Assembly (NCBI RefSeq): GCF_003841485.1
Contig: NZ_REFY01000005.1
Coordinates: 310,001-374,000, forward strand
DNA length: 64,000 bases
Source: Natrarchaeobius halalkaliphilus
GTDB lineage: Archaea > Halobacteriota > Halobacteria > Halobacteriales > Natrialbaceae
Direction: 5' to 3'
Shown here one piece after another: positions 1-64,000 of the stretch. Positions within the stretch are counted from its first letter, which is position 1, and each line of letters opens with the position of its first letter. The notes under the pieces were generated by a model, which saw only the letters and a list, made by a program, of their open reading frames with translations, ran no database searches and had not been told where the DNA came from. The translations under genes and the position numbers were made by a program.

Positions 1-130
1 CCGGCTCGGAACCGTCGGTGATAACGACACTACCGATGCTCTCGTCGTCCATCATCGTCGCGAGTTGCTGTACCGATTCGTCCGTCGACGCCGTGACGAC
101 ATCGCTTCGCGCGAGGTTTGTTACGGGCAT
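1..130 (-). CDS. CBS-domain protein, N-terminal part only
   Basis: Reading the minus strand from an ATG at 128-130 gives 43 residues that run off the window edge. They begin MPVTNLARSDVVTAS and contain a pattern typical of the first half of a CBS domain (STDESVQQLATMMDDESIGS, then VVITDG). CBS domains bind adenine nucleotides and sense energy state or act as regulatory modules. A purine-rich GGGAGGGAG tract lies about 10 bases before the ATG and could be a ribosome binding site. The rest of the gene, and so its full architecture (stand-alone pair or fused to another domain), lies outside the window. Confidence 0.75.
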   Translation of the reverse strand, partial: MPVTNLARSDVVTASTDESVQQLATMMDDESIGSVVITDGSEP

Positions 131-289
131 GATTCGGATTTCTCCCTCCCACGCTCGAGACCATAATACCGTGTGCATAGCGTCATCGTCGAACTCTGTC
201 GCGAAGCGAGGACAGTCACGCGGACAACAACGGACAGCGAGCGATAGTGGCCAATAACTAACCGACCGGATGTGGTAGAAACACTCTCC

Positions 290-1642
290 ATGACCGACTC
301 GAGGCCGAACATCATCCTGATGCAGTGTCACGATCTCGGACAGTATCTCGGCTGTTACGGGACCGACGTCGAGACGCCGCGGATCGACGAGTTGGCCGAA
401 AGCGGCGCGCTCTTCGAAAATCACTTCGTGACGGCACCGCAGTGTTCGCCGAGTCGCGGCAGTTTCATGACCGGGCGATACCCACACGTCAACGGCCTGA
501 TGGGGCTTGCCCACGGCAACTGGGAACTCGAGGCGGGCGAGACGATCCTCCCCCAGTACCTCAGCCGGAACGGCTACGAGACCCACCTATTCGGCCTCCA
601 ACACATCACGCAGGATACTGATCGACTGGAGTACGACTACGTCCATTCGGAGGGGAACCTCTATCCGGGCGTTTCGCCGTCGGTCCATCAGGTCAACCGG
701 GCACGGAGCGTCGCTGACGTCGTTTCGGGGTTTCTCGATCGAGGAGCGTTCGAGTCACCGTTTTTCGCCACCGTTGGATTCTTCGAACTCCACCGCGTCG
801 AAGAGGAGAACGGACGGTTCGGGTTCGACGGCGACCGGTACGACACCGACGATCCGGACGAGGTACGACCGCTGTCGTATCTCCCCGACCGTCGCGGGAT
901 TCGCCACGACGTAGCGGAGATGCACGGAATGGTGTACGCCCTCGACGACGCCGTCGGAACCATACTCGATAGCCTCGAGTCGACCGATCTGAGCCAAGAG
1001 ACACTCGTGATCTTTACGACCGAACACGGGATCGCGTTCCCACGAGCCAAAGGGAGTTGTTACGATGCCGGTATCGAGGCGGCGCTCGTACTGCGCTGTC
1101 CGGAGATCGCTGACGACGGGAGTCGGTACGACGAACTCATCAGCAACGTCGACGTGTTGCCGACGCTGCTCGACCTCCTCGAGATAGAGATTCCGGCGAC
1201 GCTCGATGGGCGGAGTTTCGCGTCCATGTTGAGCGACGACGGAGCGTACGCGAGCCACGATCACATCTTCGCGGAAATGACGTGGCACGACATGTACAAT
1301 CCGGTCCGAGCCGTTCGAACGGACCGCTACAAGTACATTCGGAGCTTCTGGCACCTTCCGAAGGTGTATCTCACGAAAGACATCTTCGCGAGCGAGGCCG
1401 GCCGGATGGTTCGGGAGACGGACGGCGTTCCGCCGCGGCCCTACGAGGAACTGTACGACCTCACCGAGAGTCCACAGGAGGACGAAAACGTCGTGTACGA
1501 ACCGAAATATCAGGAGACCCGTCTCGATCTCTCCAGAATCCTTCGCGAGTGGATGATCGAAACGGACGATCCGCTGCTAAACGGACCCGTTCCACCCGGT
1601 GATTACGAGGAGATCACCGCCTGGCCGTCGGACGACACCTGA
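290..1642 (+). CDS. Sulfatase (type I, formylglycine-dependent family)
   Basis: This 450-residue protein belongs to the alkaline-phosphatase-like sulfatase family, whose members hydrolyse sulfate esters or sulfamates. The diagnostic C-x-P-S-R motif is CSPSR at residues 52-56; Cys52 would be converted to formylglycine. The N-terminal metal motif reads MQCHDLG rather than the common A-D-D-x-G, a variant I recall from some heparan N-sulfatase-like subfamilies. A second family element, TTEHG near residue 245, matches the T-x-x-H-G metal site. I start it at ATG 290 rather than an in-frame codon 18 bases upstream because MTDSRPNIIL fits family N termini. The substrate is unknown. The sugar-type ABC importer 4 kb downstream makes a sulfated sugar conceivable, which is inference only. 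Confidence 0.88.
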   Translation: MTDSRPNIILMQCHDLGQYLGCYGTDVETPRIDELAESGALFENHFVTAPQCSPSRGSFMTGRYPHVNGLMGLAHGNWELEAGETILPQYLSRNGYETHLFGLQHITQDTDRLEYDYVHSEGNLYPGVSPSVHQVNRARSVADVVSGFLDRGAFESPFFATVGFFELHRVEEENGRFGFDGDRYDTDDPDEVRPLSYLPDRRGIRHDVAEMHGMVYALDDAVGTILDSLESTDLSQETLVIFTTEHGIAFPRAKGSCYDAGIEAALVLRCPEIADDGSRYDELISNVDVLPTLLDLLEIEIPATLDGRSFASMLSDDGAYASHDHIFAEMTWHDMYNPVRAVRTDRYKYIRSFWHLPKVYLTKDIFASEAGRMVRETDGVPPRPYEELYDLTESPQEDENVVYEPKYQETRLDLSRILREWMIETDDPLLNGPVPPGDYEEITAWPSDDT

Positions 1643-1675
1643 TCGACCGAACCCGGACTCGAGATCGAAGCGGCG

Positions 1676-2092
1676 CTAGCGAACGACAGTGACCGGAACC
1701 GGTGCCCGACGAACGACCCGCTCGGCAACGCTTCCGAGCAGGACGCGTGATGCGCCCGACCGGCCGTGGCTACCGATCACGATGTGATCGACGCCCTCGT
1801 TCTCCGCGAACTCGACGATCGATCGAGCGGGATCACCCACGATCGTCTCGGTGGTTACGGAACGGTCGTGGGTCGCGAAGACGTCAGTGACCTCCTCGAA
1901 CAGTTCTTCGGCAGCCTCTCGCTGAGATTCGACTATCTCGTCGTAGGCAAAGGCGGCCGCTTCGCCGTACATGCTCGTATTCGGTGAGATGACGTGCAAC
2001 AACGTGAGATCGCGATCGGGAAACGTCTCCGCGGCGTGTTCGACTGCGCTCATCGCCGGCTCCGAGTCGTCGATCGGAACGAGAACGGCCAT
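1676..2092 (-). CDS. Universal stress protein, UspA family
   Basis: The product is 138 residues, the usual length of a single UspA domain. It starts MAVLVPIDDSEPAMSAVEHA, giving the beta-strand and Asp typical of the nucleotide site. Near the C terminus it has the ATP-binding signature G-2x-G-9x-G-S: GSHG through LLGS, residues about 107-121. Members of this family are cytoplasmic, often dimeric, ATP-binding stress or signalling proteins of mostly unknown target. The gene is convergent with the sulfatase and divergent from the DUF2267 gene at 2240. No sign of truncation. Confidence 0.92.
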   Translation of the reverse strand: MAVLVPIDDSEPAMSAVEHAAETFPDRDLTLLHVISPNTSMYGEAAAFAYDEIVESQREAAEELFEEVTDVFATHDRSVTTETIVGDPARSIVEFAENEGVDHIVIGSHGRSGASRVLLGSVAERVVRRAPVPVTVVR

Positions 2093-2239
2093 ACCGTCAG
2101 ATCACAGCCCAGCGTGAAAAAGCTAGGTGGGCAATCGATGTGGTCTCTGGACAGGCGATATAGTCTCCCACCTTTATTTTCGCAGACGGTGTACGAACGG
2201 TGCATCGAACTCGAAAGTGACGTTCCAGACATCCTCACA

Positions 2240-2629
2240 ATGAACTACAAAGAATTCATCGGACAGGTCCAGCACAGACTCGAGTACGCACAGTTCGGAC
2301 AGGCGGTTCGGGCGACCAGAGCGGTCCTGACGACGCTCGGTGAGCGCCTCCAGGAAGGCGAAGCGACCGACCTCGCGAGCCCGCTACCGATGGAGATCGA
2401 TCGCTACCTCACCACGGCGGACCACGGCCAGCGCTTTGACTATCAGGAGTTCCTCGACCGCGTCGCAACCCGAGAGGGCGTCGATCGATCCGATGCGAAC
2501 TACCACGCACAGCAACTGCTCGCCGTGGTCTCGGAGGTCGTTCCACCGGGGAATCTCGAGAAGGTCGACGCACAGCTACCCGAGGACTTCGAGCCACTCT
2601 TCGAACACGTAGAGCAAGCCCCGCAGTGA
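2240..2629 (+). CDS. DUF2267-family protein
   Basis: This 129-residue acidic protein starts MNYKEFIGQVQHRLE and matches my recollection of the DUF2267 family: an F-I-x-x-V-x-x-R-L start, repeated helical segments (one containing RAVLTTLGERL), and a later stretch ending in LPEDFEPLF. The biochemical role of the family is unknown. The frame is open further upstream to 1994, but that part overlaps the divergent uspA gene and its promoter, so I place the start at ATG 2240. In haloarchaea such genes often sit near stress proteins, which agrees with uspA next door; a functional link is inference. Confidence 0.78.
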   Translation: MNYKEFIGQVQHRLEYAQFGQAVRATRAVLTTLGERLQEGEATDLASPLPMEIDRYLTTADHGQRFDYQEFLDRVATREGVDRSDANYHAQQLLAVVSEVVPPGNLEKVDAQLPEDFEPLFEHVEQAPQ

Positions 2630-2751
2630 ACGACTTTGGCGGACCGAAGTCCGACCTCGGCGGGCCAGAGTCTCGGACGTGGTACGCGGCGAGCCGCTCG
2701 TGTCCCGAGCGCTTACCGGATGGTGAAACGGACGCACCGATCGGGCCATCC

Positions 2752-3501
2752 TTACCGTGGCTCGAGTGCGGCCGTTGCCCGCCGTGCCGTATCACGGAGG
2801 AGCGCGGCGTCGTCGGTGAACACCTCGAGTGCCACCGTTCCATCGAATCCCGCGAGGTGTTTCGTGACGACATCGTAGTCGATTTCTCCGGCCCCGATCG
2901 GAATGTGCGTATCGCCGCGGCTTCGAGCGTCGTGAACGTGGAGGTGTGAGACGAGATCGCCGTACCGCGAGAGAAACCGGTCGACACCGTCGTCACCGTC
3001 TTCCATGTACGCATGGCCGACGTCGAAGCAGACGCTCGTCTCCGTTTCGCGAGCGATATCTCCGAGCACCGTCAACTGGAGTCCGCGTTTCTGGTGGCCG
3101 ACGTTCTCGACGACGAGTTCGACGCCGGCGTCGGCGCCGGCCGCGCCGAGCGCCTCGAGTTGGTCCGCAAACACCGGCCTGAGATCCGTGTTATGTGGAT
3201 TTCGGGCCGTTCCGTGAAGCACGGCTTTCGTCGCGCCGGCGGAACCGGCCCACTCGAGTAACCGCGTCTGATAGGTGCGAATCGCGTCGTTGATCTCGGT
3301 TACCGGGGTCACGACGACCTGTTTGAACGGGAGATGAACGCAGAGTTCGGCACCGGCGTCGTCGAGAACCGCCTCGAGGCGATCAGCATCGATCTCGTCG
3401 GTTTCCGTTCCTTCGGCGATCGATAGCTCCGCGAAGTCGTAGCCCTCGATCGTTCGTTCCATCCGCTCGATCGAATCGCCAACGGTGAGACCGACGTCCA
3501 T
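2752..3501 (-). CDS. Sugar phosphate isomerase/epimerase-like TIM-barrel protein
   Basis: The 249-residue product resembles the AP endonuclease 2 / xylose isomerase-like TIM-barrel family. Visible elements are the N-terminal MDVGLTVGDS strand, ELCVHLPF, LVVENVGH with the Glu typical of a metal ligand, VCFDVGHAYM with Asp and His ligands, HLHVHDA, and a C-terminal VALEVF strand. These match the E-D-H-E metal site of this superfamily. The family includes sugar epimerases, hydroxypyruvate isomerase and endonuclease IV, so the substrate cannot be assigned. Its 3' end lies 122 bases after the DUF2267 gene on the opposite strand (convergent). A long A/T-rich gap lies upstream. Confidence 0.82.
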   Translation of the reverse strand: MDVGLTVGDSIERMERTIEGYDFAELSIAEGTETDEIDADRLEAVLDDAGAELCVHLPFKQVVVTPVTEINDAIRTYQTRLLEWAGSAGATKAVLHGTARNPHNTDLRPVFADQLEALGAAGADAGVELVVENVGHQKRGLQLTVLGDIARETETSVCFDVGHAYMEDGDDGVDRFLSRYGDLVSHLHVHDARSRGDTHIPIGAGEIDYDVVTKHLAGFDGTVALEVFTDDAALLRDTARRATAALEPR

Positions 3502-4557
3502 ATCGGTGGGGCGGTTGCCTGCTACATAAGGTCAGCGCTATCATCAGCATAGGACGGGTGGTCGACAGTTAAACCGTCCATCTCGATATTGGATGGCTGG
3601 GATCGAAAAAGTCAGAGACAGAGATATGGAGGACGCACATCAGGATCGTCGTTCGATCCGGTACTGGGTATTGAGCCAGACACGTAGATCACACAGTATA
3701 CTAATATCATATAGAGGTAAGACCATTTAGAACGAGTCTCGAATAGAGAGGGATGACTCATACTGAAAAAACACATCAACATAAAGACACACATTGAGAT
3801 ATGTCGGATTGGACCGCTTCGGTCGATCGAGATTATCGCAGTCCAAAAAGGGTGTAGAAATTCAGTAGACACTGAGGAAAACATAGACGGAATGACCCAA
3901 TAGAAGACAGAAAATACGAAACAGCACGTTCGATACACGAAACCATCAGATCAAAGAAGTGAAACAGCCTGCGTAATAACTACTAAGCGGATATTTATGC
4001 ACAAGAGACGACTATTTGATATATAAAGAGAGGCTGAGTGTTCAATCTGACCACTAGATTACACGACCGGAGTGTGGTTCGAAGCGAGTGTGGTTCGCTC
4101 CGAACCGTCAAAAGCGAACGACGACCGTCGAGAGCCGTGAGCCAACGATGCGAGCGAGAAGCGGGGATTGTACGACTGGCAGACGAATCCTTTCAAATCA
4201 CGCTAGAGGTTCCGGATTCATCGGTCCACGACCGTCTTGGTGCCACGTGAAGTGAACTTCGAGAAAATCGCCGTTCCAGGTGGACTAGTGGAAACGATCC
4301 GGAGTTGAGAGCGGATTGCGGCCGGCGGTAGTTCCGATCGAGGGATACGTTTTTGCCGACGGAGCAGAAACTGCTTGCCGTGATTTCACTGATCGATTGC
4401 CACCCGCCCGCACCCGCGATCGGACAGTCACGAACGGCGGCCGAACAGGAACGAATCGACTGGCAGTGTAGTCGTTCCGGCTGGACACTCGATCAGCGGC
4501 CCACCTGCAACGACTATCCGAAAAACCGACCTCGGTCACGGTCCGAGACACCGGCAG
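3502..4557. other. Gene-poor gap, A/T-rich then GC-rich
   Basis: About 1.05 kb without a gene I can support. Roughly 3600-4035 is strikingly A/T-rich for this genome. 4060-4160 holds short G/C-rich repeated words (GTGTGGTTCGAAGCGAGTGT and GAGCCGTGAGCC). At about 4164-4250 there is a short stretch with coding-like composition that ends in a stop. The same succession of A/T-rich DNA followed by GAGCGAG-type words occurs at 53.5-54.2 kb. It may be the scar of old mobile DNA, but no transposase or terminal repeat could be recognised. Confidence 0.5.
4164..4250 (+). pseudogene. Possible gene remnant (coding-like fragment)
   Basis: A stretch of about 28 codons ending in TGA reads like ordinary protein (IVRLADESFQITLEVPDSS and following), with halophile-like acidic residues. 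The frame upstream in 4038-4160 is made of repeat-like sequence and does not look like protein. It could be the 3' end of a decayed gene, or chance. I do not recognise the family. Confidence 0.2.
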
Positions 4558-5040
4558 ATGCCCGGCCGGGACGAGAGCACAACCGTGCGAATTGAACCGT
4601 ACAATCACGGCGTTCAGGAACACCCACTTCGCCACCCCGCCGACATCGTTCGGCATCACTACGACTACGGGTACAAGGAAACGTCGATCCTCCTGTTCGA
4701 CAACCTGAACGAGCGCGGGGTTCGAGCGGCCGGGAAACGGTTCCTGCCGTTGTACGGGGTCGGTGGATACTTCGTCCTCCTCGTCCTGACGATCGCCGTG
4801 GGAGGTGTACAGGGGGCCGTCACAGTAGTTGATCGGATTGCGCCGTCGATCCTTCGTCTCATACTTGTTTGCCTGTGGTTCTGTACTCCGTTACTCATCT
4901 ACTGGGACTGTCAAGCTGCTGAACGGTATCTTCGCCAGGATTGGAGTGGCGGAAAGCTAAACGCGTTGCTCGGGATCTTCGTGGGCCCGGGTGCGCTCTT
5001 TCTTCAGGTCCTGTATCGAATACGAAAGCTCCGATCGTAA
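4558..5040 (+). CDS. Hypothetical small membrane protein
   Basis: The 160-residue product has a soluble N-terminal part rich in His/Tyr/Asp (residues 1-60) and then three likely membrane segments at about 68-88, 98-116 and 134-152. These are separated by a short loop with WDCQAAERYLRQDW. I do not recognise a named family. The pattern of a charged tail followed by three hydrophobic helices resembles many haloarchaeal uncharacterised membrane proteins. It stands alone, 230 bases from the converging ABC transporter operon. An ATG at 4558 gives the whole open frame; no clear ribosome site was seen, so the start is uncertain. Confidence 0.6.
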   Translation: MPGRDESTTVRIEPYNHGVQEHPLRHPADIVRHHYDYGYKETSILLFDNLNERGVRAAGKRFLPLYGVGGYFVLLVLTIAVGGVQGAVTVVDRIAPSILRLILVCLWFCTPLLIYWDCQAAERYLRQDWSGGKLNALLGIFVGPGALFLQVLYRIRKLRS

Positions 5041-5270
5041 CAGCCACCTCCTTCCGGGTCGAGTCGATCGAGGAACGGTCCGTCTTCGACGACAATTACA
5101 CACCGCGAGCGTACCGATCAGCGATCGATCGCGAGAGGGGCGTCTCACGATCAGTTAGCCCGAAAAGTCACTCCGAATTGAAATACCGCTTTCGACGACA
5201 GTTGATGCACACGAAAGGGCGACGACCACGGTTCAATCGCAGGGACTATCCGTCCCACTGAAGTGGCGCG

Positions 5271-6422
5271 CTACCGTGATCGCGCAACGAGTTCTTCGGT
5301 TTCCCCGTCGAAGATGTACAGATCCGTGGTATCGATTTCGATCTGGACGGTCTCTTCTTCCTCGAGCGGGAGGTTGGTCGGAATGTGTGCTCGGAGCTCC
5401 CCTTCAGGACCGTCGACCGTCGCGAGCGCGCGGTCGTCGACCGGCTCCAACAGCTCCAAGGAACCTTCGAACTGTCCGCCGCTCGAGTTCATCTCGAGCG
5501 AGACGGCGATCGGACGGAAACCGACCCTCACGTCCGACCCGCTCAACGAGTCGCTGAAGTACTCAACATCGAACTCGATGGTGGTTCCGTGGACGTCGAT
5601 AGCGCCTCTCTCCTCGCTCAGATCCAGAACGTTGCCGTCGAAGTAGTTGATGCTGGGATTGCCGATGAAGCTTGCGACGAACGTATTAACGGGATAATTG
5701 TACAGTTCGTCGCGCGTTCCGACTTGCTCGATCTGGCCGTCGTTCATGACGGCAATCCGATCGCTCATCGTCATCGCCTCTTCCTGATCGTGGGTGACGT
5801 ACACCGTCGACTTCTCGAGGCGCTTGTGTACCTTCTGAATCTCCTTTCTGATCTCGACTTTCAGCTTCGCATCGAGATCGCTCAGCGGCTCGTCCATGAG
5901 GAACGCAACCGGATCCTGAACCAGCGTGCGCGCGAGGGCAGCTCGCTGGCGTTGACCGCCGCTGAGTTCGCCAGGGTACTTGTCCAGAAGCTCCCCGATC
6001 TGCATGATCTCCGCGGCCTCTCTGGCCTCTTCGTGGCGCTCGCTCTTTGGAACACCGATAACCTTGAGCGGATACGCGATGTTGTCGACGATCGTCATAT
6101 GTGGATACAGGGCGATGTTCTGGAACATCATCGCCATGTTCCGTTTGTTCGCGGGAATGTACGTCAGGTCCTCACCTTCGTGGGTGATCTGCCCGCTCGT
6201 GGGCGTCTCGAGTCCCGCGATACACCGGAGCGTGGTGGTCTTTCCACACCCCGACGGACCCACCAGCGTAACGAACTCGCCGTCTCCGATATCGAGCGAG
6301 ACGCCGTCAACAGCGACCTCGATCCCACCGGGAACGTCGAACTCCTTGCGCAAGTTATCGATCTTGATCGTCGGTTCTACATCCGTCTCGGGCACTTCCT
6401 GTTTCGTTTCGAGCGATGTCAT
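5271..6422 (-). CDS. ABC transporter ATP-binding protein, sugar-importer (MalK/UgpC) type
   Basis: This 383-residue ATPase would power the importer encoded just upstream. Visible motifs are Walker A GPSGCGKTT (residues 55-63), the Q-loop in MMFQNIALYPHM, signature LSGGQRQR, Walker B AFLMDEP, and the switch His in VYVTHDQEE. A C-terminal extension of about 130 residues is the TOBE/regulatory domain of the MalK group (COG3842/3839). It is the last gene of the operon binding protein, permease, permease, ATPase, starting 70 bases after the second permease. The start ATG at 6422 gives a leader of 18 residues before the first beta-strand. Confidence 0.95.
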   Translation of the reverse strand: MTSLETKQEVPETDVEPTIKIDNLRKEFDVPGGIEVAVDGVSLDIGDGEFVTLVGPSGCGKTTTLRCIAGLETPTSGQITHEGEDLTYIPANKRNMAMMFQNIALYPHMTIVDNIAYPLKVIGVPKSERHEEAREAAEIMQIGELLDKYPGELSGGQRQRAALARTLVQDPVAFLMDEPLSDLDAKLKVEIRKEIQKVHKRLEKSTVYVTHDQEEAMTMSDRIAVMNDGQIEQVGTRDELYNYPVNTFVASFIGNPSINYFDGNVLDLSEERGAIDVHGTTIEFDVEYFSDSLSGSDVRVGFRPIAVSLEMNSSGGQFEGSLELLEPVDDRALATVDGPEGELRAHIPTNLPLEEEETVQIEIDTTDLYIFDGETEELVARSR

Positions 6423-6492
6423 TGTTCTAGAGTCGTGTCTGTCGTTCGTGTGCGAGCGCCGCCGGTCGACCGGGCGAAATCGGTCGGGACCA

Positions 6493-7404
6493 CTAGCCGT
6501 TCCCCTCCACTCGGAATCCTTGAATGAGATACTTTTGCAAGGTGAACACGAAGATAAATGCGGGGATAATCGTGATAAAGCTTGCTGTCATCAGAGGTCC
6601 GTACAGCGTGTCGTCCTGGATCATGAAGTCCTCGACGCCGACCGTGAGGACCTGCATGCTCTGGTCGGACATGATTACCTTCGGAATCGTGTACTGATTC
6701 CACGAGATCGCGAAAGCGAAGATCGCAACCGCGATGATTCCGGGTTTCGCGATCGGTATCGCGATCTCGATCATCGACCGGAATCGACTTGCTCCCCCGA
6801 CCTGTGCCGACTCCTCCAATGAATACGGAACCGTCTGGAAGAACTTCCACATCAGCCACAGGGAAAACGGTAAAGCGAGTGCCGTGTGCGCCAAGGTCAG
6901 ACCGATGTAGGAGTTGAGGATACCGATCTCTCGCCAGAAGATGAACATCGGAATTGCCAGCAGGATGGCCGGGAACATGTAGCCAAACAGGACGCCTCGA
7001 GCGAACGTCTTTTTGAACGGCATGTCGATCCGTGCGAGTCCGTAGCCTCCGAACGTCGAGGCAACCACGGTCAACACAATCACACCGGAGGTGACGAGCA
7101 GGCTGTTGAACATGTACCGCGGGAACGACGAGAAGAACAACACGTAATGAAGGTTGTCCAACCCGTAGTGGGCGAGTTCGAACGAGATGAGCGGCGGATC
7201 CCTCGCCTGGAGCGTCGCCGGAAGTCGTATCGTCGAGTTGAGCATCCAGAGGATCGGGAACAACATGATCCCAACCCAGACGCCCAGAACGCCGTGTCCG
7301 AGCCATCGCATGATTCGGTTTCGCTGTGGGTACGACAAGCTCCCCCACAGGGGCAATCGATCCGCCAACGTCTCGTGAACGCTATCTGTGTCCTTCGTAG
7401 TCAT
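6493..7404 (-). CDS. ABC transporter permease, MalG-like
   Basis: A 303-residue inner-membrane permease of the carbohydrate uptake type 1 family. It has six apparent membrane segments and a cytoplasmic EAA loop (SLEESAQVGGASRFRSM, then IPIAKPG) that contacts the ATPase. Length and order are those of the second permease in CUT1 systems. Its start codon overlaps the stop of the preceding permease by four bases (ATGA), so the two are translationally coupled. A second long frame covers the same DNA but has no membrane pattern and was rejected. Confidence 0.94.
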   Translation of the reverse strand: MTTKDTDSVHETLADRLPLWGSLSYPQRNRIMRWLGHGVLGVWVGIMLFPILWMLNSTIRLPATLQARDPPLISFELAHYGLDNLHYVLFFSSFPRYMFNSLLVTSGVIVLTVVASTFGGYGLARIDMPFKKTFARGVLFGYMFPAILLAIPMFIFWREIGILNSYIGLTLAHTALALPFSLWLMWKFFQTVPYSLEESAQVGGASRFRSMIEIAIPIAKPGIIAVAIFAFAISWNQYTIPKVIMSDQSMQVLTVGVEDFMIQDDTLYGPLMTASFITIIPAFIFVFTLQKYLIQGFRVEGNG

Positions 7405-8354
7405 TCGACACGCACCTCCTCTTCAGGTTCGAGGACGATGAAATAGATGATTGCTGCGACGACCAGAATACCGAACAGTACGGTGGACATCGCCGCCGTG
7501 AGTCCGAGGTCGTATCCGATAAACGCCGTTTCGTAGGCGTAGACCGCAGACACCATCGTCGAGTCACCCGGACCTCCTCGAGTCAGAATCCAGACGCTAT
7601 CGAAGTGGAGGAACATCCACACGCCCCGGAGAAGGAGCACGATGAAGATGACCCCCTTGAGGTTCGGGAGCGTGATATCTCGGAACTGGCGCCACGCGCT
7701 GGCACCGCTGACCCGTGCAGCCTCGTAGTGACTGTCAGGGATGCTCTGTAGACGGGCAAGAGCCATGATCACGACGAACGCGGTGTACTTCCACCAGTTC
7801 ACCCCGATGACGGAGATCATCGCGTACGTGGAATCCCCGAACCAGGCGATCATGCCGTCGATCAGGCCGAGGTTGAGTAAAATCCAGTTGACGACCCCGT
7901 AAGTGGAGTTCCCCATCCAGTAAGCCATATACGCGACGATAGCCGTCGGGATCAGGTACCCCATCATGACCATCGCGCGGGCGAACCGATTGAAACGGAA
8001 CTCCCTGGCGACCAGAACCGCGATGAGAATCCCTGCAGTCGCCTGAAAGGCGACAGTCCCGATCGCGAACGTGGTCGAGCGGATGATCGAAGTGTGGAAC
8101 TGCTGGTCAGACCAGAGTATCCGATAGTTCTCGAGACCGTACCAGGTCCACTCGGGGTCGAAGATGAAGATATCGTGGAAGCCCGCGTATATCGCCCACA
8201 GAATCGGAACGATGTTGATGAGCGCAAATAGTGTTAGCGCCGGTAACACCGTAAGGAGCGCGAGGTTTCGCTTACTCGAGAGGGTTTCGAAGAGGCGATC
8301 CCTAACGCGGTGCCAACTCGATGTCCGATGTACAGTTTGAGACTTATGATCCAT
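7401..8354 (-). CDS. ABC transporter permease, MalF-like
   Basis: A 317-residue permease with an N-terminal helix (LTVLPALTLFALINIVPIL), five further membrane segments and an EAA loop near residue 215 (EAARVSGASAWRQFRDI, then LPNLKG). It is the first permease of the operon and pairs with the MalG-like protein at 6493. The gene lies 67 bases downstream of the binding-protein gene. Family members move sugars, glycerol-phosphate or related polyols across the cytoplasmic membrane; the actual substrate is not readable from the sequence. Confidence 0.94.
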   Translation of the reverse strand: MDHKSQTVHRTSSWHRVRDRLFETLSSKRNLALLTVLPALTLFALINIVPILWAIYAGFHDIFIFDPEWTWYGLENYRILWSDQQFHTSIIRSTTFAIGTVAFQATAGILIAVLVAREFRFNRFARAMVMMGYLIPTAIVAYMAYWMGNSTYGVVNWILLNLGLIDGMIAWFGDSTYAMISVIGVNWWKYTAFVVIMALARLQSIPDSHYEAARVSGASAWRQFRDITLPNLKGVIFIVLLLRGVWMFLHFDSVWILTRGGPGDSTMVSAVYAYETAFIGYDLGLTAAMSTVLFGILVVAAIIYFIVLEPEEEVRVE

Positions 8355-8421
8355 GTTGAGTGTCTGATTTCATGTTTATTATATCGAGGGGGTTCCGGCG
8401 GCCGAATCCACGGACCGGGAG

Positions 8422-9846
8422 TTATTGAATGAGATCTCGAATTTCATCGGCACGCTGACTTGCCGCAGTTTCTGGATCTTCGTTGTCGACGAGAACGTCC
8501 CTGACCATCTCGAGCAGGATCTGGCTGTCGTAAATCGTTCCCGTGTGTTCGTTCGGCGGTTCCGTTTCGGCGGGCAGCTCGTTCGTGATGTCGATGTGAT
8601 CGAACGGGAGATCCTCGGGTACGTTCCAGTTGTCCGGAAGGGCGTCCAGCTCGGCCTGGTACTCCTCGGAGTCTCGGATCTCCTCGATGACCGGAGCGTT
8701 GTGGATCGGATCGGCGAAGTAAAAGCCGATGAAGTTCTCCGGCTCCGCCCAGAACCTGAGGAATTCCATCGCGGCCTCGTTGTCCGCGCCTTCGAACGAA
8801 GCGTACCCCTGAACGTGACCCCACGGCGTGTGGTTTCCGTCCTTCCCCGGCCAGACGCACGGTCGAATCTCTCCGGAAAAGTCCGTTCCTTCGCCGTAGA
8901 ACTTCGGACGAGAACCGACCCATCCGACCTGGTACGACAGTTCGTTCCCGATCGCCTGGTTGATGTCGCCCCCGGTCATATCGAGGTTGTCGTCGGAGAA
9001 CTCGTAGAGCTGATCCATGAACTCGAGCGTCTCGGCGGTTTCGTCGAGGTACTCCGAGTCGAAGACCGGATCGATTGCGTCGCTCCCGTCTCGTCCGAAG
9101 AACTGAGCGCCCGCCGACCAGGCGTAGGAGATGAATCCTGTCTGCGTCGTATTCGTATCCCCTGTGACCATCGTGAACGCGGCACCTCGAGTCCCGCCCT
9201 GGCCCTCGTCGTGCTCTTCGGCCATCGCGAGCTGACTGTCCCAGGTGTCCGGGACCTCGTCGAACACGTCGTCCCGGTACCAGTTCGTGTAGGGGTTCGT
9301 GAGCATCGGAAGGAAGACGTCGTTTCCGTCAACAGTGAATCGCGCACCGTCCGGAATATCGCCCCACCGATCCTCCCAGTGATCGACGACCTCGCTGTGG
9401 TCGGCCAGCTGTCCGAGATCACCGTAGGTCGCCGCGTCCGGGTGACCGAGGTGAGACAGTTCCGGTGGGTCCTCCGCCTGAACGAGCTCAGCGATTCGCT
9501 CGTTGAGCCCCATACCGAATCCGGTGTACTCCATCCGAACGTACGCCCCGGTAGCGGCGTTGAACCGTTCAGCGAGTTCCTGCCAGTAGCGCTGGTAATC
9601 CTCACTCGATTCCTGAGTCAAGATATGGACCTCCTGACCCTCCAAATCGGCCCACTCGTCCGGATCGATGTCACCGGTATCGGCATCGACATCGTCTACA
9701 CCGTTTCCGTTCCCGTTTCCGACGTCCGGTTCTTCGTCGCCCGCACAGCCTGCGATGGAGAGTGCAACGCTCGTCCCACCAACAGTCTTGAGTACTTTCC
9801 GCCTCTTGACACTATCTACCCTGTGTGGACTGGCATCATCTCTCAT
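8422..9846 (-). CDS. ABC transporter substrate-binding lipoprotein, sugar type (family 1)
   Basis: The 474-residue product starts with a Tat-type signal: KRRKVLKTVGG, hydrophobic stretch, then the lipobox SIAGC, followed by a Gly/Asn/Asp linker. The mature part resembles extracellular solute-binding family 1 proteins (VHILTQESSEDYQRYWQELA; LAERFNAATGAYV). It would be membrane-anchored on the outside and deliver ligand to the two permeases encoded next. Two ATGs are possible, 9861 and 9846; A/T-rich TATA-like boxes fit either as leaderless. I chose 9846, which also has GGTGG just before it. The ligand is unknown. Confidence 0.92.
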   Translation of the reverse strand: MRDDASPHRVDSVKRRKVLKTVGGTSVALSIAGCAGDEEPDVGNGNGNGVDDVDADTGDIDPDEWADLEGQEVHILTQESSEDYQRYWQELAERFNAATGAYVRMEYTGFGMGLNERIAELVQAEDPPELSHLGHPDAATYGDLGQLADHSEVVDHWEDRWGDIPDGARFTVDGNDVFLPMLTNPYTNWYRDDVFDEVPDTWDSQLAMAEEHDEGQGGTRGAAFTMVTGDTNTTQTGFISYAWSAGAQFFGRDGSDAIDPVFDSEYLDETAETLEFMDQLYEFSDDNLDMTGGDINQAIGNELSYQVGWVGSRPKFYGEGTDFSGEIRPCVWPGKDGNHTPWGHVQGYASFEGADNEAAMEFLRFWAEPENFIGFYFADPIHNAPVIEEIRDSEEYQAELDALPDNWNVPEDLPFDHIDITNELPAETEPPNEHTGTIYDSQILLEMVRDVLVDNEDPETAASQRADEIRDLIQ

Positions 9847-9858
9847 GTCCACCTGTAG

Positions 9859-9885
9859 CATAACCCTGGTAGTATATAAAACTAA
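9859..9885 (-). promoter_or_regulatory. Promoter region of the sugar-type ABC operon
   Basis: On the minus strand TTTTATATA (9872-9880) is centred about 27-30 bases before ATG 9846, and a second box TATAAATA lies about 15-20 bases further upstream, in register with ATG 9861. The spacing fits archaeal TATA boxes for leaderless transcripts. Confidence 0.5.
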
Positions 9886-9975
9886 CTTATTTATAGTGTT
9901 ATATGTGGATGATCGCTTCAACGGCTACGATAGACCGCTGGCAAGGTATCGATAGAAAAGGAACTCCAGCCGTAG

Positions 9976-10704
9976 TTATTGGACGACCCGGTGGGACAAC
10001 GTTCCGACGCCCTCGACCTCGATCTCGACCTCGTCACCGTCGTTCAGCCTGTCGACCCCGTCCGGGGTTCCCGTCGCGATCACGTCACCCGGCTCGAGGG
10101 TGAGATAGGTCGTTATCTCTTCGATGAGTTCGGGGATCGGGAAGATTAGCTGCTCGAGCGATCCGTCCTGGCGAAGCTCACCGTTTACCCTCGTCCGGAC
10201 GTACGCATCAGCGGGCAATTCATCCGGAGAAGCGAGGACGGGTCCGAGCGGTGCCGAGTTGTCGAAGGCTTTCCCGCGAACCCAGTTCGTTTCTTTGTCC
10301 TGGTCGTCGCGGTTGGAGACGTCGTTCATGCAGGTGTAGCCCTCGATGACGTCCTCCGCGTTCTCGGCCGACACGTTTCGACACTGCTCGCTGATGACGA
10401 CGCAGAGTTCTGCCTCGTGGTCGATCCGCTCTTTACCTTCGGGCACTCGGATCGTATCGTCGTGTCCGGCGAGCGTGTTCGGTGGCTTCAGGAACAATAA
10501 CGGTCGATCGGGGACGTCGTTGCCTCGCTCTTCTGCGTGTTTCGCGTAGTTTCGCCCGACGCAGACGATCTTCGACGGCGAGCAGGGTGGCAAGACGTCG
10601 ACGTCGTCGACGTCGTACGTTCGGCCCGCAGCGTCGATCATTCCGTCCTGGTACGTTCCAACACGGGTACTTCCGGTCTGCTCTTTGAATCGGATTCGCT
10701 TCAT
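9976..10704 (-). CDS. Fumarylacetoacetate hydrolase-family protein
   Basis: The 242-residue enzyme has the family core: KIVCVGRNYAKHAEE (substrate loop), LLFLKPPNTL, DHEAEL with the metal-binding Glu pair, GYTCMNDVSNRD with a metal-binding Asp, KAFDNSAPLGP, and IATGTPDGV near the C terminus. Enzymes of this family cleave carbon-carbon bonds of acylpyruvates or beta-keto acids, decarboxylate oxaloacetate, or hydrate dienoates in aromatic and sugar-acid pathways. The gene sits between the ABC importer and the MFS carrier on the same strand, suggesting it processes an imported organic or sugar acid; that is inference. Confidence 0.9.
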   Translation of the reverse strand: MKRIRFKEQTGSTRVGTYQDGMIDAAGRTYDVDDVDVLPPCSPSKIVCVGRNYAKHAEERGNDVPDRPLLFLKPPNTLAGHDDTIRVPEGKERIDHEAELCVVISEQCRNVSAENAEDVIEGYTCMNDVSNRDDQDKETNWVRGKAFDNSAPLGPVLASPDELPADAYVRTRVNGELRQDGSLEQLIFPIPELIEEITTYLTLEPGDVIATGTPDGVDRLNDGDEVEIEVEGVGTLSHRVVQ

Positions 10705-10818
10705 ACTGTATCACTCTCTGTATACTATACCGATAAATCAGTTGTGGTTTTTCACACCTCGGTCAGCGGTGCGAGCTGGTTGTGAACGTGTCAAAGCGTA
10801 CGATACCTCGCCGGAGGG

Positions 10819-12051
10819 TTAGCGTTTCATCAGGAGACGAACGCTGAACGCGGACGCCACGACGGCAAACGCCGCGAGTGCGAAGAAGACGGATGCGACG
10901 ACGCTGTACGTAAGGATGATTCCCACGATAGCCGCACCCATCGCACCGACGCCGAACTGGGCCAGATATGTATATCCGTACGACAGTCCCCGCGAGTCCG
11001 TCGGGGAGTACTCGGCAACGGCGACCTGATACATCGGCTGCAACGCGAACAGACAGAAGCCGAGGAGCAAACTCACGAAGACGAGGAAAATCAGTCCGGA
11101 CTCGGCGGCGGGGACGTAGAGCAACGCGATGACGACCAGACACGCGTATCCGGCGACGAGTCCGCGCTCGACCGGGATTCGGTCAGTCGCCTTCCCGCCG
11201 ACGTACTGCCCGAGGATGCCGACCATCAAGATTCCGACGTAGATGAAGTCGGAGCCGTCGAACTGCTCGGCACCGGCTCCGTCCTCTAATCCACCGATCG
11301 TTACGAAGTCCGCCAACAGCTCCGGGAGGAACGTGAGTATCCCCCTGTAGTAGAGCCCGTTGAAGACGATAACCAGAAAGACCAGGGCGAACCCGCCGAG
11401 GAACAGGGATTTACTCGACTCGAAGAAAGAGGGAGACGAGGGCGCATCAGCGGGACCGCCGGTCCCCCCCGATCCATCCGATGCGAGGTTTGCCGCTGCC
11501 ATCTCGTCGATGTCCGCTCTGAGGATGTACACAACCGCGAAGAACGCAGGGATCGCAAGCACGAGCGAAACCGCTCTCCAGTCCGTAAACCAGAGGAGAA
11601 CGACTGAACACAACGGACCGAGAGCGATACCGGCGTTTCCGGCCATTCCGTGATACGCGAACCCACTACCGCTGTCTTTGACCGCAGTACTGATCAGCGA
11701 GAGTCCTGCTGGATGGTAGATACTCGCTGCTGCACCCCAGAGACACACGGCAACGGCGATCATGAGGATATTGGTGGCGAAGCTGAGTATGATAAACGAA
11801 AGACCCATTCCAACCAGACAAACAGCGATCAGGTTCTGTGAGCCGTACTTGTCCGAAATCACACCGCTGGGCAAGGCACCGATTCCGAATAGCGCGTACC
11901 CGACCGCCACGACCACACCCAGCAGTGCCTCGGTAGCCGAGAATTCGACAAGCCACACTACCATAAATATCGGAATGGTCAGCTCGTAGGTGTGGACGAG
12001 TGCGTGTGACAACATCACTACTCCGACAACAGATCTATCGTTATCGTCCAT
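10819..12051 (-). CDS. MFS transporter
   Basis: The 410-residue protein has about 12 hydrophobic segments arranged as two six-helix halves split by a charged, Gly/Ser-rich loop near residues 185-215. The first loop carries the MFS pattern GVISDKYGSQ after helix 2. The start MDDNDRSVVG and the following HALVHTYEL resemble the fosmidomycin-resistance-like branch of the superfamily, as far as I recall it. It would be a secondary carrier in the cytoplasmic membrane; substrate unknown. An upstream TTG at 12096 would add 15 residues, but the ATG at 12051 is preferred. It follows icd on the same strand with a gap of 284 bases. Confidence 0.88.
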   Translation of the reverse strand: MDDNDRSVVGVVMLSHALVHTYELTIPIFMVVWLVEFSATEALLGVVVAVGYALFGIGALPSGVISDKYGSQNLIAVCLVGMGLSFIILSFATNILMIAVAVCLWGAAASIYHPAGLSLISTAVKDSGSGFAYHGMAGNAGIALGPLCSVVLLWFTDWRAVSLVLAIPAFFAVVYILRADIDEMAAANLASDGSGGTGGPADAPSSPSFFESSKSLFLGGFALVFLVIVFNGLYYRGILTFLPELLADFVTIGGLEDGAGAEQFDGSDFIYVGILMVGILGQYVGGKATDRIPVERGLVAGYACLVVIALLYVPAAESGLIFLVFVSLLLGFCLFALQPMYQVAVAEYSPTDSRGLSYGYTYLAQFGVGAMGAAIVGIILTYSVVASVFFALAAFAVVASAFSVRLLMKR

Positions 12052-12335
12052 TCGTTGAGTCTCCTCTGTTAGCCCGTCGCCGAAGTTTCGTATCAACGTC
12101 CTCCCGGAGAGAAGGCGCGATGATAGTTATTGAGTGAACGGGTGCCACCATCCTCTCCATACGAGAGCGAAGCAGCCACACCCTTTTTAAATTTTGCAAT
12201 TTTCGATTCAGAGACATGTTAGACATAAACGGATTCAGACGCGTCCGGAACCACGTCGGACCGGACACACCAGGGGGGTCGTGGCGTAGCCCTGTGATCC
12301 AGCGGACACCGATCCTCAGTTACCGTGATCCGTTT

Positions 12336-13604
12336 TCAGTTGTCGCCGTCCGTTTTCATCGTCTCGACGACTGTCTCGGCGAACTCGCTCGTCGAAAGTT
12401 TCTCCGCGTCGTCCAGATGACGTGCCAGGTCGTACGTTACCTTCTTCGAAGCGATGGTGTCCTCGATCGAATCTCGGATCAGATCCGCCGCGTCGTTCCA
12501 GCCGAGGAACTCGAACATGATCCGTCCCGAGAGCATCAGCGCGGTCGGATTGACCTTGTCCTGGCCCGCATACTTCGGTGCGGAGCCGTGGACGGGCTCT
12601 GCGAGGCAGAGACCCGTTCCGAAATTAGCACCGGGTGCAACACCGAGCCCACCGACCTGGGCACCGGCTGCATCGGAAAGGTAATCCCCGTTCAGATTCG
12701 GTGTCGCTAAAATATCGTACTCGTCGGTTCGTGTCAACAGTTGCTGGAGCATGTTGTCCGCGATCCGATCGTTGACGACGACCGTTCCGTCGGGTACCTC
12801 ACCGTCCTGTTCTTCCCAGAGCGTATCTTCCGTGATCACCTCGGTTCCATACTCCTCTCGTGCGACTTCGTATCCCCAGTCACGGAACGCCGCCTCGGTG
12901 TACTTCATGATGTTTCCTTTGTGAACCAGGGTGACGTATTCGCGGTCGTGCTCGAGCGCGTAATCGATCGCGCGACGAACGAGACGCTTCGTTCCGAACT
13001 CCGAGATGGGTTTGATACCGATTCCGACGTCACCCTCGTGGATCGCTCCCTCGTAGCCCATCCGCGTTTCGACGAAATCACGAACGCGAGAGACGTCATC
13101 ACTTCCGGCCTCCCACTCGATGCCCGCGTAGACGTCTTCGGTGTTTTCCCGGAACGTGACCATATCCATCTGCTCCGGCTCCGAAACCGGCGAGGGAACT
13201 CCATTCAGATAGTAGGTGGGACGAACGTTCGCATAGAGATCGAGTTTCTTTCGCAACGCCACGTTCAGCGATCGATACCCCGATCCAACCGGAGTCGTCA
13301 TCGGACCTTTGATTGCAACGCGGAACTCTCGTATCGCATTGACCGTATCCTCTGGTAAATTCTCGTCGTATCGCTCGCGGGCGGTTTCACCGCCGTAAAT
13401 TCGCATCCAGTGAACGGTCCGGCCGGTGAGTTCCGCGGCGGTGTCTAGAACTCGCTTCGCTGCTGGACTGACGTCTTTTCCAACTCCGTCTCCGAAGAGA
13501 ATCGGAATAATCGGTTCGTCGGGAACGATCAGCTCTCCATCGTCGTCGACTTCGATTCGTTCTCCCTCAGCAGGCACTGTGACGTCGCCGTAATCGTGCT
13601 CCAT
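12336..13604 (-). CDS. icd: Isocitrate dehydrogenase, NADP-dependent type
   Basis: The 422-residue product matches haloarchaeal and E. coli-type isocitrate dehydrogenase over its whole length, at the usual size. Visible elements are IPILFGDGVG, GPMTTPVGSGYRSLN with the substrate Ser/Asn loop, DLYANVRP, FRENTEDVYAGIEW, LVHKGNIMK with catalytic Lys, NLNGDYLSDAAGA with metal-binding Asp residues, and HGSAPKYAGQDKVNP. The Lys-Tyr in that last motif is the NADP-type 2'-phosphate contact. It oxidises isocitrate to 2-oxoglutarate in the TCA cycle. A 33-residue upstream extension of the frame is hydrophobic and A/T-rich; I start at ATG 13604. It is divergent from an IclR regulator. Confidence 0.95.
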   Translation of the reverse strand: MEHDYGDVTVPAEGERIEVDDDGELIVPDEPIIPILFGDGVGKDVSPAAKRVLDTAAELTGRTVHWMRIYGGETARERYDENLPEDTVNAIREFRVAIKGPMTTPVGSGYRSLNVALRKKLDLYANVRPTYYLNGVPSPVSEPEQMDMVTFRENTEDVYAGIEWEAGSDDVSRVRDFVETRMGYEGAIHEGDVGIGIKPISEFGTKRLVRRAIDYALEHDREYVTLVHKGNIMKYTEAAFRDWGYEVAREEYGTEVITEDTLWEEQDGEVPDGTVVVNDRIADNMLQQLLTRTDEYDILATPNLNGDYLSDAAGAQVGGLGVAPGANFGTGLCLAEPVHGSAPKYAGQDKVNPTALMLSGRIMFEFLGWNDAADLIRDSIEDTIASKKVTYDLARHLDDAEKLSTSEFAETVVETMKTDGDN

Positions 13605-13789
13605 ACACTCGGCCAATACGATTCGAGCTATAAATAAGTATATCAAGGAACAGAAGTAAGTATTTTTTCTTGATAAGTTAGCGACGATCCGATCGTTTCC
13701 CAATTCGAACTTATTTATTTAGGCGGAAGTGAATGAGTTATCCGGTGGCGTTTTACACAGTATAACGTCGAGTATCCAAATATGGGAAA

Positions 13790-13797
13790 GATATAAG
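13790..13797 (+). promoter_or_regulatory. TATA box of the IclR regulator
   Basis: GATATAAG centred 28 bases before ATG 13822. This supports leaderless initiation at 13822 rather than at upstream in-frame codons 13729 or 13801. Confidence 0.5.
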
Positions 13798-13821
13798 TAC
13801 ATGATCCACAAGAGATCCGAT

Positions 13822-14592
13822 ATGGGATACAAGGCAAACAGGAGGGTGGAAACGAGCATCAAGACGTTCGAAATAATAGAACGTCTGAAGCAGGGTGATC
13901 CGGTCGGCGTTTCCGAACTCGCCAGCGAAATGGACATGAGTAAAAGTATCGTGCACAATCACCTGAGTACGCTACGAGAGCTGGGATACATCACCAAGAT
14001 CGAAGACAAATACGCTCTTTCACTCGAATTTTTTACCCTCGGGACAGACGTGCGATCCAAGGCTCCGCTTTATAAATTCGGCCGCCAGGTGGCCGAACAC
14101 AGCTCGTCGGATCTAGCCGCACCGATCATCATCGCGCAGAAATTCGACAACGAAACCATCGTCATATACCGCACGAACGGTACCGAGATCCACATACCAG
14201 ATCTCGAACTCGGAGCAACGGCAAAACTTGGACGAACGCTCCCCGGAGTTGCAATATTGCGAACGATGGACAAAGGCGATATCGACGACGAAGCGGTGAG
14301 CCACGATCACGACCATCCGGAACTCACGCCAACGACGGAGTCGGACGAGTACGTGATCGGGAATGTAACGACGACAGACTCCGTTTCGGCGGTTGCATCG
14401 CCGGTTACAGTCCAGGACGATGTTATCGGCTCGATCTGTGTACTGTCGCCACAGGCTTCCTCGAGCGCCATCGTTGATCAAATCGTCCCCGAAATTACTT
14501 CGATTCGGTCACAACTCGAGTCACAATTGAAATACAACTGGTCGACGAACCAGTCATTTGCGACCATAAAACACAGTTGGTATGGTGACTGA
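13822..14592 (+). CDS. IclR-family transcriptional regulator
   Basis: The 256-residue protein has an N-terminal winged helix-turn-helix (TSIKTFEIIERLKQGD, then GVSELASEMDMSKSIVHNHL) and a C-terminal effector-binding domain of about 180 residues, the normal IclR plan. The wing reads LRELGYITKIEDKYALS. IclR proteins sense small carboxylates or aromatics and repress or activate catabolic operons. It lies divergent from icd and convergent with the citE-like gene, so those and the MFS/FAH block are its likeliest targets; this is inference. Confidence 0.9.
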   Translation: MGYKANRRVETSIKTFEIIERLKQGDPVGVSELASEMDMSKSIVHNHLSTLRELGYITKIEDKYALSLEFFTLGTDVRSKAPLYKFGRQVAEHSSSDLAAPIIIAQKFDNETIVIYRTNGTEIHIPDLELGATAKLGRTLPGVAILRTMDKGDIDDEAVSHDHDHPELTPTTESDEYVIGNVTTTDSVSAVASPVTVQDDVIGSICVLSPQASSSAIVDQIVPEITSIRSQLESQLKYNWSTNQSFATIKHSWYGD

Positions 14593-14646
14593 CCGTTCGT
14601 AAAGACATATGCGAATTCGTATCGTATTTCATACAATAATTACAGC

Positions 14647-14659
14647 AGTACAACTGTAA
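14647..14659. repeat. Direct 13-base word, copy 1 (downstream of citE-like gene)
   Basis: AGTACAACTGTAA occurs here and again at 15752-15764, on either side of the citE-like gene. In this copy it is part of a longer inverted arrangement TTACAG-8-CTGTAA (14640-14659). It could be a regulator site or the edge of an inserted segment. Confidence 0.35.
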
Positions 14660-14680
14660 TCATTGACGGGACGGGCTCCG

Positions 14681-14716
14681 GATACGCCGGTAAACAGTAA
14701 CAGCAGACCGTATCAG
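14681..14716. repeat. Dispersed palindromic element, right arm only
   Basis: GATACGCCGGTAAACAGTAA followed by CAGCAGACCGTATCAG matches the right arm of the intergenic palindrome seen complete at 53821-53904. The left arm is not recognisable. It lies between the convergent IclR and citE-like genes. Confidence 0.5.
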
Positions 14717-14734
14717 AGGGGCCACTGGCGAACG

Positions 14735-15640
14735 TCAGTAGTCGATTCTCTTCGCCTGTTCAGCTATTTTCTTGGCTGACTCGTAGGACTCCCTATCGAT
14801 GACTCTCCCGTCGATTTTGGGGGCGCTACCGTCCGAGTTATCGTATTTTTTGACGATGCGCATTGCGGCCTCCGCTTCCTCCTTGCTTGGAGAGTACACC
14901 GTATTCGCGATGTCTACCTGTCCGGGGTGAACGACGATCTTTCCGTCGTACCCTAACTTCCGTGACTGTTCGCACGACCGACGAAATCCCTGGACGTCGT
15001 CGACATCGGCGTAGGGCCCATCGATGACGCGCAGATCAGCACTCGAGGCGGCAAGCGATAGCTTCGACAGGGGGTAGTGCCAATAGTGATCGGGGTACTC
15101 ACGCTGTGATTCTTTCGAGAGACCACTCGCACCGATCGACGCCACGTAGTCGCCGGGACCGAAGATCATCGCATCTAATCCCGTACAGGAATGTGCGATA
15201 TCCGAGGCGTTGTTCATGCCGGCTGCCGTCTCTATCTGAGCGGTTATTCGGATGCTCTCCGGATCGATTCCTGCGTTCTCCAGCACTGGTCCCAAGAGAT
15301 TGTTGACCGTATGAAGATCGGACGCGTCCTCGACTTTTGGAATGATCAGGGAGTCGATTTGCTCCCCGACTTCCTCGATGATTTCGATGATATCGTCGTA
15401 CCACCACGGGGACCTGACGTCGTTTATTCGGTAACTGATCGTTTTTCCGTGCCAGTCGTTTGCGATAACGGACTCCGCGAGATTCGACCGAGCGTCGATC
15501 TTGTTGTTCGGCCCGATGGAATCTTCAAGATCGAGAATGATTTCGTCGGCGTCGCTGTCCGTCGCCATGGATATCAAGTCCGTCTCGTTGCCCGGCACTG
15601 CCAAAAGCGAACGACGAAGGCCGAGTGTGTTGGTGGTCAT
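14735..15640 (-). CDS. HpcH/HpaI aldolase / citrate lyase beta-like protein (CitE family)
   Basis: The 301-residue TIM-barrel enzyme has the CitE-type motifs RRSLLAVPGNETDLI, ILDLEDSIGPNNK (acidic metal or CoA region), PKVEDASDL, TAQIETAAG with catalytic-site Glu, FGPGDYVASIG, and GKIVVHPGQVDI near the C terminus. Relatives are citrate lyase beta, malyl-CoA / beta-methylmalyl-CoA lyase, and citramalyl-CoA lyase; all cleave or form C-C bonds of CoA-thioesters. No CitD/CitF partner is nearby, so a stand-alone malyl- or methylmalyl-CoA lyase role is likelier. I start at ATG 15640, which has GGAGG two bases upstream; the frame remains open further upstream but without protein character. Confidence 0.87.
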   Translation of the reverse strand: MTTNTLGLRRSLLAVPGNETDLISMATDSDADEIILDLEDSIGPNNKIDARSNLAESVIANDWHGKTISYRINDVRSPWWYDDIIEIIEEVGEQIDSLIIPKVEDASDLHTVNNLLGPVLENAGIDPESIRITAQIETAAGMNNASDIAHSCTGLDAMIFGPGDYVASIGASGLSKESQREYPDHYWHYPLSKLSLAASSADLRVIDGPYADVDDVQGFRRSCEQSRKLGYDGKIVVHPGQVDIANTVYSPSKEEAEAAMRIVKKYDNSDGSAPKIDGRVIDRESYESAKKIAEQAKRIDY

Positions 15641-16459
15641 ACCTCCGTCTTTCCGTCGAAGCTCAAAAGCTCTTGGGTGTATACTTAGAAAGGCGACAGA
15701 ACGACCGGCAGCTCCCAGATCGGACCGTGGAAACGACATATTATTTACGGGAGTACAACTGTAACCCGTTATTTTAAAAGAACAGGGTGTGCGAACTCGT
15801 GGTAGACCACGAAACTCGTTTGGCACGAGAGACGATTATCGACCATCTCGACCGAGTTGACGTCGAACCTTGTCAATTACGGGCGTTCCAAAATAATAGT
15901 TAGCTTCCAAGTCTAAATCGCCCGCTGTGTCCCTCTGGAGCACATAATAATAGTACATGTTCATCGAATATCGCCCATTTTATGTCCATAGCTTCTTCTT
16001 TCCCAGATTTTACCCACCGATATTAAATTTCATGTTATATTCTAAGTAAACAGCAAAAGTATGATAGGCAGAACGTATATTCAACAGGTTTCAGGCACGC
16101 GATTATCGCGAGTATTGCCACAGAGAGCGAAATAAGTCATCACTTTATCGGAATATCTGATGTGTACTTCTCGTGCAAGGTTGTACTGGTGGAGTTGCCC
16201 GACAGCATGCTCGTAATACGGGAATGTACGGACTTCACAGTATCCCCTTGTTTTTACCCGCAACGCCGAATTTCGCGTGCGTTTTCGAATGCTCCAGAGG
16301 TGGAATCGGATAGAGAAAAGTACACATACGCCACGGATTCCGAAATCCGAACGAACGAACCGCCAGAGAGCGCCCGAAGGGCAAGCGGCGGTATCTCTTC
16401 GGATGTGGATCATTCTCTCTCTCCGCCCGAGTCGAAGGAGTGGCGACACCGGTGTCCGG
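15641..16459. other. Gene-poor gap between citE-like gene and moeA
   Basis: About 820 bases, A/T-rich at 15880-16080, with no gene I can support. A 42-codon minus-strand frame at 15836-15964 (Tyr-rich start) is probably chance. The second copy of the 13-base word AGTACAACTGTAA is at 15752-15764. Open frames at 16081-16380 on both strands show no family I recognise and merge into the antisense of moeA. Confidence 0.5.
15752..15764. repeat. Direct 13-base word, copy 2 (upstream of citE-like gene)
   Basis: AGTACAACTGTAA, identical to 14647-14659, lies 112 bases before the citE-like start. In this copy the left half of the inverted arrangement (TTTACG) is degenerate. Confidence 0.35.
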
Positions 16460-17686
16460 TCACTCGAGGACCGAGTACGGAAGGACGGATACCGTCGTTT
16501 CAGCCTCGAGCGGGGACTGCGTGAGGACGACGCCGTCAGCGCGACTCGCACGGGTACTCGAGGAGAGGACGCTCGGATCGAACTGGCTGTCATAGACGGA
16601 GAGCGGCGAATCGGCGTGTCCCAGCGCGGTCGTCTCGTATCCGTCTTCGGTTTCCTCGAGCGTGACGGGAACGACGTACTCGAATCCGTCGGGACCGAGT
16701 TCGAGGTCGTGGGTGAGGCGCGCACCGACCGTCGGAAGCGACGTCGTTCCGGTGAAAAACGGGCGCATGACGAACGTCGAAATCGTGTGCGCACCGATCG
16801 GCTTGCCGGGAATCGCGAACGCGACGGCGTCGTGATCGGGTAGCGTGGCCATCGCGATCGGTTTTCCGGGTCGGATTCGAACGCGGTGAAACACCACCTC
16901 GCCAAGCGCGTCGAGTGCGCGGATAACGTGATCTTTGTGTCCAACGCTCGTTCCCCCCGTCGTCAGGACGACGTCGTACTGGTTCGCGAGCCGGTCGATC
17001 GAATCTTCGACGCGCTCGTACTCGTCGGGGACGCTACCCTCGTACGTCGGGTCGTGGCCCCACGACCGGATTAATCCGGCGAGCATGTCCGAATCGAGGT
17101 CGGTAATCCGTCCCTCGTGAATCTCCGTTCCGGTCGCCAGTACGGCCGTCGAAAACGGTTCGTAGACCTCGACTGTCTCCCGTCCCAGATCACCCAGAAG
17201 GATCGCGTCCTTCGGAGAAAGTCGCTCGCCTCGTTCGAAGAGCCGGTCGCCTTCCGAAAGATTGCTCCCACGTTCGTAGGTGTAGGTTCCCGGCTCGAGC
17301 GTCGTTCCCCGAAGCTGATCACCCTCGAGTGAGGAGTCCTCTCGTTTGAGAACAGCGTTCGCCTCGGGGGGAAGAGGGGCCCCAGTCGCGATCGGAACCG
17401 CCTCTCCGGGATCGATCGACGGCGGTTCGTCCTCCGGGAAGACTTCGTCAGCGATCACAGCGAGGGGATACTCGTCGGTCGCATCGAACGCGAACCCATC
17501 CATCGTCGCGTGATCGTGTGCAGGAACGTCGCGCTCTGCAACGATGGACTCGGCAAGCGTTCGTCGTTCGATCGACTCGAGCGGAACGGATCGCGTTTCG
17601 CGTTCGGAGAGAACGGACGAACGCATCTCGAGGACCGACTCCACCGCCGTACGACGCCATATCATATCGCTGTGATCGTGACCCAT
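16460..17686 (-). CDS. moeA: Molybdopterin molybdotransferase MoeA
   Basis: The 408-residue protein matches MoeA, which inserts molybdate into adenylated molybdopterin to make molybdenum cofactor. Visible are the N-terminal domain with AHDHATMDGFAF, VPIATGAPLPPEANAV, the MPT-binding region VVLTTGGTSVGHKDHV, and RIRPGKPIAMATL followed by AIPGKPIGAH. The usual loop reads PGNP; here it is PGKP. The C-terminal domain IV is present. The cytoplasmic product would serve the two molybdenum hydroxylases in the window (23061-27178 and 45266-49093). Starts at GTG 17692, ATG 17686 or ATG 17665 are possible; I chose 17686. Confidence 0.92.
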   Translation of the reverse strand: MGHDHSDMIWRRTAVESVLEMRSSVLSERETRSVPLESIERRTLAESIVAERDVPAHDHATMDGFAFDATDEYPLAVIADEVFPEDEPPSIDPGEAVPIATGAPLPPEANAVLKREDSSLEGDQLRGTTLEPGTYTYERGSNLSEGDRLFERGERLSPKDAILLGDLGRETVEVYEPFSTAVLATGTEIHEGRITDLDSDMLAGLIRSWGHDPTYEGSVPDEYERVEDSIDRLANQYDVVLTTGGTSVGHKDHVIRALDALGEVVFHRVRIRPGKPIAMATLPDHDAVAFAIPGKPIGAHTISTFVMRPFFTGTTSLPTVGARLTHDLELGPDGFEYVVPVTLEETEDGYETTALGHADSPLSVYDSQFDPSVLSSSTRASRADGVVLTQSPLEAETTVSVLPYSVLE

Positions 17687-17748
17687 ACCCACATACTAGA
17701 CGGTCGGCCAATTGAATCATGCGGTCTCGATGAACCGGCTCGGAGGAA

Positions 17749-18984
17749 TCAGGCCAATCGTCGGAGCGTTCGCTTCATTTCGTTGTTCGTGATGAGATAC
17801 GGCTCGTCGACTCCCATTCCCGGTTTCGCGAGCAGTTGATCCGGTCGGGTAGCAAGGCCAACGTGAGTCGAGACGCGTGCAGAGATGTCCGTCTCCGCAC
17901 AGCTACCACCCAGATAGGCGAGGATATCCGTTCCGGAGCAGTATCGGACGGCATCGATGCTGTTCGTGAGGTCACCGAGATCGGGCATTTTTATCTGTAC
18001 CATATCGACGGCATCGGCGTCGACGAACGCCGTGACGTCCTCGTAGGTGTTACAGAACTCATCAGCGACGATGTCGACCGGAATCGAGTGGTCCGTCAAT
18101 GCGTCTCGAAGCGTTCCGAGCGCGGTGATCTGCTCGCTTCTGGATCCCGCTTCGATCGGGCTTTCTATCCGAAGCTGGTAGGGTGATGCGGCGCGTTCGA
18201 GCTCCGCGAAGTAGTCGACGATATCTGTCGTATCGTACGGTGGATCGAAAATCTCGCCAACGGTACCGTAGATGTCGAGATGAATCGTCGGACGGTACGA
18301 CGACGAGCCGAGTTCGGAGATTCGTTCGCTCAGCCACGAGAGATACTCGAGCAGCCGCTCGCCGTCGGCCCCGATGTCGTCTACCGAGTTGAACAGTCCG
18401 TGGGGGAGAACCGGAACCCGTTTGAGGATCATCTTTTCCGCGTTGTCGTATCGGTTCGACCCACTCTGGGTGAAGATCGGAACCGGCTGTGGAACGAGGT
18501 CCAGATCGTACGCATCCGTAATAACCTCCGTCATCGTCTTCGAGTCAGCGATCGCCGCCGTCTCGAGAAGCGCCTGCGAAAGGCCGTACCGGACCGCCGT
18601 GTGCAATCCGCCGGTCTCGGCGGCGACCTCGTCGATCGTCGCAACGTTGTTCGTAAAGTCGGATGCGTCGCGGCCGACGAGCGCGTCCGAAACGGTCGCT
18701 TCGATATCGTCGAGGTGCGAGTCGGCATCGAAGTAGACGTCACGGCCACCGAACCCGGAGTACTGGACCGCCGTGCACTCGCCAACCCCGATCCGTCCGT
18801 TCGTGAGTTCGATCTGGACGCTTATCGCCTCTGCCGGCTGGCGAACCCGAGAGAAACCGGGAGTAACCGGTTCACCCGCGTAGGAAAATCCGTCGCGGTC
18901 TGCGGTGGTGACGATCGCTTCCTTATCATCGAAGAAGTATCCACCGAGCGTTGGCACTGCAACGACGTCTGCAATCGCTGGCAT
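17749..18984 (-). CDS. mal: Methylaspartate ammonia-lyase
   Basis: The 411-residue protein aligns end to end with my memory of the clostridial enzyme (413 residues), which converts threo-3-methylaspartate to mesaconate plus ammonia. Enolase-superfamily metal ligands are Asp237 (HLDIYGTVG), Glu274 (RIESPIE) and Asp308 (IVADEFCNT); the catalytic Lys is Lys332 (VQIKMPDLG). Gln173 (FTQSG), His195 (VLPHG) and Cys362 are also kept. The clostridial GGTCNET loop reads GGSCAET here, so the substrate-contacting Thr is Ser. In haloarchaea this enzyme belongs to the methylaspartate cycle or glutamate catabolism. Glutamate mutase is not in the window. The start ATG 18984 follows an A/T-rich tract. Confidence 0.93.
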   Translation of the reverse strand: MPAIADVVAVPTLGGYFFDDKEAIVTTADRDGFSYAGEPVTPGFSRVRQPAEAISVQIELTNGRIGVGECTAVQYSGFGGRDVYFDADSHLDDIEATVSDALVGRDASDFTNNVATIDEVAAETGGLHTAVRYGLSQALLETAAIADSKTMTEVITDAYDLDLVPQPVPIFTQSGSNRYDNAEKMILKRVPVLPHGLFNSVDDIGADGERLLEYLSWLSERISELGSSSYRPTIHLDIYGTVGEIFDPPYDTTDIVDYFAELERAASPYQLRIESPIEAGSRSEQITALGTLRDALTDHSIPVDIVADEFCNTYEDVTAFVDADAVDMVQIKMPDLGDLTNSIDAVRYCSGTDILAYLGGSCAETDISARVSTHVGLATRPDQLLAKPGMGVDEPYLITNNEMKRTLRRLA

Positions 18985-19147
18985 AATATATTCATTATAA
19001 TAGGAATATATATTCGTTTGTATTCGTGGAATGCGTTGAGGACGTGAATGTGACGTGGACGTGTGACGACGACATCGTCAACGGTGGCTTCAGCCGCGAA
19101 AACGGCGATATCCAAGGAGTTTTGTGAGTTAAGCGTCAGCATCACGT

Positions 19148-20392
19148 ATGATCGCCATCGACCACGAACGGCTTCGATCCGACATCGAAGCGAACGCACG
19201 CCACGGTGCGATCGAGACCGACACGGGGCGAGGCCGAACGGTCCTGACCGGCTCGGATGCGGATAAACACGTCCGCGAGCGGTTCATCGATCGCCTCGAG
19301 GACGCCGGACTCGATCACCGAATCGACCGGGTCGGGAACATCGTCGGACGGTGGGTGCCAGAGGGAGCCTCCGAAGAAACGCCACCGGTCGCACTCGGAA
19401 GCCATCTCGATTCCGTCCCGAGTGGAGGCATATTCGACGGACCGCTCGGCGTCTACAGCGCTCTCGAGGCGGTCCGTTCGATCCAGGAGTCCGACGAAAC
19501 TCCCTCGCGACCGCTCGAGGTCGTCTGTTTCACCGAAGAGGAGGGAAGCCAGTTCGGAATCGGAACGCTCGGATCGCGCGTCATGACGGGGAGAATGTCG
19601 GTCGAATCGGCGCTCGAGTTGACCAACGACGGCGGCGAGACGCTCGAACAGCGTCTCGAGCGGATCGGGTTCGCGGGGACGGGCGATATCGATCCCGCAA
19701 CGTGGCACGCGTGGTTCGAAGTACACGTCGAACAGGACACGCGTCTGGAATCCGCGGGCGTTCCGATCGGTACCGTCGATTCGATCTCGGGGATCACGAA
19801 CTGTGCGGTGACCGTGACCGGGGAGGCAAATCACGCCGGGGCAACGTCGATGGACGAGAGACGCGACGCGCTGGTGGCAGCCGCCGAGTTCGTCGTCGAC
19901 GTCGAACGGATCGCCGAAGAGATCGCAGCGGAACACCCGAGCGCCGTGGCGACCGTCGGCCGACACGACGTCGAACCGAACGTCAGGAACATCGTCCCCG
20001 GTGGCGTGACGATGCAGATGGACATCCGCGCGACCGAGTCCGACGTGATCGACACCCTCGTCGACCGATACGCGGACAGGCTCGATCGTCTGGAACGACG
20101 TCGTCCGGTCGAAACGTCGATCGATCGCTACCGTGATACGCCGCCGATCGGCTTGTCCGAGCGCTGCATCGATGCGATCAACCGCGGGGCCGACCGACAA
20201 GGAGTCGATTCGATGGACCTGTACTCGGCGGCGATCCACGATACGGCGAACGTCTCGACTGTAACGGACGCAGGAATGCTGTTCGCACCGTCACGCGACG
20301 GAATCTCGCATTCGCCACAGGAGTGGACGGAGTGGGAAGACTGTGCCACCAGCGCTGGCGTGCTGGCGGCCGCTGCACTCGAAGTCACCTAA
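19148..20392 (+). CDS. M20-family amidohydrolase (allantoate amidohydrolase / N-carbamoyl-amino acid hydrolase type)
   Basis: The 414-residue enzyme has the dinuclear-metal signature of the AllC/HyuC branch: LGSHLDSVPSGGIFDGPLG with His86 and Asp97, CFTEEEGSQFG with Glu131/132, EVHVEQD, NHAGATSMDERRDA in the lid domain, and a C-terminal ISHSPQEW with the last metal His. Family members split the amide of allantoate, ureidoglycolate or N-carbamoyl amino acids, releasing ammonia and CO2. Its place upstream of RidA, CoxG, a cyclic amidohydrolase and a molybdenum hydroxylase suggests it acts on the ring-opened product. It is divergent from the methylaspartate ammonia-lyase. Confidence 0.88.
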   Translation: MIAIDHERLRSDIEANARHGAIETDTGRGRTVLTGSDADKHVRERFIDRLEDAGLDHRIDRVGNIVGRWVPEGASEETPPVALGSHLDSVPSGGIFDGPLGVYSALEAVRSIQESDETPSRPLEVVCFTEEEGSQFGIGTLGSRVMTGRMSVESALELTNDGGETLEQRLERIGFAGTGDIDPATWHAWFEVHVEQDTRLESAGVPIGTVDSISGITNCAVTVTGEANHAGATSMDERRDALVAAAEFVVDVERIAEEIAAEHPSAVATVGRHDVEPNVRNIVPGGVTMQMDIRATESDVIDTLVDRYADRLDRLERRRPVETSIDRYRDTPPIGLSERCIDAINRGADRQGVDSMDLYSAAIHDTANVSTVTDAGMLFAPSRDGISHSPQEWTEWEDCATSAGVLAAAALEVT

Positions 20393-20489
20393 TCACGCGG
20401 CCGTGTGAGCCGTTCGGTTCGATCTCCCGTGAGAAGGTCACCTCCTATGGCGGCAGTAGTTTTTACTTGTCGCTTCGTCGAGCTAGCGT

Positions 20490-20933
20490 ATGGAACGCTA
20501 CGCCATCAACCCGAAACCGCTGAAGGACGCACGAGAGATCGGATACAATCACGGGATCGTCGCGAACGGAACGTTCTACATGGCCGGACAGGTCGCGATG
20601 GACGCGGAGTCGAACGTCATCGGTGACGATATCGAAACGCAGGCCAGAAAAGCCTACGAGAACGTCGGTATCCTGCTCGACGCGATCGGAAAGGACTTCG
20701 AGGACGTTGCGAAGGTCACCACACACATCATCGACCCACACGAACGGTACTTCGACGGGTACAAAACCGTCTACTTCGAGACGTTCGACGAACCGTATCC
20801 GTGCCACACCGTTCTCGGAGCACACCAGCTCGCACACGAAAAGTATCTCCTCGAGATCGAAATCGAGGTGCCGTTATCGGCAGACGACATCGATGCGATC
20901 GAACCTGACGGCGACGTGATCCGATCCATCTGA
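20490..20933 (+). CDS. RidA/YjgF/UK114-family protein
   Basis: The 147-residue protein has the Rid fold pattern: a YNHGIVANGTFYMAGQVAMD start, IETQARKAYENVGILLDAIG helix, then VAKVTTHIIDP. The C-terminal strand ends LEIEIEVPLS, where the canonical RidA Arg (R-V-E-I-E) is replaced, so this is one of the non-archetypal Rid subfamilies. RidA proteins hydrolyse reactive enamines/imines; several subgroups cluster with pyrimidine, ureide or amino-acid catabolism. Position between the M20 hydrolase and CoxG on the same strand supports membership of the same pathway. Confidence 0.87.
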   Translation: MERYAINPKPLKDAREIGYNHGIVANGTFYMAGQVAMDAESNVIGDDIETQARKAYENVGILLDAIGKDFEDVAKVTTHIIDPHERYFDGYKTVYFETFDEPYPCHTVLGAHQLAHEKYLLEIEIEVPLSADDIDAIEPDGDVIRSI

Positions 20934-21081
20934 GACGGCTGTTTTCAGTCAGTCCAGGTGAGACCGTGACCGCCCAGCGAACGCGCCAGCGCACCGCCCC
21001 AGCGGAGTGGAGACGAACGGTCGTGGAGTACCGTCCTAGCAATCGCTGGAAATATATCCCAGGAGCGTAATACGACGTAGT

Positions 21082-21546
21082 ATGGAAGTCGAGGAGACTG
21101 TCTCAGTTCCTACTGACCGTGAGACCGTGATCGAACAGATGCAACGGCCGGACGTGCTCGAGCGGGTGATCCCGAACTGTACCGGGGTCGAAGAGGTCGA
21201 TAAACGGGTGTACGAGGCCGAAGTTTCGGAATCGGTCTCGCGAGTGTCGCTCGATCTCGAGGTGGATCTCGAGGTCACGGAATTCAACCCGCCGGATTCG
21301 TTCGTCGTCAGCGTCGACGGCGAAGCGCCGGGGAGCAACACGCAGGTTCAGGCCGAAGCGCGCTACGAACTCGAGGAAAACGACGATCAAACGGACATTC
21401 ATCAGACGATGACGATCGACGTGAGCGGAAAGCTCGCGTCGCTCGGCTTTCGGATGCTGCGGAGTACGGTCAACAAGCGGATGCAAACGATGGTGGACAA
21501 CGTTCAGGCCGAGTTCGAGGAGCCGACGAGCACCGTCGAGTCCTGA
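21082..21546 (+). CDS. CoxG-like SRPBCC protein
   Basis: The 154-residue product resembles CO dehydrogenase subunit G: MEVEETVSVPTDRETVIEQM, VIPNCTGVEEVDKRVYEA (the I-P-G-C-like bend), a central beta region, TMTIDVSGKLASLGFRML, and a C-terminal helix with NKRMQTMVDN. CoxG proteins are thought to bind lipids or membranes and to help recruit or mature molybdenum hydroxylases; they accompany many such enzymes besides CO dehydrogenase. The neighbouring MoCo hydroxylase genes at 23061-27178 agree with that. No CoxD/CoxE partner is seen. Confidence 0.85.
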   Translation: MEVEETVSVPTDRETVIEQMQRPDVLERVIPNCTGVEEVDKRVYEAEVSESVSRVSLDLEVDLEVTEFNPPDSFVVSVDGEAPGSNTQVQAEARYELEENDDQTDIHQTMTIDVSGKLASLGFRMLRSTVNKRMQTMVDNVQAEFEEPTSTVES

Positions 21547-21692
21547 AGCGGAGTGCTTTTATACTGACTTACGGCGGTCCGTATCAGTCGGCTCGCGGTG
21601 GTCCAACGGAGGGAACTCGAAGGACGTCTGGACGGGCGGGCCAGACCTTCACTAAGCGAACGATTTATGCGGATACAGTAAAAGACAGAGGT

Positions 21693-23033
21693 ATGTCTGA
21701 CGTCGATACTCAGTTTTCGGGCGGACGCGTCTACCATGCCGGCGAGCTTATGGACCTGACGGTCGGTGTTACCGACGGAACCGTAACGCATCTCGCAAGG
21801 CCGGGGACGGCGTTGAACGCGACAGAGCAGATTGAACTGGACGGCGAGTGGATCCTTCCGGGATTCGTAGACGGCCACATCCATCTCAGAGAGCCGGGGT
21901 ACGTGGAAAAAGAGGGCATCGAAACGGGAACCGCGGCAGCGGCCGCAGGCGGGGTAACGACCATCGTCGAGATGCCGAACACGACGCCGCCCGTCCTCGA
22001 CGTGGATCGACTCGAGGAGAAGGCGGCCCGGTTCGCCCGAGACTCGCACGTAGACCACGCGTTTTTCGGTGCGATCACGGAAGAAAACGTCGGGACGGGG
22101 AATATCGAAGCGCTCGCTGAAGCGGGAATCACCGCGTTCAAGACGTTCATGGCGACGAGTTTCGGCCCGCTGCTGATGGACGATAAGGGAGTGCTGTATC
22201 GGGCGTTCGAGGAGGTTTCGGACACCGGATTGCCGCTGTATATCCACGCGGAAGACGAGGAGTACCTAGACGAGTTCACGACGCGGTGTAAAGACCAGGA
22301 CGGAATGGACGCGTTCTTCGACTCCCGGCCACCGATCGCGGAAACCACGGCCGTCAGCGACGTCCTCGATATGGTCGAAGCGACGGGAGCCGAGACGGTG
22401 ATCGCCCACGTGACGACGGCCGAAGCGCTGTCGCGAATCCGGGACGGGAGAGCCGACGGACTGCCCGTCCACGCGGAGGTGACGCCGTATCACCTCACGT
22501 TCGATCGCTCTGACGTCGCTGCGATCGGGACCGCCGCGATCGGAACGCCGCCTGCTCGCGACTCGCAAAACTTCGAGGGGCTCTGGACTCATCTCCGGAA
22601 CGGCGACGTTCAGTTGCTGGGATCGGACCACGCCCCGCATCGGCTCGAGGAGCGCGACCAGCCTCCGCTCGAGGTTCCGCCGGGAATGCCACAGCTCGAG
22701 ACGGCCGTTCCGGCGATGTTAGAGGCGATCGATCGCGGCCGGCTCTCGGTCGAAAAACTCGTCGAACTCTACGCCGAAAGTCCGGCTCGACTCCACGGAC
22801 TCTATCCACGCAAGGGGACGATTCGACCAGGTGCCGATGCCGACCTGGTCGTCGTCGATCCGGATCGCGAGTGGGAGGTCGACGCGACCCGCTTTGAGAG
22901 TGCGGCGGACTACAGTCCGTTCGACGGGATGACGCTGACGGGAATGGCGACCGCGGTCTATCAGCGCGGAACGATGATCGCAAAAGGGGGGGAAACGGTG
23001 AGCGAACCCGGAGACGGTATCCGGCTGTCGTAA
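21693..23033 (+). CDS. Cyclic amidohydrolase (dihydroorotase / allantoinase / hydantoinase family)
   Basis: The 446-residue TIM-barrel amidohydrolase has DGHIHLREPG (His62, His64), ETGTAAAAAGGVTTIVEMPN, FKTFMATS with a Lys150 likely carbamylated, LYIHAEDEEY and VIAHVTTAEA with metal His residues, and LLGSDHAPH with the catalytic Asp. A carbamylated Lys followed by the binuclear site is the allantoinase/hydantoinase plan, while HLREPG and SDHAPH resemble dihydroorotase. It hydrolyses a cyclic amide or ureide ring. Beside an AllC-type hydrolase and a molybdenum hydroxylase, a ureide or hydantoin substrate is more likely than a biosynthetic PyrC role. The exact substrate is inferred. Confidence 0.87.
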   Translation: MSDVDTQFSGGRVYHAGELMDLTVGVTDGTVTHLARPGTALNATEQIELDGEWILPGFVDGHIHLREPGYVEKEGIETGTAAAAAGGVTTIVEMPNTTPPVLDVDRLEEKAARFARDSHVDHAFFGAITEENVGTGNIEALAEAGITAFKTFMATSFGPLLMDDKGVLYRAFEEVSDTGLPLYIHAEDEEYLDEFTTRCKDQDGMDAFFDSRPPIAETTAVSDVLDMVEATGAETVIAHVTTAEALSRIRDGRADGLPVHAEVTPYHLTFDRSDVAAIGTAAIGTPPARDSQNFEGLWTHLRNGDVQLLGSDHAPHRLEERDQPPLEVPPGMPQLETAVPAMLEAIDRGRLSVEKLVELYAESPARLHGLYPRKGTIRPGADADLVVVDPDREWEVDATRFESAADYSPFDGMTLTGMATAVYQRGTMIAKGGETVSEPGDGIRLS

Positions 23034-23060
23034 TCGATCGGACCGTCCCGTCGGTTCTCG

Positions 23061-25382
23061 TTAGTCGTCTGCCTCGGTCATCGCCGTAAACACTTTTTCC
23101 GGTGAGGCGGGGAGCTCCGTGACGCGCCCGCCGATCGCGTCGTAGATGCCGTTTAAGATGGCGGCCGGCGTCGCAGTGATCGACGGTTCACCGATCCCTT
23201 TCGCACCGTACGGTCCGTTTCCGGACTCGGACTCGAGGATGATCGTCTCCATCTCCGGCGCGTCGGCCGTCGACGGCAGCTTGTAATCCGAGAGGTTTCG
23301 CGTGAGCGGAACGCCGTCGTCCAGGGAGTAATCCTCCATGAGCGCGTAGCCGAGTCCCTGAACCGCACCGCCTTCGATCTGTCCCTGAACGCGCGAGGGG
23401 TTGATCGCCTTTCCGACGTCGTGAGCGAGTGCGAGTTTGCTCACGGAGACCTCACCGGTGCGGGTGTTGACCTCGACCTCCGCGGCCTGGGTACTGAACG
23501 TGAAGTCCGGGAAGATCGATCCTTCGAGGATTTCGTCCTCGATCGGTGGCTCCGTCGGGGCGCGGAAGGTCTCTAGGTTCTGTAGCGGATTCCCCTCCGC
23601 GTGGCAGGCGATGACGACGTCGCTTACTGAAACCTCGTTCGTTCGGCCCGACGTGTGGACGACGCCATCGGAGATGTCCAGGTCGTCCGCGTCCTCCTCC
23701 AAGAGGTCCCCCGCTTTCTCGAGTATCTGCTGGCGGAGCGTATTGGCCGTCTTTCGAACCGCGTTTCCGGACATGTACAGTCCGCGCGAGGCGGTCACGG
23801 TCCCGCCCAGCGGAGTCGACTGCGTGTCGCTCGAATTCACCTGGATATCCTCGGTCGGAATACCGAGTTCCTCGGATGCGATCTGTCGCAGAGACTCGCG
23901 CTGTCCGCCGCCGAGGTCCGGAATACCGGAACGAACGATCGCGCTGCCGTCTTTCTCGAGTCCGACCCACGACGAGGAGATGTCCCCGAGATACCGCATC
24001 CGTCCGTACGATTGCCAGCTACTGGCAAAGCCCTGTCCGACGACGACGTCCGGATCGTCGGACTGGGACGGCTCCCCGAGCGCGTCGAGGGCGGCGTCCT
24101 GGGACTCTCCGAGCATGACTGCCGAATCGATCGGCTGACCCGTCGCCGTCGTATCCCCTCGCTCGAAATAGTTCTTCCGGCGGAGTTCGGCGGGGTCCAT
24201 CTCGAGTTCGCGGGCGATGGCGTCGATCTGTTGTTCGACGCCGAACGTCGCTTCGACGGCACCGAACGAGCGGAACGCACTCCCCGGCGTGTTGTTCGTC
24301 AGCACGGAGTAGCCGTCGGCTTTCACGTTCGGAATGTCGTACGGGCCGGTGGAGTGATAGGTCGCGTACATCAGGATCCACGGGCTCAAGTAGACGTACG
24401 CACCGGAATCGGAGACTAGCTCTGACTCGACGGCGACGAGGTTTCCATCCTCGTCTGCGGCGTGTTTGTATCGGACGGTAAACGGCGATCGTTTGTGTCG
24501 ACCGACGAACATTTCGTCGCGATCGTAGGTGAGTTTTACCGGTCGTCCGGTTTCCCACGTGAGCAAGGCGATGTACGGTTCGACGGTGAGGTCTTCTTTT
24601 CCGCCGAATCCGCCGCCCATAAGGGTTCCGCGGACGCGGACTTTGCTCTCGGGAAGGTCCAGAATCTCCGCGACCTCCCGGTATTGCTCGATAACCTGGG
24701 TCGCGACTCGAAGGTTCAACACGCCGTCATCGTCGATCCAGGAGACGCCGGATTCGGGTTCCAGATGTGCGTGCTCCTGGAACGACGTTTCGTAGGTGTC
24801 CTCGACGACGACCGCCGCGTCCTCGAACGCCTCGTCGACGTCACCCTCTCTGAGTTTCCAGCGGGCGATGACGTTGTTGCCTCCGTGAACCTCGGGTGCG
24901 TCCGGTTCCATCGCCTCTCTGGGATCGAAGACGCCCTCCTTCGACCCGTAGCTCACACGAATGCGCTCGGTCGCCTCGGAAGCGATCTGTGGATCCGTGG
25001 CCGCGACGATCGCGATCGGTTCACCGAAAAATCGGACGACGTCGTCCGCGAGTACCTGATGTTTGGCTTCGAGCAATCCGACCTCCTGAGATTGTCCAAC
25101 GACGTTCGATGCCGACTTGTTGTTCGGGACGTCCGCAGCCGTAATGACGGCCTCGACGCCGTCTATCGCTTCGGCCTCGGACGTATCGACGTCTTCGATA
25201 GTGGCGGACGCGCGTGTCGATCGACACACGTTGGCGTGTAACAGTCCGTCCGCATCGAAGTCGTCCGCATACGTTAGCTCGCCGGTGACTTTCGAGCGGT
25301 CGTCCGGACCGTAGTGGCTGGTCCCGACGCTCGAGAACACCCGCTTCGTCTGCTGTTCCGTCTGGAGTTGATTAGCGGTCAT
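23061..25382 (-). CDS. Xanthine dehydrogenase-family molybdenum-binding subunit (large)
   Basis: The 773-residue protein is the Mo-cofactor subunit of a molybdenum hydroxylase. It begins with the domain-1 pattern RSKVTGELTYADDF. It has GGGFGGKED with Glu263 at the position of bovine XDH Glu802, and SAFRSFGA with Arg371 at the position of Arg880, both purine-orienting residues. The catalytic Glu near the C terminus is in AKGIGEPSI. It lacks the C-S-F-R active-site loop of true CO dehydrogenase. Partners are the FAD and iron-sulfur subunits encoded divergently at 25818-27178. It probably hydroxylates a purine-like or other N-heterocycle, passing electrons to FAD. TATA-like TAAATCG lies about 28 bases upstream. 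Confidence 0.92.
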   Translation of the reverse strand: MTANQLQTEQQTKRVFSSVGTSHYGPDDRSKVTGELTYADDFDADGLLHANVCRSTRASATIEDVDTSEAEAIDGVEAVITAADVPNNKSASNVVGQSQEVGLLEAKHQVLADDVVRFFGEPIAIVAATDPQIASEATERIRVSYGSKEGVFDPREAMEPDAPEVHGGNNVIARWKLREGDVDEAFEDAAVVVEDTYETSFQEHAHLEPESGVSWIDDDGVLNLRVATQVIEQYREVAEILDLPESKVRVRGTLMGGGFGGKEDLTVEPYIALLTWETGRPVKLTYDRDEMFVGRHKRSPFTVRYKHAADEDGNLVAVESELVSDSGAYVYLSPWILMYATYHSTGPYDIPNVKADGYSVLTNNTPGSAFRSFGAVEATFGVEQQIDAIARELEMDPAELRRKNYFERGDTTATGQPIDSAVMLGESQDAALDALGEPSQSDDPDVVVGQGFASSWQSYGRMRYLGDISSSWVGLEKDGSAIVRSGIPDLGGGQRESLRQIASEELGIPTEDIQVNSSDTQSTPLGGTVTASRGLYMSGNAVRKTANTLRQQILEKAGDLLEEDADDLDISDGVVHTSGRTNEVSVSDVVIACHAEGNPLQNLETFRAPTEPPIEDEILEGSIFPDFTFSTQAAEVEVNTRTGEVSVSKLALAHDVGKAINPSRVQGQIEGGAVQGLGYALMEDYSLDDGVPLTRNLSDYKLPSTADAPEMETIILESESGNGPYGAKGIGEPSITATPAAILNGIYDAIGGRVTELPASPEKVFTAMTEADD

Positions 25383-25657
25383 ACGTATTAGACGTGTGGG
25401 TAAGTACGATTTACCGTCCTGTGGTTGTCTGCACCGTCAGTCGAACCGACGGGAGAGCCCCGGAGTTCGACGACGAGTTCGCTCATACTACCGTACGAGT
25501 GATGATAGTACTATCAGTATTAAAATCTTTGGCGAGCCGACGGAGGCTGTCGGGGAAAACGACGATCTTCAGATGCGCGGGTGAAAGATGAGATGGAGTC
25601 CGAAGAGCCGATATCCGAATTCTTCGGTTTCGTCGGCTCGAAGGGCGACGTTCAATG

Positions 25658-25743
25658 AGACGGTTTGCTGTGACTTTTTACCGGGGCGACCGCGAGCTGT
25701 CCTGCGGTCGCTCCGGTAACGACTTACAGTAGACCGTATGAGA
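25658..25743. repeat. Dispersed imperfect palindrome, full copy
   Basis: The left arm contains GACGGTTTGCTGTGAC, then ACCGGGGCGACCGC. The right arm contains GCGGTCGCTCCGGTAA, then CGACTTACAGTAGACCGTAT. The reverse complement of the left arm matches the right arm with a few mismatches over about 35 bases, around a loop of about 10. The same architecture is at 53821-53904; half copies are at 14681 and 39477. Confidence 0.7.
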
Positions 25744-25787
25744 GGTCGGCAATCGTGAGGTAAAACCGCGGCCGACATGGGGCGAAG

Positions 25788-25795
25788 CTTTAATA
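25788..25795 (+). promoter_or_regulatory. TATA box of the FAD/FeS subunit operon
   Basis: CTTTAATA is centred 26-27 bases before ATG 25818, supporting a leaderless start there rather than at the in-frame ATG 25827. Confidence 0.5.
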
Positions 25796-25817
25796 CCGTA
25801 TCCGGGAGATCATTGAG

Positions 25818-26687
25818 ATGACGCGTATGTCAGCGCAAACCGAGTACCACAGACCGGAAACCATCGATTCGGTCTGTGAGATGTTAGAGGAGTTATCCGA
25901 TCCGACGATCGTTGCCGGGATGCAGTCCCTCGGATTACTGATGAAGGAGGGAATCGTCTCGCCAGAGACGCTGGTCGACATCAACGGTGTGGAGGGATTG
26001 GACGGAATCGAACGAGAGGACGACCACGTCCGCCTCGGCGCGATCGCAAACCACAGAGATGTCGAGTGTTCGGAGATCGTCACAGAGGGAGTTCCAGTTC
26101 TCGCGACGGCTGCGAGTGAGATCGCGGATCTCCAGATTCGAAACGCCGGAACGATCGGTGGTGCAACGGCGTACGCGGATCCGACGGGAGACTACCCGCC
26201 GGTTCTGATGGCGCTCGATGCCACGATCGTTTCCCGGACGACCGACGACGAACTCGAACGTGAGGCCGGAGAGTTCTTCACCGGCTTCTATGAGTGCGCG
26301 CTCGGTCCGTCGGAGCTGCTGACCGAGATCCGCGTTCCCACGATCGGTGACGGTGAAGGAACAGGATACGAGAAGTTGGCGTATCGAGAGAACGATCGGG
26401 CGATCGTCAACGTCGCGACGTATCTGTCCTTAGAGGACGACCGGTGTGGCTCCGCGCGGATCGTCGTCGGAAGCGTTTCCGACCGACCCGTGTTCGCACC
26501 GGACGCTGCGGACTCCCTCGTCGGGACGGCCGTAACGGACGACGATATCGCTGAGGCGGCCGAGGCGACAGCCGAAGAGGTTCCCATCGATCCCGATCCC
26601 ACGGTTTCGGTCGACTACCGACGATCGATGGTCCGAAACCTGACCGAAAAAACGCTTCAGACCGCGCGCGAGGAGGGACACCAATGA
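25818..26687 (+). CDS. FAD-binding subunit of molybdenum hydroxylase (CoxM type)
   Basis: The 289-residue protein has the FAD-binding type 2 fold of the medium subunit: a region ending TIVAGMQSLGLLMK (the A-G-G-Q-like pyrophosphate loop), RLGAIANHRDVE, and NAGTIGGATAYADPTGDYPP, the conserved T-I-G-G-x-x-x-x-A-D-P loop. The C-terminal CO-dehydrogenase flavoprotein domain follows. It carries electrons from the iron-sulfur subunit to an acceptor. Its 3' end overlaps the next gene by four bases (ATGA). Confidence 0.93.
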   Translation: MTRMSAQTEYHRPETIDSVCEMLEELSDPTIVAGMQSLGLLMKEGIVSPETLVDINGVEGLDGIEREDDHVRLGAIANHRDVECSEIVTEGVPVLATAASEIADLQIRNAGTIGGATAYADPTGDYPPVLMALDATIVSRTTDDELEREAGEFFTGFYECALGPSELLTEIRVPTIGDGEGTGYEKLAYRENDRAIVNVATYLSLEDDRCGSARIVVGSVSDRPVFAPDAADSLVGTAVTDDDIAEAAEATAEEVPIDPDPTVSVDYRRSMVRNLTEKTLQTAREEGHQ

Positions 26688-27178
26688 CAGAACTGACCCT
26701 GACGGTAAACGATGAACAGCAAACGATCGACGTCGATCCGTCGAAACCACTCGTCGACGTTCTTCGTGACGATCTGGGACTAACCGGAACGAAAAAAGGC
26801 TGCTCCACCGGCGTCTGTGGAGCTTGTACCGTTCGAATCGACGATGAACCCCGAAAAGCCTGCATGCACATCGCAGGAATGGTCGACGGCAAATCGATCG
26901 AGACCATCGAAACCCTCTCCGACGGGGACGATCTCCACCCCGTGCAGGAAGCCTTCCTCGAGGAGTTCTCGCTCCAGTGTGGGTTCTGTACGCCCGGGTT
27001 CATCATGTCCGCTGTCGCGTTGCTCGAGGAGAACCCGGATCCGACCGACGAGGAAATCGAGACCGCACTCCACGGGAACACCTGTCGCTGTACCGGATAC
27101 GACATGATCTTCGAGGGCGTAAAGCGGGCAGCGAACGAGATGAACAACGAGTCAGCGGCCCAGCCAGCCGACGATTAG
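26684..27178 (+). CDS. [2Fe-2S] subunit of molybdenum hydroxylase (CoxS type)
   Basis: The 164-residue protein has two iron-sulfur domains. The N-terminal plant-ferredoxin cluster is GCSTGVCGACTV with a further Cys near KACMH. The C-terminal four-helix cluster is LQCGFCTPGFIM and GNTCRCTGYD. All eight expected cysteines are visible. It relays electrons from the Mo centre to FAD. It is translationally coupled to the FAD subunit; the Mo subunit is on the opposite strand, an uncommon split of the three genes. Confidence 0.95.
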   Translation: MTELTLTVNDEQQTIDVDPSKPLVDVLRDDLGLTGTKKGCSTGVCGACTVRIDDEPRKACMHIAGMVDGKSIETIETLSDGDDLHPVQEAFLEEFSLQCGFCTPGFIMSAVALLEENPDPTDEEIETALHGNTCRCTGYDMIFEGVKRAANEMNNESAAQPADD

Positions 27179-27290
27179 GCACGACCGACGGTGGCGCTGG
27201 CGCACACGATCGAGCAACTCGAATCGTCGTACTCCGAGACGGAACGAGCGGCGGCGAAGGGTTTTTGCGGAACCGTTGAGATGAGTGCGT

Positions 27291-28280
27291 ATGTCCCGCA
27301 CTGTACGAATCGTCCACCTCGATCCGGACTGGTTTGGTGACGTAGAACAAGAACGACGAGCGTTCGAACGGGAGTTCGACGCGGTCCGTGTCGACGCCGT
27401 CGACGTGCCGGCCGACGCGTCTGCTGGCGAAATCGCACGAGAAGTCGGAGAGGCTGATGCACTCCTCACCCACTACACCGACGTATCGGGGCCGCTGATG
27501 GACGCGACTGGATGTTCGGTCGTCAGCCGGTACGCCACCGGTATCGACGGCATCGACGTCGAGGCGGCCACCGAACGTGGCGTCAAGATTGCGAACGTTC
27601 CAACCTACTGTGACCGGGAGGTGGGCGAACACGTGGCCACGCTCGCGATGGCCTGTCTCCGAGGACTCCCGCAGTACACCTCCTCGACCGCCGACGGAGA
27701 GTGGGACTGGAGCGCGGTCGATCCGGTGAGATCGTTCTCGGAACTCTCGTTCGGGTTTCTCGCGTTCGGGAACAAAGCCCGTGCGGCCGCGGATATCGCG
27801 ACCGCCGTCGGCTTCGAGTGTCTCGCCGCCGACCCGTTCCTCGACGACGAAACGATCGAGCGTGCCGGCGTCGAACCCGTCGAGTTCGACGAACTGATCG
27901 AACGGTGTGACGTGCTATCAGTTAACGCCCCATTGACCGACGAAACCAGAGAGATCATCGACGAAGACGTCCTCGAGCGGATGCCCGACTCGAGCGTTCT
28001 CATCAACACCTCGCGGGGGGAACTCGTCGACGAAAGCGCGTTGCTCGACGCCCTCGAGGACGGGCCGTTGCTCTCGGCCGGCCTCGACGTCCTCGCGAAC
28101 GAGCCGCCGGCCGAGACGAATCCGCTGCTGGGCCGGTCCGACGTGTTCGTGACGCCACACGCCGCCTGGTACTCCGAGCGGTCGGTGGACGAACTCATCG
28201 AGAAGGGATCGGAGGCGGTAATCGCGGCATACGAGGAACATCAACACGAAGGGATCGTCAACCCCGAGACGCTCGAGTGA
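27291..28280 (+). CDS. D-2-hydroxyacid dehydrogenase family protein
   Basis: The 329-residue product has the family plan: an N-terminal catalytic half with SRYATGIDGIDVEAATERGV and VGEHVATLAM, a Rossmann domain, and catalytic Arg (INTSRGELVD), Glu (DVLANEPP) and His (VTPHAAW). The dinucleotide loop, normally G-x-G-x-x-G, reads AFGNKA, so two of three glycines are Ala. That may alter cofactor binding. Family members interconvert 2-oxoacids and (R)-2-hydroxyacids with NAD(P)H. It lies downstream of the MoCo operon and 69 bases before the aminotransferase. The start is ATG 27291, or GTG 27285. Confidence 0.88.
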   Translation: MSRTVRIVHLDPDWFGDVEQERRAFEREFDAVRVDAVDVPADASAGEIAREVGEADALLTHYTDVSGPLMDATGCSVVSRYATGIDGIDVEAATERGVKIANVPTYCDREVGEHVATLAMACLRGLPQYTSSTADGEWDWSAVDPVRSFSELSFGFLAFGNKARAAADIATAVGFECLAADPFLDDETIERAGVEPVEFDELIERCDVLSVNAPLTDETREIIDEDVLERMPDSSVLINTSRGELVDESALLDALEDGPLLSAGLDVLANEPPAETNPLLGRSDVFVTPHAAWYSERSVDELIEKGSEAVIAAYEEHQHEGIVNPETLE

Positions 28281-28349
28281 TCGGCCCCGTCTCGGTGAAC
28301 CACCGAACGGAGACCAAACGACTTTATTGATCCTGTGACAGCTAGTATC

Positions 28350-29519
28350 ATGAACGCGAACGGATGCGCCGACCGGATCGTTCGGATGCCCGAGTCGGGC
28401 ATCAGAGAGGTCTTCGACAAAGCGGCACAGTACGACGACATCGCGGACCTCAGTATCGGGGAACCGGACTTTACGACGCCGGAACCGATCATCGACGCGG
28501 TCGACGAGCGGGTCAGGGCGGGGGCAACACACTATACGCCGACGGCAGGTCGATCCGATCTTCGCGAGTCGCTTTCGAGAAAGCTCGCACGGGAGAACGA
28601 CATCTCGGTCGATCCCGAATCGGAGGTTCTCGTCACACCCGGGGCGATGGGCGCGCTGTTCGAGTCGATACACTCGCTCGTCGATCCCGGTGACGAAGTC
28701 GTCATCCCCGAGCCGTTCTGGCCGAACTACCACGGTCACGTCGCCAGCGCCGGGGGAACCATCGTTCCCGTCGAGACGGACCGAAAAGACGGTTTCGTCC
28801 CGTCGCCTGATCGCATCGCCGACGCGATCACGGCCGACACGAAACTGCTCGTACTGAACACGCCATCGAACCCGACCGGGGCGGTGATTCCGCAAGCCAC
28901 GCTAGAGCGGATCGCGTCGGTCGTCGACGAGGCCGACATCTGGTGTCTCGTCGACGAGACGTACGAGTCACTCGTCTACGACGACCGCGAACACTACTCG
29001 ATCGCGAGCGATCCGGCACTGTTCGACAGGACGGTGACGGTCCACAGTTTCTCGAAGGCGTACGCGATGACCGGATGGCGGGTCGGCTACGTCTCCGGGC
29101 CGTCCCATATCATCGATTCGATCCGCGTACTTCAAGAACACACCGTCTCGAGCGTCGCGGAACCCGCACAGGTCGCCGCGATGGCCGCACTCGAGTCGCC
29201 GGAACTTCTCGAGGAGATACGCGAGACGTTCGATCGACGGCGAACGCTGATGGTCGACCGTCTCGGGTCGGTGCCGGGCCTCTCGCCGGTCGACCCTGCC
29301 GGTGCGTTCTACGTCTTTGCCGAACTCACCGGAACCGAACTCGACAGTCGCTCGGTCGTGATGCGGCTACTCGAAGACGAACAGGTCGCCGTCGTCCCCG
29401 GTTCCGTCTTCGGAGAATCGGCCGAATCGTTCCTTCGCCTCTCGTATGCGACTAACGAGGCGACGATCGAAGACGGAACGGATCGGATGCGACGCGTTTT
29501 CGAGTCGTTCTCGGCGTAA
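28350..29519 (+). CDS. Class I/II pyridoxal-phosphate aminotransferase
   Basis: The 389-residue enzyme is a fold-type I aminotransferase of the aspartate aminotransferase family. It shows LSIGEPDFTTPEPI, THYTPTAGRSDLRE, NTPSNPTGAV, VDETYESLVYDD with PLP-binding Asp/Tyr, and the lysine motif HSFSKAYAMTGWRVGY. The C-terminal Arg that binds the substrate carboxylate is in ESFLRLSYAT. It transfers an amino group between an amino acid and a 2-oxoacid. It lies between a hydroxyacid dehydrogenase and an acyl-CoA dehydrogenase, so it may supply or remove the 2-oxoacid used there. A GTG at 28335 is an alternative start. Confidence 0.92.
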   Translation: MNANGCADRIVRMPESGIREVFDKAAQYDDIADLSIGEPDFTTPEPIIDAVDERVRAGATHYTPTAGRSDLRESLSRKLARENDISVDPESEVLVTPGAMGALFESIHSLVDPGDEVVIPEPFWPNYHGHVASAGGTIVPVETDRKDGFVPSPDRIADAITADTKLLVLNTPSNPTGAVIPQATLERIASVVDEADIWCLVDETYESLVYDDREHYSIASDPALFDRTVTVHSFSKAYAMTGWRVGYVSGPSHIIDSIRVLQEHTVSSVAEPAQVAAMAALESPELLEEIRETFDRRRTLMVDRLGSVPGLSPVDPAGAFYVFAELTGTELDSRSVVMRLLEDEQVAVVPGSVFGESAESFLRLSYATNEATIEDGTDRMRRVFESFSA

Positions 29520-29596
29520 TTCCGGCCTGGCTTTTAAACCATTGGCGTACGGTGAGTGATCGCTTACCGTACTCTACCGACAACGATAGGGCAACG

Positions 29597-30766
29597 ATGA
29601 ACTTCGACTGGCCACAGGAGTACGCGCTGATCAAGCAGGTGATCGCTGACATCGTCGAGGACTACCCCGACGAGTACTGGCGCGACGTCCGCGCCGAGAA
29701 TCGGTTTCCGACGGAACTGTATCAGGACCTCGCTGACGGCGGCTGGCTGGGGATTCTCTTTCCCGAGCGCTTCGACGGACAGGACATGGACCTGCTCGCG
29801 TTGCTGGCCGTCGTAGAGGCGCTTGCCGAAGAGGGCGCGTGGATCGGTGCCGTCTCGCTCATCTCCGGGCCGGTGTTCGGGGGACTCTCGGTCCTCGAGC
29901 ACGGGACCGAAGCCCAAAAAGAGCGCTACCTGCCGTCGATCGTCGACGGGAGCGAACGCTGGGCGCTCGGCGTGACGGAGGCGAACGCGGGACTGAACAC
30001 GACGAACATCCAGACGAAGGCCGAACGGGACGGCGACGAGTTCGTCATCGAGGGCGGCAAGCAGTTCATCTCGGGCGTGGACCACTCCCATCGAATGCTC
30101 TTGCTCGCCCGGACGACGGCAAAAGCCGACGTGGACTCGCCGGCCGACGGCATCACGATGTTCATCCTCGATCTCGAGGACGACGCCATCAGCTACGACG
30201 AGATCGACCTGGACATCTACTATCCAGAGCGGACGTTCGAGATTCAACTCGACGAGGTGAGAGTGAGCGAGGAGGACGTCCTCGGGACGGTCGACGGGGG
30301 CTTCCAGCAGCTGTTCGACACGCTCAACACCGAACGAATCATCCTCGGGGCGTGTTCGTGGGGGGCGGGAAAGACCGTTCTCGACGCCGCCGTCGAACAG
30401 GCTCGCGAGCGCGTCGTCTGGTCGGAACCGATCGGCGGCCATCAGGCGATCCAGCACCCGCTCGCGGACGCCTACGCGGACCTCGAGAGCGCCAGATTGG
30501 TCCTCAGAAAGGCAGCCTGGCAGCAGTCGAACGGTCGCGACGGAGTCGGAGAGGCCGCGAACCTGGCGAACCTTCAGGCGGGGAAAGCGGCCTGGAGCGC
30601 CGCCGAAGCGTCGATGACGACGTTCGGCGGTATGTCGGTCGCCTCGGAGATGGGCGTCGCGGCCGCGTGGGGATTCATCCGCCACGCCAGGACGGTCCCC
30701 GTCAGCGAGGAGATGATCCGAAACTACCTCGGACAGCACACTCTCGGACTCCCGAAGTCCTACTGA
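29597..30766 (+). CDS. Acyl-CoA dehydrogenase family protein
   Basis: The 389-residue flavoprotein has the three-domain acyl-CoA dehydrogenase layout. The N-terminal helices include LADGGWLGILFPERFDG, the middle beta domain has GVTEANAGLNTTN (a variant of the T-E-P-x-A-G-S FAD loop) and IEGGKQFISG, and the C-terminal helices include EPIGGHQAIQHPLADAYADL, the conserved Q-x-x-x-H/Q-x-L-A-D segment. It dehydrogenates an acyl-CoA at the alpha-beta bond. The stop is two bases before the ATG of the first CoA-transferase, so it is the leading gene of a three-gene unit. I place the start at ATG 29597. Confidence 0.92.
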   Translation: MNFDWPQEYALIKQVIADIVEDYPDEYWRDVRAENRFPTELYQDLADGGWLGILFPERFDGQDMDLLALLAVVEALAEEGAWIGAVSLISGPVFGGLSVLEHGTEAQKERYLPSIVDGSERWALGVTEANAGLNTTNIQTKAERDGDEFVIEGGKQFISGVDHSHRMLLLARTTAKADVDSPADGITMFILDLEDDAISYDEIDLDIYYPERTFEIQLDEVRVSEEDVLGTVDGGFQQLFDTLNTERIILGACSWGAGKTVLDAAVEQARERVVWSEPIGGHQAIQHPLADAYADLESARLVLRKAAWQQSNGRDGVGEAANLANLQAGKAAWSAAEASMTTFGGMSVASEMGVAAAWGFIRHARTVPVSEEMIRNYLGQHTLGLPKSY

Positions 30767-30768
30767 TC

Positions 30769-31950
30769 ATGCTCAGCCACTACACCGTCCTCGAGGTCGG
30801 AGACTACGTCGCCGTCCCCTACGCAGGGAAACTGCTCGCGGACTGCGACGCGGAGGTCATCAAAGTCGAGCCGCCGGACGGTGACTCCGCACGTCGCGTC
30901 GCACCCTTCGTCTCCGGTGACGGCCGGAGCGAAAGCGCCGTCTTCGGCTACCTCAACACGAGCAAGCGAAGCCTCACGCTCGCTGAATCCAGCGACCGCG
31001 CGCCCGAACTGCTCGAGGAGCTGATCGAGACGCTCGGAGTCGATCTCGTCGTCGAGGACCGACTGGACGCCTACGGACTGGACGCCCGCGAGTTACAGAC
31101 CAGACACGACGGCCTCACGGTCGTCTCGGTGACCGGGTTCGGATCCGACGGTCCGTTCGCGGACTATAGCGCCCCCGAGATCGTCGCGATGGCCGAGAGC
31201 GGGCAGATGAACAAGATGGGGTATCCGGGAGAACCACCGCTGCGTCCGCGGGTCAAAAGCGCCGACTACTGGGCGGGCCAGCACGCGGCGATCGGCGGCC
31301 TCGCATCGCTGCTGTCTCGCGACCTGCAGGACGACTCCGGACAGCACGTCGACGTCGCCGCGAGGGACGTCGCGATCACGTACATGGAAGGGTTCGTCGC
31401 CGGATTCTCATGGTCCGGCGCGTGCACGGAGCGGACCGGCCTGGGCTATCCCGATCAGGACGGTCAGCCCGGGTTGCCGGCGCTGTACGAGACGGCCGAC
31501 GGATACATCTCCGCGGCAGTTAGCGACGCGCGGTGGGGAACGTTCTGCGAAGACGTCCTCGAGCGACCGGAGCTGACCAGCGACGAGCGCTTTTCGACGC
31601 CGGAAGCGCGCCTCGAGAACCTCCCCGAACTGAGAGACGTGGTCGAGTCCTACACCGGCGAGCAAGACAAGTGGGCGCTCTTCGAGGAGTTTCAGGCGAA
31701 CGGAATCCCCTGTGGCATCGTCCAGACGCCGACGGAACTCCTCGAGTTCGACCACCTCCACGACCGGGAGTTCTGGGTTGACCTCGAGTTGCCGAACGGG
31801 GAGACGGTGACCAGTCCCGGCTTCCCGTTCCGCGTCGACGGATCGCCGGTTCCGATGGGGTCGCCGCCAGCGCTCGGGGAGGACAACGAGCTGTACGACG
31901 AGCTCGAACGAGACCGAACGCGACTCGCCGCGTCGGGGGTGATCCGATGA
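30769..31950 (+). CDS. Family III CoA-transferase (CaiB/BaiF), copy 1
   Basis: The 393-residue protein shows the CaiB/BaiF pattern: LEVGDYVAVPYAGKLLADCD, AEVIKVEPPDGDSAR, FGYLNTSKRSLTL, VVSVTGFGSDGPFADYSAPE, and DVAARDVAITYM where catalytic Asp usually lies just before. These cytoplasmic enzymes move CoA from a donor thioester to a free acid. It forms a pair with the next gene (ATGA overlap, 31947) and the pair may form a heterodimer or act on different acids. The same reading frame is open upstream inside the acyl-CoA dehydrogenase gene, but that part is antisense-like and rejected. Confidence 0.92.
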   Translation: MLSHYTVLEVGDYVAVPYAGKLLADCDAEVIKVEPPDGDSARRVAPFVSGDGRSESAVFGYLNTSKRSLTLAESSDRAPELLEELIETLGVDLVVEDRLDAYGLDARELQTRHDGLTVVSVTGFGSDGPFADYSAPEIVAMAESGQMNKMGYPGEPPLRPRVKSADYWAGQHAAIGGLASLLSRDLQDDSGQHVDVAARDVAITYMEGFVAGFSWSGACTERTGLGYPDQDGQPGLPALYETADGYISAAVSDARWGTFCEDVLERPELTSDERFSTPEARLENLPELRDVVESYTGEQDKWALFEEFQANGIPCGIVQTPTELLEFDHLHDREFWVDLELPNGETVTSPGFPFRVDGSPVPMGSPPALGEDNELYDELERDRTRLAASGVIR

Positions 31951-33221
31951 CGGACCGACCCGATCCGAACGAGGGGTCCGACTCGCACGACGACGAAGCC
32001 GCGAAACCGCTCGAGGGGATCCGCGTGCTCGACTTTTCGTGGGTGTACGCCGGCCCGCACGCGACGAAGCACCTCGCCGCGCTCGGTGCCGACGTCGTGA
32101 AAGTCGAATCGAAGTACAAGCCGGACATGATGCGGTACGGCTACACCTACGACGAGTTCGACTCCGCGGACAGTCCGAACGTCTCCGCGTTCTACAACGA
32201 GTTCAACCTCGGCAAGCGAAGCCTGCGGCTGAACCTCAAACGCGAGCGAGGTCGGGAACTCGCGCTCGAACTCGCCGCCGCGGCGGACGTCTGGGTCGAG
32301 AACTTCTCGCCGGGCTTTCTGCGTTCGATCGATCTCGACTACGAGTCGGTCAGCGCCGTCAATCCGGAGATCGTCTACGTCTCGATGCCGGGGTGGGCCT
32401 CCTCCGGTCCGGCCGCCGACTACCGCGCCTGGGGGATGAACCTCGAGTCGATGGCCGGCCTCGATCACCTCTCGGGCACTCCCGACGATCCGCCGACACC
32501 CGCAGGGTTCTCCTGGCCAGACCCCACGTCAGGCGTGATGGCCGTGTTTTCGGTTCTGGCCGCACTCGCCGGCCGAGAGTCGACGGGGAAAGGGCGATAC
32601 GTCGAGATTCCACAGTTCGAAACGACCGTTTCCCTGCTCCACTCGGCCCTCTCTGTCGCCGACATCACGGGCGAGTCCGGCGAGCGGATGGGCGCTCGCG
32701 ACGAGGACCGGCGGTTCGTCCAGGGAGTGTACGAGTGTCGCGGCGAGGACGACTGGCTCGCCGTCGCAGTTGGGACGGACGACCAGTGGCGGGCGCTCTG
32801 TTCAGTCATCGAACGACCGGAGTTAGCGACGGATCCCGAACTCGAGTCACACGCGGCCCGGATACGACATCACGACCGGTTCGACGCCGTCCTCGAGTCC
32901 TGGACTCGGAAGCGGGACGCAGAAACCGCTCGAACGATCCTCCAGGAACACGGCGTTCCGGCCGGCCGCGTCGCCAACGAACGCGATCTCGTCGAGGACG
33001 ATCCACAGCTCCACCAACGGACTCTCTTCGTCCGACACGATCACCCGGAGGTCGGTGAGCAGACCTACACGGGCTTTCCGAGCGAGTTCTCGGAAGACGA
33101 TGTCAACCCTCCGTCACGGAGTCCGCTCTTCGGTGAACACACCGACGACGTCCTTCGCGACTGGCTCGGGACGTCGCCGGAACGGATCGATCGGCTTCGA
33201 GCCGACGAGGTACTCTACTGA
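31947..33221 (+). CDS. Family III CoA-transferase (CaiB/BaiF), copy 2
   Basis: The 424-residue paralogue begins with an acidic extension, then GIRVLDFSWVYAGPHATKHL, ADVVKVESKYKPD, FYNEFNLGKRSLRLNL, YVSMPGWASSGPAADY, and the GKGRYVEIPQFETTVSLL region. It is about 30 residues longer than its partner and only moderately similar, so it is not a recent duplicate. Known substrates of the family include carnitine derivatives, oxalate, mesaconate, 2-hydroxyacids and phenyllactate. The context (aminotransferase, hydroxyacid dehydrogenase, acyl-CoA dehydrogenase) fits an acid derived from an amino acid, by inference. Confidence 0.92.
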   Translation: MTDRPDPNEGSDSHDDEAAKPLEGIRVLDFSWVYAGPHATKHLAALGADVVKVESKYKPDMMRYGYTYDEFDSADSPNVSAFYNEFNLGKRSLRLNLKRERGRELALELAAAADVWVENFSPGFLRSIDLDYESVSAVNPEIVYVSMPGWASSGPAADYRAWGMNLESMAGLDHLSGTPDDPPTPAGFSWPDPTSGVMAVFSVLAALAGRESTGKGRYVEIPQFETTVSLLHSALSVADITGESGERMGARDEDRRFVQGVYECRGEDDWLAVAVGTDDQWRALCSVIERPELATDPELESHAARIRHHDRFDAVLESWTRKRDAETARTILQEHGVPAGRVANERDLVEDDPQLHQRTLFVRHDHPEVGEQTYTGFPSEFSEDDVNPPSRSPLFGEHTDDVLRDWLGTSPERIDRLRADEVLY

Positions 33222-33297
33222 GGTGTACGGTCCGTTGTGACGGTGTACCGACCCAACCGGCGAACAGTATAACGTGGCTCCGGTCCGTACGGCCGGT

Positions 33298-33936
33298 ATG
33301 CACGAGGCGACGATGTCGATCGAGTACGGAAGTCTGTACGCGGACCTCTCGACGGAGTACGACGTCGACGTCGAGCTGTGGTGTAACAACCGCTGGGATA
33401 TCATCTACCTGCGCGGCGCCAACGCAGGCCACGCGGTCGAGGCGCTCGAGGGGGAACTCGGCGTCTACGATACGGTTTCGGACGAAACGGACGTACTCGT
33501 ATTTACGAGTACGTGCCTCCGTCGCCACGGGGACGACTTCATCGAAGAGTACCTAGAGCGCCACGACTGTCGAGCGATCCCGCCGCTCAGCTACGACACG
33601 GGCGAGATCCACCTGCGGATCGTCGCCTCCGCGTTCGCGGACCTCTCGAATCTCTTCGAGGATCTTTCAGACCGGTTTCAGGTCTCGGTAGTGTCGAAGC
33701 GGGAGCTCGAGACCGTCGGCTACGATCTGCTCGTTCCGCGGATGACCGGGGCGAAGCTGACCGATCGCCAGCGAACGGCCATTCGAACCGCGTTCGACCG
33801 CGGCTACTACGAGATTCCGCGCGGCTCTCGAACCGCGGATCTGGCCGACGAACTCGGCATCGATAGACGAACGTTCGAATATCACCTCCGGCGAGCGGAA
33901 AACGAAATCGTCGAACAGTTCCTCGCGACAGACTGA
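33298..33936 (+). CDS. HTH-10 (Bat-type) transcriptional regulator, copy 1
   Basis: The 212-residue protein has an N-terminal sensing region with the CNNRWDIIYLRG motif and a C-terminal bacterio-opsin-activator helix-turn-helix (HTH-10): LTDRQRTAIRTAFDRGYYEI, DLADELGIDRRTFEYHLRRA. It resembles the protein at 38721 throughout, including the WCN-x-x-x-D/I pattern. The two paralogues flank the minus-strand hut operon, this one convergent at its 3' end. Candidate targets are the hut genes or the CoA-transferase unit just upstream. The start is ATG 33298; a later in-frame ATG at 33313 is possible. Confidence 0.88.
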   Translation: MHEATMSIEYGSLYADLSTEYDVDVELWCNNRWDIIYLRGANAGHAVEALEGELGVYDTVSDETDVLVFTSTCLRRHGDDFIEEYLERHDCRAIPPLSYDTGEIHLRIVASAFADLSNLFEDLSDRFQVSVVSKRELETVGYDLLVPRMTGAKLTDRQRTAIRTAFDRGYYEIPRGSRTADLADELGIDRRTFEYHLRRAENEIVEQFLATD

Positions 33937-34037
33937 GTCGGATACCGAACTCGAACGCAGATTACAGGGACGTCCGCGCGGAGACTACGGAACGATCACA
34001 GGAACAAAAAGCCTCCTCGAGAAGGAATGGGTCGACT

Positions 34038-35651
34038 CTAGGCGGCCGAATCCGGGAGAACGGAACGGATTCGCTCGTCGAGCAGTCCCGATCGGACGAG
34101 CGTTCCAACGGCGTCGATCTCGTCGTGGAGCGGCCGGTCGTCCTCGAGCGGTGGGACGAGTTCGCGAACGGCATCGTAAACGAGATCGGTGCCCCGGCCG
34201 TGTCCGAGATCGTCGTCGACGAACTCCGCAGCCTGACAGGCACACAGCAACTCGATCGCGACAACGGTGATGAGGTTGGAAACACCCCGGCGCGCGTTGA
34301 GGGCGCTCTGAGCGCTCATACTGACGTGATCCTCCTGATTGCCGCTGACGGGCGTCGAGTCGATCGACGCCCGACCGATCGATCGGAGTTCGTTCAGCAT
34401 CGCAGTCGCCGTGTACTGTGCGATCATGTAGCCGGAGTTGAGGCCGCTGTCAGGGGTCAAAAACGGCGGCAGGTGTGACTCCTGAACGTTCGGATTGATC
34501 AGCCGGTCGACGCGCCGCTCGCTGATGGCAGCCAGTTCGGTCAGCGCGCTCAGGGCGTAATCCAGCCGGAGCGCGAGTGGTTCGCCGTGGAAGTTGCCGC
34601 CCGAAATGACCCTCGCGTTCGGGGTTCCGGTCGCGCGATCACCGATCCGGTCACCCGAAAACAAAAGCGGATTGTCGGTCGCGCTGTTGAGTTCGGTCTC
34701 GACCGCTTCCCGGAGGTGGACGAGCGCATCCCGGACCGCGCCGTGGACCTGCGGAATACAGCGCATAGAGTACGCATCCTGAATGCGATCGCAATCTCGG
34801 TGGGACAGAATAATCTCCGAGTCCTCGAGTAAGAGGGCAACGTCTCGAGCCGTCTCGAGTTGGCCGGCGTGCGGGCGCGCCTCGTGGATCGCGGGCTCGG
34901 TGATCGCATCGGTCCCCATCGAAACCTCGATCGACAGCGATCCGGCGGCGTCGGCGGCGGACAATGCGCGCTCTGCGTCGATAAGAAACAGCGAGGCGAG
35001 TCCGACGGTCAACTGGGTGCCGTTGATCAGCGCCAGCCCCTCTTTCGCCGTCAGCGTGACCGCCTCGAGGTCGACTGACTCGAGCGCCTCTTGCCCGGAC
35101 ATACGCGCGTCGGCTTCGCTCGGCTGGGGTCGTCGATCGTCCGTATCCACGACGGCCTCGCCCTCTCCGATGAGGACCAGCGACGCGTGTGCAAGCGGGG
35201 CGAGATCTCCGCTCGCTCCGAGACTTCCGCGCGACCGGACGACCGGGTGAACGCCGCGATTGAGCATCTCCACCAGGCGATCGACGACCAGTTCGCGGAT
35301 CCCCGAGTAGCCGACCGCCAGCGCGTTGATCCGGGTCACCAGAAGAGCCCGAACCTCCGGCCGCGTCAGCACGCGACCCGCACCGGAGGCGTGGCTCCGC
35401 AAAAGGTTCGTCTGCAGCTGATCGATCTTGTCCGGCGAGATTCGCTCGTCGACCAGTTCACCGAATCCCGTGTTCAAGCCGTAGGCCGTCGCGCCGCTGT
35501 CGACGATCTCCTCGACGCGCTCGCGCGCATCTCGAATGTCCGCTCGCGTCTCCTCGGGCACCGTAACGGGGGCATCGTCGCGTGCGACCGCGACGACGTC
35601 CTCCGGACGGAGCGAGGAGCCGTCACAGACGACCGGCTCCCGTTCAACCAT
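34038..35651 (-). CDS. hutH: Histidine ammonia-lyase
   Basis: The 537-residue enzyme removes ammonia from L-histidine to give trans-urocanate, the first step of histidine catabolism. The Ala-Ser-Gly triad that forms the MIO electrophile is at residues 146-148 (RGSLGASGDLAPL). Other family elements are the catalytic Tyr in TAYGLNTGFG and the substrate loop with VSGNQEDHVSMS. Its start ATG 35651 overlaps the stop of hutI by eight bases. The frame is open for 12 more codons upstream but inside hutI. It is the last gene of the operon hutU-hutI-hutH. Length is near the family norm (about 510-530). Confidence 0.96.
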   Translation of the reverse strand: MVEREPVVCDGSSLRPEDVVAVARDDAPVTVPEETRADIRDARERVEEIVDSGATAYGLNTGFGELVDERISPDKIDQLQTNLLRSHASGAGRVLTRPEVRALLVTRINALAVGYSGIRELVVDRLVEMLNRGVHPVVRSRGSLGASGDLAPLAHASLVLIGEGEAVVDTDDRRPQPSEADARMSGQEALESVDLEAVTLTAKEGLALINGTQLTVGLASLFLIDAERALSAADAAGSLSIEVSMGTDAITEPAIHEARPHAGQLETARDVALLLEDSEIILSHRDCDRIQDAYSMRCIPQVHGAVRDALVHLREAVETELNSATDNPLLFSGDRIGDRATGTPNARVISGGNFHGEPLALRLDYALSALTELAAISERRVDRLINPNVQESHLPPFLTPDSGLNSGYMIAQYTATAMLNELRSIGRASIDSTPVSGNQEDHVSMSAQSALNARRGVSNLITVVAIELLCACQAAEFVDDDLGHGRGTDLVYDAVRELVPPLEDDRPLHDEIDAVGTLVRSGLLDERIRSVLPDSAA

Positions 35652-36912
35652 GGACGACCTCGCCGTCTTTGACGACGGTTTCGACACGATTCACGCCGAA
35701 ACTGTAGGGAACGTGGACGTGTGACGGCGCGTCGAGTACGCAGAGATCGGCGGGCCCGCCGACCTCGAGCCGGCCCGGTCCGTTCGGCCGGTCGATCGCG
35801 GCCGCCGCGTTGCGCGTCGCGCCGATCAACGCCTCCGCGGGCGTCATTCGCATCCCGACGCAGGCGAGCGTCGTGGCGAATCCCATACTGTGGGAGTGAC
35901 AGTTCGGATTGAAATCGGTTGCCAGCGCGACCGGCGCGCCGGCCTCGAGCATGCCGCGAGCGTCGGCGTACTCGGTCCGGAGACCGAACGCCGTGCCGGG
36001 GAGCAACACCGGAACCGTTCCGGCGTCGATCAACGCCCGGACGTCGTCCGAGGTGGCGTTGAGCAGGTGATCCGCGCTGGTCGCACCGACGTCGGCCGCG
36101 AGCTGTGTCCCTCCCAGGTGGACGAACTCCTCGGCGTGGGCCTTCGGTGACAGTCCGCGCTCCCGTCCCGCCTCGAGGATTCGGCGGGATTGGGCGACGT
36201 CGAAGACGTCCTCCTCGCAGAAGACGTCACAGAACTCCGCGACGCCCTGATCCGCGACGGCGGGGAGTTGCTCGTCGACCACCTCGTCGACGTACTCGTC
36301 GGTGTCCCGGTCCTCCGGGACGGCGTGAGCACCCATGTACGTCGCGACGAGATCGATCGGATGTCGCTCGTTGGCCCGATCGATCACCTCGAGCATCCGA
36401 AGTTCGGTTTCCGTATCGAGTCCGTAACCGGATTTGACCTCGACGGTCGTCGAGCCGTGGGCGAGCATGAGATCGAGGTGATCGAGGAGGTTCGCGAGAA
36501 GGGTTTCAGTGTCGGCTTCGCGAGTGGCCCGGACCGTTCGAAGGATCCCGCCGCCCTCGGCCATAATCTCCTGGTAGCTCTTGCCGCGGAGCTTCGCTTC
36601 GAACTCGTCGGATCGGTCCCCGGCGAACACCGCGTGGGTGTGGGGATCGACGAACCCCGGCTGAACGGTCTTTCCGGCCGCGTCGATCGCCGTCGCAGCG
36701 TTCTCCGGCGGGTAGTCGCGGGTGACCGTCGCTGTCTCACCGACGGCCGCGATCTCGCCGTCGACGACCGCCACCGCGCCGTCCGCGATGGTCTCGAGGC
36801 CGGCTGCCGGCCCCGCATCGTCTGCGTCGCTGACGGCTGCGACCTCCGCCGCGCCGTGGACGACGAACTGGAGATCGGTCACGCCGATCGTCCCCCGGTC
36901 ATCGGTCGTCAC
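35644..36912 (-). CDS. hutI: Imidazolonepropionase
   Basis: The 422-residue amidohydrolase opens imidazolone-5-propionate to N-formimino-L-glutamate, the third step. It has the metal pair and substrate loop [77 protein letters not shown], and [11 protein letters not shown] with a metal Asp. It begins with GTG at 36912, inside the end of hutU (14-base overlap). That tight fit leaves no space for a hutG gene, which I recall in this position in other haloarchaeal hut operons. Confidence 0.95.
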
Positions 36913-38638
36913 GCATCGGAACGGCGACGTTCGACTGCTGGGCTTCGTCTACGGCATCCTCGTACCCCGCGTCGGCGTGTCTGATGACGCCCATTCCCGG
37001 ATCCGTGGTGAACACGCGACGGGCCTTCTTCGCGGCGAGTTCCGTGCCGTCGAGGACGACGTGATTGTTCGCGTGCAGCGAGTTCCCGATTCCGACGCCG
37101 CCACCGTCGTGGACGCTAACGATGTCGGCACCGGCGGCACAGTTGACCAGCGCATTCAGGATCGGCCAGTCGGCAACGGCGTCCGTGCCGTCGCGCATGT
37201 CCTCGGTTTCACGGAACGGGCTCGCGACGCTTCCCGCGTCGAGGTGGTCGCGCGTGACGACGACCGGCGCGGCGATCTCGCCCTCGGAGACGAGTTCGTT
37301 GATCCGAAGGGCGAATCTGGCACGTTCGGTGAGGCCGTCGTCGTGGCCGTCGGTGCTGTAGCCGAGCCAGCAGACCCGACTCGGCAGGCCCTGGAACTGT
37401 ACTTGCTCCTGGGCGAGATCGATCCAGCGGCTGAGGTGTTCTTTCTCCGGGAACAACTCGAGGACGGCCTCGTCAGTTCGGTAGATATCCTCCGGATCGC
37501 CCGATAGCGCGGCCCAGCGGAACGGACCCTTGCCGCGACAGAACTGCGGACGGATGTACGCCGGAACGAATCCGGGGAAATCGAACGCGTCGTCCCGATC
37601 GAACGCGTCCTGGACCTGTCCACGGATGTTGTTCCCGTACTCGAATGCGATCGCGCCTCGTTCTTGAAGCTCGAGGATGCCGTCGACGTGGCGCTCCATC
37701 GTCTCCAGGCTCTTCGCCCTGTACGTCTCGGGGTCTTCCTCGCGGAGGTCGTCGGCTTCCTCGACCGCGTATCCCGACGGGTAGTACCCCTCCAGAGCGT
37801 CGTGGGCGCTGGTCTGGTCGGTGATCACGTCCGGAACGAACTCCCGCTCGAGCAGTCCCTCGAGCAAATCGGCTGCGTTGACGTGAACGCCGACGCTGTA
37901 GGGTTCGTTCGCCGCCGCGGCCTCCTCGGCGCGTTCGATGGCCTCGTCGATGTCGTCGGTCTTTTCCATACAGTAGCCCGTCTCGATGCGGCGATCGATC
38001 CGGGTCTCGTCGACCTCGGCCGCGATGCAGACGCCCTCGTTCATCGTGACCGCAAGCGGCTGTGCCCCGCCCATTCCGCCGAGGCCGGCGGTGACGGTGA
38101 TCGTTCCCGAGAGATCGCCGTCGAAGTTCTGGCGAGCCAGTTCCGCGAGCGTCTCGAAGGTTCCCTGGATGATTCCCTGAGTCCCGATGTACGCCCACGA
38201 GCCGGCCGTCATCTGGCCGTACATGATCTTTCCCTCGGCCTCGAGTTCGTGGAAGTGCTCCCAGTCGTCCCACTTCCCGACGAGGTTCGAGTTCGCGATG
38301 AGAACGCGCGGTGCCATCTCGTGGGTCCGGAATCGGCCGACCGGCTTGCCCGACTGAACGAGCAGCGTCTCGTCGTCGTCGAGATCTCGAAGCTCCCCGA
38401 GGATCGCATCGTAGGCGTCCCAGCTTCGAGCAGCCCGTCCGGAACCGCCGTAAACGACGAGGTTTTCGGGATCCTCACCGACCTCCGGATCGAGGTTGTT
38501 GTTGAGCATCCGGAGCGCCGCCTCCTGGCGCCAACCCTCACACTCGAGGTCGGTGCCGGTCGGCGCACCCTGATACTCCCGCCACTGCTCGCTCGGCGTG
38601 CCGCGATCGAAATCCGCCGTTTGTTGGTTCTCGGCCAT
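36899..38638 (-). CDS. hutU: Urocanate hydratase
   Basis: The 579-residue NAD-dependent enzyme adds water to urocanate, giving imidazolone propionate. It is recognisable from end to end: [30 protein letters not shown] in the form [34 protein letters not shown] (the NAD loop), [36 protein letters not shown] and [17 protein letters not shown]. Its length is slightly above the bacterial form (about 555). It leads the hut operon. The start ATG 38638 is chosen over an upstream in-frame codon at 38668. The promoter region lies between it and the divergent regulator at 38721. Confidence 0.96.
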
Positions 38639-38690
38639 AGATAGTGAGTCATTCCCAAGGACACTCAACCCTGTTCCGCCTAGCGGCGGG

Positions 38691-38699
38691 TTTTAAATA
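38691..38699 (+). promoter_or_regulatory. TATA box of HTH-10 regulator copy 2
   Basis: TTTTAAATA is centred 26 bases before ATG 38721, indicating a leaderless start there. The same 82-base divergent region must also hold the hutU promoter, so any operator here could control both. Confidence 0.5.
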
Positions 38700-38720
38700 G
38701 TACGGGTGAAAGATACGGCT

Positions 38721-39374
38721 ATGACACTGTACGAAGCGACGTTTCGAGTCGCCCACGAGAGTGCATACGCCGAACTCACCGAGGGACGAGATCTTCGCCT
38801 CGACATGTGGTGTAACGACCACTGTGACATGATCCGAGCGTCGGGAACCGACCACGACGTGTTGATCGATCGTCTCGAGGCACACGTTGGAATCAGGGAC
38901 ATGTACCGGGAAGACGAACGGCTGCTGCTCATTACGAACGACTGTCTGCGATCACACCAGGAGCCCCTGATCGAAGCCTACCTGAGCGAACACGGCTGTT
39001 TACTGTGGCCGCCACAGCAATACGAGCACGGACAGCTGCTCGTTCGAGTGCTCGCGCTGACCGAGAGTAGTCTCTCCGAACTCTATCAACAGCTCGTCGA
39101 CGACTTTCCGGTCACCGTCGAATCGAAGCTTCGACGGACCCACGACGTCCTCGATAACATCGTCGATCAGTCACACTCGGTGACCGCCGGATTGACGAAC
39201 CGACAGACGGAAGCGCTCATCGCCGCCCACGAATACGGATTCTACGAGATTCCGCGGGACAATACGTCCGAAGAGATCGCAACACACCTCGACCTCAGTC
39301 GGAGAACGTTCGAAGAGCACCTTCGACGAGCCGAAGGAAAAATCGTCAGTGAAGTCCTCTCGGAAATCGATTGA
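38721..39374 (+). CDS. HTH-10 (Bat-type) transcriptional regulator, copy 2
   Basis: The 217-residue protein is a paralogue of the one at 33298. It shows LDMWCNDHCDMIRASG in the N-terminal part and the HTH-10 domain LTNRQTEALIAAHEYGFYEI, EIATHLDLSRRTFEEHLRRA at the C terminus. It is divergent from hutU, only 82 bases away, making it the most probable direct regulator of histidine catabolism. Whether it activates or represses cannot be read. A GTG at 38706 would add five residues. Confidence 0.88.
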   Translation: MTLYEATFRVAHESAYAELTEGRDLRLDMWCNDHCDMIRASGTDHDVLIDRLEAHVGIRDMYREDERLLLITNDCLRSHQEPLIEAYLSEHGCLLWPPQQYEHGQLLVRVLALTESSLSELYQQLVDDFPVTVESKLRRTHDVLDNIVDQSHSVTAGLTNRQTEALIAAHEYGFYEIPRDNTSEEIATHLDLSRRTFEEHLRRAEGKIVSEVLSEID

Positions 39375-39398
39375 CCTCTCGGAAGTCACAAACGACGG

Positions 39399-39474
39399 CG
39401 AGCGAGAGCACTGGGGGAACGAGACACGAGCACTGGGGGGAGCGAGACACGAGCGCTGGGACAGCGAGACATAG
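39399..39474. repeat. Degenerate tandem repeat, about 22 bases x 3
   Basis: CGAGACACGAGCACTGGGGG is followed by CGAGACACGAGCGCTGGGAC and a third partial unit, with a diverged first unit GCGAGAGCACTGGGGGAA before them. It lies just after the stop of the HTH-10 gene. Confidence 0.6.
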
Positions 39475-39476
39475 AT

Positions 39477-39512
39477 GATACGAACTGCCGTACCTACCGG
39501 TGCAACCGCGGG
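39477..39512. repeat. Dispersed palindromic element, left arm only
   Basis: GATACGAACTGCCGTACC followed by TACCGGTGCAACCGCGGG matches the left arm of the palindrome at 53821. No right arm follows. Confidence 0.45.
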
Positions 39513-39601
39513 AGTTCGGAACTGAGTGACGCCAGCCCGCCCACTGTCCGCGCGATACTCGATCGGTCAAGAAAAACGCTACAATGCGTATTGTCGCCGC
39601 G

Positions 39602-40810
39602 TTAGGCCGTGATCTGTGAGAACTCCTCGAACCAGCCTGAACTGTGTTCGGCAAAGAGATCCAGATCGGTCTCGAGAAGCTGGTCGAAGTCCTCCTGCGT
39701 CGTCGGGAACGCCGTATCGCCTTGCATCCACTCGAGCGGTTCGATGTTCTGGTTGAGCATCGGAACCTGGAGGTGCTCCATCCAACTCTGTTGGACGTCC
39801 TCTCGCAGTGCCGTGTTGATGAACTCTTGTCCCCAGTAGAGCTGTGACTCGTCCTGGTTTCGCGGCGTGTACATCCCGTCCATACGGACTGTCGCACCCT
39901 CCTCAGGTATGATCCAGTCCACCGGTTCACCGTCGTCCTGTGCGGCGACGATATTATTGGGTAGGTACGCCATCGCGTAGGCGACCTGGCCCTCTCGAAG
40001 CGTCTGTCCCAGCGACTGATCGGTTCCGAGGTACCCGAGGTTCGGCTCGAGGTCGCGAGCGAGGTCCCACGCCGGCTCCATCTCGTCTGCGGGACCCAGT
40101 TCGGTATCGCTGAGTTCTGCAAGCACCGAAATCAGCCCGCCACCTGGCGGATCGTTGTACGCTCCGAGCATGTCCTCGTACATCGGATCCCAGAGTTCGT
40201 CCCAGGAGCTGACGGGTTCACTGTCGCCCGTGAGGTCCTCGACGACGTCCTCGTTGTAACACAGGGCGTAGGTGTACGGATACAGGTTGATGTACGGGAG
40301 ATCACCGTCGATGTCCGGCCTTGCCATATCCTGGGCCTGATCGATGTTCGGTACGATGTCAGGGTTGAGATCCGCGGCCAGACCCTGTCGGTAGGACGTA
40401 TGAATTGTCGTGTTGAGGTCCCAGACGACCGTTATCGGCGGCTCTCGATCTTGCTGAACCGCCGTTCGGATGTCACCCCGCATCACCGGACCGTCCGTGT
40501 TATCGTATACGACGTCGATGTCCGTTTCGTCCGTGAACACCTCACCGACGTTCGCAGCCAGACTCTCTTCCCAGACACCACCCCAGGCCCGGACGGTTAT
40601 TTGATCCGGTTTCTCCGGTTCTTCGCTGTCGGGTTGTGTCTGTTCCCCCGAGTCATCACCGCCGTTGCCGTCGCCGTTTCCATCGCCACCCAGACAGCCT
40701 GCGACACTCGTTCCAACGACCGTTGCCCCACCGGCCAGCATGGCCCGCCTCGAGACCAGTTGCCGCCGCGTTTCGGATAGCAGACTCTCCGCCTTGTTAT
40801 TTGCACACAC
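39602..40810 (-). CDS. ABC substrate-binding lipoprotein, PotD-like, tandem copy A
   Basis: The 402-residue binding protein has a Tat lipoprotein signal (VSRRAMLAGGATVVGTSVAG, then Cys) and a Gly/Asn/Asp linker. The mature part resembles polyamine-type family 1 binding proteins (ITVRAWGGVWEESLAANVGE; FTDETDIDVVYDNT). By comparison with copy B, translation most likely starts at GTG 40810 (Val-Cys-Ala-Asn), not at the upstream GTG 40822. It would sit on the outer face of the membrane. No permease is adjacent; the nearest matching permeases are at 50744-52547. The ligand is unknown; a polyamine is only one possibility. Confidence 0.9.
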   Translation of the reverse strand: MCANNKAESLLSETRRQLVSRRAMLAGGATVVGTSVAGCLGGDGNGDGNGGDDSGEQTQPDSEEPEKPDQITVRAWGGVWEESLAANVGEVFTDETDIDVVYDNTDGPVMRGDIRTAVQQDREPPITVVWDLNTTIHTSYRQGLAADLNPDIVPNIDQAQDMARPDIDGDLPYINLYPYTYALCYNEDVVEDLTGDSEPVSSWDELWDPMYEDMLGAYNDPPGGGLISVLAELSDTELGPADEMEPAWDLARDLEPNLGYLGTDQSLGQTLREGQVAYAMAYLPNNIVAAQDDGEPVDWIIPEEGATVRMDGMYTPRNQDESQLYWGQEFINTALREDVQQSWMEHLQVPMLNQNIEPLEWMQGDTAFPTTQEDFDQLLETDLDLFAEHSSGWFEEFSQITA

Positions 40811-40937
40811 AGTTATCCACACCCCTTGTTCTGATCCAAATGTCTTAACCGTTTTGGCGAAATCAAGAACCGTTGCTGGGGAAACGTCGATGGAAAACGA
40901 GGGAGTCCGTCCCTCGAGTAAAAATCAGACGGCTGCG

Positions 40938-42146
40938 TTAGGCCGTGATCTGTGAAAACTCCTCGAACCAGCCGGAACTGTGTTCAGCGTAGACGTCCAG
41001 GTCGGTGGTGAGAAGCTGGTCGAACTCTTCTTGTGACGTCGGGAACGCCGGATCGTCATCCATCCACTCGAGCGGATCGATGTTCTGGTGCAGCATAGGC
41101 ACCTGCAGTTCTTCCATCCAGTTTTGCTGTACGTCTTCTTCCAGAGCCGTGTTGATGAATCGTTGTCCCCAGTACTGTTGCGATTCGTCCAGGTTGCGTG
41201 GCGTGTACATGCTGTCCATTCGAACCAGCGCTCCTTCCTCGGGGATGGTCCAATCGACCGGTACCCCATCGTCCTTTGGAGCCACGATATTGTTCGGCAA
41301 GTACGCCATTGCGTAGGCGATCTGTTCTTCCTGGAGTACCTGTCCCAGGGATTGGTCAGTTCCGAGATACCCGATATTGGGTTCGAGCTCACGAGCGAGA
41401 TCCCACGCCGGCTCCATCTCGTCGGCAGGACCGGGTTCGGTGTCGGAAAGTTCCGCGAGTACCGGAATGAGTCCATCACCAGGTGGGTCGTTGTACGCAC
41501 CCAGCATGTCCTCGTACTGTGAGTCCCAGAGCTCGTCCCAGGAGTCCACGGGCTCTCTGTCACCCGTGAGATCCTCCAGTACGTCCTCGTTGTAACACAG
41601 CGCGTAGGTGTACGAGTAGAGGTTGACGTACGGCAGATCCCCGTCGACGTCGGGTCGTGCCGAATCGCTCATCTGATCGGTGTTCGTGACGACCTCAGGG
41701 TCGAGGGGCGCAGCTAACTCCTGACGGTAGGACGTATGAGTTATCGTATTCAGATCCCAGACGACGGTGATCGGTGGTTCACGATCCTGTTGAATCGCCG
41801 TTCGGATATCCCCACGCATGACCGGACCATCCGTGTTGTCGTAGACGACGTCGATGCCCGTTTCGTCCGTGAATACCTCTCCGACGTTCGATTCGAGGCT
41901 GTCCTGCCAGATCCCACCCCAGGCGCGGACGGTTATTTGATCCGGTTTCTCCGGTTCTTCGCTGTCGGGTTGCGTCTGTTCCCCCGAGTCATCACCGCCG
42001 TTACCGTTACCGTTTCCGTCGCCACCCAGACAACCCGCGATACTCGTTCCAACGACCGTTGCCCCACCGGCCAACATGGTCCGCCTCGAGACCGGTTGCC
42101 GCCGCGTTTCGGATGGTGTATTTCCCACCACATCATTTGCACACAT
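40938..42146 (-). CDS. ABC substrate-binding lipoprotein, PotD-like, tandem copy B
   Basis: This protein has exactly the same length (402 residues) as copy A and is nearly collinear with it: both end SSGWFEEFSQITA and share identical stretches such as GGDDSGEQTQPDSEEPEKPD. The DNA is also close, so this is a fairly recent tandem duplication. Signal: VSRRTMLAGGATVVGTSIAG, then Cys. Start ATG 42146, with a TATA-like GATTAAG about 35 bases upstream, conserved in copy A. Changes cluster in short patches (for example residues near the ligand cleft), so the two may differ in specificity or expression. Confidence 0.9.
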   Translation of the reverse strand: MCANDVVGNTPSETRRQPVSRRTMLAGGATVVGTSIAGCLGGDGNGNGNGGDDSGEQTQPDSEEPEKPDQITVRAWGGIWQDSLESNVGEVFTDETGIDVVYDNTDGPVMRGDIRTAIQQDREPPITVVWDLNTITHTSYRQELAAPLDPEVVTNTDQMSDSARPDVDGDLPYVNLYSYTYALCYNEDVLEDLTGDREPVDSWDELWDSQYEDMLGAYNDPPGDGLIPVLAELSDTEPGPADEMEPAWDLARELEPNIGYLGTDQSLGQVLQEEQIAYAMAYLPNNIVAPKDDGVPVDWTIPEEGALVRMDSMYTPRNLDESQQYWGQRFINTALEEDVQQNWMEELQVPMLHQNIDPLEWMDDDPAFPTSQEEFDQLLTTDLDVYAEHSSGWFEEFSQITA

Positions 42147-42340
42147 GGTCAACAACTATTCCTTTTGTTGCCGATTGCTTAATCTTTTCGGGAAAGCAGA
42201 TATGGTGTTCGAGAGGAATGCCTCGTTGATATAAATAGTTCGGCTCTGTCATAAACAGATTGACTTTTGTATGAGGATTGCTAGAGTGAATACGTTCACC
42301 GCAAGCAGTGTGACGAGCAATCTGCGACACATTATTATAA

Positions 42341-43585
42341 ATGATCGAAAGTGAGATAAGCAGAGATCGAATGCAACGTCGGCTAGATAGGCTCTGGGAG
42401 ATCGGAAAGACCGACCGCGGCGGGGTAACACGCCTCGCGTACTCCGAAGAAGAAAACGACGCCTTCGAGTACGTTCTCGAGGAGATCTCTGCGATCGATT
42501 CGATGGCCGTCGAAGAGGACTCGATTGGAAACGTCTTCGCGACGACAGCACCAGAGGCCTCCGAATCGCTCTATCTCGGAAGTCATCTCGACTCCGTGTT
42601 CAACGGGGGACGGTTGGACGGGACGCTGGGCGTCGTCGCCGCCCTCGAGGCGATCGAGGCCGTCGAGGCCAGTGACGAAGAGCCGGAGATTCCGCCGACG
42701 CTCGTTCTTTTTCGCGCGGAAGAATCCGCACGGTTCGGTCAGGCGATGATCGGAAGCAGGGGCGCACTCGGCCTGTTGACGACGGAGGATTTTTCGGTCG
42801 TCGATCAGAGCAACGTTCCGCTGTGGCGTGCGATGCAAGAAGCCGGATTTCAGCCCGAAAACCTTTCGGAACCGACGCTCGATCTGAATCGGATCGCGGG
42901 CTTTCTCGAACTCCACATCGAGCAAGGTCGCGTCCTCGATGAAACGTCGACCAACGTCGGCGTCGTCTCGAGCATTCGAGCGCCAGTTCGGTATCGCTTC
43001 GAAGTGCTCGGAGATTACGATCACTCGGGTGCAACGCCGATGAGCATGCGTCGCGATGCGATCGCCGGGGCGGCGGAGATGATAACCGCCGTCGAAGAAA
43101 TCGGGATCGAATTCGACCAAGACGGAGATATCGTCACGACGGTCGGGGATATCACGGTCTCAGAGGGCGCGATCAACAAGGTCTGCGGGGAGCTTTCGTT
43201 CCCGGTGGACGTTCGGAGCAACGACCGTCAGTTTCGCGACCGGATCGAAGAACGGATCGTCAGCAGCCTCGAAGCGATCGCTGAGGACCGAGATCTCGTA
43301 CTGAACACCGAGTGTATCAACCAGACCGATCCAGTCGAACTCGACGAGGACATGATGGAACACCTCCTCGAGACCGCCGAGTCGATCGGAACGTCGTATC
43401 GTCGGCTCCCGAGTGGCGGCGGCCACGACGCGATGAACGTACAGCGGCTAAACATCCCGACTGGAATGCTCTTCGTCCCGAGCGTCGACGGGGTCAGTCA
43501 CAATCCTGCGGAGGAAACGAGCGAAGACGCGATCGAGGACGCCGCAACCGTTTTCGCACGGTCGATCGTCGACGGCGTTCCCTGA
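42341..43585 (+). CDS. M20-family amidohydrolase (allantoate / N-carbamoyl-amino acid type), second copy
   Basis: The 414-residue enzyme has the AllC/HyuC motifs: LGSHLDSVFNGGRLDGTLGV, FRAEESARFG (one Glu of the usual E-E-E run replaced by Ala), LELHIEQGRVLD, DHSGATPMSMRRDA, and VSHNPAEE. The metal His, Asp and Glu residues are present. It is the same length as the copy at 19148 but clearly divergent from it. It is divergent from binding protein copy B and followed by a Pot-type ATPase, so it may process the imported compound by releasing ammonia from an amide or carbamoyl group. Confidence 0.88.
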   Translation: MIESEISRDRMQRRLDRLWEIGKTDRGGVTRLAYSEEENDAFEYVLEEISAIDSMAVEEDSIGNVFATTAPEASESLYLGSHLDSVFNGGRLDGTLGVVAALEAIEAVEASDEEPEIPPTLVLFRAEESARFGQAMIGSRGALGLLTTEDFSVVDQSNVPLWRAMQEAGFQPENLSEPTLDLNRIAGFLELHIEQGRVLDETSTNVGVVSSIRAPVRYRFEVLGDYDHSGATPMSMRRDAIAGAAEMITAVEEIGIEFDQDGDIVTTVGDITVSEGAINKVCGELSFPVDVRSNDRQFRDRIEERIVSSLEAIAEDRDLVLNTECINQTDPVELDEDMMEHLLETAESIGTSYRRLPSGGGHDAMNVQRLNIPTGMLFVPSVDGVSHNPAEETSEDAIEDAATVFARSIVDGVP

Positions 43586-43888
43586 CGGAAACTGCTGTAT
43601 CGGGTTCCAGTACAGCCCAGGGCGGGAAACCGTTGTACAAACTGTTACGGCGATACGTACCAGTCAGGAGCGAGACGGCCCGTGAATCGTCACGCGACTG
43701 TATCGGATGTAATCGCTGAAGGCAGCCGGGGTATCGTGTCGGATACCGGTCGAATTCCCGTCGGTTGTACTACTGAGGTCATTTTCAATTCCGACTGGCG
43801 TGTAATACGTCTCGAGATGCCAACGAACCGGGGCGTAATGCGTGTCGATTTGCCAAAGATATATATGTGCCTCTGGAAATCCAATAGT
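43586..43888. other. Intergenic gap before the Pot-type ATPase
   Basis: A 303-base gap. It includes a weak, degraded match to the dispersed palindrome near 43619-43672 (CGGTTGTACAAACTGTTACG) and the ATPase promoter. The downstream frame is open back to 43682, but that part has no protein character. Confidence 0.45.
43859..43866 (+). promoter_or_regulatory. TATA box of the Pot-type ATPase
   Basis: ATATATAT is centred 26-27 bases before ATG 43889, the leaderless spacing, which decides the start among several in-frame codons. Confidence 0.55.
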
Positions 43889-45040
43889 ATGGACATGGAT
43901 GCGACTGAGCCCCAGGCAACAAGCGCGTCGGAATCAAACGCGAGCGAGGCGGACCGCGACGTCGCCGTTCAAATCGCTAATGTGACCAAGGAGTACGGTG
44001 ACGTTACCGCCGTCGACGACGTTTCGCTGAATGTTCGCGACGAAGAGTTCCTGACCTTGCTCGGACCGAGCGGTGCCGGAAAAACGACGCTGTTGCACAT
44101 GATCGCTGGCTTCGTGACGCCGACACGAGGAACGATCAATATCGACGACGTCGACGTCACACACAAACCACCGTACGAACGGAATATCGGGATGGTTTTC
44201 CAGAGCATGGCGCTTTTCCCGCACATGACCGTCGGGGAAAACATCGCCTTCCCGCTGAAGATGCGTCGGTTCGATCACGATAGGATCGACGAGCGCGTCC
44301 AGGAGATGCTCGATCTCATTCGACTGCCGGAGATCAGAGACCGCAACGTCGCTGAACTCTCCGGCGGACAACAACAGCGGGTTGCGATCGCACGAGGGCT
44401 CGCGTTCAAGCCGTCGCTACTCCTACTCGACGAGCCGCTGAGTTCGCTCGATAAGAAGCTTCGCGAAGAGATGCGAGAGGAGTTGCTCCGGATTCACCGC
44501 GAAGCGGAGGTGACGACGGTTCACGTGACGCACAATCAGGAAGAAGCGCTCACGATGGCGGATCGGATCGCAGTGATCAAAGAAGGAGAGATCGCCCAGC
44601 ACTCGTCCGTCCAGAAGATGTACTCGAGGCCGAATTCGGCGTTCGTTGCCGATTTCGTCGGGAACACCAACATGCTACCGGGTCACGTGGCGACGGTGAA
44701 CGAACAACGGTTCAGTGTGGATTTCGGGGACGACATCGTTTCGACCTGCCAGCCGAGTGTCGTCGACACCGATCCAGTCGCGGACGATCAGGTGACGGTC
44801 GGTGTCCGGTACGAACAGGTTCAGATCGACGAGCGACTCGATACCGACAACGCCTACAACGCGACGGTCAGCGACGTCATCTTCATGGGCGACGTCATCA
44901 ACTACAAAGCGGAGATAGACAGCCTCGGCGTCGAGGTCAACATCAGTGAGCTCAACTCCAAAGACGTCGATGTCTTCGAGCGGGGAGACGCCGTACAGGT
45001 CGGCTGGGAAGACGACGATACGCTCGTCTACTCCTCCTGA
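43889..45040 (+). CDS. ABC transporter ATP-binding protein, PotA-like
   Basis: The 383-residue ATPase has Walker A GPSGAGKTT, Q-loop GMVFQSMALFPHM, signature LSGGQQQR, Walker B LLLLDEP, and switch HVTHNQEE, followed by a TOBE domain with TVGVRYEQVQI. This matches the spermidine/putrescine (PotA) group. It should energise the permeases at 50744-52547, although separated from them by the second molybdenum hydroxylase operon on the opposite strand. The N-terminal 25 residues are an acidic, Ser/Ala-rich leader. Confidence 0.93.
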   Translation: MDMDATEPQATSASESNASEADRDVAVQIANVTKEYGDVTAVDDVSLNVRDEEFLTLLGPSGAGKTTLLHMIAGFVTPTRGTINIDDVDVTHKPPYERNIGMVFQSMALFPHMTVGENIAFPLKMRRFDHDRIDERVQEMLDLIRLPEIRDRNVAELSGGQQQRVAIARGLAFKPSLLLLDEPLSSLDKKLREEMREELLRIHREAEVTTVHVTHNQEEALTMADRIAVIKEGEIAQHSSVQKMYSRPNSAFVADFVGNTNMLPGHVATVNEQRFSVDFGDDIVSTCQPSVVDTDPVADDQVTVGVRYEQVQIDERLDTDNAYNATVSDVIFMGDVINYKAEIDSLGVEVNISELNSKDVDVFERGDAVQVGWEDDDTLVYSS

Positions 45041-45093
45041 GATCGTCCACAAATCGTCTCGTCGAACGCCCTCGAGGTATCCTGATTCGATAA

Positions 45094-45107
45094 CGGTCTG
45101 CAGACCG
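45094..45107. promoter_or_regulatory. Perfect 14-base palindrome
   Basis: CGGTCTGCAGACCG lies between the convergent ATPase and [2Fe-2S] subunit genes. It resembles the outer end of the dispersed palindrome (ACGGTCTGCTGTAA / CAGACCGT) and may be a minimal remnant, or part of a termination hairpin. Confidence 0.35.
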
Positions 45108-45265
45108 AGGACGGTATCCGTGGAAGGTACAGTCCCCGAGTGTGGGTTCGAATCGTTCTCAGTATCGATAGTAATCGAACGTTGGATACACGTGATAACG
45201 ATGACTCCAGGTCGAACTCCCCGACGTTCGCGACAACCAGACAAGACGAATCAGTTTCGACCGCT

Positions 45266-45775
45266 CTACTCGGCTTCGGTTTCCTCAGCCGCCTTCTTCA
45301 CCGCATCGATAATGTTGTTGTAGCCGGTACAGCGACAGATGTTGCCTTTGAGGTGATCCCTGATCTCTTCTTCCGTCGGACTCGGATTGTCCTCGAGAAG
45401 CTTCTTCGTCATGACGACGAAGCCGGGAGTACAGTAGCCACACTGGCTCGCACCGGTATCGAGGAACGACTGCTGAATTTCGTGGAGTGTGCGTCCGTCC
45501 GAAATCCCCTCGACCGTGGTGATCTCCTTGCCCTCGGCAGTGATCGCGAGCTGAAGGCACGAAAGCGTGGGTTCTCCGTCGACCAGAACGCTGCACGCAC
45601 GACATTCGCCGGTTCCGCAGGCGTACTTCGATCCCGTCAGGTGGAGTTTCTCTCGAAGCACGTTCAACAGGAGCTCGTTCGGTTTTACCCTGACCTGGTG
45701 GGTATCTCCATTGACGCTCAGTTCGATCGTTCGGTGCTCCGATTCGTCTACGACTTCAGTGTTTTCTATCGACAT
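45266..45775 (-). CDS. [2Fe-2S] subunit of second molybdenum hydroxylase (CoxS type)
   Basis: The 169-residue protein carries both clusters: YACGTGECRACSV with an upstream hydrophobic strand and a later LSCLQ Cys, then SQCGYCTPGFVV and GNICRCTGYN. All eight cysteines are visible. It transfers electrons from the Mo subunit to FAD. It is the last gene of the minus-strand operon large, FAD, FeS, two bases after the FAD subunit. The start ATG 45775 gives MSIENTEVVD, a short acidic leader. Confidence 0.95.
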   Translation of the reverse strand: MSIENTEVVDESEHRTIELSVNGDTHQVRVKPNELLLNVLREKLHLTGSKYACGTGECRACSVLVDGEPTLSCLQLAITAEGKEITTVEGISDGRTLHEIQQSFLDTGASQCGYCTPGFVVMTKKLLEDNPSPTEEEIRDHLKGNICRCTGYNNIIDAVKKAAEETEAE

Positions 45776-45777
45776 TG

Positions 45778-46671
45778 TTAGGCTCTATCCCAGGCTTCAG
45801 TGAGAAGATCTTCGATTTTCGTTTCCGTAATCAGTCGCCGGTACTCGCTGGTCGACCTCGAGTCGGAGATCGGACTGATTTCCTCGCGTGCTGTCGCACC
45901 AGCGCGCGCCAGAACGTCGTCGCTAAACGTCTCGCCGTTCAGCACCGCTTCGGCATTGGACGCTCGCATCGGAACCGGTGCGACACAGCCGAGGCCGATT
46001 CGACAGTCGGTGATGACGTCCCCGTCACGCTGGACGACGACCGAAACGATCGCTTTCGCCAGATCCTCTGTCACTCGCTTTACCTCTTCGTGGGCCCAGC
46101 CGTCGAAACGGGTTTTGGGTACGCGGACCTCGGTGAGGAGTTCGTCCGATTCCAGAAGCGTCTGCTTCGGGCCGGTGAAAAACTCATCGAGCGGGACGGT
46201 TCGTTCGCCGTCCTCGCTTTGGAGTGTCACGCGCGCATCGAGGTTCAAAAGCGGCGGCGCACTGCTCGCCGCTGGGGATGCATTACAGAGGTTTCCACCG
46301 ACCGTCCCCATCTTTTCGACTTGCACGCCGCCTGCATCGCTGGCCGCTTCGGACAGGCTAGGGAACCAGTCGTTGACCAGTGGCGATTCGATCAGCTGAT
46401 CGAACGTGACCGTCGCACCGATGACGAGGTCGTCGTCGGCGTCGGTGATGTGGTTCAGTTCGTCGACGCCGTCGAGGGACATCAGATGACCCTCTTCCCT
46501 GAGATCTGCTTTCAGCTCGATCAGGAGGTCCGTCCCGCCAGCGAGCGGCCGAACGTCCTCACCGTATTCGTTCCGGATCGAGAGCGCCTCGGCGAGCGAC
46601 GCCGGCGCCGAATAATCGAAATCCTGTGCAATGACTCGAGTCGTCGTATTTGACGCAAGCTGGTTATCCAT
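45778..46671 (-). CDS. FAD-binding subunit of second molybdenum hydroxylase (CoxM type)
   Basis: The 297-residue protein has the FAD loop PLAGGTDLLIELKA, the strand VIGATVTFDQL, and GTVGGNLCNASPAASSAPPL, which is a variant of the conserved T-I-G-G-x-x-x-x-A-D-P stretch. The C-terminal flavoprotein domain follows. It lies ten bases after the large subunit and two bases before the FeS subunit. The Asn-Cys-Ser-Pro version of the FAD loop is common in nicotinate- and aldehyde-type members, as far as I recall. Confidence 0.92.
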   Translation of the reverse strand: MDNQLASNTTTRVIAQDFDYSAPASLAEALSIRNEYGEDVRPLAGGTDLLIELKADLREEGHLMSLDGVDELNHITDADDDLVIGATVTFDQLIESPLVNDWFPSLSEAASDAGGVQVEKMGTVGGNLCNASPAASSAPPLLNLDARVTLQSEDGERTVPLDEFFTGPKQTLLESDELLTEVRVPKTRFDGWAHEEVKRVTEDLAKAIVSVVVQRDGDVITDCRIGLGCVAPVPMRASNAEAVLNGETFSDDVLARAGATAREEISPISDSRSTSEYRRLITETKIEDLLTEAWDRA

Positions 46672-46681
46672 TCGTTATCAC

Positions 46682-49093
46682 TTAGTCGTCTTCTGCGGGT
46701 TGTGGCGGGAGTTCAGCGTCATCGTCCGTCTCCGGCGGTTCATCCTCGAGCTGCTGGCGGAGTTCGCTAACAGCCTGCTCTGGCGTCACCGGTATTTCGG
46801 TAAATCGGACGCCGGTTGCGTTGTAAATCGCGTTCGTGATCGCTGCGGCGGTCGGATTGATACAGGCTTCACCGAGTCCTTTCGCGCCGAACGGGCCGGT
46901 TGGCTCCTCGGTTTCGACGAAGAACGACTCCGTGTCCTCGTTCGACGGGAGATCCATCGTCGTCAGCATGCGATAGTCGGTGAGGAATCCACGGCTGTCA
47001 AGTTGTCCGCTGTCGGACGTGTAGGTCGTGTCCTCGATCAGTGCGTATCCTGCTCCGCGGTAGAATCCGCCGTGTTGCTGGCCGGCCGCGAGCGTCGGGT
47101 TGACGATCGTCCCGGAGTCGTTTCCGAGAACGGCACCGACCGTTTCGATGTGACCCGTCTTCATATCGACCTCGACTTCGACGAACTGTGCGGCGTAGGC
47201 CGGCGGACAGGCGATCTGTCGGTTACTTTCGACGGCGGCCATCGTTCCCCAGTTTCGCTGTTCTGCAGTTCGGGCGACCTCTCCGATCGTCATCTCCTTT
47301 TCCGGAATTCCTTCGACGTACACGCGACCGGCGTCTCCGCCGGCATCCGGCTCCAGCAAGACGGCGTCGGGGTGGACATCGAGCAGGCGTGCAGCGTTCT
47401 CGACGAGCTGCTCGCGGACGTTCTCGGCGGCCTTTTTCATCGCAGCCCCGCCGGCATAGACGCCACGAGTGGCGTGGGTTGCGACGTCGTAGGCGGTGTT
47501 CATCGAGTCCGTCGGAGAAATGTTCACGTTCTCGAGTGGAACGCCCAGTTCCTCCGCGACGATCTTCGCTCCCGCACTCAGGGTCCCACCGCCGTGGTCC
47601 TGGAGCGCACTGACCACGTCGACGGTGCCGTCTTCGTTGATCTTGACCTGCGCACTCGAGTAATCGATCGCTTCGCCGGGAGTCGGTCCGCCCGTTCCGG
47701 AGGTGTGGAACCCACGGGCCATACCGATTCCGCGTCGGTAGCGTCCGTCTTTTTCTTCGGGCGGCGTTCGCTCGTCCCAGCCGATCAGTTCGGCACCCTC
47801 CTCGTGAAGCTCCTCGACGCCACAGCTCTTGACCACCGACTTGATCGTCGGACCCTGGCCCCAGAACGTGTCGCCTTCCCCGACGTAGTTTTTGTTGATC
47901 AACTCGAGTTGGTCGATGTCGAGTTCCTCGGCGATCATATCGATCATCGATTCGACGACGAACGTCGTCTGCGGATTTCCGAATCCCTGCATCGCACAGG
48001 CCGGAGCCTTGTTCGTGTAGACGCCCCGGCCGCTAAACTCGAGATGGTCGAACTTGTACAGCGATGCCATGAAGCCGGCCATCACGCCGAGGAACGGAAA
48101 CGCCTGGATGTTGTGACAGCCTACGTCGGTAGTGACGTCCATCTCGCCGGCGATAATATCCCCGTCGTCGCTGACACCGATCTTGAGATCGACCGTCGTC
48201 GGGTATCGACAGTGATCGTACATATCTTCTTCCCGACTGCAAGAGATCTTGACCGGTTTGTCAGCAGCAAGCGCCAGTGCGACCGTAATCGGCGTCACCG
48301 AATTCGTCTGAATACTCGATCCGAACGCACCGCCGAGGGTCAGTCGCTTGACGTTGACTTTGCTCAGCGGCAGCTCGAAGATTTCACCCAGCAGGTTTCG
48401 AACGTTGTGAACGGTCTGCGTCGTCGGCCAGACCGTAATACCACCGTTCGCCTCCGGACGACATACCGTCGTTTTGTTCTCGAGTTGAGCGTGATAGGTC
48501 CGTCCCGTCTCGAAGCTCTCTTCGAAGACGTGATCCGCCTCGGAAAAGCCCTGTGAGACGTTACCGACGCTAATGTCTCGTTCGACAGCGATGTTGTCCT
48601 CGATCGATTCCGTCTCGCCGTCGCGAACGATCGTCTCGTGTAACGCCGGGGCGTCGTCACTCGTTGCGAACTCGGGGTCGAGAACGGGATCGAGTTCGTT
48701 GTAGGTAACGTCGATCGCCTGTAGTGCCTTCTCGGCTTTCTGCTCGGTTTCGGCCGCGACTGCTGCGATCCCTTCACCGACACGGCGCGGTCTATCGGTG
48801 AGAACGGTATTATCCCGATAAATCGCATCGGGAACGCTGATCGTCCGTTCGTTGTACCGATCGCTGGGTACGTCCTCGAACGTGATACAGATCGCACCCA
48901 TCTCCTCCGCGGCGCTCGTATCGATGTCGACGACTTCGGCGTGGGGATAGGGAGATCGAAGCACCTTCCCGTGCCACATACCGGGAAGTGTCACGTCGGG
49001 AGCATAGGTCGCTCGACCGGTGACCTTCGCTTCGCCGTCCTGACGAGGAACATCCTCACCGACCGAATGAAAGGTCTTGCTACTATTTGCCAT
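46682..49093 (-). CDS. Molybdenum-binding subunit of second molybdenum hydroxylase (large)
   Basis: The 803-residue protein begins VGEDVPRQDGEAKVTGRATY, has TLGGAFGSSIQT where XDH has G-G-K-E (Ile261 at the Glu802 position) and CAMQGFGNPQ (Gln369 at the Arg880 position). The catalytic Glu is kept in AKGLGEAC. So the purine-orienting pair of xanthine dehydrogenase is missing; aldehyde or non-purine N-heterocycle hydroxylation is likelier. The C-terminal tail is acidic and Pro-rich. The operon is divergent from the PotD-like gene at 49406. A TATA-like CTTATTAAC is centred about 28 bases upstream of ATG 49093. Confidence 0.92.
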   Translation of the reverse strand: MANSSKTFHSVGEDVPRQDGEAKVTGRATYAPDVTLPGMWHGKVLRSPYPHAEVVDIDTSAAEEMGAICITFEDVPSDRYNERTISVPDAIYRDNTVLTDRPRRVGEGIAAVAAETEQKAEKALQAIDVTYNELDPVLDPEFATSDDAPALHETIVRDGETESIEDNIAVERDISVGNVSQGFSEADHVFEESFETGRTYHAQLENKTTVCRPEANGGITVWPTTQTVHNVRNLLGEIFELPLSKVNVKRLTLGGAFGSSIQTNSVTPITVALALAADKPVKISCSREEDMYDHCRYPTTVDLKIGVSDDGDIIAGEMDVTTDVGCHNIQAFPFLGVMAGFMASLYKFDHLEFSGRGVYTNKAPACAMQGFGNPQTTFVVESMIDMIAEELDIDQLELINKNYVGEGDTFWGQGPTIKSVVKSCGVEELHEEGAELIGWDERTPPEEKDGRYRRGIGMARGFHTSGTGGPTPGEAIDYSSAQVKINEDGTVDVVSALQDHGGGTLSAGAKIVAEELGVPLENVNISPTDSMNTAYDVATHATRGVYAGGAAMKKAAENVREQLVENAARLLDVHPDAVLLEPDAGGDAGRVYVEGIPEKEMTIGEVARTAEQRNWGTMAAVESNRQIACPPAYAAQFVEVEVDMKTGHIETVGAVLGNDSGTIVNPTLAAGQQHGGFYRGAGYALIEDTTYTSDSGQLDSRGFLTDYRMLTTMDLPSNEDTESFFVETEEPTGPFGAKGLGEACINPTAAAITNAIYNATGVRFTEIPVTPEQAVSELRQQLEDEPPETDDDAELPPQPAEDD

Positions 49094-49405
49094 ATTTTAC
49101 AGTAGATCGTTTCCTCCCTCTGTTAATAAGTGTTTTGCTAGGACGAGCGCTCGAGAGAACACCGTATCGACGGAATAGCCTATCACAGGATCGAACACCG
49201 AGACTGAGGTGAATTTGATCGCGGAGATCGTTCCTCCGAAAGCTCCCCAACGACGCACGGCCGAATAGACAATAAATTGATTGGAAACTGGAAATGTGTA
49301 GGACCGTCCATAATATAACCAGATATTCAGACGACAAGGAGTTACGATGTCGACTACACTCAACCAGAGAACAGCTTTATGTATGATAAACTCACACAGT
49401 CACAT
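49094..49405. other. Divergent promoter region, second Mo hydroxylase / PotD-like
   Basis: The 312-base region holds a TATA-like box for each divergent unit. The plus-strand box CTTTATGTAT (49375-49384) is centred 27 bases before ATG 49406. No gene is seen in it. Confidence 0.55.
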
Positions 49406-50617
49406 ATGCCATCGGATACCAGGCAGAACAACGGTGTAGATCAGTCGCAGAACGGAATCGACGTGGGATCACGACGAGCCTTCCTGGGCCTCGGATCAGC
49501 AGCAGCCCTCGGCTCGCTTGCGGGCTGTCTCGGAGACGACGATAACGGCAACGGAAACGGCAACGGAAACGGTGGGGCCACGGACGACTCCGGTGCTGGT
49601 GACGACGAACCGGAAAAACCGGATCAAATCACTGTGCGTGCGTGGGGCGGCGTGTGGGAAGGGTCGCTCGAAGAGTCCATCGCAGAGCCCTTTACAGAAG
49701 AGACGGGAATCGACGTCCAGTTCGACAACACCGATCGAACGGTGATGCAGGGGGACATCCGAACGGCGATTCAGCAGGATCGAGAACCGCCAGTAAACGT
49801 CATGTGGACGGTCGAGCCCGCAGCCCACGAAGAGTACCGGATGGATCTGGCCGAACCGCTGGACGAAAGCATCGTTACGAATATCGACGAGATGTTCAAT
49901 CACGCGATTCCGGACGTCGACGACTCGATTCCGTACCTGACGCTGTACTCCTATACGTACGCCCTCTCGTACAACGAGGATGCACTCGAAGACATAACCG
50001 GCAGCTCAGAGCCACCGGAGTCCTGGAACGACATTAAAAGCGACGAGTTCGAAAACGCGTTCGGACAGTACGACAACGCCTACGGGTTCTGGCCGGTGTT
50101 TTCGGAATTGTCTGATACGCCGCTCGACTCGGACGACCTGAGTGCGGTTTACGACGAGATCGAAGAGTTCGAACCTACGATTGGCCACATCGGTGACGAC
50201 ACGAGTTTGACCGAACAGATCAGAGAAGGGGAAATCGCGTGTGCTCCCCTGATCATGAACAACCTGCTCGACGCCTACGAAGATGGGGAACCGGTCGGCT
50301 GGACGTTGCCCGAAGAAGGTGCAACTCTGCGCGGAGACAGCATGTACACGCCACAAAATCAGTCCGAGTCGGAACTTTACTGGTCGCAGGTGTTCATCAA
50401 CTTCGCAGCGGCAGCGGAACACCAGAGCGAGTGGACCGAATCGCTCGGCCTTCCGATGACCAACAGCAACACGGAGCCGATGGATTACATGATCGACGAT
50501 CCATCTTACCCAACTGACGAGGAGGACTTCGAGACCCTGCTCACCGTGGACCTCGACGTCTACGCCGAAGAGAGTCCGGAATGGTTCGAAGAGTTTAACA
50601 TCATCATGGGCGCATAG
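49406..50617 (+). CDS. ABC substrate-binding lipoprotein, PotD-like, third copy
   Basis: The 403-residue protein has a Tat lipoprotein signal (GSRRAFLGLGSAAALGSLAG, then Cys), then an Asn/Gly repeat linker. The mature part is paralogous to copies A and B (ITVRAWGGVWEGSLEESIAE; FTEETGIDVQFDNT; SMYTPQNQSESELYW). It leads directly into the two permease genes, so this is the cognate binding protein. An in-frame ATG at 49379 was rejected because it lies in the TATA box. Its ligand is unknown; polyamine or another cationic or carboxylate nitrogen compound is inferred from family only. Confidence 0.92.
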   Translation: MPSDTRQNNGVDQSQNGIDVGSRRAFLGLGSAAALGSLAGCLGDDDNGNGNGNGNGGATDDSGAGDDEPEKPDQITVRAWGGVWEGSLEESIAEPFTEETGIDVQFDNTDRTVMQGDIRTAIQQDREPPVNVMWTVEPAAHEEYRMDLAEPLDESIVTNIDEMFNHAIPDVDDSIPYLTLYSYTYALSYNEDALEDITGSSEPPESWNDIKSDEFENAFGQYDNAYGFWPVFSELSDTPLDSDDLSAVYDEIEEFEPTIGHIGDDTSLTEQIREGEIACAPLIMNNLLDAYEDGEPVGWTLPEEGATLRGDSMYTPQNQSESELYWSQVFINFAAAAEHQSEWTESLGLPMTNSNTEPMDYMIDDPSYPTDEEDFETLLTVDLDVYAEESPEWFEEFNIIMGA

Positions 50618-50743
50618 TGACGTAGTCGTAATGGAATCGAACCGGAAAGGGCACAGACGAAAAGTCAGCAGCCACCCCATTTCCGTGAACCGTTCACCGG
50701 AATCATATAACGATATCGCCACCCAGAAACGTATCCACACAGG

Positions 50744-51709
50744 ATGACAAGTAATACCATTTCAAATCGCCTGGAACGCCTCAAATGGCGTCTCATGGAC
50801 AAGACGATCGAGTTAAAACAGCGACTTCCTCAAGAGATATATCAATCGCCACCCAGCTGGTGGGGATATCTCCTCATCTTGCCCGGGATTTTGTTGGTGA
50901 GCTTTCTGTTCGTCGGGATGGGGATTCTCACGTACTACAGCTTCCTGACGTTCGACTCGATCGAGTTCATCATTTACGAATTCACGCTCGAAAACTGGCG
51001 GAGCTTCCTCACGACCGACGCGTACTACTTCATCTTTTTCCGAACTATCGGATTATCACTCTTCATTACGATTCTCGCCGTAGGGCTCGCGCTTCCATAC
51101 GCGTACTTGACTATTCGCGTTCGGTCATCACTGCTTCGAAAGCTGTTGCTGATCAGCATCTTCGTTCCGTTCTTCACCGGGGTTATCGTTCGTGCATACG
51201 GCTGGCTGATTATCCTCGGTCAAAACGGACTCGTTAACAGCTTTTTCGGCATATTCGGACTCGGACCGTACCGATTGATCGGAACGGAAATCGGCGTCAT
51301 CATCGGGCTGTTACAGATCATGATCCCGTTTGCCATCATCATGATCGCACCCGCGGTCCAGAACATCGACCGTGCGATGGAACTTGCCGCGAGCAATCTG
51401 GGTGCAAACCCGTTCCAGACGTTCTACCACATCGTAATACCGCTTGCGAAACCGGGTATCGCCGGCGGAACGATCGTCGTGTTCACGATTACTGCTGCGA
51501 CCTACGCGGTGCCCGCACTCATCGGAGGTGGACGGGTCGACTTCATCGCGAACGTCATTTACCGATCACTGTTCGATCTCTCGAACTATCCGCTCGCGGC
51601 CACGTTCAGTGTCGCGCTCGTGATCGTCGCATCGATCTTCGTTCTGGGGATCTTCCAGACGCTAGGCTCTGGAACGCTCGGAGTCGACACGGGTGATTCC
51701 CATGAGTAA
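50744..51709 (+). CDS. ABC transporter permease, PotB-like
   Basis: The 321-residue permease has an N-terminal charged tail, a first membrane helix YLLILPGILLVSFLFVGMGI, five further helices, and the EAA loop AMELAASNLGANPFQTFYHI followed by IPLAKPG. It matches the spermidine/putrescine PotB group. It overlaps the next permease by eight bases, so the two form a coupled pair downstream of the PotD-like gene. Confidence 0.94.
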   Translation: MTSNTISNRLERLKWRLMDKTIELKQRLPQEIYQSPPSWWGYLLILPGILLVSFLFVGMGILTYYSFLTFDSIEFIIYEFTLENWRSFLTTDAYYFIFFRTIGLSLFITILAVGLALPYAYLTIRVRSSLLRKLLLISIFVPFFTGVIVRAYGWLIILGQNGLVNSFFGIFGLGPYRLIGTEIGVIIGLLQIMIPFAIIMIAPAVQNIDRAMELAASNLGANPFQTFYHIVIPLAKPGIAGGTIVVFTITAATYAVPALIGGGRVDFIANVIYRSLFDLSNYPLAATFSVALVIVASIFVLGIFQTLGSGTLGVDTGDSHE

Positions 51710-52547
51710 GGAGTCACAGACGAGCCTGATGAACCGGTTCTTCAGGATAACGCGCAAGCTCCCTGGGAGTCGACCGGTGATCAGTACACTCGTCGCGCTT
51801 CAGATCGTGTTCCTGATGCTCCCGACGATCGTCGTGTTCGTCGTCTCGTTCCAGCCAGGGGACATCGTTCGGTTTCCGCCTGACGGTCTCTCGCTGCAGT
51901 GGTACTACGAACTCCCTGACGAAAGTCGGTACATCTCCGCACTCTGGCGGAGCGTACTCGTCGCAACGTTCTGTATGTTGCTGTCGATTCCGATCGGAAT
52001 CCTGGCGGCACTCGGACTGATCCGATACGATATTCGCTTCGAAAAGGCGTTCCAGCTGTACTTCCTGCTGCCGTTTACCGTCCCGCTCGTCGTCTCCGGT
52101 GTGATACTGTTGATCATCTTCGGAGAGATGGGCGTGATCGGCAACCTCTGGACCGTTGGACTGGCACTGACGATCATCAACATCCCGTTCATGATCTGGA
52201 GCGTGACGTCGCGCGTTAACGCGCTCGATTCGGAGCTTGAAAACGCTGCAAAGAATCTCGGGGCTGATGAGATTCAAACGTTCTTTAACGTCACGTTCCC
52301 GTCGATCATGCCGGGAGTCGTAACCGGAGCGCTCATCATGTTCGTCCTCGGCCTGAACGAGTTCATCGTCAGTCTGATCATTACGACACCGGACATCGTC
52401 ACGCTCCCGGTACTGATCTACACGTCCATCCGAACGAACATCAGCCCGCTCATCGCCGCGGTGGCAAGCGTCTACGTAATCGTCGCGTTCCTCGCGGTTA
52501 TCGTGGCGGACCGCCTCGTGGGCCTCGACGAGCTCCTGCAGTCCTAG
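51702..52547 (+). CDS. ABC transporter permease, PotC-like
   Basis: The 281-residue permease has six hydrophobic segments and the EAA loop ELENAAKNLGADEIQTFFNV followed by FPSIMPG. The pattern and length are those of PotC. The ATG at 51702 overlaps the end of the PotB-like gene. No ATPase follows; PotA-like at 43889 is the obvious partner. It is convergent with the IclR gene. Confidence 0.94.
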   Translation: MSKESQTSLMNRFFRITRKLPGSRPVISTLVALQIVFLMLPTIVVFVVSFQPGDIVRFPPDGLSLQWYYELPDESRYISALWRSVLVATFCMLLSIPIGILAALGLIRYDIRFEKAFQLYFLLPFTVPLVVSGVILLIIFGEMGVIGNLWTVGLALTIINIPFMIWSVTSRVNALDSELENAAKNLGADEIQTFFNVTFPSIMPGVVTGALIMFVLGLNEFIVSLIITTPDIVTLPVLIYTSIRTNISPLIAAVASVYVIVAFLAVIVADRLVGLDELLQS

Positions 52548-52604
52548 ATCGCCCACGGAACCGTCGTTCTTTTCGCCCGGGTTCACAGCTCGAGAACGGA
52601 AGTC

Positions 52605-53420
52605 CTACTTCCTGTTCGGACGATCGATTCGCCGTTCCATATTGAGGTTGAGTTCGATGATATTTGCCGTACTCATCACTTTTTCCGGAAGCTCCTCGTG
52701 ATACCGATCGTTTTTCAACCGGGAAGTCGGACCGGAAACGCTCACCGATCCGAGAACGTTTCCGTGTTGATCCGTAATAGGGGCACCGACGGCACGCAGG
52801 CCCTCTATTTCCTCTTCGTCGTTGTAGGAGTATCCCCGCTCTCGAATCTCGTGTAATTCCTCGAGAAACACGTCGCGGTCAGTGATCGTATTCGATGTCT
52901 TCGACGGGAGCCCCTGTTTATCGAGAATCGTTTCGACTCGCTCCTCGGGCAGAAACGCGAGCATCGCCTTTCCGGTCGCAGTGTCGTGGTGGTAGTTCGT
53001 TTGCTGAAGCTTTTGTGTGTGATACTGGTCGCCAACGGCGAGTTCGCCGGTCTCTTTGAGCAGGTTGATCTGGTATCCCTGTTGCTCCGTCGCAAGGTGT
53101 GCCGTTTCACCGGTTTCCTGGGCGAGTTTCTGGACCTCGGATTTTCCGACCGAGAACAGCCGGTTGTGATTGCGAACGTACACCCCCAACATCAGAAACT
53201 TCAGACTGAGCTGATACGAATTCTCCGTTCGAATAATCCATTCGTTCTCGATAAGCGTGGTCAGATGGTTGTAGACAGCACTCCGTGAGAGATCGAGATG
53301 CTCCGCGATTTCGGTCGCTTTTGCGCCGTCACGTGACTTGATCACGTTGATTATCTCGAACGTGGTGTCCGCTGTCTGAAGCACTCGAGACGAATCGGAC
53401 GGGTTTCGATTCGGGCTCAT
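52605..53420 (-). CDS. IclR-family transcriptional regulator, second copy
   Basis: The 271-residue protein has a winged helix-turn-helix (TTFEIINVIKSRDGAKATEI, AEHLDLSRSAVYNHLTTL) and an IclR effector domain (MLAFLPEERVETILDKQGLP; GLRAVGAPITDQHGNVLGSV). It is related to, but clearly different from, the regulator at 13822. It is convergent with the permeases and is the likeliest controller of the Pot-like transporter and neighbouring hydrolases. The start ATG 53420 is chosen; the frame continues upstream to 53504 in A/T-rich DNA. Confidence 0.9.
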   Translation of the reverse strand: MSPNRNPSDSSRVLQTADTTFEIINVIKSRDGAKATEIAEHLDLSRSAVYNHLTTLIENEWIIRTENSYQLSLKFLMLGVYVRNHNRLFSVGKSEVQKLAQETGETAHLATEQQGYQINLLKETGELAVGDQYHTQKLQQTNYHHDTATGKAMLAFLPEERVETILDKQGLPSKTSNTITDRDVFLEELHEIRERGYSYNDEEEIEGLRAVGAPITDQHGNVLGSVSVSGPTSRLKNDRYHEELPEKVMSTANIIELNLNMERRIDRPNRK

Positions 53421-53820
53421 ATGGTTTCTTGTGAACGTACCACAATAAGTGTTTACTTCTCGTGCACAGACACAGTTGAGGATATTCACAGAAAGCGACA
53501 ACATAACCGAGAGGCTCGAGAAGGAAAGATTTCAGTTCCAGCAGTGCGTTACCGGTGGAGTCATAGGTAGGCCCAAATAAACATATTGTCAACATATATC
53601 CGATAAAATACGATATAGAACAGAATAATAGAGTGAGTGGAGTGGATCTATTGTGCACTATAGAGACACAACCAAGATATGTGCTAATCAGGACGTAGAC
53701 ACGGTGTACCGCGGGAGTTGAAAATCGAATAAGTAGGCAGTGGTCGCTTTCACGGAATCGATATCCGGCTTCACGGATCAACGGTAGATAGTCTCGCTAT
53801 GTGTCAATAGAGTTAATTCA

Positions 53821-53904
53821 TACGGACTGCTGTAAGTCATTTCCGGCGCAACCGCGACTAGTCCTGCGGTTGCTCCGGTAAACTGTTATAGCAGACCGTG
53901 TCAG
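53821..53904. repeat. Dispersed imperfect palindrome, best copy
   Basis: The left arm is TACGGACTGCTGTAAGTC, then CCGGCGCAACCGC. The right arm is GCGGTTGCTCCGGTAA, then CTGTTATAGCAGACCGTGTC. The arms of about 35 bases are inverted repeats with few mismatches around a 10-base loop. An RNA copy would form a long hairpin. It may act as a terminator, a protein site, or a miniature mobile element; the sequence does not decide. Confidence 0.75.
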
Positions 53905-54058
53905 TCACGTGAAAAATGTTCTGACAACAGTCGTAAATTTACAATAGTACGTTCGTAATTGATTGGTGCAATTAATCAATACGGTAATAATAGAGAAACC
54001 AGGAGAGTACAGTGGCCACCGGACGCCACTACACAGCTCATCGAACAACGGCATCGAA

Positions 54059-54106
54059 GTTCGGAGCGAGCGCGGTTCGGAGCGAGCGCGGTTCGGAGCG
54101 AGTGAA
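54059..54106. repeat. Tandem 16-base repeat x 3
   Basis: GTTCGGAGCGAGCGCG occurs twice in perfect tandem and a third time with the last four bases changed (GTTCGGAGCGAGTGAA). Related GAGCGAG words continue to about 54180. Confidence 0.75.
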
Positions 54107-54581
54107 ACGAGCGAGAACCGCGGATAAGCGAGCGGGGAGGGACGACCCGTGAGCCAGTGAAACGAGCGAAACCGCGAATCGAAAAATCAGTGCGAGCCGA
54201 GTCACAGGAGTAATTATCGGGTAACAGAAAGAAGATATCCTGGACAGCACCCATTCACCGCCCACGCATCGTTCCACCCGTATAGGGATCCTACGACCGA
54301 ACCGCTCGTGGTACCACATCGAGAAATGACTGAAACGAAAGGGAGCGATACACACGACGAACTATCGAACAAATACCGATAGTAATCAGACCCATTATGT
54401 GCACCTATCGAGCACAGGTCGTTCTGGTAGTCGGTACACACGAACGAGCCGGTTACGGGGGTTCGACTAACGGTCACGGATCAAACACCCGATAGGATTG
54501 ACAACGAAGAGTTCGATATCGTCAAATGAGTTCGTGATAACCCAGCAGAATAATCACCGAACTCCCTCTCCGACAGTGAAG

Positions 54582-55916
54582 TTAAGAGCTGAAGACGGAC
54601 TCGATCGCACCATCAAGTGCGGTGTGGATCTGATCGACGTCCGCTCGAGTGAGACAAAACGGCGGTGCGACCATAATCTGTGTCTGGGGTCTCCCGGGCC
54701 AGACGAGCAGGTCTCCGTCGGTGGCTGCGTGATCAGCGACGGCTTCGACCGGATTATCGGTATTCTCGGTACGCGGATCGACGACCGGTTCCTCAGTACC
54801 CGGTTTGCTGAACGCGAGACTCCAGAGGAACCCACGCCCACGGACGTTTCCAACGACATCGTGGGCGTCTTCTAGCTCCCGAAGGCGCTCTTCGAGATAC
54901 GGCGACACTGACCGGACGTTCTCGAGGAGCCCGTTCTCGTACTCCGAAATCGCCGCGAGTCCCGCAGCACAGCCGACCGGATGTCCGCCGAAGGTCTGAC
55001 CGAGGGGAACGCCGTCGTCGCGGAGATACTCGCTGATTTCGGAGGAAACCATCACGCCAGCGAGAGGCGCATAGGCGCTCGTCAGCCCCTTCGCACAGGT
55101 GATCATATCGGGCTCGACGTTCTCCGTCTGGATTCCAAACCACTCACCGCACCGACCGAATCCGGTGATGACTTCGTCTGCAATCAACAAAATATCGTAC
55201 GTATCACAGAGTTCCCGGAGTCGTTCGAAGTAGCCGGGAGGTGCAGTGTAGGCACCACTGGCACCTGCGATCGGCTCCATGAGAATCGCTGCGACCGAGT
55301 CAGGACCCTCGTTTCGGATCACGAACTCGACGTGGTCAGCGGCCTTTTCGGCTAACTCCTCTGGCGTATCGGCATCGAACGGAGAGCGATACGACATCGG
55401 CGGAAGGAACTGTTGAGCCCCCGTCGTTGCCGCGTTCCGTTCGATCACCGAACTCGACCAGCCGTTTCCGGTTAGACTGCTCGTTCCGTAGTTCCACCCG
55501 TGGTACGAGCGCCATCTCGTCAGAATTTTATGCGATCCCGTGTACTCCCGAGCGAAATGTACTGCGGCCTCGTTCGCCTCGGATCCTGAAACCGCAAAGT
55601 AGACCTCACCCATCGAATCGGGGGCTTTCTCGAGCATCGCCTCCGACAGCTGCTGGCGGGTGTCGTTGTACTGCGATGGCGTCACGTACGGTGCCTTGTG
55701 GAGTTGCTCGACCATCGCATCGATGATGGTCTGGTTATCGAACCCGGCGTTAACGCAAAACAGTTGCGAGACGCCGTCTAGGTATCTGTTCCCGTCCGCA
55801 TCCGTGACGTACGCTCCGTCCCCATCCCTGATGTCGAGGTGTGGGTGGTCGGGGTTGAACCAGTGAGGAACCGTGTTCCGACTGGCTGCCGCCTGTTTTA
55901 CATCGTCTTGCTGCAT
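54582..55916 (-). CDS. Class III aminotransferase (omega-amino acid or diamine type)
   Basis: The 444-residue PLP enzyme has the class III pattern: a start with YVTDADGNRYLDGVSQLFCV, SGSEANEAAVHFAREYTG, WRSYHGWNYGTSS, VAAILMEPIAGASG, IADEVITGFGRCG and the lysine motif CAKGLTSAYAPL, then QTFGGHPVGCAAG. Substrates of this group are beta-alanine, taurine, putrescine, GABA or other omega-amino compounds with pyruvate or 2-oxoglutarate as acceptor. The Pot-like importer and downstream aldehyde oxidoreductase suggest an amine-to-aldehyde-to-acid route. It is divergent from the PyrE-like gene. The start is ATG 55916. Confidence 0.93.
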   Translation of the reverse strand: MQQDDVKQAAASRNTVPHWFNPDHPHLDIRDGDGAYVTDADGNRYLDGVSQLFCVNAGFDNQTIIDAMVEQLHKAPYVTPSQYNDTRQQLSEAMLEKAPDSMGEVYFAVSGSEANEAAVHFAREYTGSHKILTRWRSYHGWNYGTSSLTGNGWSSSVIERNAATTGAQQFLPPMSYRSPFDADTPEELAEKAADHVEFVIRNEGPDSVAAILMEPIAGASGAYTAPPGYFERLRELCDTYDILLIADEVITGFGRCGEWFGIQTENVEPDMITCAKGLTSAYAPLAGVMVSSEISEYLRDDGVPLGQTFGGHPVGCAAGLAAISEYENGLLENVRSVSPYLEERLRELEDAHDVVGNVRGRGFLWSLAFSKPGTEEPVVDPRTENTDNPVEAVADHAATDGDLLVWPGRPQTQIMVAPPFCLTRADVDQIHTALDGAIESVFSS

Positions 55917-56053
55917 ACAGAAAGCGGGCGTTCTTTCATTATAAACGTTTGGGAGAGGTCCGTCCGAAGGGACGATTGATCGGTTGTCTTACGGGAGAAA
56001 CGCCGCATCTACCAACCGGAACATACTTGCCTCGAGCGTGTGTGCGGCTAGTA

Positions 56054-56581
56054 ATGTCTGACACCGAACTCGGAACGCTCATCGAGGATTCTGGTGCGGT
56101 GATGACCGGGAAGTTCAAGTTGTCGGATGGATCACTTACGGATTATTACATAGACAAGTACGTCTTCGAAACGAAGCCGGATATTCTGTCGATCATCACG
56201 GACGAGATCGTCGATCAGATCGACGAAGATGAGATCGACGTCGTCGTCGGTCCCGCGCTCGGGGCGGTGCCGCTCGTTACTGCCGTTTCGCTCGAGGCAA
56301 GGATTCCCGCCGCGTACATCCGAATGGGCGAGAAACATCGCGGAACGCAGGCTCGAGTGGAAGGAACGATCGAGAAAGGGATGCGCGTCGCCGTTCTCGA
56401 GGACGTGACGTCGACCGGGAATACGATCCTGGAAACGGCCAAACTCGTCGAGGAGATCGGCGGCCTGGTCGAGCAATTGATTACCGTCGTCGACCGGAAC
56501 GCCGGTGCCGTCGAACACATCCGAGACGAAGGGTACGAACTGGACTTCTTGACGCGTGTGGGCGAAGACTTTCAGGTGTAA
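56054..56581 (+). CDS. Orotate phosphoribosyltransferase-like protein
   Basis: The 175-residue protein has the type I phosphoribosyltransferase fold. It shows GKFKLSDGSLTDYYIDKYVF, GPALGAVPLVTAVSLEA, IRMGEKHRGTQARVEG and the PRPP-binding motif VAVLEDVTSTGNTILE. It matches the short haloarchaeal PyrE form, which joins orotate to PRPP. Many haloarchaea have two such genes; this one sits among catabolic genes, so it could be a paralogue used for salvage of another base. The frame is open upstream to 55949, but the ATG 56054 fits the family N terminus. Confidence 0.85.
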   Translation: MSDTELGTLIEDSGAVMTGKFKLSDGSLTDYYIDKYVFETKPDILSIITDEIVDQIDEDEIDVVVGPALGAVPLVTAVSLEARIPAAYIRMGEKHRGTQARVEGTIEKGMRVAVLEDVTSTGNTILETAKLVEEIGGLVEQLITVVDRNAGAVEHIRDEGYELDFLTRVGEDFQV

Positions 56582-57000
56582 CGGCGTTCGAACCCGTGTG
56601 TAACGGCCTTCGAACAGGCCAACTGTATTCGACAAACCGACTATGTTCGAGCAGGACGCTTTAGATGACGAGACTACCCGATAGCACCATCACTCGTCGG
56701 AACCGTCCGCTGTAACGACTTACTGGCATACCCGTAGCACAGTCGTCGGTGTGGCGGAGCTGCTTTACGGTGGCCCTTATCGGAGGAGATCGTACTCACA
56801 AATAGAACCGATCGAACTCGGGTTATCGGGACGATCAGGACGTTCGAACGGATATAAAAAACAGGTTCCGAGAATACGATGCAAGCCACCGAACGCCGGT
56901 GAACAAGTAAAATACCGAAAGAAGAGGAGAGACAGACGGGAGTACTATTATGAGATGTTGGCGACAAAGTTTATATACATTGATAATAAAGGTTTTGCCG
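56582..57000. other. Gap before the aldehyde oxidoreductase
   Basis: The 419-base gap is A/T-rich at the 3' end. A weak match to the left arm of the dispersed palindrome lies at about 56702-56726 (ACCGTCCGCTGTAACGACTT). The aldehyde oxidoreductase TATA box is at 56970-56977. No gene is supported. Confidence 0.45.
56970..56977 (+). promoter_or_regulatory. TATA box of the aldehyde oxidoreductase
   Basis: TTTATATA is centred 27 bases before ATG 57001. It fixes the start there, rather than at an ATG 51 bases upstream that precedes the box. Confidence 0.6.
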
Positions 57001-58659
57001 ATGATCCACAGTAGCGGATCGCTTGTCACAATCGACGTGGGAACGGGAGAAACCGTCGAAACGACGATCGATAGCGTGCTCGAATCGTATATTGGCGGCC
57101 GCGGCGTGGCAACGAAACTCGCACACGAACGAATTTCGTTCGACGTTGGGTCGCTCGAGTCCGAAAACAGCGTGTTCTTCACGACGGGTCCGTTACAGGT
57201 TTCGAACATGAGTTTTACTGGTCGAACGAACTGTACATCGGTATCACCGTTAACCGACGGGTTGCTTTCGTCGAACGCTGGCGGGTTTCTTTCCCGACAC
57301 ATCGCAGCAACCGGATACAGCGCCATCGAGGTGACCGGTGTCAGCGACGAACTGGTCGTCGTCGACGTCACGGATACCGGCATCGAAATCGCACCCGTTC
57401 CCGAACTCGAGCAGGCAACCGTCCCGGAAACGACGGCGTTCCTCGAGGACGAGTTCGACCGATCCGCCGATCAGGTCGCAGTCATCGGTCCCGCAGGAGA
57501 AAACGAAGTTCGGTTCGCGTCGATCATGACGACCGAAAGTCGCGCGTTCGGTCGCGGTGGTCTCGGTGCAGTGATGGGGTCGAAGAACGTCAAGGCGGTC
57601 CTGTTCGACGGCTCCTCGAAGCCCGAGATACCGAATGCTGACGTGCACATGGACGTTCACCGAGACGCCGCCACATCAGACCACATCATGAAGCGACAGG
57701 GAACGACGTCGACGACGTCTCTGGCCAACGAACTCGAGGCGTTTCCGACCAGATACTTCCAAGAGCTATCCTTCGACGGGGCCGATCAGATCGGCGGTGA
57801 CGCGATCGAAGCGAAAAAGTACAAAACCGGAACCTGTTCGGCGTGTGCATTCGCCTGCAAACTGCCCACGAAAGACGACGAAACCGACCTCGAAACGGAA
57901 GGTCCGGAGTTCGAGACAGTCATGGCATTCGGAAGCAATCCGATGATCGACGACATCGTCTCGGTGATGAAGTCGAACGACCGATGTGACAAGCTCGGTC
58001 TCGATACGATCAGCGCTGGCGACGTCATCTCTGCGTATCTCATGGCGAACGACGAGTTCGGAAACGACCAACTCGTCCACGAACTCATCGAGAAGATCGC
58101 ATACCGGGTGGACGACGGAGACCTGCTGGCCGAAGGAGTCCACCGCGTAGCCGACGAACTGGGAGTCGAAGACTGGTCCGTAAAGGGCCTCGAGTTCCCG
58201 GCACACGACGGCCGGCGGTTCAACGGGCAAGCGTTGAGTTTCGCCACGTCGAATCGAGGCGCAGATCACATGTATTCCGAGTTCTATCTGCTCGAGTATC
58301 CGCTGGTCGATGAAGAACAGGCCGTCGATCCGTCCGGACTCGACGGAAAGCCGTCACTGCTCGTCGAGCGCGAAAACATCTGTGCGATACACGATAGCGG
58401 TATCATCTGTAAATTCTCGGGGCCATACGTCGACCACGAACGCCACGAGGGGATCTTCGGCCGCGATTACGAGGAGTTACTGGAAATCGGCGCAGCGATC
58501 GTCGAACTCGAGCGTCACTTCAACAATCAACGGGGGTTCGATCGGAATGACGACCGACTTCCGTACTCGATCGAGGGTCTCGACGAAGCACTGGACGAAT
58601 ACTACGAGAGACGTGGATGGACGGAAGACGGTATCGTTCCCGATCAGAACGTCGTCTGA
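57001..58659 (+). CDS. Aldehyde ferredoxin oxidoreductase family protein
   Basis: The 552-residue protein matches the tungsten- or molybdenum-pterin aldehyde oxidoreductase family. It shows YIGGRGVATKLAHERI, TGPLQVSNMSFTGRTNCTSV, FGRGGLGAVMGSKNVKAV (pterin contact), and the [4Fe-4S] ligands Cys279-x2-Cys282-x3-Cys286 (CSACAFAC) plus a distal Cys in SGIICKF. It is slightly shorter than the archaeal norm (about 605). It oxidises aldehydes to acids with ferredoxin as acceptor. Following the class III aminotransferase region, it may remove an amino-aldehyde product; this is inference. No dedicated ferredoxin is seen. Confidence 0.93.
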   Translation: MIHSSGSLVTIDVGTGETVETTIDSVLESYIGGRGVATKLAHERISFDVGSLESENSVFFTTGPLQVSNMSFTGRTNCTSVSPLTDGLLSSNAGGFLSRHIAATGYSAIEVTGVSDELVVVDVTDTGIEIAPVPELEQATVPETTAFLEDEFDRSADQVAVIGPAGENEVRFASIMTTESRAFGRGGLGAVMGSKNVKAVLFDGSSKPEIPNADVHMDVHRDAATSDHIMKRQGTTSTTSLANELEAFPTRYFQELSFDGADQIGGDAIEAKKYKTGTCSACAFACKLPTKDDETDLETEGPEFETVMAFGSNPMIDDIVSVMKSNDRCDKLGLDTISAGDVISAYLMANDEFGNDQLVHELIEKIAYRVDDGDLLAEGVHRVADELGVEDWSVKGLEFPAHDGRRFNGQALSFATSNRGADHMYSEFYLLEYPLVDEEQAVDPSGLDGKPSLLVERENICAIHDSGIICKFSGPYVDHERHEGIFGRDYEELLEIGAAIVELERHFNNQRGFDRNDDRLPYSIEGLDEALDEYYERRGWTEDGIVPDQNVV

Positions 58660-58686
58660 CAGTTGTGGTTGTATTATCAGCGATAT

Positions 58687-58693
58687 GTTTATT
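58687..58693 (+). promoter_or_regulatory. TATA-like box of the nitrilase-family gene
   Basis: GTTTATT is centred 27 bases before ATG 58717, suggesting a separate leaderless transcript even though the gene follows the aldehyde oxidoreductase closely. Confidence 0.4.
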
Positions 58694-58716
58694 GTCATCT
58701 GGTACCGTCCTACAGT

Positions 58717-59514
58717 ATGCGGCTCACAGTCTGTGAACTACCGGATAACCGTTCGAGATTTATCGATAGTTGGCGTGGCCTCTGTGACCACGTAGAGACA
58801 GAGCGATCCGAACTCGTTCTCTTACCGGAGATGCCGTTTTCGCGGTGGCTCCCCATGAAGCAAGGAGGGAGCGAAGAAAAGTGGGGTGACGCGGTCGAAG
58901 CACACGACGACTGGATGGATCGCATGAACGAACTCGCGCCAGCTACCGTGTTAGGTTCTCGACCGACCCATTCTGAGGGACGACGGCTGAATGAGGGGTT
59001 CGTCTGGACTGAGTCGAGTGGGTCGCGTCTGGTTCACCAGAAGACGTTCTTACCCGACGATGGGCCGTGGTTCTGGGAGGGGTCGTGGTACGAGAGAGGA
59101 GAGGACGACTTCTCGCTCGTAGAGTGTGCTAGTGCGAAATGCGGATTTCTCATCTGTACCGAAATATGGGGTGCCGAACAGGCCCGCAAATACGGTCACG
59201 ATGGAGCACACCTGATCGTAAATCCGCGTGTGACTGAACCACAGCGAAGAGAACAGTGGCGTGCCGGAACACAGGCGATCAGTACGATCTCTGGGAGCTT
59301 TGTCGCGTCCTCCAACCGAGTAACGATTCCAACGGAGAGTGTAGAGGAAATACCGTTTGGAGGCAATGGATGGATCGTCGATCCCGACGGAACAGTGCTT
59401 GCAGAAACATCACGGAATCAACCGTTTGTGACCGTGGAGATCGATATATCCGTGGCGGAAAAGGCGAAAAAAACGTACCCACGTCCCGCATTTGAAGGGA
59501 TGGAAAGACGGTAA
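58717..59514 (+). CDS. Nitrilase-superfamily carbon-nitrogen hydrolase
   Basis: The 265-residue enzyme has the catalytic triad Glu38 (LLPEMPF), Lys109 (HQKTFLPDD) and Cys147 (LICTEIWG). These are the three invariant motifs of amidases such as N-carbamoylputrescine amidohydrolase, beta-ureidopropionase and omega-amidase. It would hydrolyse a linear amide or carbamoyl compound in the cytoplasm. The CTEIWG motif has Thr-Glu where many amidases have Tyr-Asp. It follows the aldehyde oxidoreductase by 57 bases on the same strand. Substrate is not assigned. Confidence 0.9.
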   Translation: MRLTVCELPDNRSRFIDSWRGLCDHVETERSELVLLPEMPFSRWLPMKQGGSEEKWGDAVEAHDDWMDRMNELAPATVLGSRPTHSEGRRLNEGFVWTESSGSRLVHQKTFLPDDGPWFWEGSWYERGEDDFSLVECASAKCGFLICTEIWGAEQARKYGHDGAHLIVNPRVTEPQRREQWRAGTQAISTISGSFVASSNRVTIPTESVEEIPFGGNGWIVDPDGTVLAETSRNQPFVTVEIDISVAEKAKKTYPRPAFEGMERR

Positions 59515-59673
59515 GAGAGGGCAACGTTGGATCATTTCGTATCATTCTCCGAGAGAAACTACCGCCGATGGATTGCTACCAGTATGACTATCAGTTATCG
59601 TATGAACCGGATGTGAACGTCAGTACCGGCGGAGGTATTTCATGATATTTAGTTCCGAAATTTGATAGATCCC

Positions 59674-59717
59674 TGCACTGTTTCGTGAGCGACTGTTTCA
59701 CGATCTGAGGCAGTGCA
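59674..59717. terminator. Nested inverted repeat between convergent genes
   Basis: Outer arms TGCACTG (59674-59680) and CAGTGCA (59711-59717) enclose inner arms TCGTGA (59683-59688) and TCACGA (59698-59703). The RNA could fold into a two-tier hairpin. It sits between the converging nitrilase and cyclodeaminase genes, so a bidirectional terminator is possible; the lack of a flanking T-run weakens this. Confidence 0.35.
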
Positions 59718-59750
59718 AACGATCATCGAGTCGACGACGAGAAACCGGAA

Positions 59751-60737
59751 TCAGCTATTGATCAGTTCGAATCTGGATCCGTTCTCTCGGTCGATAGCAT
59801 GCTCGTAGACGACGTGAGCGGCGGCGATATCCTGGATTGCAAGGCCCGTCGAATCGAACACGGTGATTCCATCGTCATCGGTTCGACCTGATTTCTTTCC
59901 AGCGACGATCTCACCGAGTTCGCCGTAGATGTGTTCATCCGAGAAGGTTCCCTCTCGCCACGGAACGTTGATCTCGCCGGAATGCGTCGTCTGACCGTAA
60001 TCATCGATGACGACCGTCGACTCGAGCAGGAGGTCTTCGGTCAATTCCTGTTTGCCCGCGGCATCCGCACCCATCGCGTTAATGTGGGTGTGTGAGCCGA
60101 CAACTGAGTGTTCGACGATCGGGGAATCGACTGGAGTTACGGTCGAAAGCACGTCGCACGCTGCCGCATCCGCGATCGTTCCCTCGACAACGCTGAATCG
60201 ATCCTCAAATGCATCGATGAACGCTTGAACGCGTTCGGAATTCGTGTCGGCGACGACGACGTCCTCGATCGGACGGACCGCCGCGATCGCATCCAGTTGG
60301 GTGTACGACTGGACCCCCGCACCGACGATTCCGAGACTTGTTGCGTCTTCGATCGCGAGATAATCGGTGGCAACCGCTGCGGCAGCACCGGTTCGTTTCA
60401 TCGTCAGTTCGGTTCCGTCCATGATAGCAAGCGGATAGCCGGTTTCTGGATCTGAGTAAACCATCGTCCCCATAACCGTCGGCAGTCCGTGTTCTGACGG
60501 ATTATCCGGATGAACGTTGACCCACTTTATCCCGGCAGCATCCCACTCACCTGCGTCGATGTACGCCGGCATCGAGCGGAAATCGCCGTTGTACCGTTCC
60601 AGGTCGACGTACGACTTCACCGGCATCTGAACGGTTCCCCGTTCGTAGGCTGCGAAGGCGTCTTCGACGGCGGAAATCACGGCCGAGGTTTCTGCGTTGG
60701 CATTCACGGCTGACTGGTCGAGCAGAACAGTCTGCAT
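59751..60737 (-). CDS. Ornithine cyclodeaminase / alanine dehydrogenase-family protein
   Basis: The 328-residue protein shows the family plan: MPVKSYVDL, AGIKWVNVHPDNPSEHGLP with the conserved Lys, PLAIMDGTELTMKRTGAAAAVA, a Rossmann loop LGIVGAGVQSYTQLDAI, and HINAMGADAAGKQEL. Members deaminate ornithine to proline, act as alanine dehydrogenase, or reduce imines. The glycine loop G-x-G-x-x-S is intact. The start is ATG 60737, with CTTTAATATA on the minus strand centred about 27 bases upstream. The frame runs on far upstream inside the histone-deacetylase-like gene and is not used there. Confidence 0.9.
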   Translation of the reverse strand: MQTVLLDQSAVNANAETSAVISAVEDAFAAYERGTVQMPVKSYVDLERYNGDFRSMPAYIDAGEWDAAGIKWVNVHPDNPSEHGLPTVMGTMVYSDPETGYPLAIMDGTELTMKRTGAAAAVATDYLAIEDATSLGIVGAGVQSYTQLDAIAAVRPIEDVVVADTNSERVQAFIDAFEDRFSVVEGTIADAAACDVLSTVTPVDSPIVEHSVVGSHTHINAMGADAAGKQELTEDLLLESTVVIDDYGQTTHSGEINVPWREGTFSDEHIYGELGEIVAGKKSGRTDDDGITVFDSTGLAIQDIAAAHVVYEHAIDRENGSRFELINS

Positions 60738-60759
60738 ATTGGTTGGTATACATTTGTCA

Positions 60760-60769
60760 TATATTAAAG
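60760..60769 (-). promoter_or_regulatory. TATA box of the cyclodeaminase-family gene
   Basis: On the minus strand CTTTAATATA is centred about 27 bases before ATG 60737, supporting a leaderless start. Confidence 0.5.
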
Positions 60770-60954
60770 TGCCCATTGGTGACGGCGATACGATGGATGG
60801 GGAACGCGACTCACTGTGATCGAAGACTGTGCGAACGGCTGTGATCGAAGGGACTAGTACGAACGAGTCGATTTCGTATAGAGATCGATAGTATTCCGAG
60901 AAAGACCTCACACCGAGTGAACTGAAAAGCCGAGATGAGGATCCTAAGCAGCGA

Positions 60955-62106
60955 TCACTGGCGCTCAGTCGACGGTGTAAACGAAAGCGGCCAGTGATGG
61001 GCGTGATCCGCGCCCACGGAATGAGTTGCCGAAACGACTGAATCCAGGTCTTCGTCGAGCCACGCAAACGGGTCCTCTCGAACGTCGGTTCGAACATCGA
61101 GAACACCCTCGAGTACACCGAGAGTTGCATAGCCGAGATGGCTGAGGTGATAGCCACCCTCCTGGATCAGGGCGAGGTGACCGTCAGCACACTCCGTTGC
61201 GAGTTTTCTCACGCGTTGACCCATCGCTTCGAAGCCTGATTTCGTCACGACGTTTCGTCCGAGCGGATCCATCGTTCCGGCGTCCTGTCCCGCACTGACG
61301 AGCAGGACATCCGGATCGAACGACTCTACGATCGGAGAGACGAGCGAATTAAAGACGTACTCGTAGCCCTTATCACCAGCACCGGGTGGAAGCGGGATAT
61401 TGACGTTGTATCCAACCCCGTCCCCGGTTCCGTTCTCCCGTGTGTTCCCGGTCTGTGGATGGGCGTCGGGATCCCACGACCAGTGATCGTTGTGAATACT
61501 CACGTACAGGACGTCGTCTCGGTCGTAGAAGGTTTCCTGTATACCGTTTCCGTGGTGGACGTCCCAGTCGATGATCGCGATCCGTTCGGCCTGGTCGGTC
61601 GCTCGAAGATGTTCGGCGGCGATCGCGACGTTGTTGAAAAAGCAAAAGCCATCGATCTGATCAGGCTGGGCGTGATGGCCGGACGGACGAACCAGTGCGT
61701 ACGGTACTCGTTCGGAAACGTCGGTACGCATTGCGTCCGTCGCTGCCTGAATAGAGGCACCTGCAGCGTGCCGAGCGGCGGTATAACTGGCTTCGTTCGC
61801 GCCAGTTTCGGCGGTGATGCGTCCGCCACCGTTTTTACAGAACTCCTCGAACTCGCTGATGTGTGAGGCGGTGTGGACGCGAGATAACTGCTCGATCGTC
61901 GCCGGCTCGACCGACTGCCACTCGAGAAACTCCGAGAGTTCGTGATCGAGTATGTGTTTGATGTTCTGAACTCGTTCCGGACGATCCGGATGGGGTTCAT
62001 CCACTGCAAGCCGGCCTGACGATGCGAGTTCGAACTCACCTGCTGGTGGATTATGCTCGAGGAACGAATCGTCCCAGTACACCGAGAGAGTTGATTGCGA
62101 AGACAT
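60955..62106 (-). CDS. Histone deacetylase / acetylpolyamine amidohydrolase family protein
   Basis: The 383-residue zinc amidohydrolase has RPSGHHAQPDQIDGFCFFNN (catalytic His pair), IAIIDWDVHHGNG with zinc Asp and His, VLYVSIHND, LVSAGQDAGTMDPLG with the second zinc Asp region, and LIQEGGYHLSHLG. These match class II HDAC-like and acetylpolyamine amidohydrolases. The catalytic Asp-His network appears complete. Beside a Pot-type transporter, aminotransferase and aldehyde oxidoreductase, deacetylation of acetylpolyamines is the more attractive role than histone deacetylation, as inference. It is divergent from the amidase. The start is ATG 62106. Confidence 0.9.
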   Translation of the reverse strand: MSSQSTLSVYWDDSFLEHNPPAGEFELASSGRLAVDEPHPDRPERVQNIKHILDHELSEFLEWQSVEPATIEQLSRVHTASHISEFEEFCKNGGGRITAETGANEASYTAARHAAGASIQAATDAMRTDVSERVPYALVRPSGHHAQPDQIDGFCFFNNVAIAAEHLRATDQAERIAIIDWDVHHGNGIQETFYDRDDVLYVSIHNDHWSWDPDAHPQTGNTRENGTGDGVGYNVNIPLPPGAGDKGYEYVFNSLVSPIVESFDPDVLLVSAGQDAGTMDPLGRNVVTKSGFEAMGQRVRKLATECADGHLALIQEGGYHLSHLGYATLGVLEGVLDVRTDVREDPFAWLDEDLDSVVSATHSVGADHAHHWPLSFTPSTERQ

Positions 62107-62464
62107 GATTGTGTACCCGTTGTACAGTGTCGATAGTCACAAATCAACTTATATGTTTGGGCAACACCGCGTTTGAGCAAATTCAGTGAGCTACCCTAAC
62201 ATCGCGTTTGAACGGGGTCCAGTGAGGTACTCTAGCCGAGTGAATCGTCGTTCGAAAGATCGTATTGGTGATGGTCTGTGATGGTACTGCTTCTGAGACA
62301 CCGCAATAGTGCTGAGATGTTCTTTCAGAGGCACTCTCGAGCATCAGTGGCACTCTCGGCCATTCCAGGGAAAGAGATTTGCCACTTCCGAATGAGTCAG
62401 CGGAAAAAGATGACCTGAACGACTGGAAGGGGATATATGTTCACCCAGAACTGAATCTTACGGG
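62107..62464. other. Divergent gap with tandem repeat
   Basis: The 358 bases between the HDAC-like and amidase genes hold a two-copy repeat of about 35 bases (62163-62233) and a repeated GGCACTCTCG word (around 62331 and 62348). Promoters for both genes must lie here. No gene is seen. Confidence 0.5.
62163..62233. repeat. Tandem repeat, about 35 bases x 2
   Basis: AACACCGCGTTTGAGCAAAT is followed 35 bases later by AACATCGCGTTTGAACGGGG. Both units then continue with CAGTGAG-x-TAC-x-CT. Nine or so positions differ between units. Confidence 0.55.
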
Positions 62465-63913
62465 ATGTTCGAGAATTACGTTCGGGATGTCGCAACTCGA
62501 CTCGGAATCGATCTCGACGAGGATAACGTCACAACATATGCGAAGCAGGTGGACGAATTGACCACACAGTTCGACCGGTCAGCGGTGGATCCTTCGTCGA
62601 ATCGACCAGCAGTCGACGTAGAACCGGGAACCGACGCCTACAACGCGATTCGGTATCACTGTCGCGTTACCAACGACGAAATGACGACCCGTTCCGGCGA
62701 TGGAAGATCGCTTTCGGGCGTCGACGTCGTCGTCAAAGAGAACATCGCCGTCGCCGGTGTTCCGATGCACTGTGGCTCCGAGGCAGTCGATTTCGAGCCA
62801 GGGTATCACGCAACGGTGGTGAGTCGCCTGATCGACGCCGGCGTGAACGTCGTCGGCACGACAAACATGGACGAACTCGCCTACTTTACGACCGGTGAAA
62901 CCTGTGCGTTCGGACCGACCGACAATCCCGTCGTCGATGGATGTGTTCCCGGTGGATCGTCGAGTGGTAGCGCTGCTGCTGTCGCAGGAGAGCTGGTCGA
63001 AGCAGCACTCGGAAGCGACACGGGTGGCAGCGTTCGAATCCCGTCGTCGTTCTGTGGAATCGTCGGTCTCAAACCAACACACAGAAGCGTCCCTCGCTTC
63101 GGCTTCGCGGATCTCTCGCCGTCGCTCGACCAGATCGGACCGATCGCTAGAACCGTCGAAACGGTCGCTCAGATGTACGACGTTCTCGCCGGCCCAGACG
63201 TTCGTGATCGTTCAACACACGCCAGTTCGCCGGCGAAAGACGCCACCGAAGGGGTCGGGGAATCCGTCGATGGACGGTGCATCGCTGTGATCGGTGAAGC
63301 GATGGACGAAGCAACGACCGGCGTTTCCGATCAGGTCGAACGAGCGGTCGAAACGCTCGAGGGAACGGGTGTCGACACGACCGATGTTTCCGTCCCAGAG
63401 TATCGAACAGCAACCGCTGCGATGCGTATGATCGCTGGAAGCGAGTTCGCGGCTCTCTGTACCTTCGAGGGACATATTCCAGGAAGCGGAACGGGTCACA
63501 GCGAATCGTGGCGGAGCGAGATCAGCACGGCGATTCAGTCGCCCGATCTTGGAGAAAACGTCCGGGAACAGATCGTTACGGCCAGTGCGCTGAACGAATA
63601 CGGACTCGAACAGTACGTTACTGCTCAGGAGATAGCCGCTGAGTTCACCGAAACGATCGCGACTCTGCTGGAGGAATACGACGCACTCCTCACACCAACG
63701 ACGCCCATGACAGCCCCAACGTTCGGATCGGTTACGTCACCGAAAGACTTCACACGAACCATCGCCAACACCGCACCGTTCAATCTCACTGGTCATCCGG
63801 CGCTGACGGTTCCCCATGGAACGGTCAACGGAGCACCGGTTGGCGTTCAATTCGTTGGAGCGCGTTACGATGAACGGACGCTAATGGCATTCGGTTCCGA
63901 ACTCACAGCCTGA
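62465..63913 (+). CDS. Amidase, amidase-signature family
   Basis: The 482-residue enzyme has the Ser-cisSer-Lys triad of the family: Lys91 (VVVKENIAV), Ser166 in PGGSSSGSAAAVA, and nucleophile Ser189 in GSDTGGSVRIPSSFCG. Downstream is GLKPTHRSVPRFGFADLSPS. It hydrolyses an amide (R-CO-NH2 or a substituted form). GatA-type glutamyl-tRNA amidotransferase belongs to this family, but no GatB/GatC is adjacent and the N-terminal helix region fits stand-alone amidases better. It closes the window's set of C-N hydrolases. The stop is at 63911-63913, 87 bases before the window end. Confidence 0.9.
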   Translation: MFENYVRDVATRLGIDLDEDNVTTYAKQVDELTTQFDRSAVDPSSNRPAVDVEPGTDAYNAIRYHCRVTNDEMTTRSGDGRSLSGVDVVVKENIAVAGVPMHCGSEAVDFEPGYHATVVSRLIDAGVNVVGTTNMDELAYFTTGETCAFGPTDNPVVDGCVPGGSSSGSAAAVAGELVEAALGSDTGGSVRIPSSFCGIVGLKPTHRSVPRFGFADLSPSLDQIGPIARTVETVAQMYDVLAGPDVRDRSTHASSPAKDATEGVGESVDGRCIAVIGEAMDEATTGVSDQVERAVETLEGTGVDTTDVSVPEYRTATAAMRMIAGSEFAALCTFEGHIPGSGTGHSESWRSEISTAIQSPDLGENVREQIVTASALNEYGLEQYVTAQEIAAEFTETIATLLEEYDALLTPTTPMTAPTFGSVTSPKDFTRTIANTAPFNLTGHPALTVPHGTVNGAPVGVQFVGARYDERTLMAFGSELTA

Positions 63914-64000
63914 CACGACGTATCCTCGTCGTACCGAACCGTTCCCCATCGTACCGAACCGTTCTACCGCAGGCAATCGGTTCTCGTCTGAGAGGTTCCC

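Follow-up and report, generated by a model that had tools for sequence, protein, structure and literature searches.

Which ring is broken down by the genes in this stretch of Natrarchaeobius halalkaliphilus DNA, and by which enzymes? A preliminary description of the window (the whole 64,000-nucleotide stretch analysed) had assembled five families, namely M20, RidA, CoxG, a cyclic amidohydrolase and a three-subunit Mo hydroxylase, into one pathway for a nitrogen heterocycle or cyclic ureide. Profile matches located all five where they had been placed, and the ring is most likely imidazole or hydantoin. Together these genes do make up a catabolic unit, but the list stopped too early and missed the adjacent hutU-hutI-hutH operon. 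The features of the locus are the following.

14735..15640, minus: CitE/malyl-CoA-lyase-like protein; peripheral, link to the cluster uncertain
16460..17692, minus: MoeA, Mo cofactor enzyme (PF03453, PF00994)
17749..18984, minus: second methylaspartate ammonia-lyase (TIGR01502, above cut-off)
19148..20392, plus: M20a, L-carbamoylase/AllC-type metallohydrolase (TIGR01879, 342.7 bits, cut-off 204)
20490..20933, plus: RidA-family protein (PF01042, 70.6 bits, cut-off 27.3)
21082..21546, plus: CoxG, Mo-hydroxylase accessory protein (PF06240)
21693..23033, plus: HydA, L-hydantoinase-like cyclic amidohydrolase of the DHOase/allantoinase/hydantoinase kind (best solved chain 1gkr)
23061..25382, minus: XdhL1, Mo hydroxylase large subunit (family profiles and residue comparison with XDH)
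25818..26687, plus: XdhM1, Mo hydroxylase FAD subunit (PF00941, PF03450)
26684..27178, plus: XdhS1, Mo hydroxylase 2x[2Fe-2S] subunit (PF01799, PF00111)
27285..28280, plus: D-2-hydroxyacid dehydrogenase (D2HDH), proposed imidazolelactate dehydrogenase (PF02826)
28335..29519, plus: AspC-type aminotransferase, proposed histidine/imidazolepyruvate aminotransferase
29552..30766, plus: acyl-CoA dehydrogenase (AcDH), which may convert imidazolepropionyl-CoA to urocanoyl-CoA
30763..31950, plus: family III (CaiB) CoA-transferase 1
31947..33221, plus: family III (CaiB) CoA-transferase 2
33274..33936, plus: HTH1, HVO_A0563-type regulator (PF24280 and HTH_10)
34038..35687, minus: hutH, histidine ammonia-lyase (TIGR01225, 631 bits, above cut-off)
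35644..36912, minus: hutI, imidazolonepropionase (TIGR01224, 505 bits, above cut-off)
36899..38668, minus: hutU, urocanate hydratase (TIGR01228, 967 bits, above cut-off)
38706..39374, plus: HTH2, HVO_A0563-type regulator adjoining hutU (PF24280 and HTH_10)
39602..42155, minus: two solute-binding proteins of an ABC transporter (PF13416)
42341..43585, plus: M20b, second carbamoylase-type hydrolase
43682..45040, plus: PotA-type ABC ATPase
45266..49093, minus: second three-subunit Mo hydroxylase (XdhS2, XdhM2, XdhL2)

The genes of M20a, RidA, CoxG and HydA are collinear, with intergenic gaps of 97-148 bp. Those of XdhM1 and XdhS1 overlap and open a seven-gene run that ends at 33221; XdhS1 is followed by D2HDH, AspC, AcDH and the two CaiB genes (27285-33221), and then by hutH, hutI and hutU (34038-38668). 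Natrarchaeobius chitinivorans keeps the whole gene set in order, at protein identities of 63-92%. We reject a chance arrangement because of this collinearity with short gaps, the XdhM1/XdhS1 overlap and the order kept in N. chitinivorans. Synteny of the five families, sought across Halobacteria, was found only in the two Natrarchaeobius genomes; the part conserved across Halobacteria is an M20-RidA pairing accompanied by hut genes but no hutG.

The hutU-hutI-hutH operon occupies 34-38.7 kb of the window, and all three proteins score above curated cut-offs. No hutG is present in this operon; hutU overlaps hutI and therefore leaves no room for it between them. An arginase-family gene sits between hutU and hutI in 27 of the 30 hutI loci inspected, and in Hfx. 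volcanii these four genes are likewise present, arranged hutH-I-G-U (PMC8305020). The rest of the N. halalkaliphilus genome holds no TIGR01227 match above cut-off, and nothing in it matches haloarchaeal HutG at 1e-40. It does encode four arginase-family proteins, three scoring as agmatinase-type (two above cut-off) and one as arginase; an agmatinase paralogue was considered as a HutG substitute, and the paralogue scores fit agmatinase or arginase. Neither HutF (TIGR02022, above cut-off) nor the N-formylglutamate deformylase FGase (PF05013) was found in any of 20 genomes, with the Caulobacter positive control matching in both searches, and both are absent from the hutG-less set. As far as sequence can tell, the gene set is a haloarchaeal histidine/imidazole degradation cluster without its usual last enzyme, HutG.

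The distribution of RidA points to what has taken the place of HutG. Our sample of 391 haloarchaeal genomes includes 183 with hutI, of which 19 lack hutG and 164 have it. The RidA subfamily of the window occurs in 18 of these 19 and in 1 of the 164 (Fisher p = 1e-22 over the 183 genomes, uncorrected for descent). The sole hutG-less genome without RidA, G036, has an orphan hutI, with neither hutU nor hutH within 10 kb; in the sole genome with both, G147, M20a has a stop. On the HutI tree six changes of label between RidA and HutG are needed, at least four of them forced by supported branches, and two RidA-bearing genomes, G133 and G215, still carry remnants of hutG between hutU and hutI (best E 4e-12 and 2e-7). 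It appears that RidA, often together with a partner hydrolase, has taken over from HutG on several occasions in evolution. The complementary distribution, the absence of HutG, HutF and FGase, the repeated swaps (four to six) and the hutG relics are, like gene content and order, computed, and from them we conclude that, at formiminoglutamate, RidA very probably acts in place of HutG.

The profile match makes the Rid fold of RidA clear. In this family the active site is located between subunits. RidA keeps two conserved residues of the family, Glu (E122) and Tyr (Y19), and the catalytic Arg is replaced, His106 aligning with Arg105 of TdcF and being preceded by a Cys. The motif here reads PYPCHT; the His is near-invariant in 21 sequences, and the subfamily has a conserved C-terminal extension. 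Known RidA imine hydrolases require the catalytic Arg (PMC4433059); the chemistry of a subfamily without it must therefore differ from theirs. The 2015 survey of the family assigned no function to Arg-less Rid subfamilies (PMC4433059), and we found no paper in the open literature linking RidA with formiminoglutamate. On balance, we lean slightly towards a formiminoglutamate hydrolase that would act on a formamidine, not on an enamine or imine, that would do so without Arg, perhaps via the conserved Cys-His pair, and that would, on several occasions in haloarchaea, have taken the place of the metal-dependent HutG. If true, this role would be previously unrecognised.

The partner hydrolase, M20a, has the N-carbamoyl-L-amino acid hydrolase 3n5f as its nearest solved chain. 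The Geobacillus-type L-carbamoylase is the nearest type among solved structures, and the Geobacillus enzyme prefers N-formyl over N-carbamoyl amino acids (PMC7431475). M20a is likely an N-formyl-L-glutamate hydrolase acting second, after RidA, and possibly hydrolyses N-carbamoyl-L-glutamate in addition. The presence of M20a was tried as a second complementary marker and dropped: matches above 50% occur in many hutG-bearing genomes, and it takes the tree to set the clade apart. M20b adjoins M20a in N. chitinivorans.

Taken as a whole, the locus is probably a hut cluster in which a RidA module has replaced HutG, with RidA and M20a sharing the work and with further genes added in Natrarchaeobius. 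All protein functions in this scheme are predictions, and its substrates and reactions are those we infer from them. HutH, HutU and HutI would convert histidine to N-formimino-L-glutamate, and a module in which the Arg-less RidA-family protein is the constant component would take over the HutG step. In the most likely scheme, RidA would hydrolyse the formimino C=N to give N-formyl-L-glutamate and ammonia, a deimination that is the job of HutF in some bacteria. M20a would then remove the formyl group, yielding L-glutamate and formate. In a less likely division, RidA or M20a would free glutamate directly.

Of the other readings, the one that survives best makes M20a the true HutG substitute, hydrolysing formiminoglutamate directly and yielding glutamate plus formamide (alternatively, plus ammonium and formate), while RidA only clears a reactive imine, for example among by-products of imidazolonepropionate. 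Formimino-, formyl- and carbamoyl-glutamate are similar in shape; M20a adjoins RidA in 12 other haloarchaeal genomes, including a run of hutU-hutI-M20a-RidA in G216, and the supported M20 clade to which M20a belongs contains, among the genomes sampled, solely hutG-less genomes with RidA. Yet in four RidA-bearing genomes (G073, G133, G215 and G256) no member of this clade was identified, so that not every such genome has the deformylase step, Salinigranum marinum has a truncated M20a but an intact RidA, and the loss of hutG is tracked by RidA alone. We regard this reading as unlikely.

Less probable again is that hutG-less genomes rely on FtcD (glutamate formimidoyltransferase) or on a repurposed agmatinase, with RidA a regulator or protector travelling along. 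FtcD could take formiminoglutamate too, and agmatinase paralogues exist in the genome, but a gene of this kind does not emerge from the 20 RidA/hut neighbourhoods. The families that recur there are the HVO_A0563-type HTH (15 of 20), the PotA-type ABC ATPase (14) and, in 11 each, the D-2-hydroxyacid dehydrogenase and the AspC-type aminotransferase; FtcD is absent among them and no further family recurs. Moreover, the presence of RidA coincides almost perfectly with the loss of hutG, and does so across several independent switches.

A mainly hydantoin-based route, in which imidazolonepropionate is oxidised to hydantoin-5-propionate, HydA opens the ring, an M20 enzyme decarbamoylates the product and RidA helps, we hold to be marginally more doubtful still. 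That oxidation is known biochemistry, and the window pairs enzymes of the L-hydantoinase and L-carbamoylase types with a Mo hydroxylase, CoxG and MoeA. The best solved chain for HydA is the L-selective hydantoinase 1gkr (257 bits, a lead of about 57 bits over the next, at 199), and its metal-ligand motifs are present (DGHIH, AFKTF, IHAE, AHVT, GSDHAPH); HydA thus matches its closest characterised relative and the metal ligands of L-hydantoinase, its stereoselectivity and substrate being predicted. Scores against ErtD (269, cut-off 600-650) and ErtE (348, cut-off 520) show a likeness, though below cut-off. CoxG, HydA and the Mo hydroxylase accompany the hut cluster only in the two Natrarchaeobius genomes, in runs shared with hut-module genes, and are absent from RidA/hut neighbourhoods elsewhere; HutI is retained in every RidA-bearing genome. 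The route therefore leaves the general loss of hutG unaccounted for and is not needed for growth on histidine, but it could be a side branch in Natrarchaeobius. HydA is not the only DHOase-like gene of the genome, since another, of a type found throughout Halobacteria, lies at G000:C2:594631. None of 292 haloarchaeal genomes sampled has a HydA orthologue above 40% identity (84% in N. chitinivorans); matches of about 38% were considered as orthologues and turned out to be genes of the DHOase type that sit in different contexts.

A purine route, with the Mo hydroxylase as xanthine dehydrogenase, HydA as allantoinase, M20a as allantoate amidohydrolase and the hut genes as incidental neighbours, matches the best family names but is very improbable, because XdhL1, which keeps the XDH substrate Glu (R. 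capsulatus E-B232), has Tyr at Arg-B310 and because AllB (316 bits, cut-off 358), AllC (214.5 bits, cut-off 598) and all XDH equivalogs fall below cut-off; XdhL2 lacks the Glu as well, RidA and M20a accompany hut and not purine genes across genera, and no uricase, HIU hydrolase or OHCU decarboxylase is among the annotated window genes.

Returning to the RidA-for-HutG replacement, the genes around it suggest further inputs. Imidazolelactate and imidazolepyruvate would probably be turned into histidine by the D-2-hydroxyacid dehydrogenase and AspC. The Mo hydroxylase added in Natrarchaeobius, together with CoxG and MoeA, would probably oxidise imidazolonepropionate to hydantoin-5-propionate, which HydA, plausibly a hydantoin-5-propionate hydrolase, would open to N-carbamoyl-L-glutamate for M20a or M20b. 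MoeA lies near the cluster (79% in L082) and the second Mo hydroxylase adjoins the hut operon in both genomes. The acyl-CoA dehydrogenase, whose N. chitinivorans counterpart is 91% identical and equally placed, may with the CaiB pair turn imidazolepropionate into urocanate. Methylaspartate ammonia-lyase was dropped from the core because the N. chitinivorans cluster has none and the other copy is elsewhere, on C8, in an apparent methylaspartate-cycle cluster.

The exchange of RidA and HutG gives one Arg-less Rid group a precise, testable substrate, N-formimino-L-glutamate. If true, a classic step of histidine breakdown would have one more known solution, and many haloarchaeal genomes would need their automatic annotations 'detoxifying hydrolase' (RidA), 'allantoate amidohydrolase', 'allantoinase' and 'xanthine dehydrogenase' corrected. 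Archaeal genes may also be present in the Natrarchaeobius version for a hydantoin-5-propionate branch and for imidazolepropionate use.

Compared with the canonical haloarchaeal hutU-hutG-hutI-hutH cluster (for instance HVO_A0562-A0559), the window keeps the order of hutU, hutI and hutH and has an HVO_A0563-family regulator adjoining hutU, but it lacks hutG; clusters of its kind add RidA and usually M20a, AspC, D2HDH and an ABC transporter. The proposed logic, to deiminate formiminoglutamate and then deformylate it, is that of the bacterial pair HutF and HutG2 (N-formylglutamate deformylase), whereas here RidA and M20 folds would perform both steps. Hyu (L-hydantoinase/L-carbamoylase) and ErtD/ErtE (ergothioneine use) employ the same enzyme types, a 1gkr-like amidohydrolase and a 3n5f-like M20, and would share the conversion of hydantoin-5-propionate through N-carbamoyl-Glu to Glu; the window genes differ in scoring below the ErtD/ErtE cut-offs, in being tied to a Mo hydroxylase and hut genes, and in having no hydantoin racemase in the cluster. 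With the Rid imine deaminases RutC, TdcF and YabJ, the window RidA shares the PF01042 fold and both conserved residues, Glu and Tyr; it differs from them by the Arg-to-His replacement with its preceding Cys, by the C-terminal extension and by its linkage to hut genes.

The preliminary description had taken five families at 19148-27178 for a candidate pathway that oxidizes and opens a nitrogen heterocycle or cyclic ureide. All of the named families are located there and the reading as a nitrogen-ring catabolic unit stands, but its centre moves to histidine, a hut operon having been overlooked. The features of this region are the following.

17749-18984: methylaspartate ammonia-lyase, beside the hut-linked cluster with MoeA (Mo cofactor enzyme)
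19148-27178: plus strand, collinear, M20a (carbamoylase-type M20 hydrolase), RidA, CoxG and HydA (cyclic amidohydrolase), with gaps of 97, 148 and 146 bp; minus strand, large subunit of a Mo hydroxylase (XdhL1)
up to 33221: run opened by overlapping FAD and FeS subunit genes, then D-2-hydroxyacid dehydrogenase (D2HDH), AspC-type aminotransferase, acyl-CoA dehydrogenase (AcDH) and two CaiB CoA-transferases
34038-38668: hutH-hutI-hutU
39602-51709, adjoining the hut operon: second carbamoylase-type M20 (M20b), three solute-binding proteins, PotA-type ATPase, permease and second three-subunit Mo hydroxylase (large subunit XdhL2); same neighbourhood in Natrarchaeobius chitinivorans
54582-55916: aminotransferase, near the next feature
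56950-58659: aldehyde ferredoxin oxidoreductase-like protein, downstream of the second Mo hydroxylase

HutH, HutI and HutU each score far above the curated cut-off, and their genes are flanked on both sides by HVO_A0563-type regulators (PF24280 + HTH_10; n = 2). In Haloferax volcanii HVO_A0559 to A0562 are hutH, hutI, hutG and hutU (PMC8305020); judged from its locus number, HVO_A0563 would lie next to hutU. The hutU and hutI reading frames overlap in the window, and therefore hutG, for the usual last enzyme of histidine breakdown, is absent between them. None of the four arginase-family proteins in the whole genome of the window reaches the HutG cut-off; by score three are agmatinase-type and one is an arginase.

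We read 30 haloarchaeal hutI loci, and in 27 of them hutU and hutI are separated by an arginase-family gene. The three loci without it are the window, G073 and G133, and the latter two genomes were later found to have the same RidA as the window. A single sample of 391 haloarchaeal genomes was searched with HutI, a haloarchaeal HutG and the window RidA. Among the 183 genomes with hutI, RidA (at least 68% identity) is found in 18 of the 19 without hutG and in one of the 164 with it (Fisher p = 1e-22, a value that ignores kinship), and every genome with window-type RidA has hutI. The genome with neither hutG nor RidA (G036) retains hutI and an M20a fragment; as neither hutU nor hutH lies within 10 kb of hutI, its pathway looks broken. 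In the sole genome with both (G147), the M20a reading frame is interrupted by a stop. HutF and N-formylglutamate deformylase (PF05013), the bacterial alternative, were each found in 0 of 20 genomes examined, with positive Caulobacter controls. In G084, G016, G102, G168, G269, G276, G212 and G371 (mostly one genus) the alignment to HutI runs across a single in-frame TGA, which may be a genuine recurring stop or may mark the end of a frame within the aligned stretch.

The exchange appears repeatedly. In a tree of 43 HutI proteins the RidA-type clusters are dispersed; the tree requires six changes, of which well-supported branches make at least four unavoidable; G073 (RidA) and G044 (hutG), of the same genus, are sisters. 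The hutU-hutI gap of two RidA-bearing genomes holds a hutG relic of 58 C-terminal HutG residues (best E values 4e-12 in G133 and 2e-7 in G215, from different HutG queries), and in G256 the RidA gene itself occupies this position. We consider it highly probable that the RidA module replaces HutG.

When the gene neighbourhoods of RidA and hut from 20 genomes were clustered, the recurrent families were RidA, HTH regulators, PotA-type ABC ATPase, M20a, D-2-hydroxyacid dehydrogenase, AspC and transporter parts; the order in G216 is hutU-hutI-M20a-RidA. In an M20 tree built on a non-exhaustive sample of best matches, the RidA-adjacent M20s fall within a clade of 18 (support 98/96), the remaining members of which likewise come from hutG-less genomes, and the M20s sampled from hutG-bearing genomes fall outside it. 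Four RidA-bearing genomes (G073, G133, G215 and G256) have no identified member of this clade.

Related loci occur elsewhere. M20a-RidA is also found on a Haloarcula sp. GH36 plasmid (L169:10646-23317) and in G368 (L128), beside a divergent hutU (68%) and a hutH-like lyase (34%), with a dihydropyrimidinase-like amidohydrolase, a D-aminoacylase, a 2,4-diaminopentanoate-dehydrogenase-like protein and a glycine-betaine type ABC transporter; the substrate there is perhaps hercynine- or ergothioneine-like. In the genome of the window, a third M20a-like hydrolase (69% to M20a; L139, G000:C7:6816-10865) neighbours a hydantoinase-like amidohydrolase (31% to HydA) and an enolase-superfamily enzyme, and L077:7472-10389 (G000:C4) encodes consecutively a UAAP2-like protein, an agmatinase-family protein and an allantoate-amidohydrolase-type M20. 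Equally similar M20s are present in other haloarchaea, both with and without hut.

The larger cluster was found, among the searched genomes, only in N. chitinivorans, where it likewise lacks hutG: MoeA, M20b, M20a, RidA, CoxG, HydA, Mo hydroxylase, D2HDH, AspC, AcDH, CaiB1, CaiB2, then hutH-I-U and a second Mo hydroxylase. Module and added genes are mixed in both runs, a link between the latter and imidazole metabolism. A purine route is disfavoured: XdhL1 keeps the Glu of Rhodobacter capsulatus xanthine dehydrogenase and has Tyr at the Arg-B310 position (register set by record 2w55, with Gln at the place of the wild-type Glu), XdhL2, unlike that enzyme, lacks the Glu, and the equivalog models for allantoinase, AllC and XDH all score under cut-off. 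Nor is HydA the sole dihydroorotase, an option the preliminary description had raised, as the genome has another DHOase-like gene. HydA is nearest to the L-selective hydantoinase 1gkr, and the ErtD and ErtE models score below cut-off here. Most economically, imidazolonepropionate would pass through hydantoin-5-propionate and N-carbamoyl-L-glutamate to glutamate, a hydantoin branch with known biochemistry in other organisms; we hold an action of HydA and the Mo hydroxylase on imidazolonepropionate/hydantoin-5-propionate to be a tentative assignment, somewhat under even odds. AcDH and CaiB may convert imidazolepropionate to urocanate via CoA esters. Glutamate could go on into the methylaspartate cycle, an apparent gene cluster for which lies on C8. 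A methylaspartate ammonia-lyase within that cluster (L143:7145-13903) is 54% identical to the one in the window.

Since hydrolysis of C=N bonds is what Rid proteins do and formiminoglutamate bears an N-CH=NH group, deimination to N-formyl-L-glutamate is a natural guess for RidA; M20a would then take off the formyl group. Among solved structures M20a is nearest to the N-carbamoyl-L-amino acid hydrolase 3n5f, and a Geobacillus enzyme of this type is reported to favour N-formyl over N-carbamoyl substrates (PMC7431475). We hold the chances of this reaction order to be evenly balanced. The hut-linked RidA members share a C-terminal extension, and Cys105 and His106, the latter at the catalytic Arg position, are near-invariant (21 sequences). 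Because the catalytic Arg is replaced, and because Rid subfamilies without it had no known function in a family survey (PMC4433059), the RidA reaction is a prediction. Our strongest result is that a protein with His106 where ordinary Rid proteins have the catalytic Arg is predicted to replace HutG, with or without M20a.
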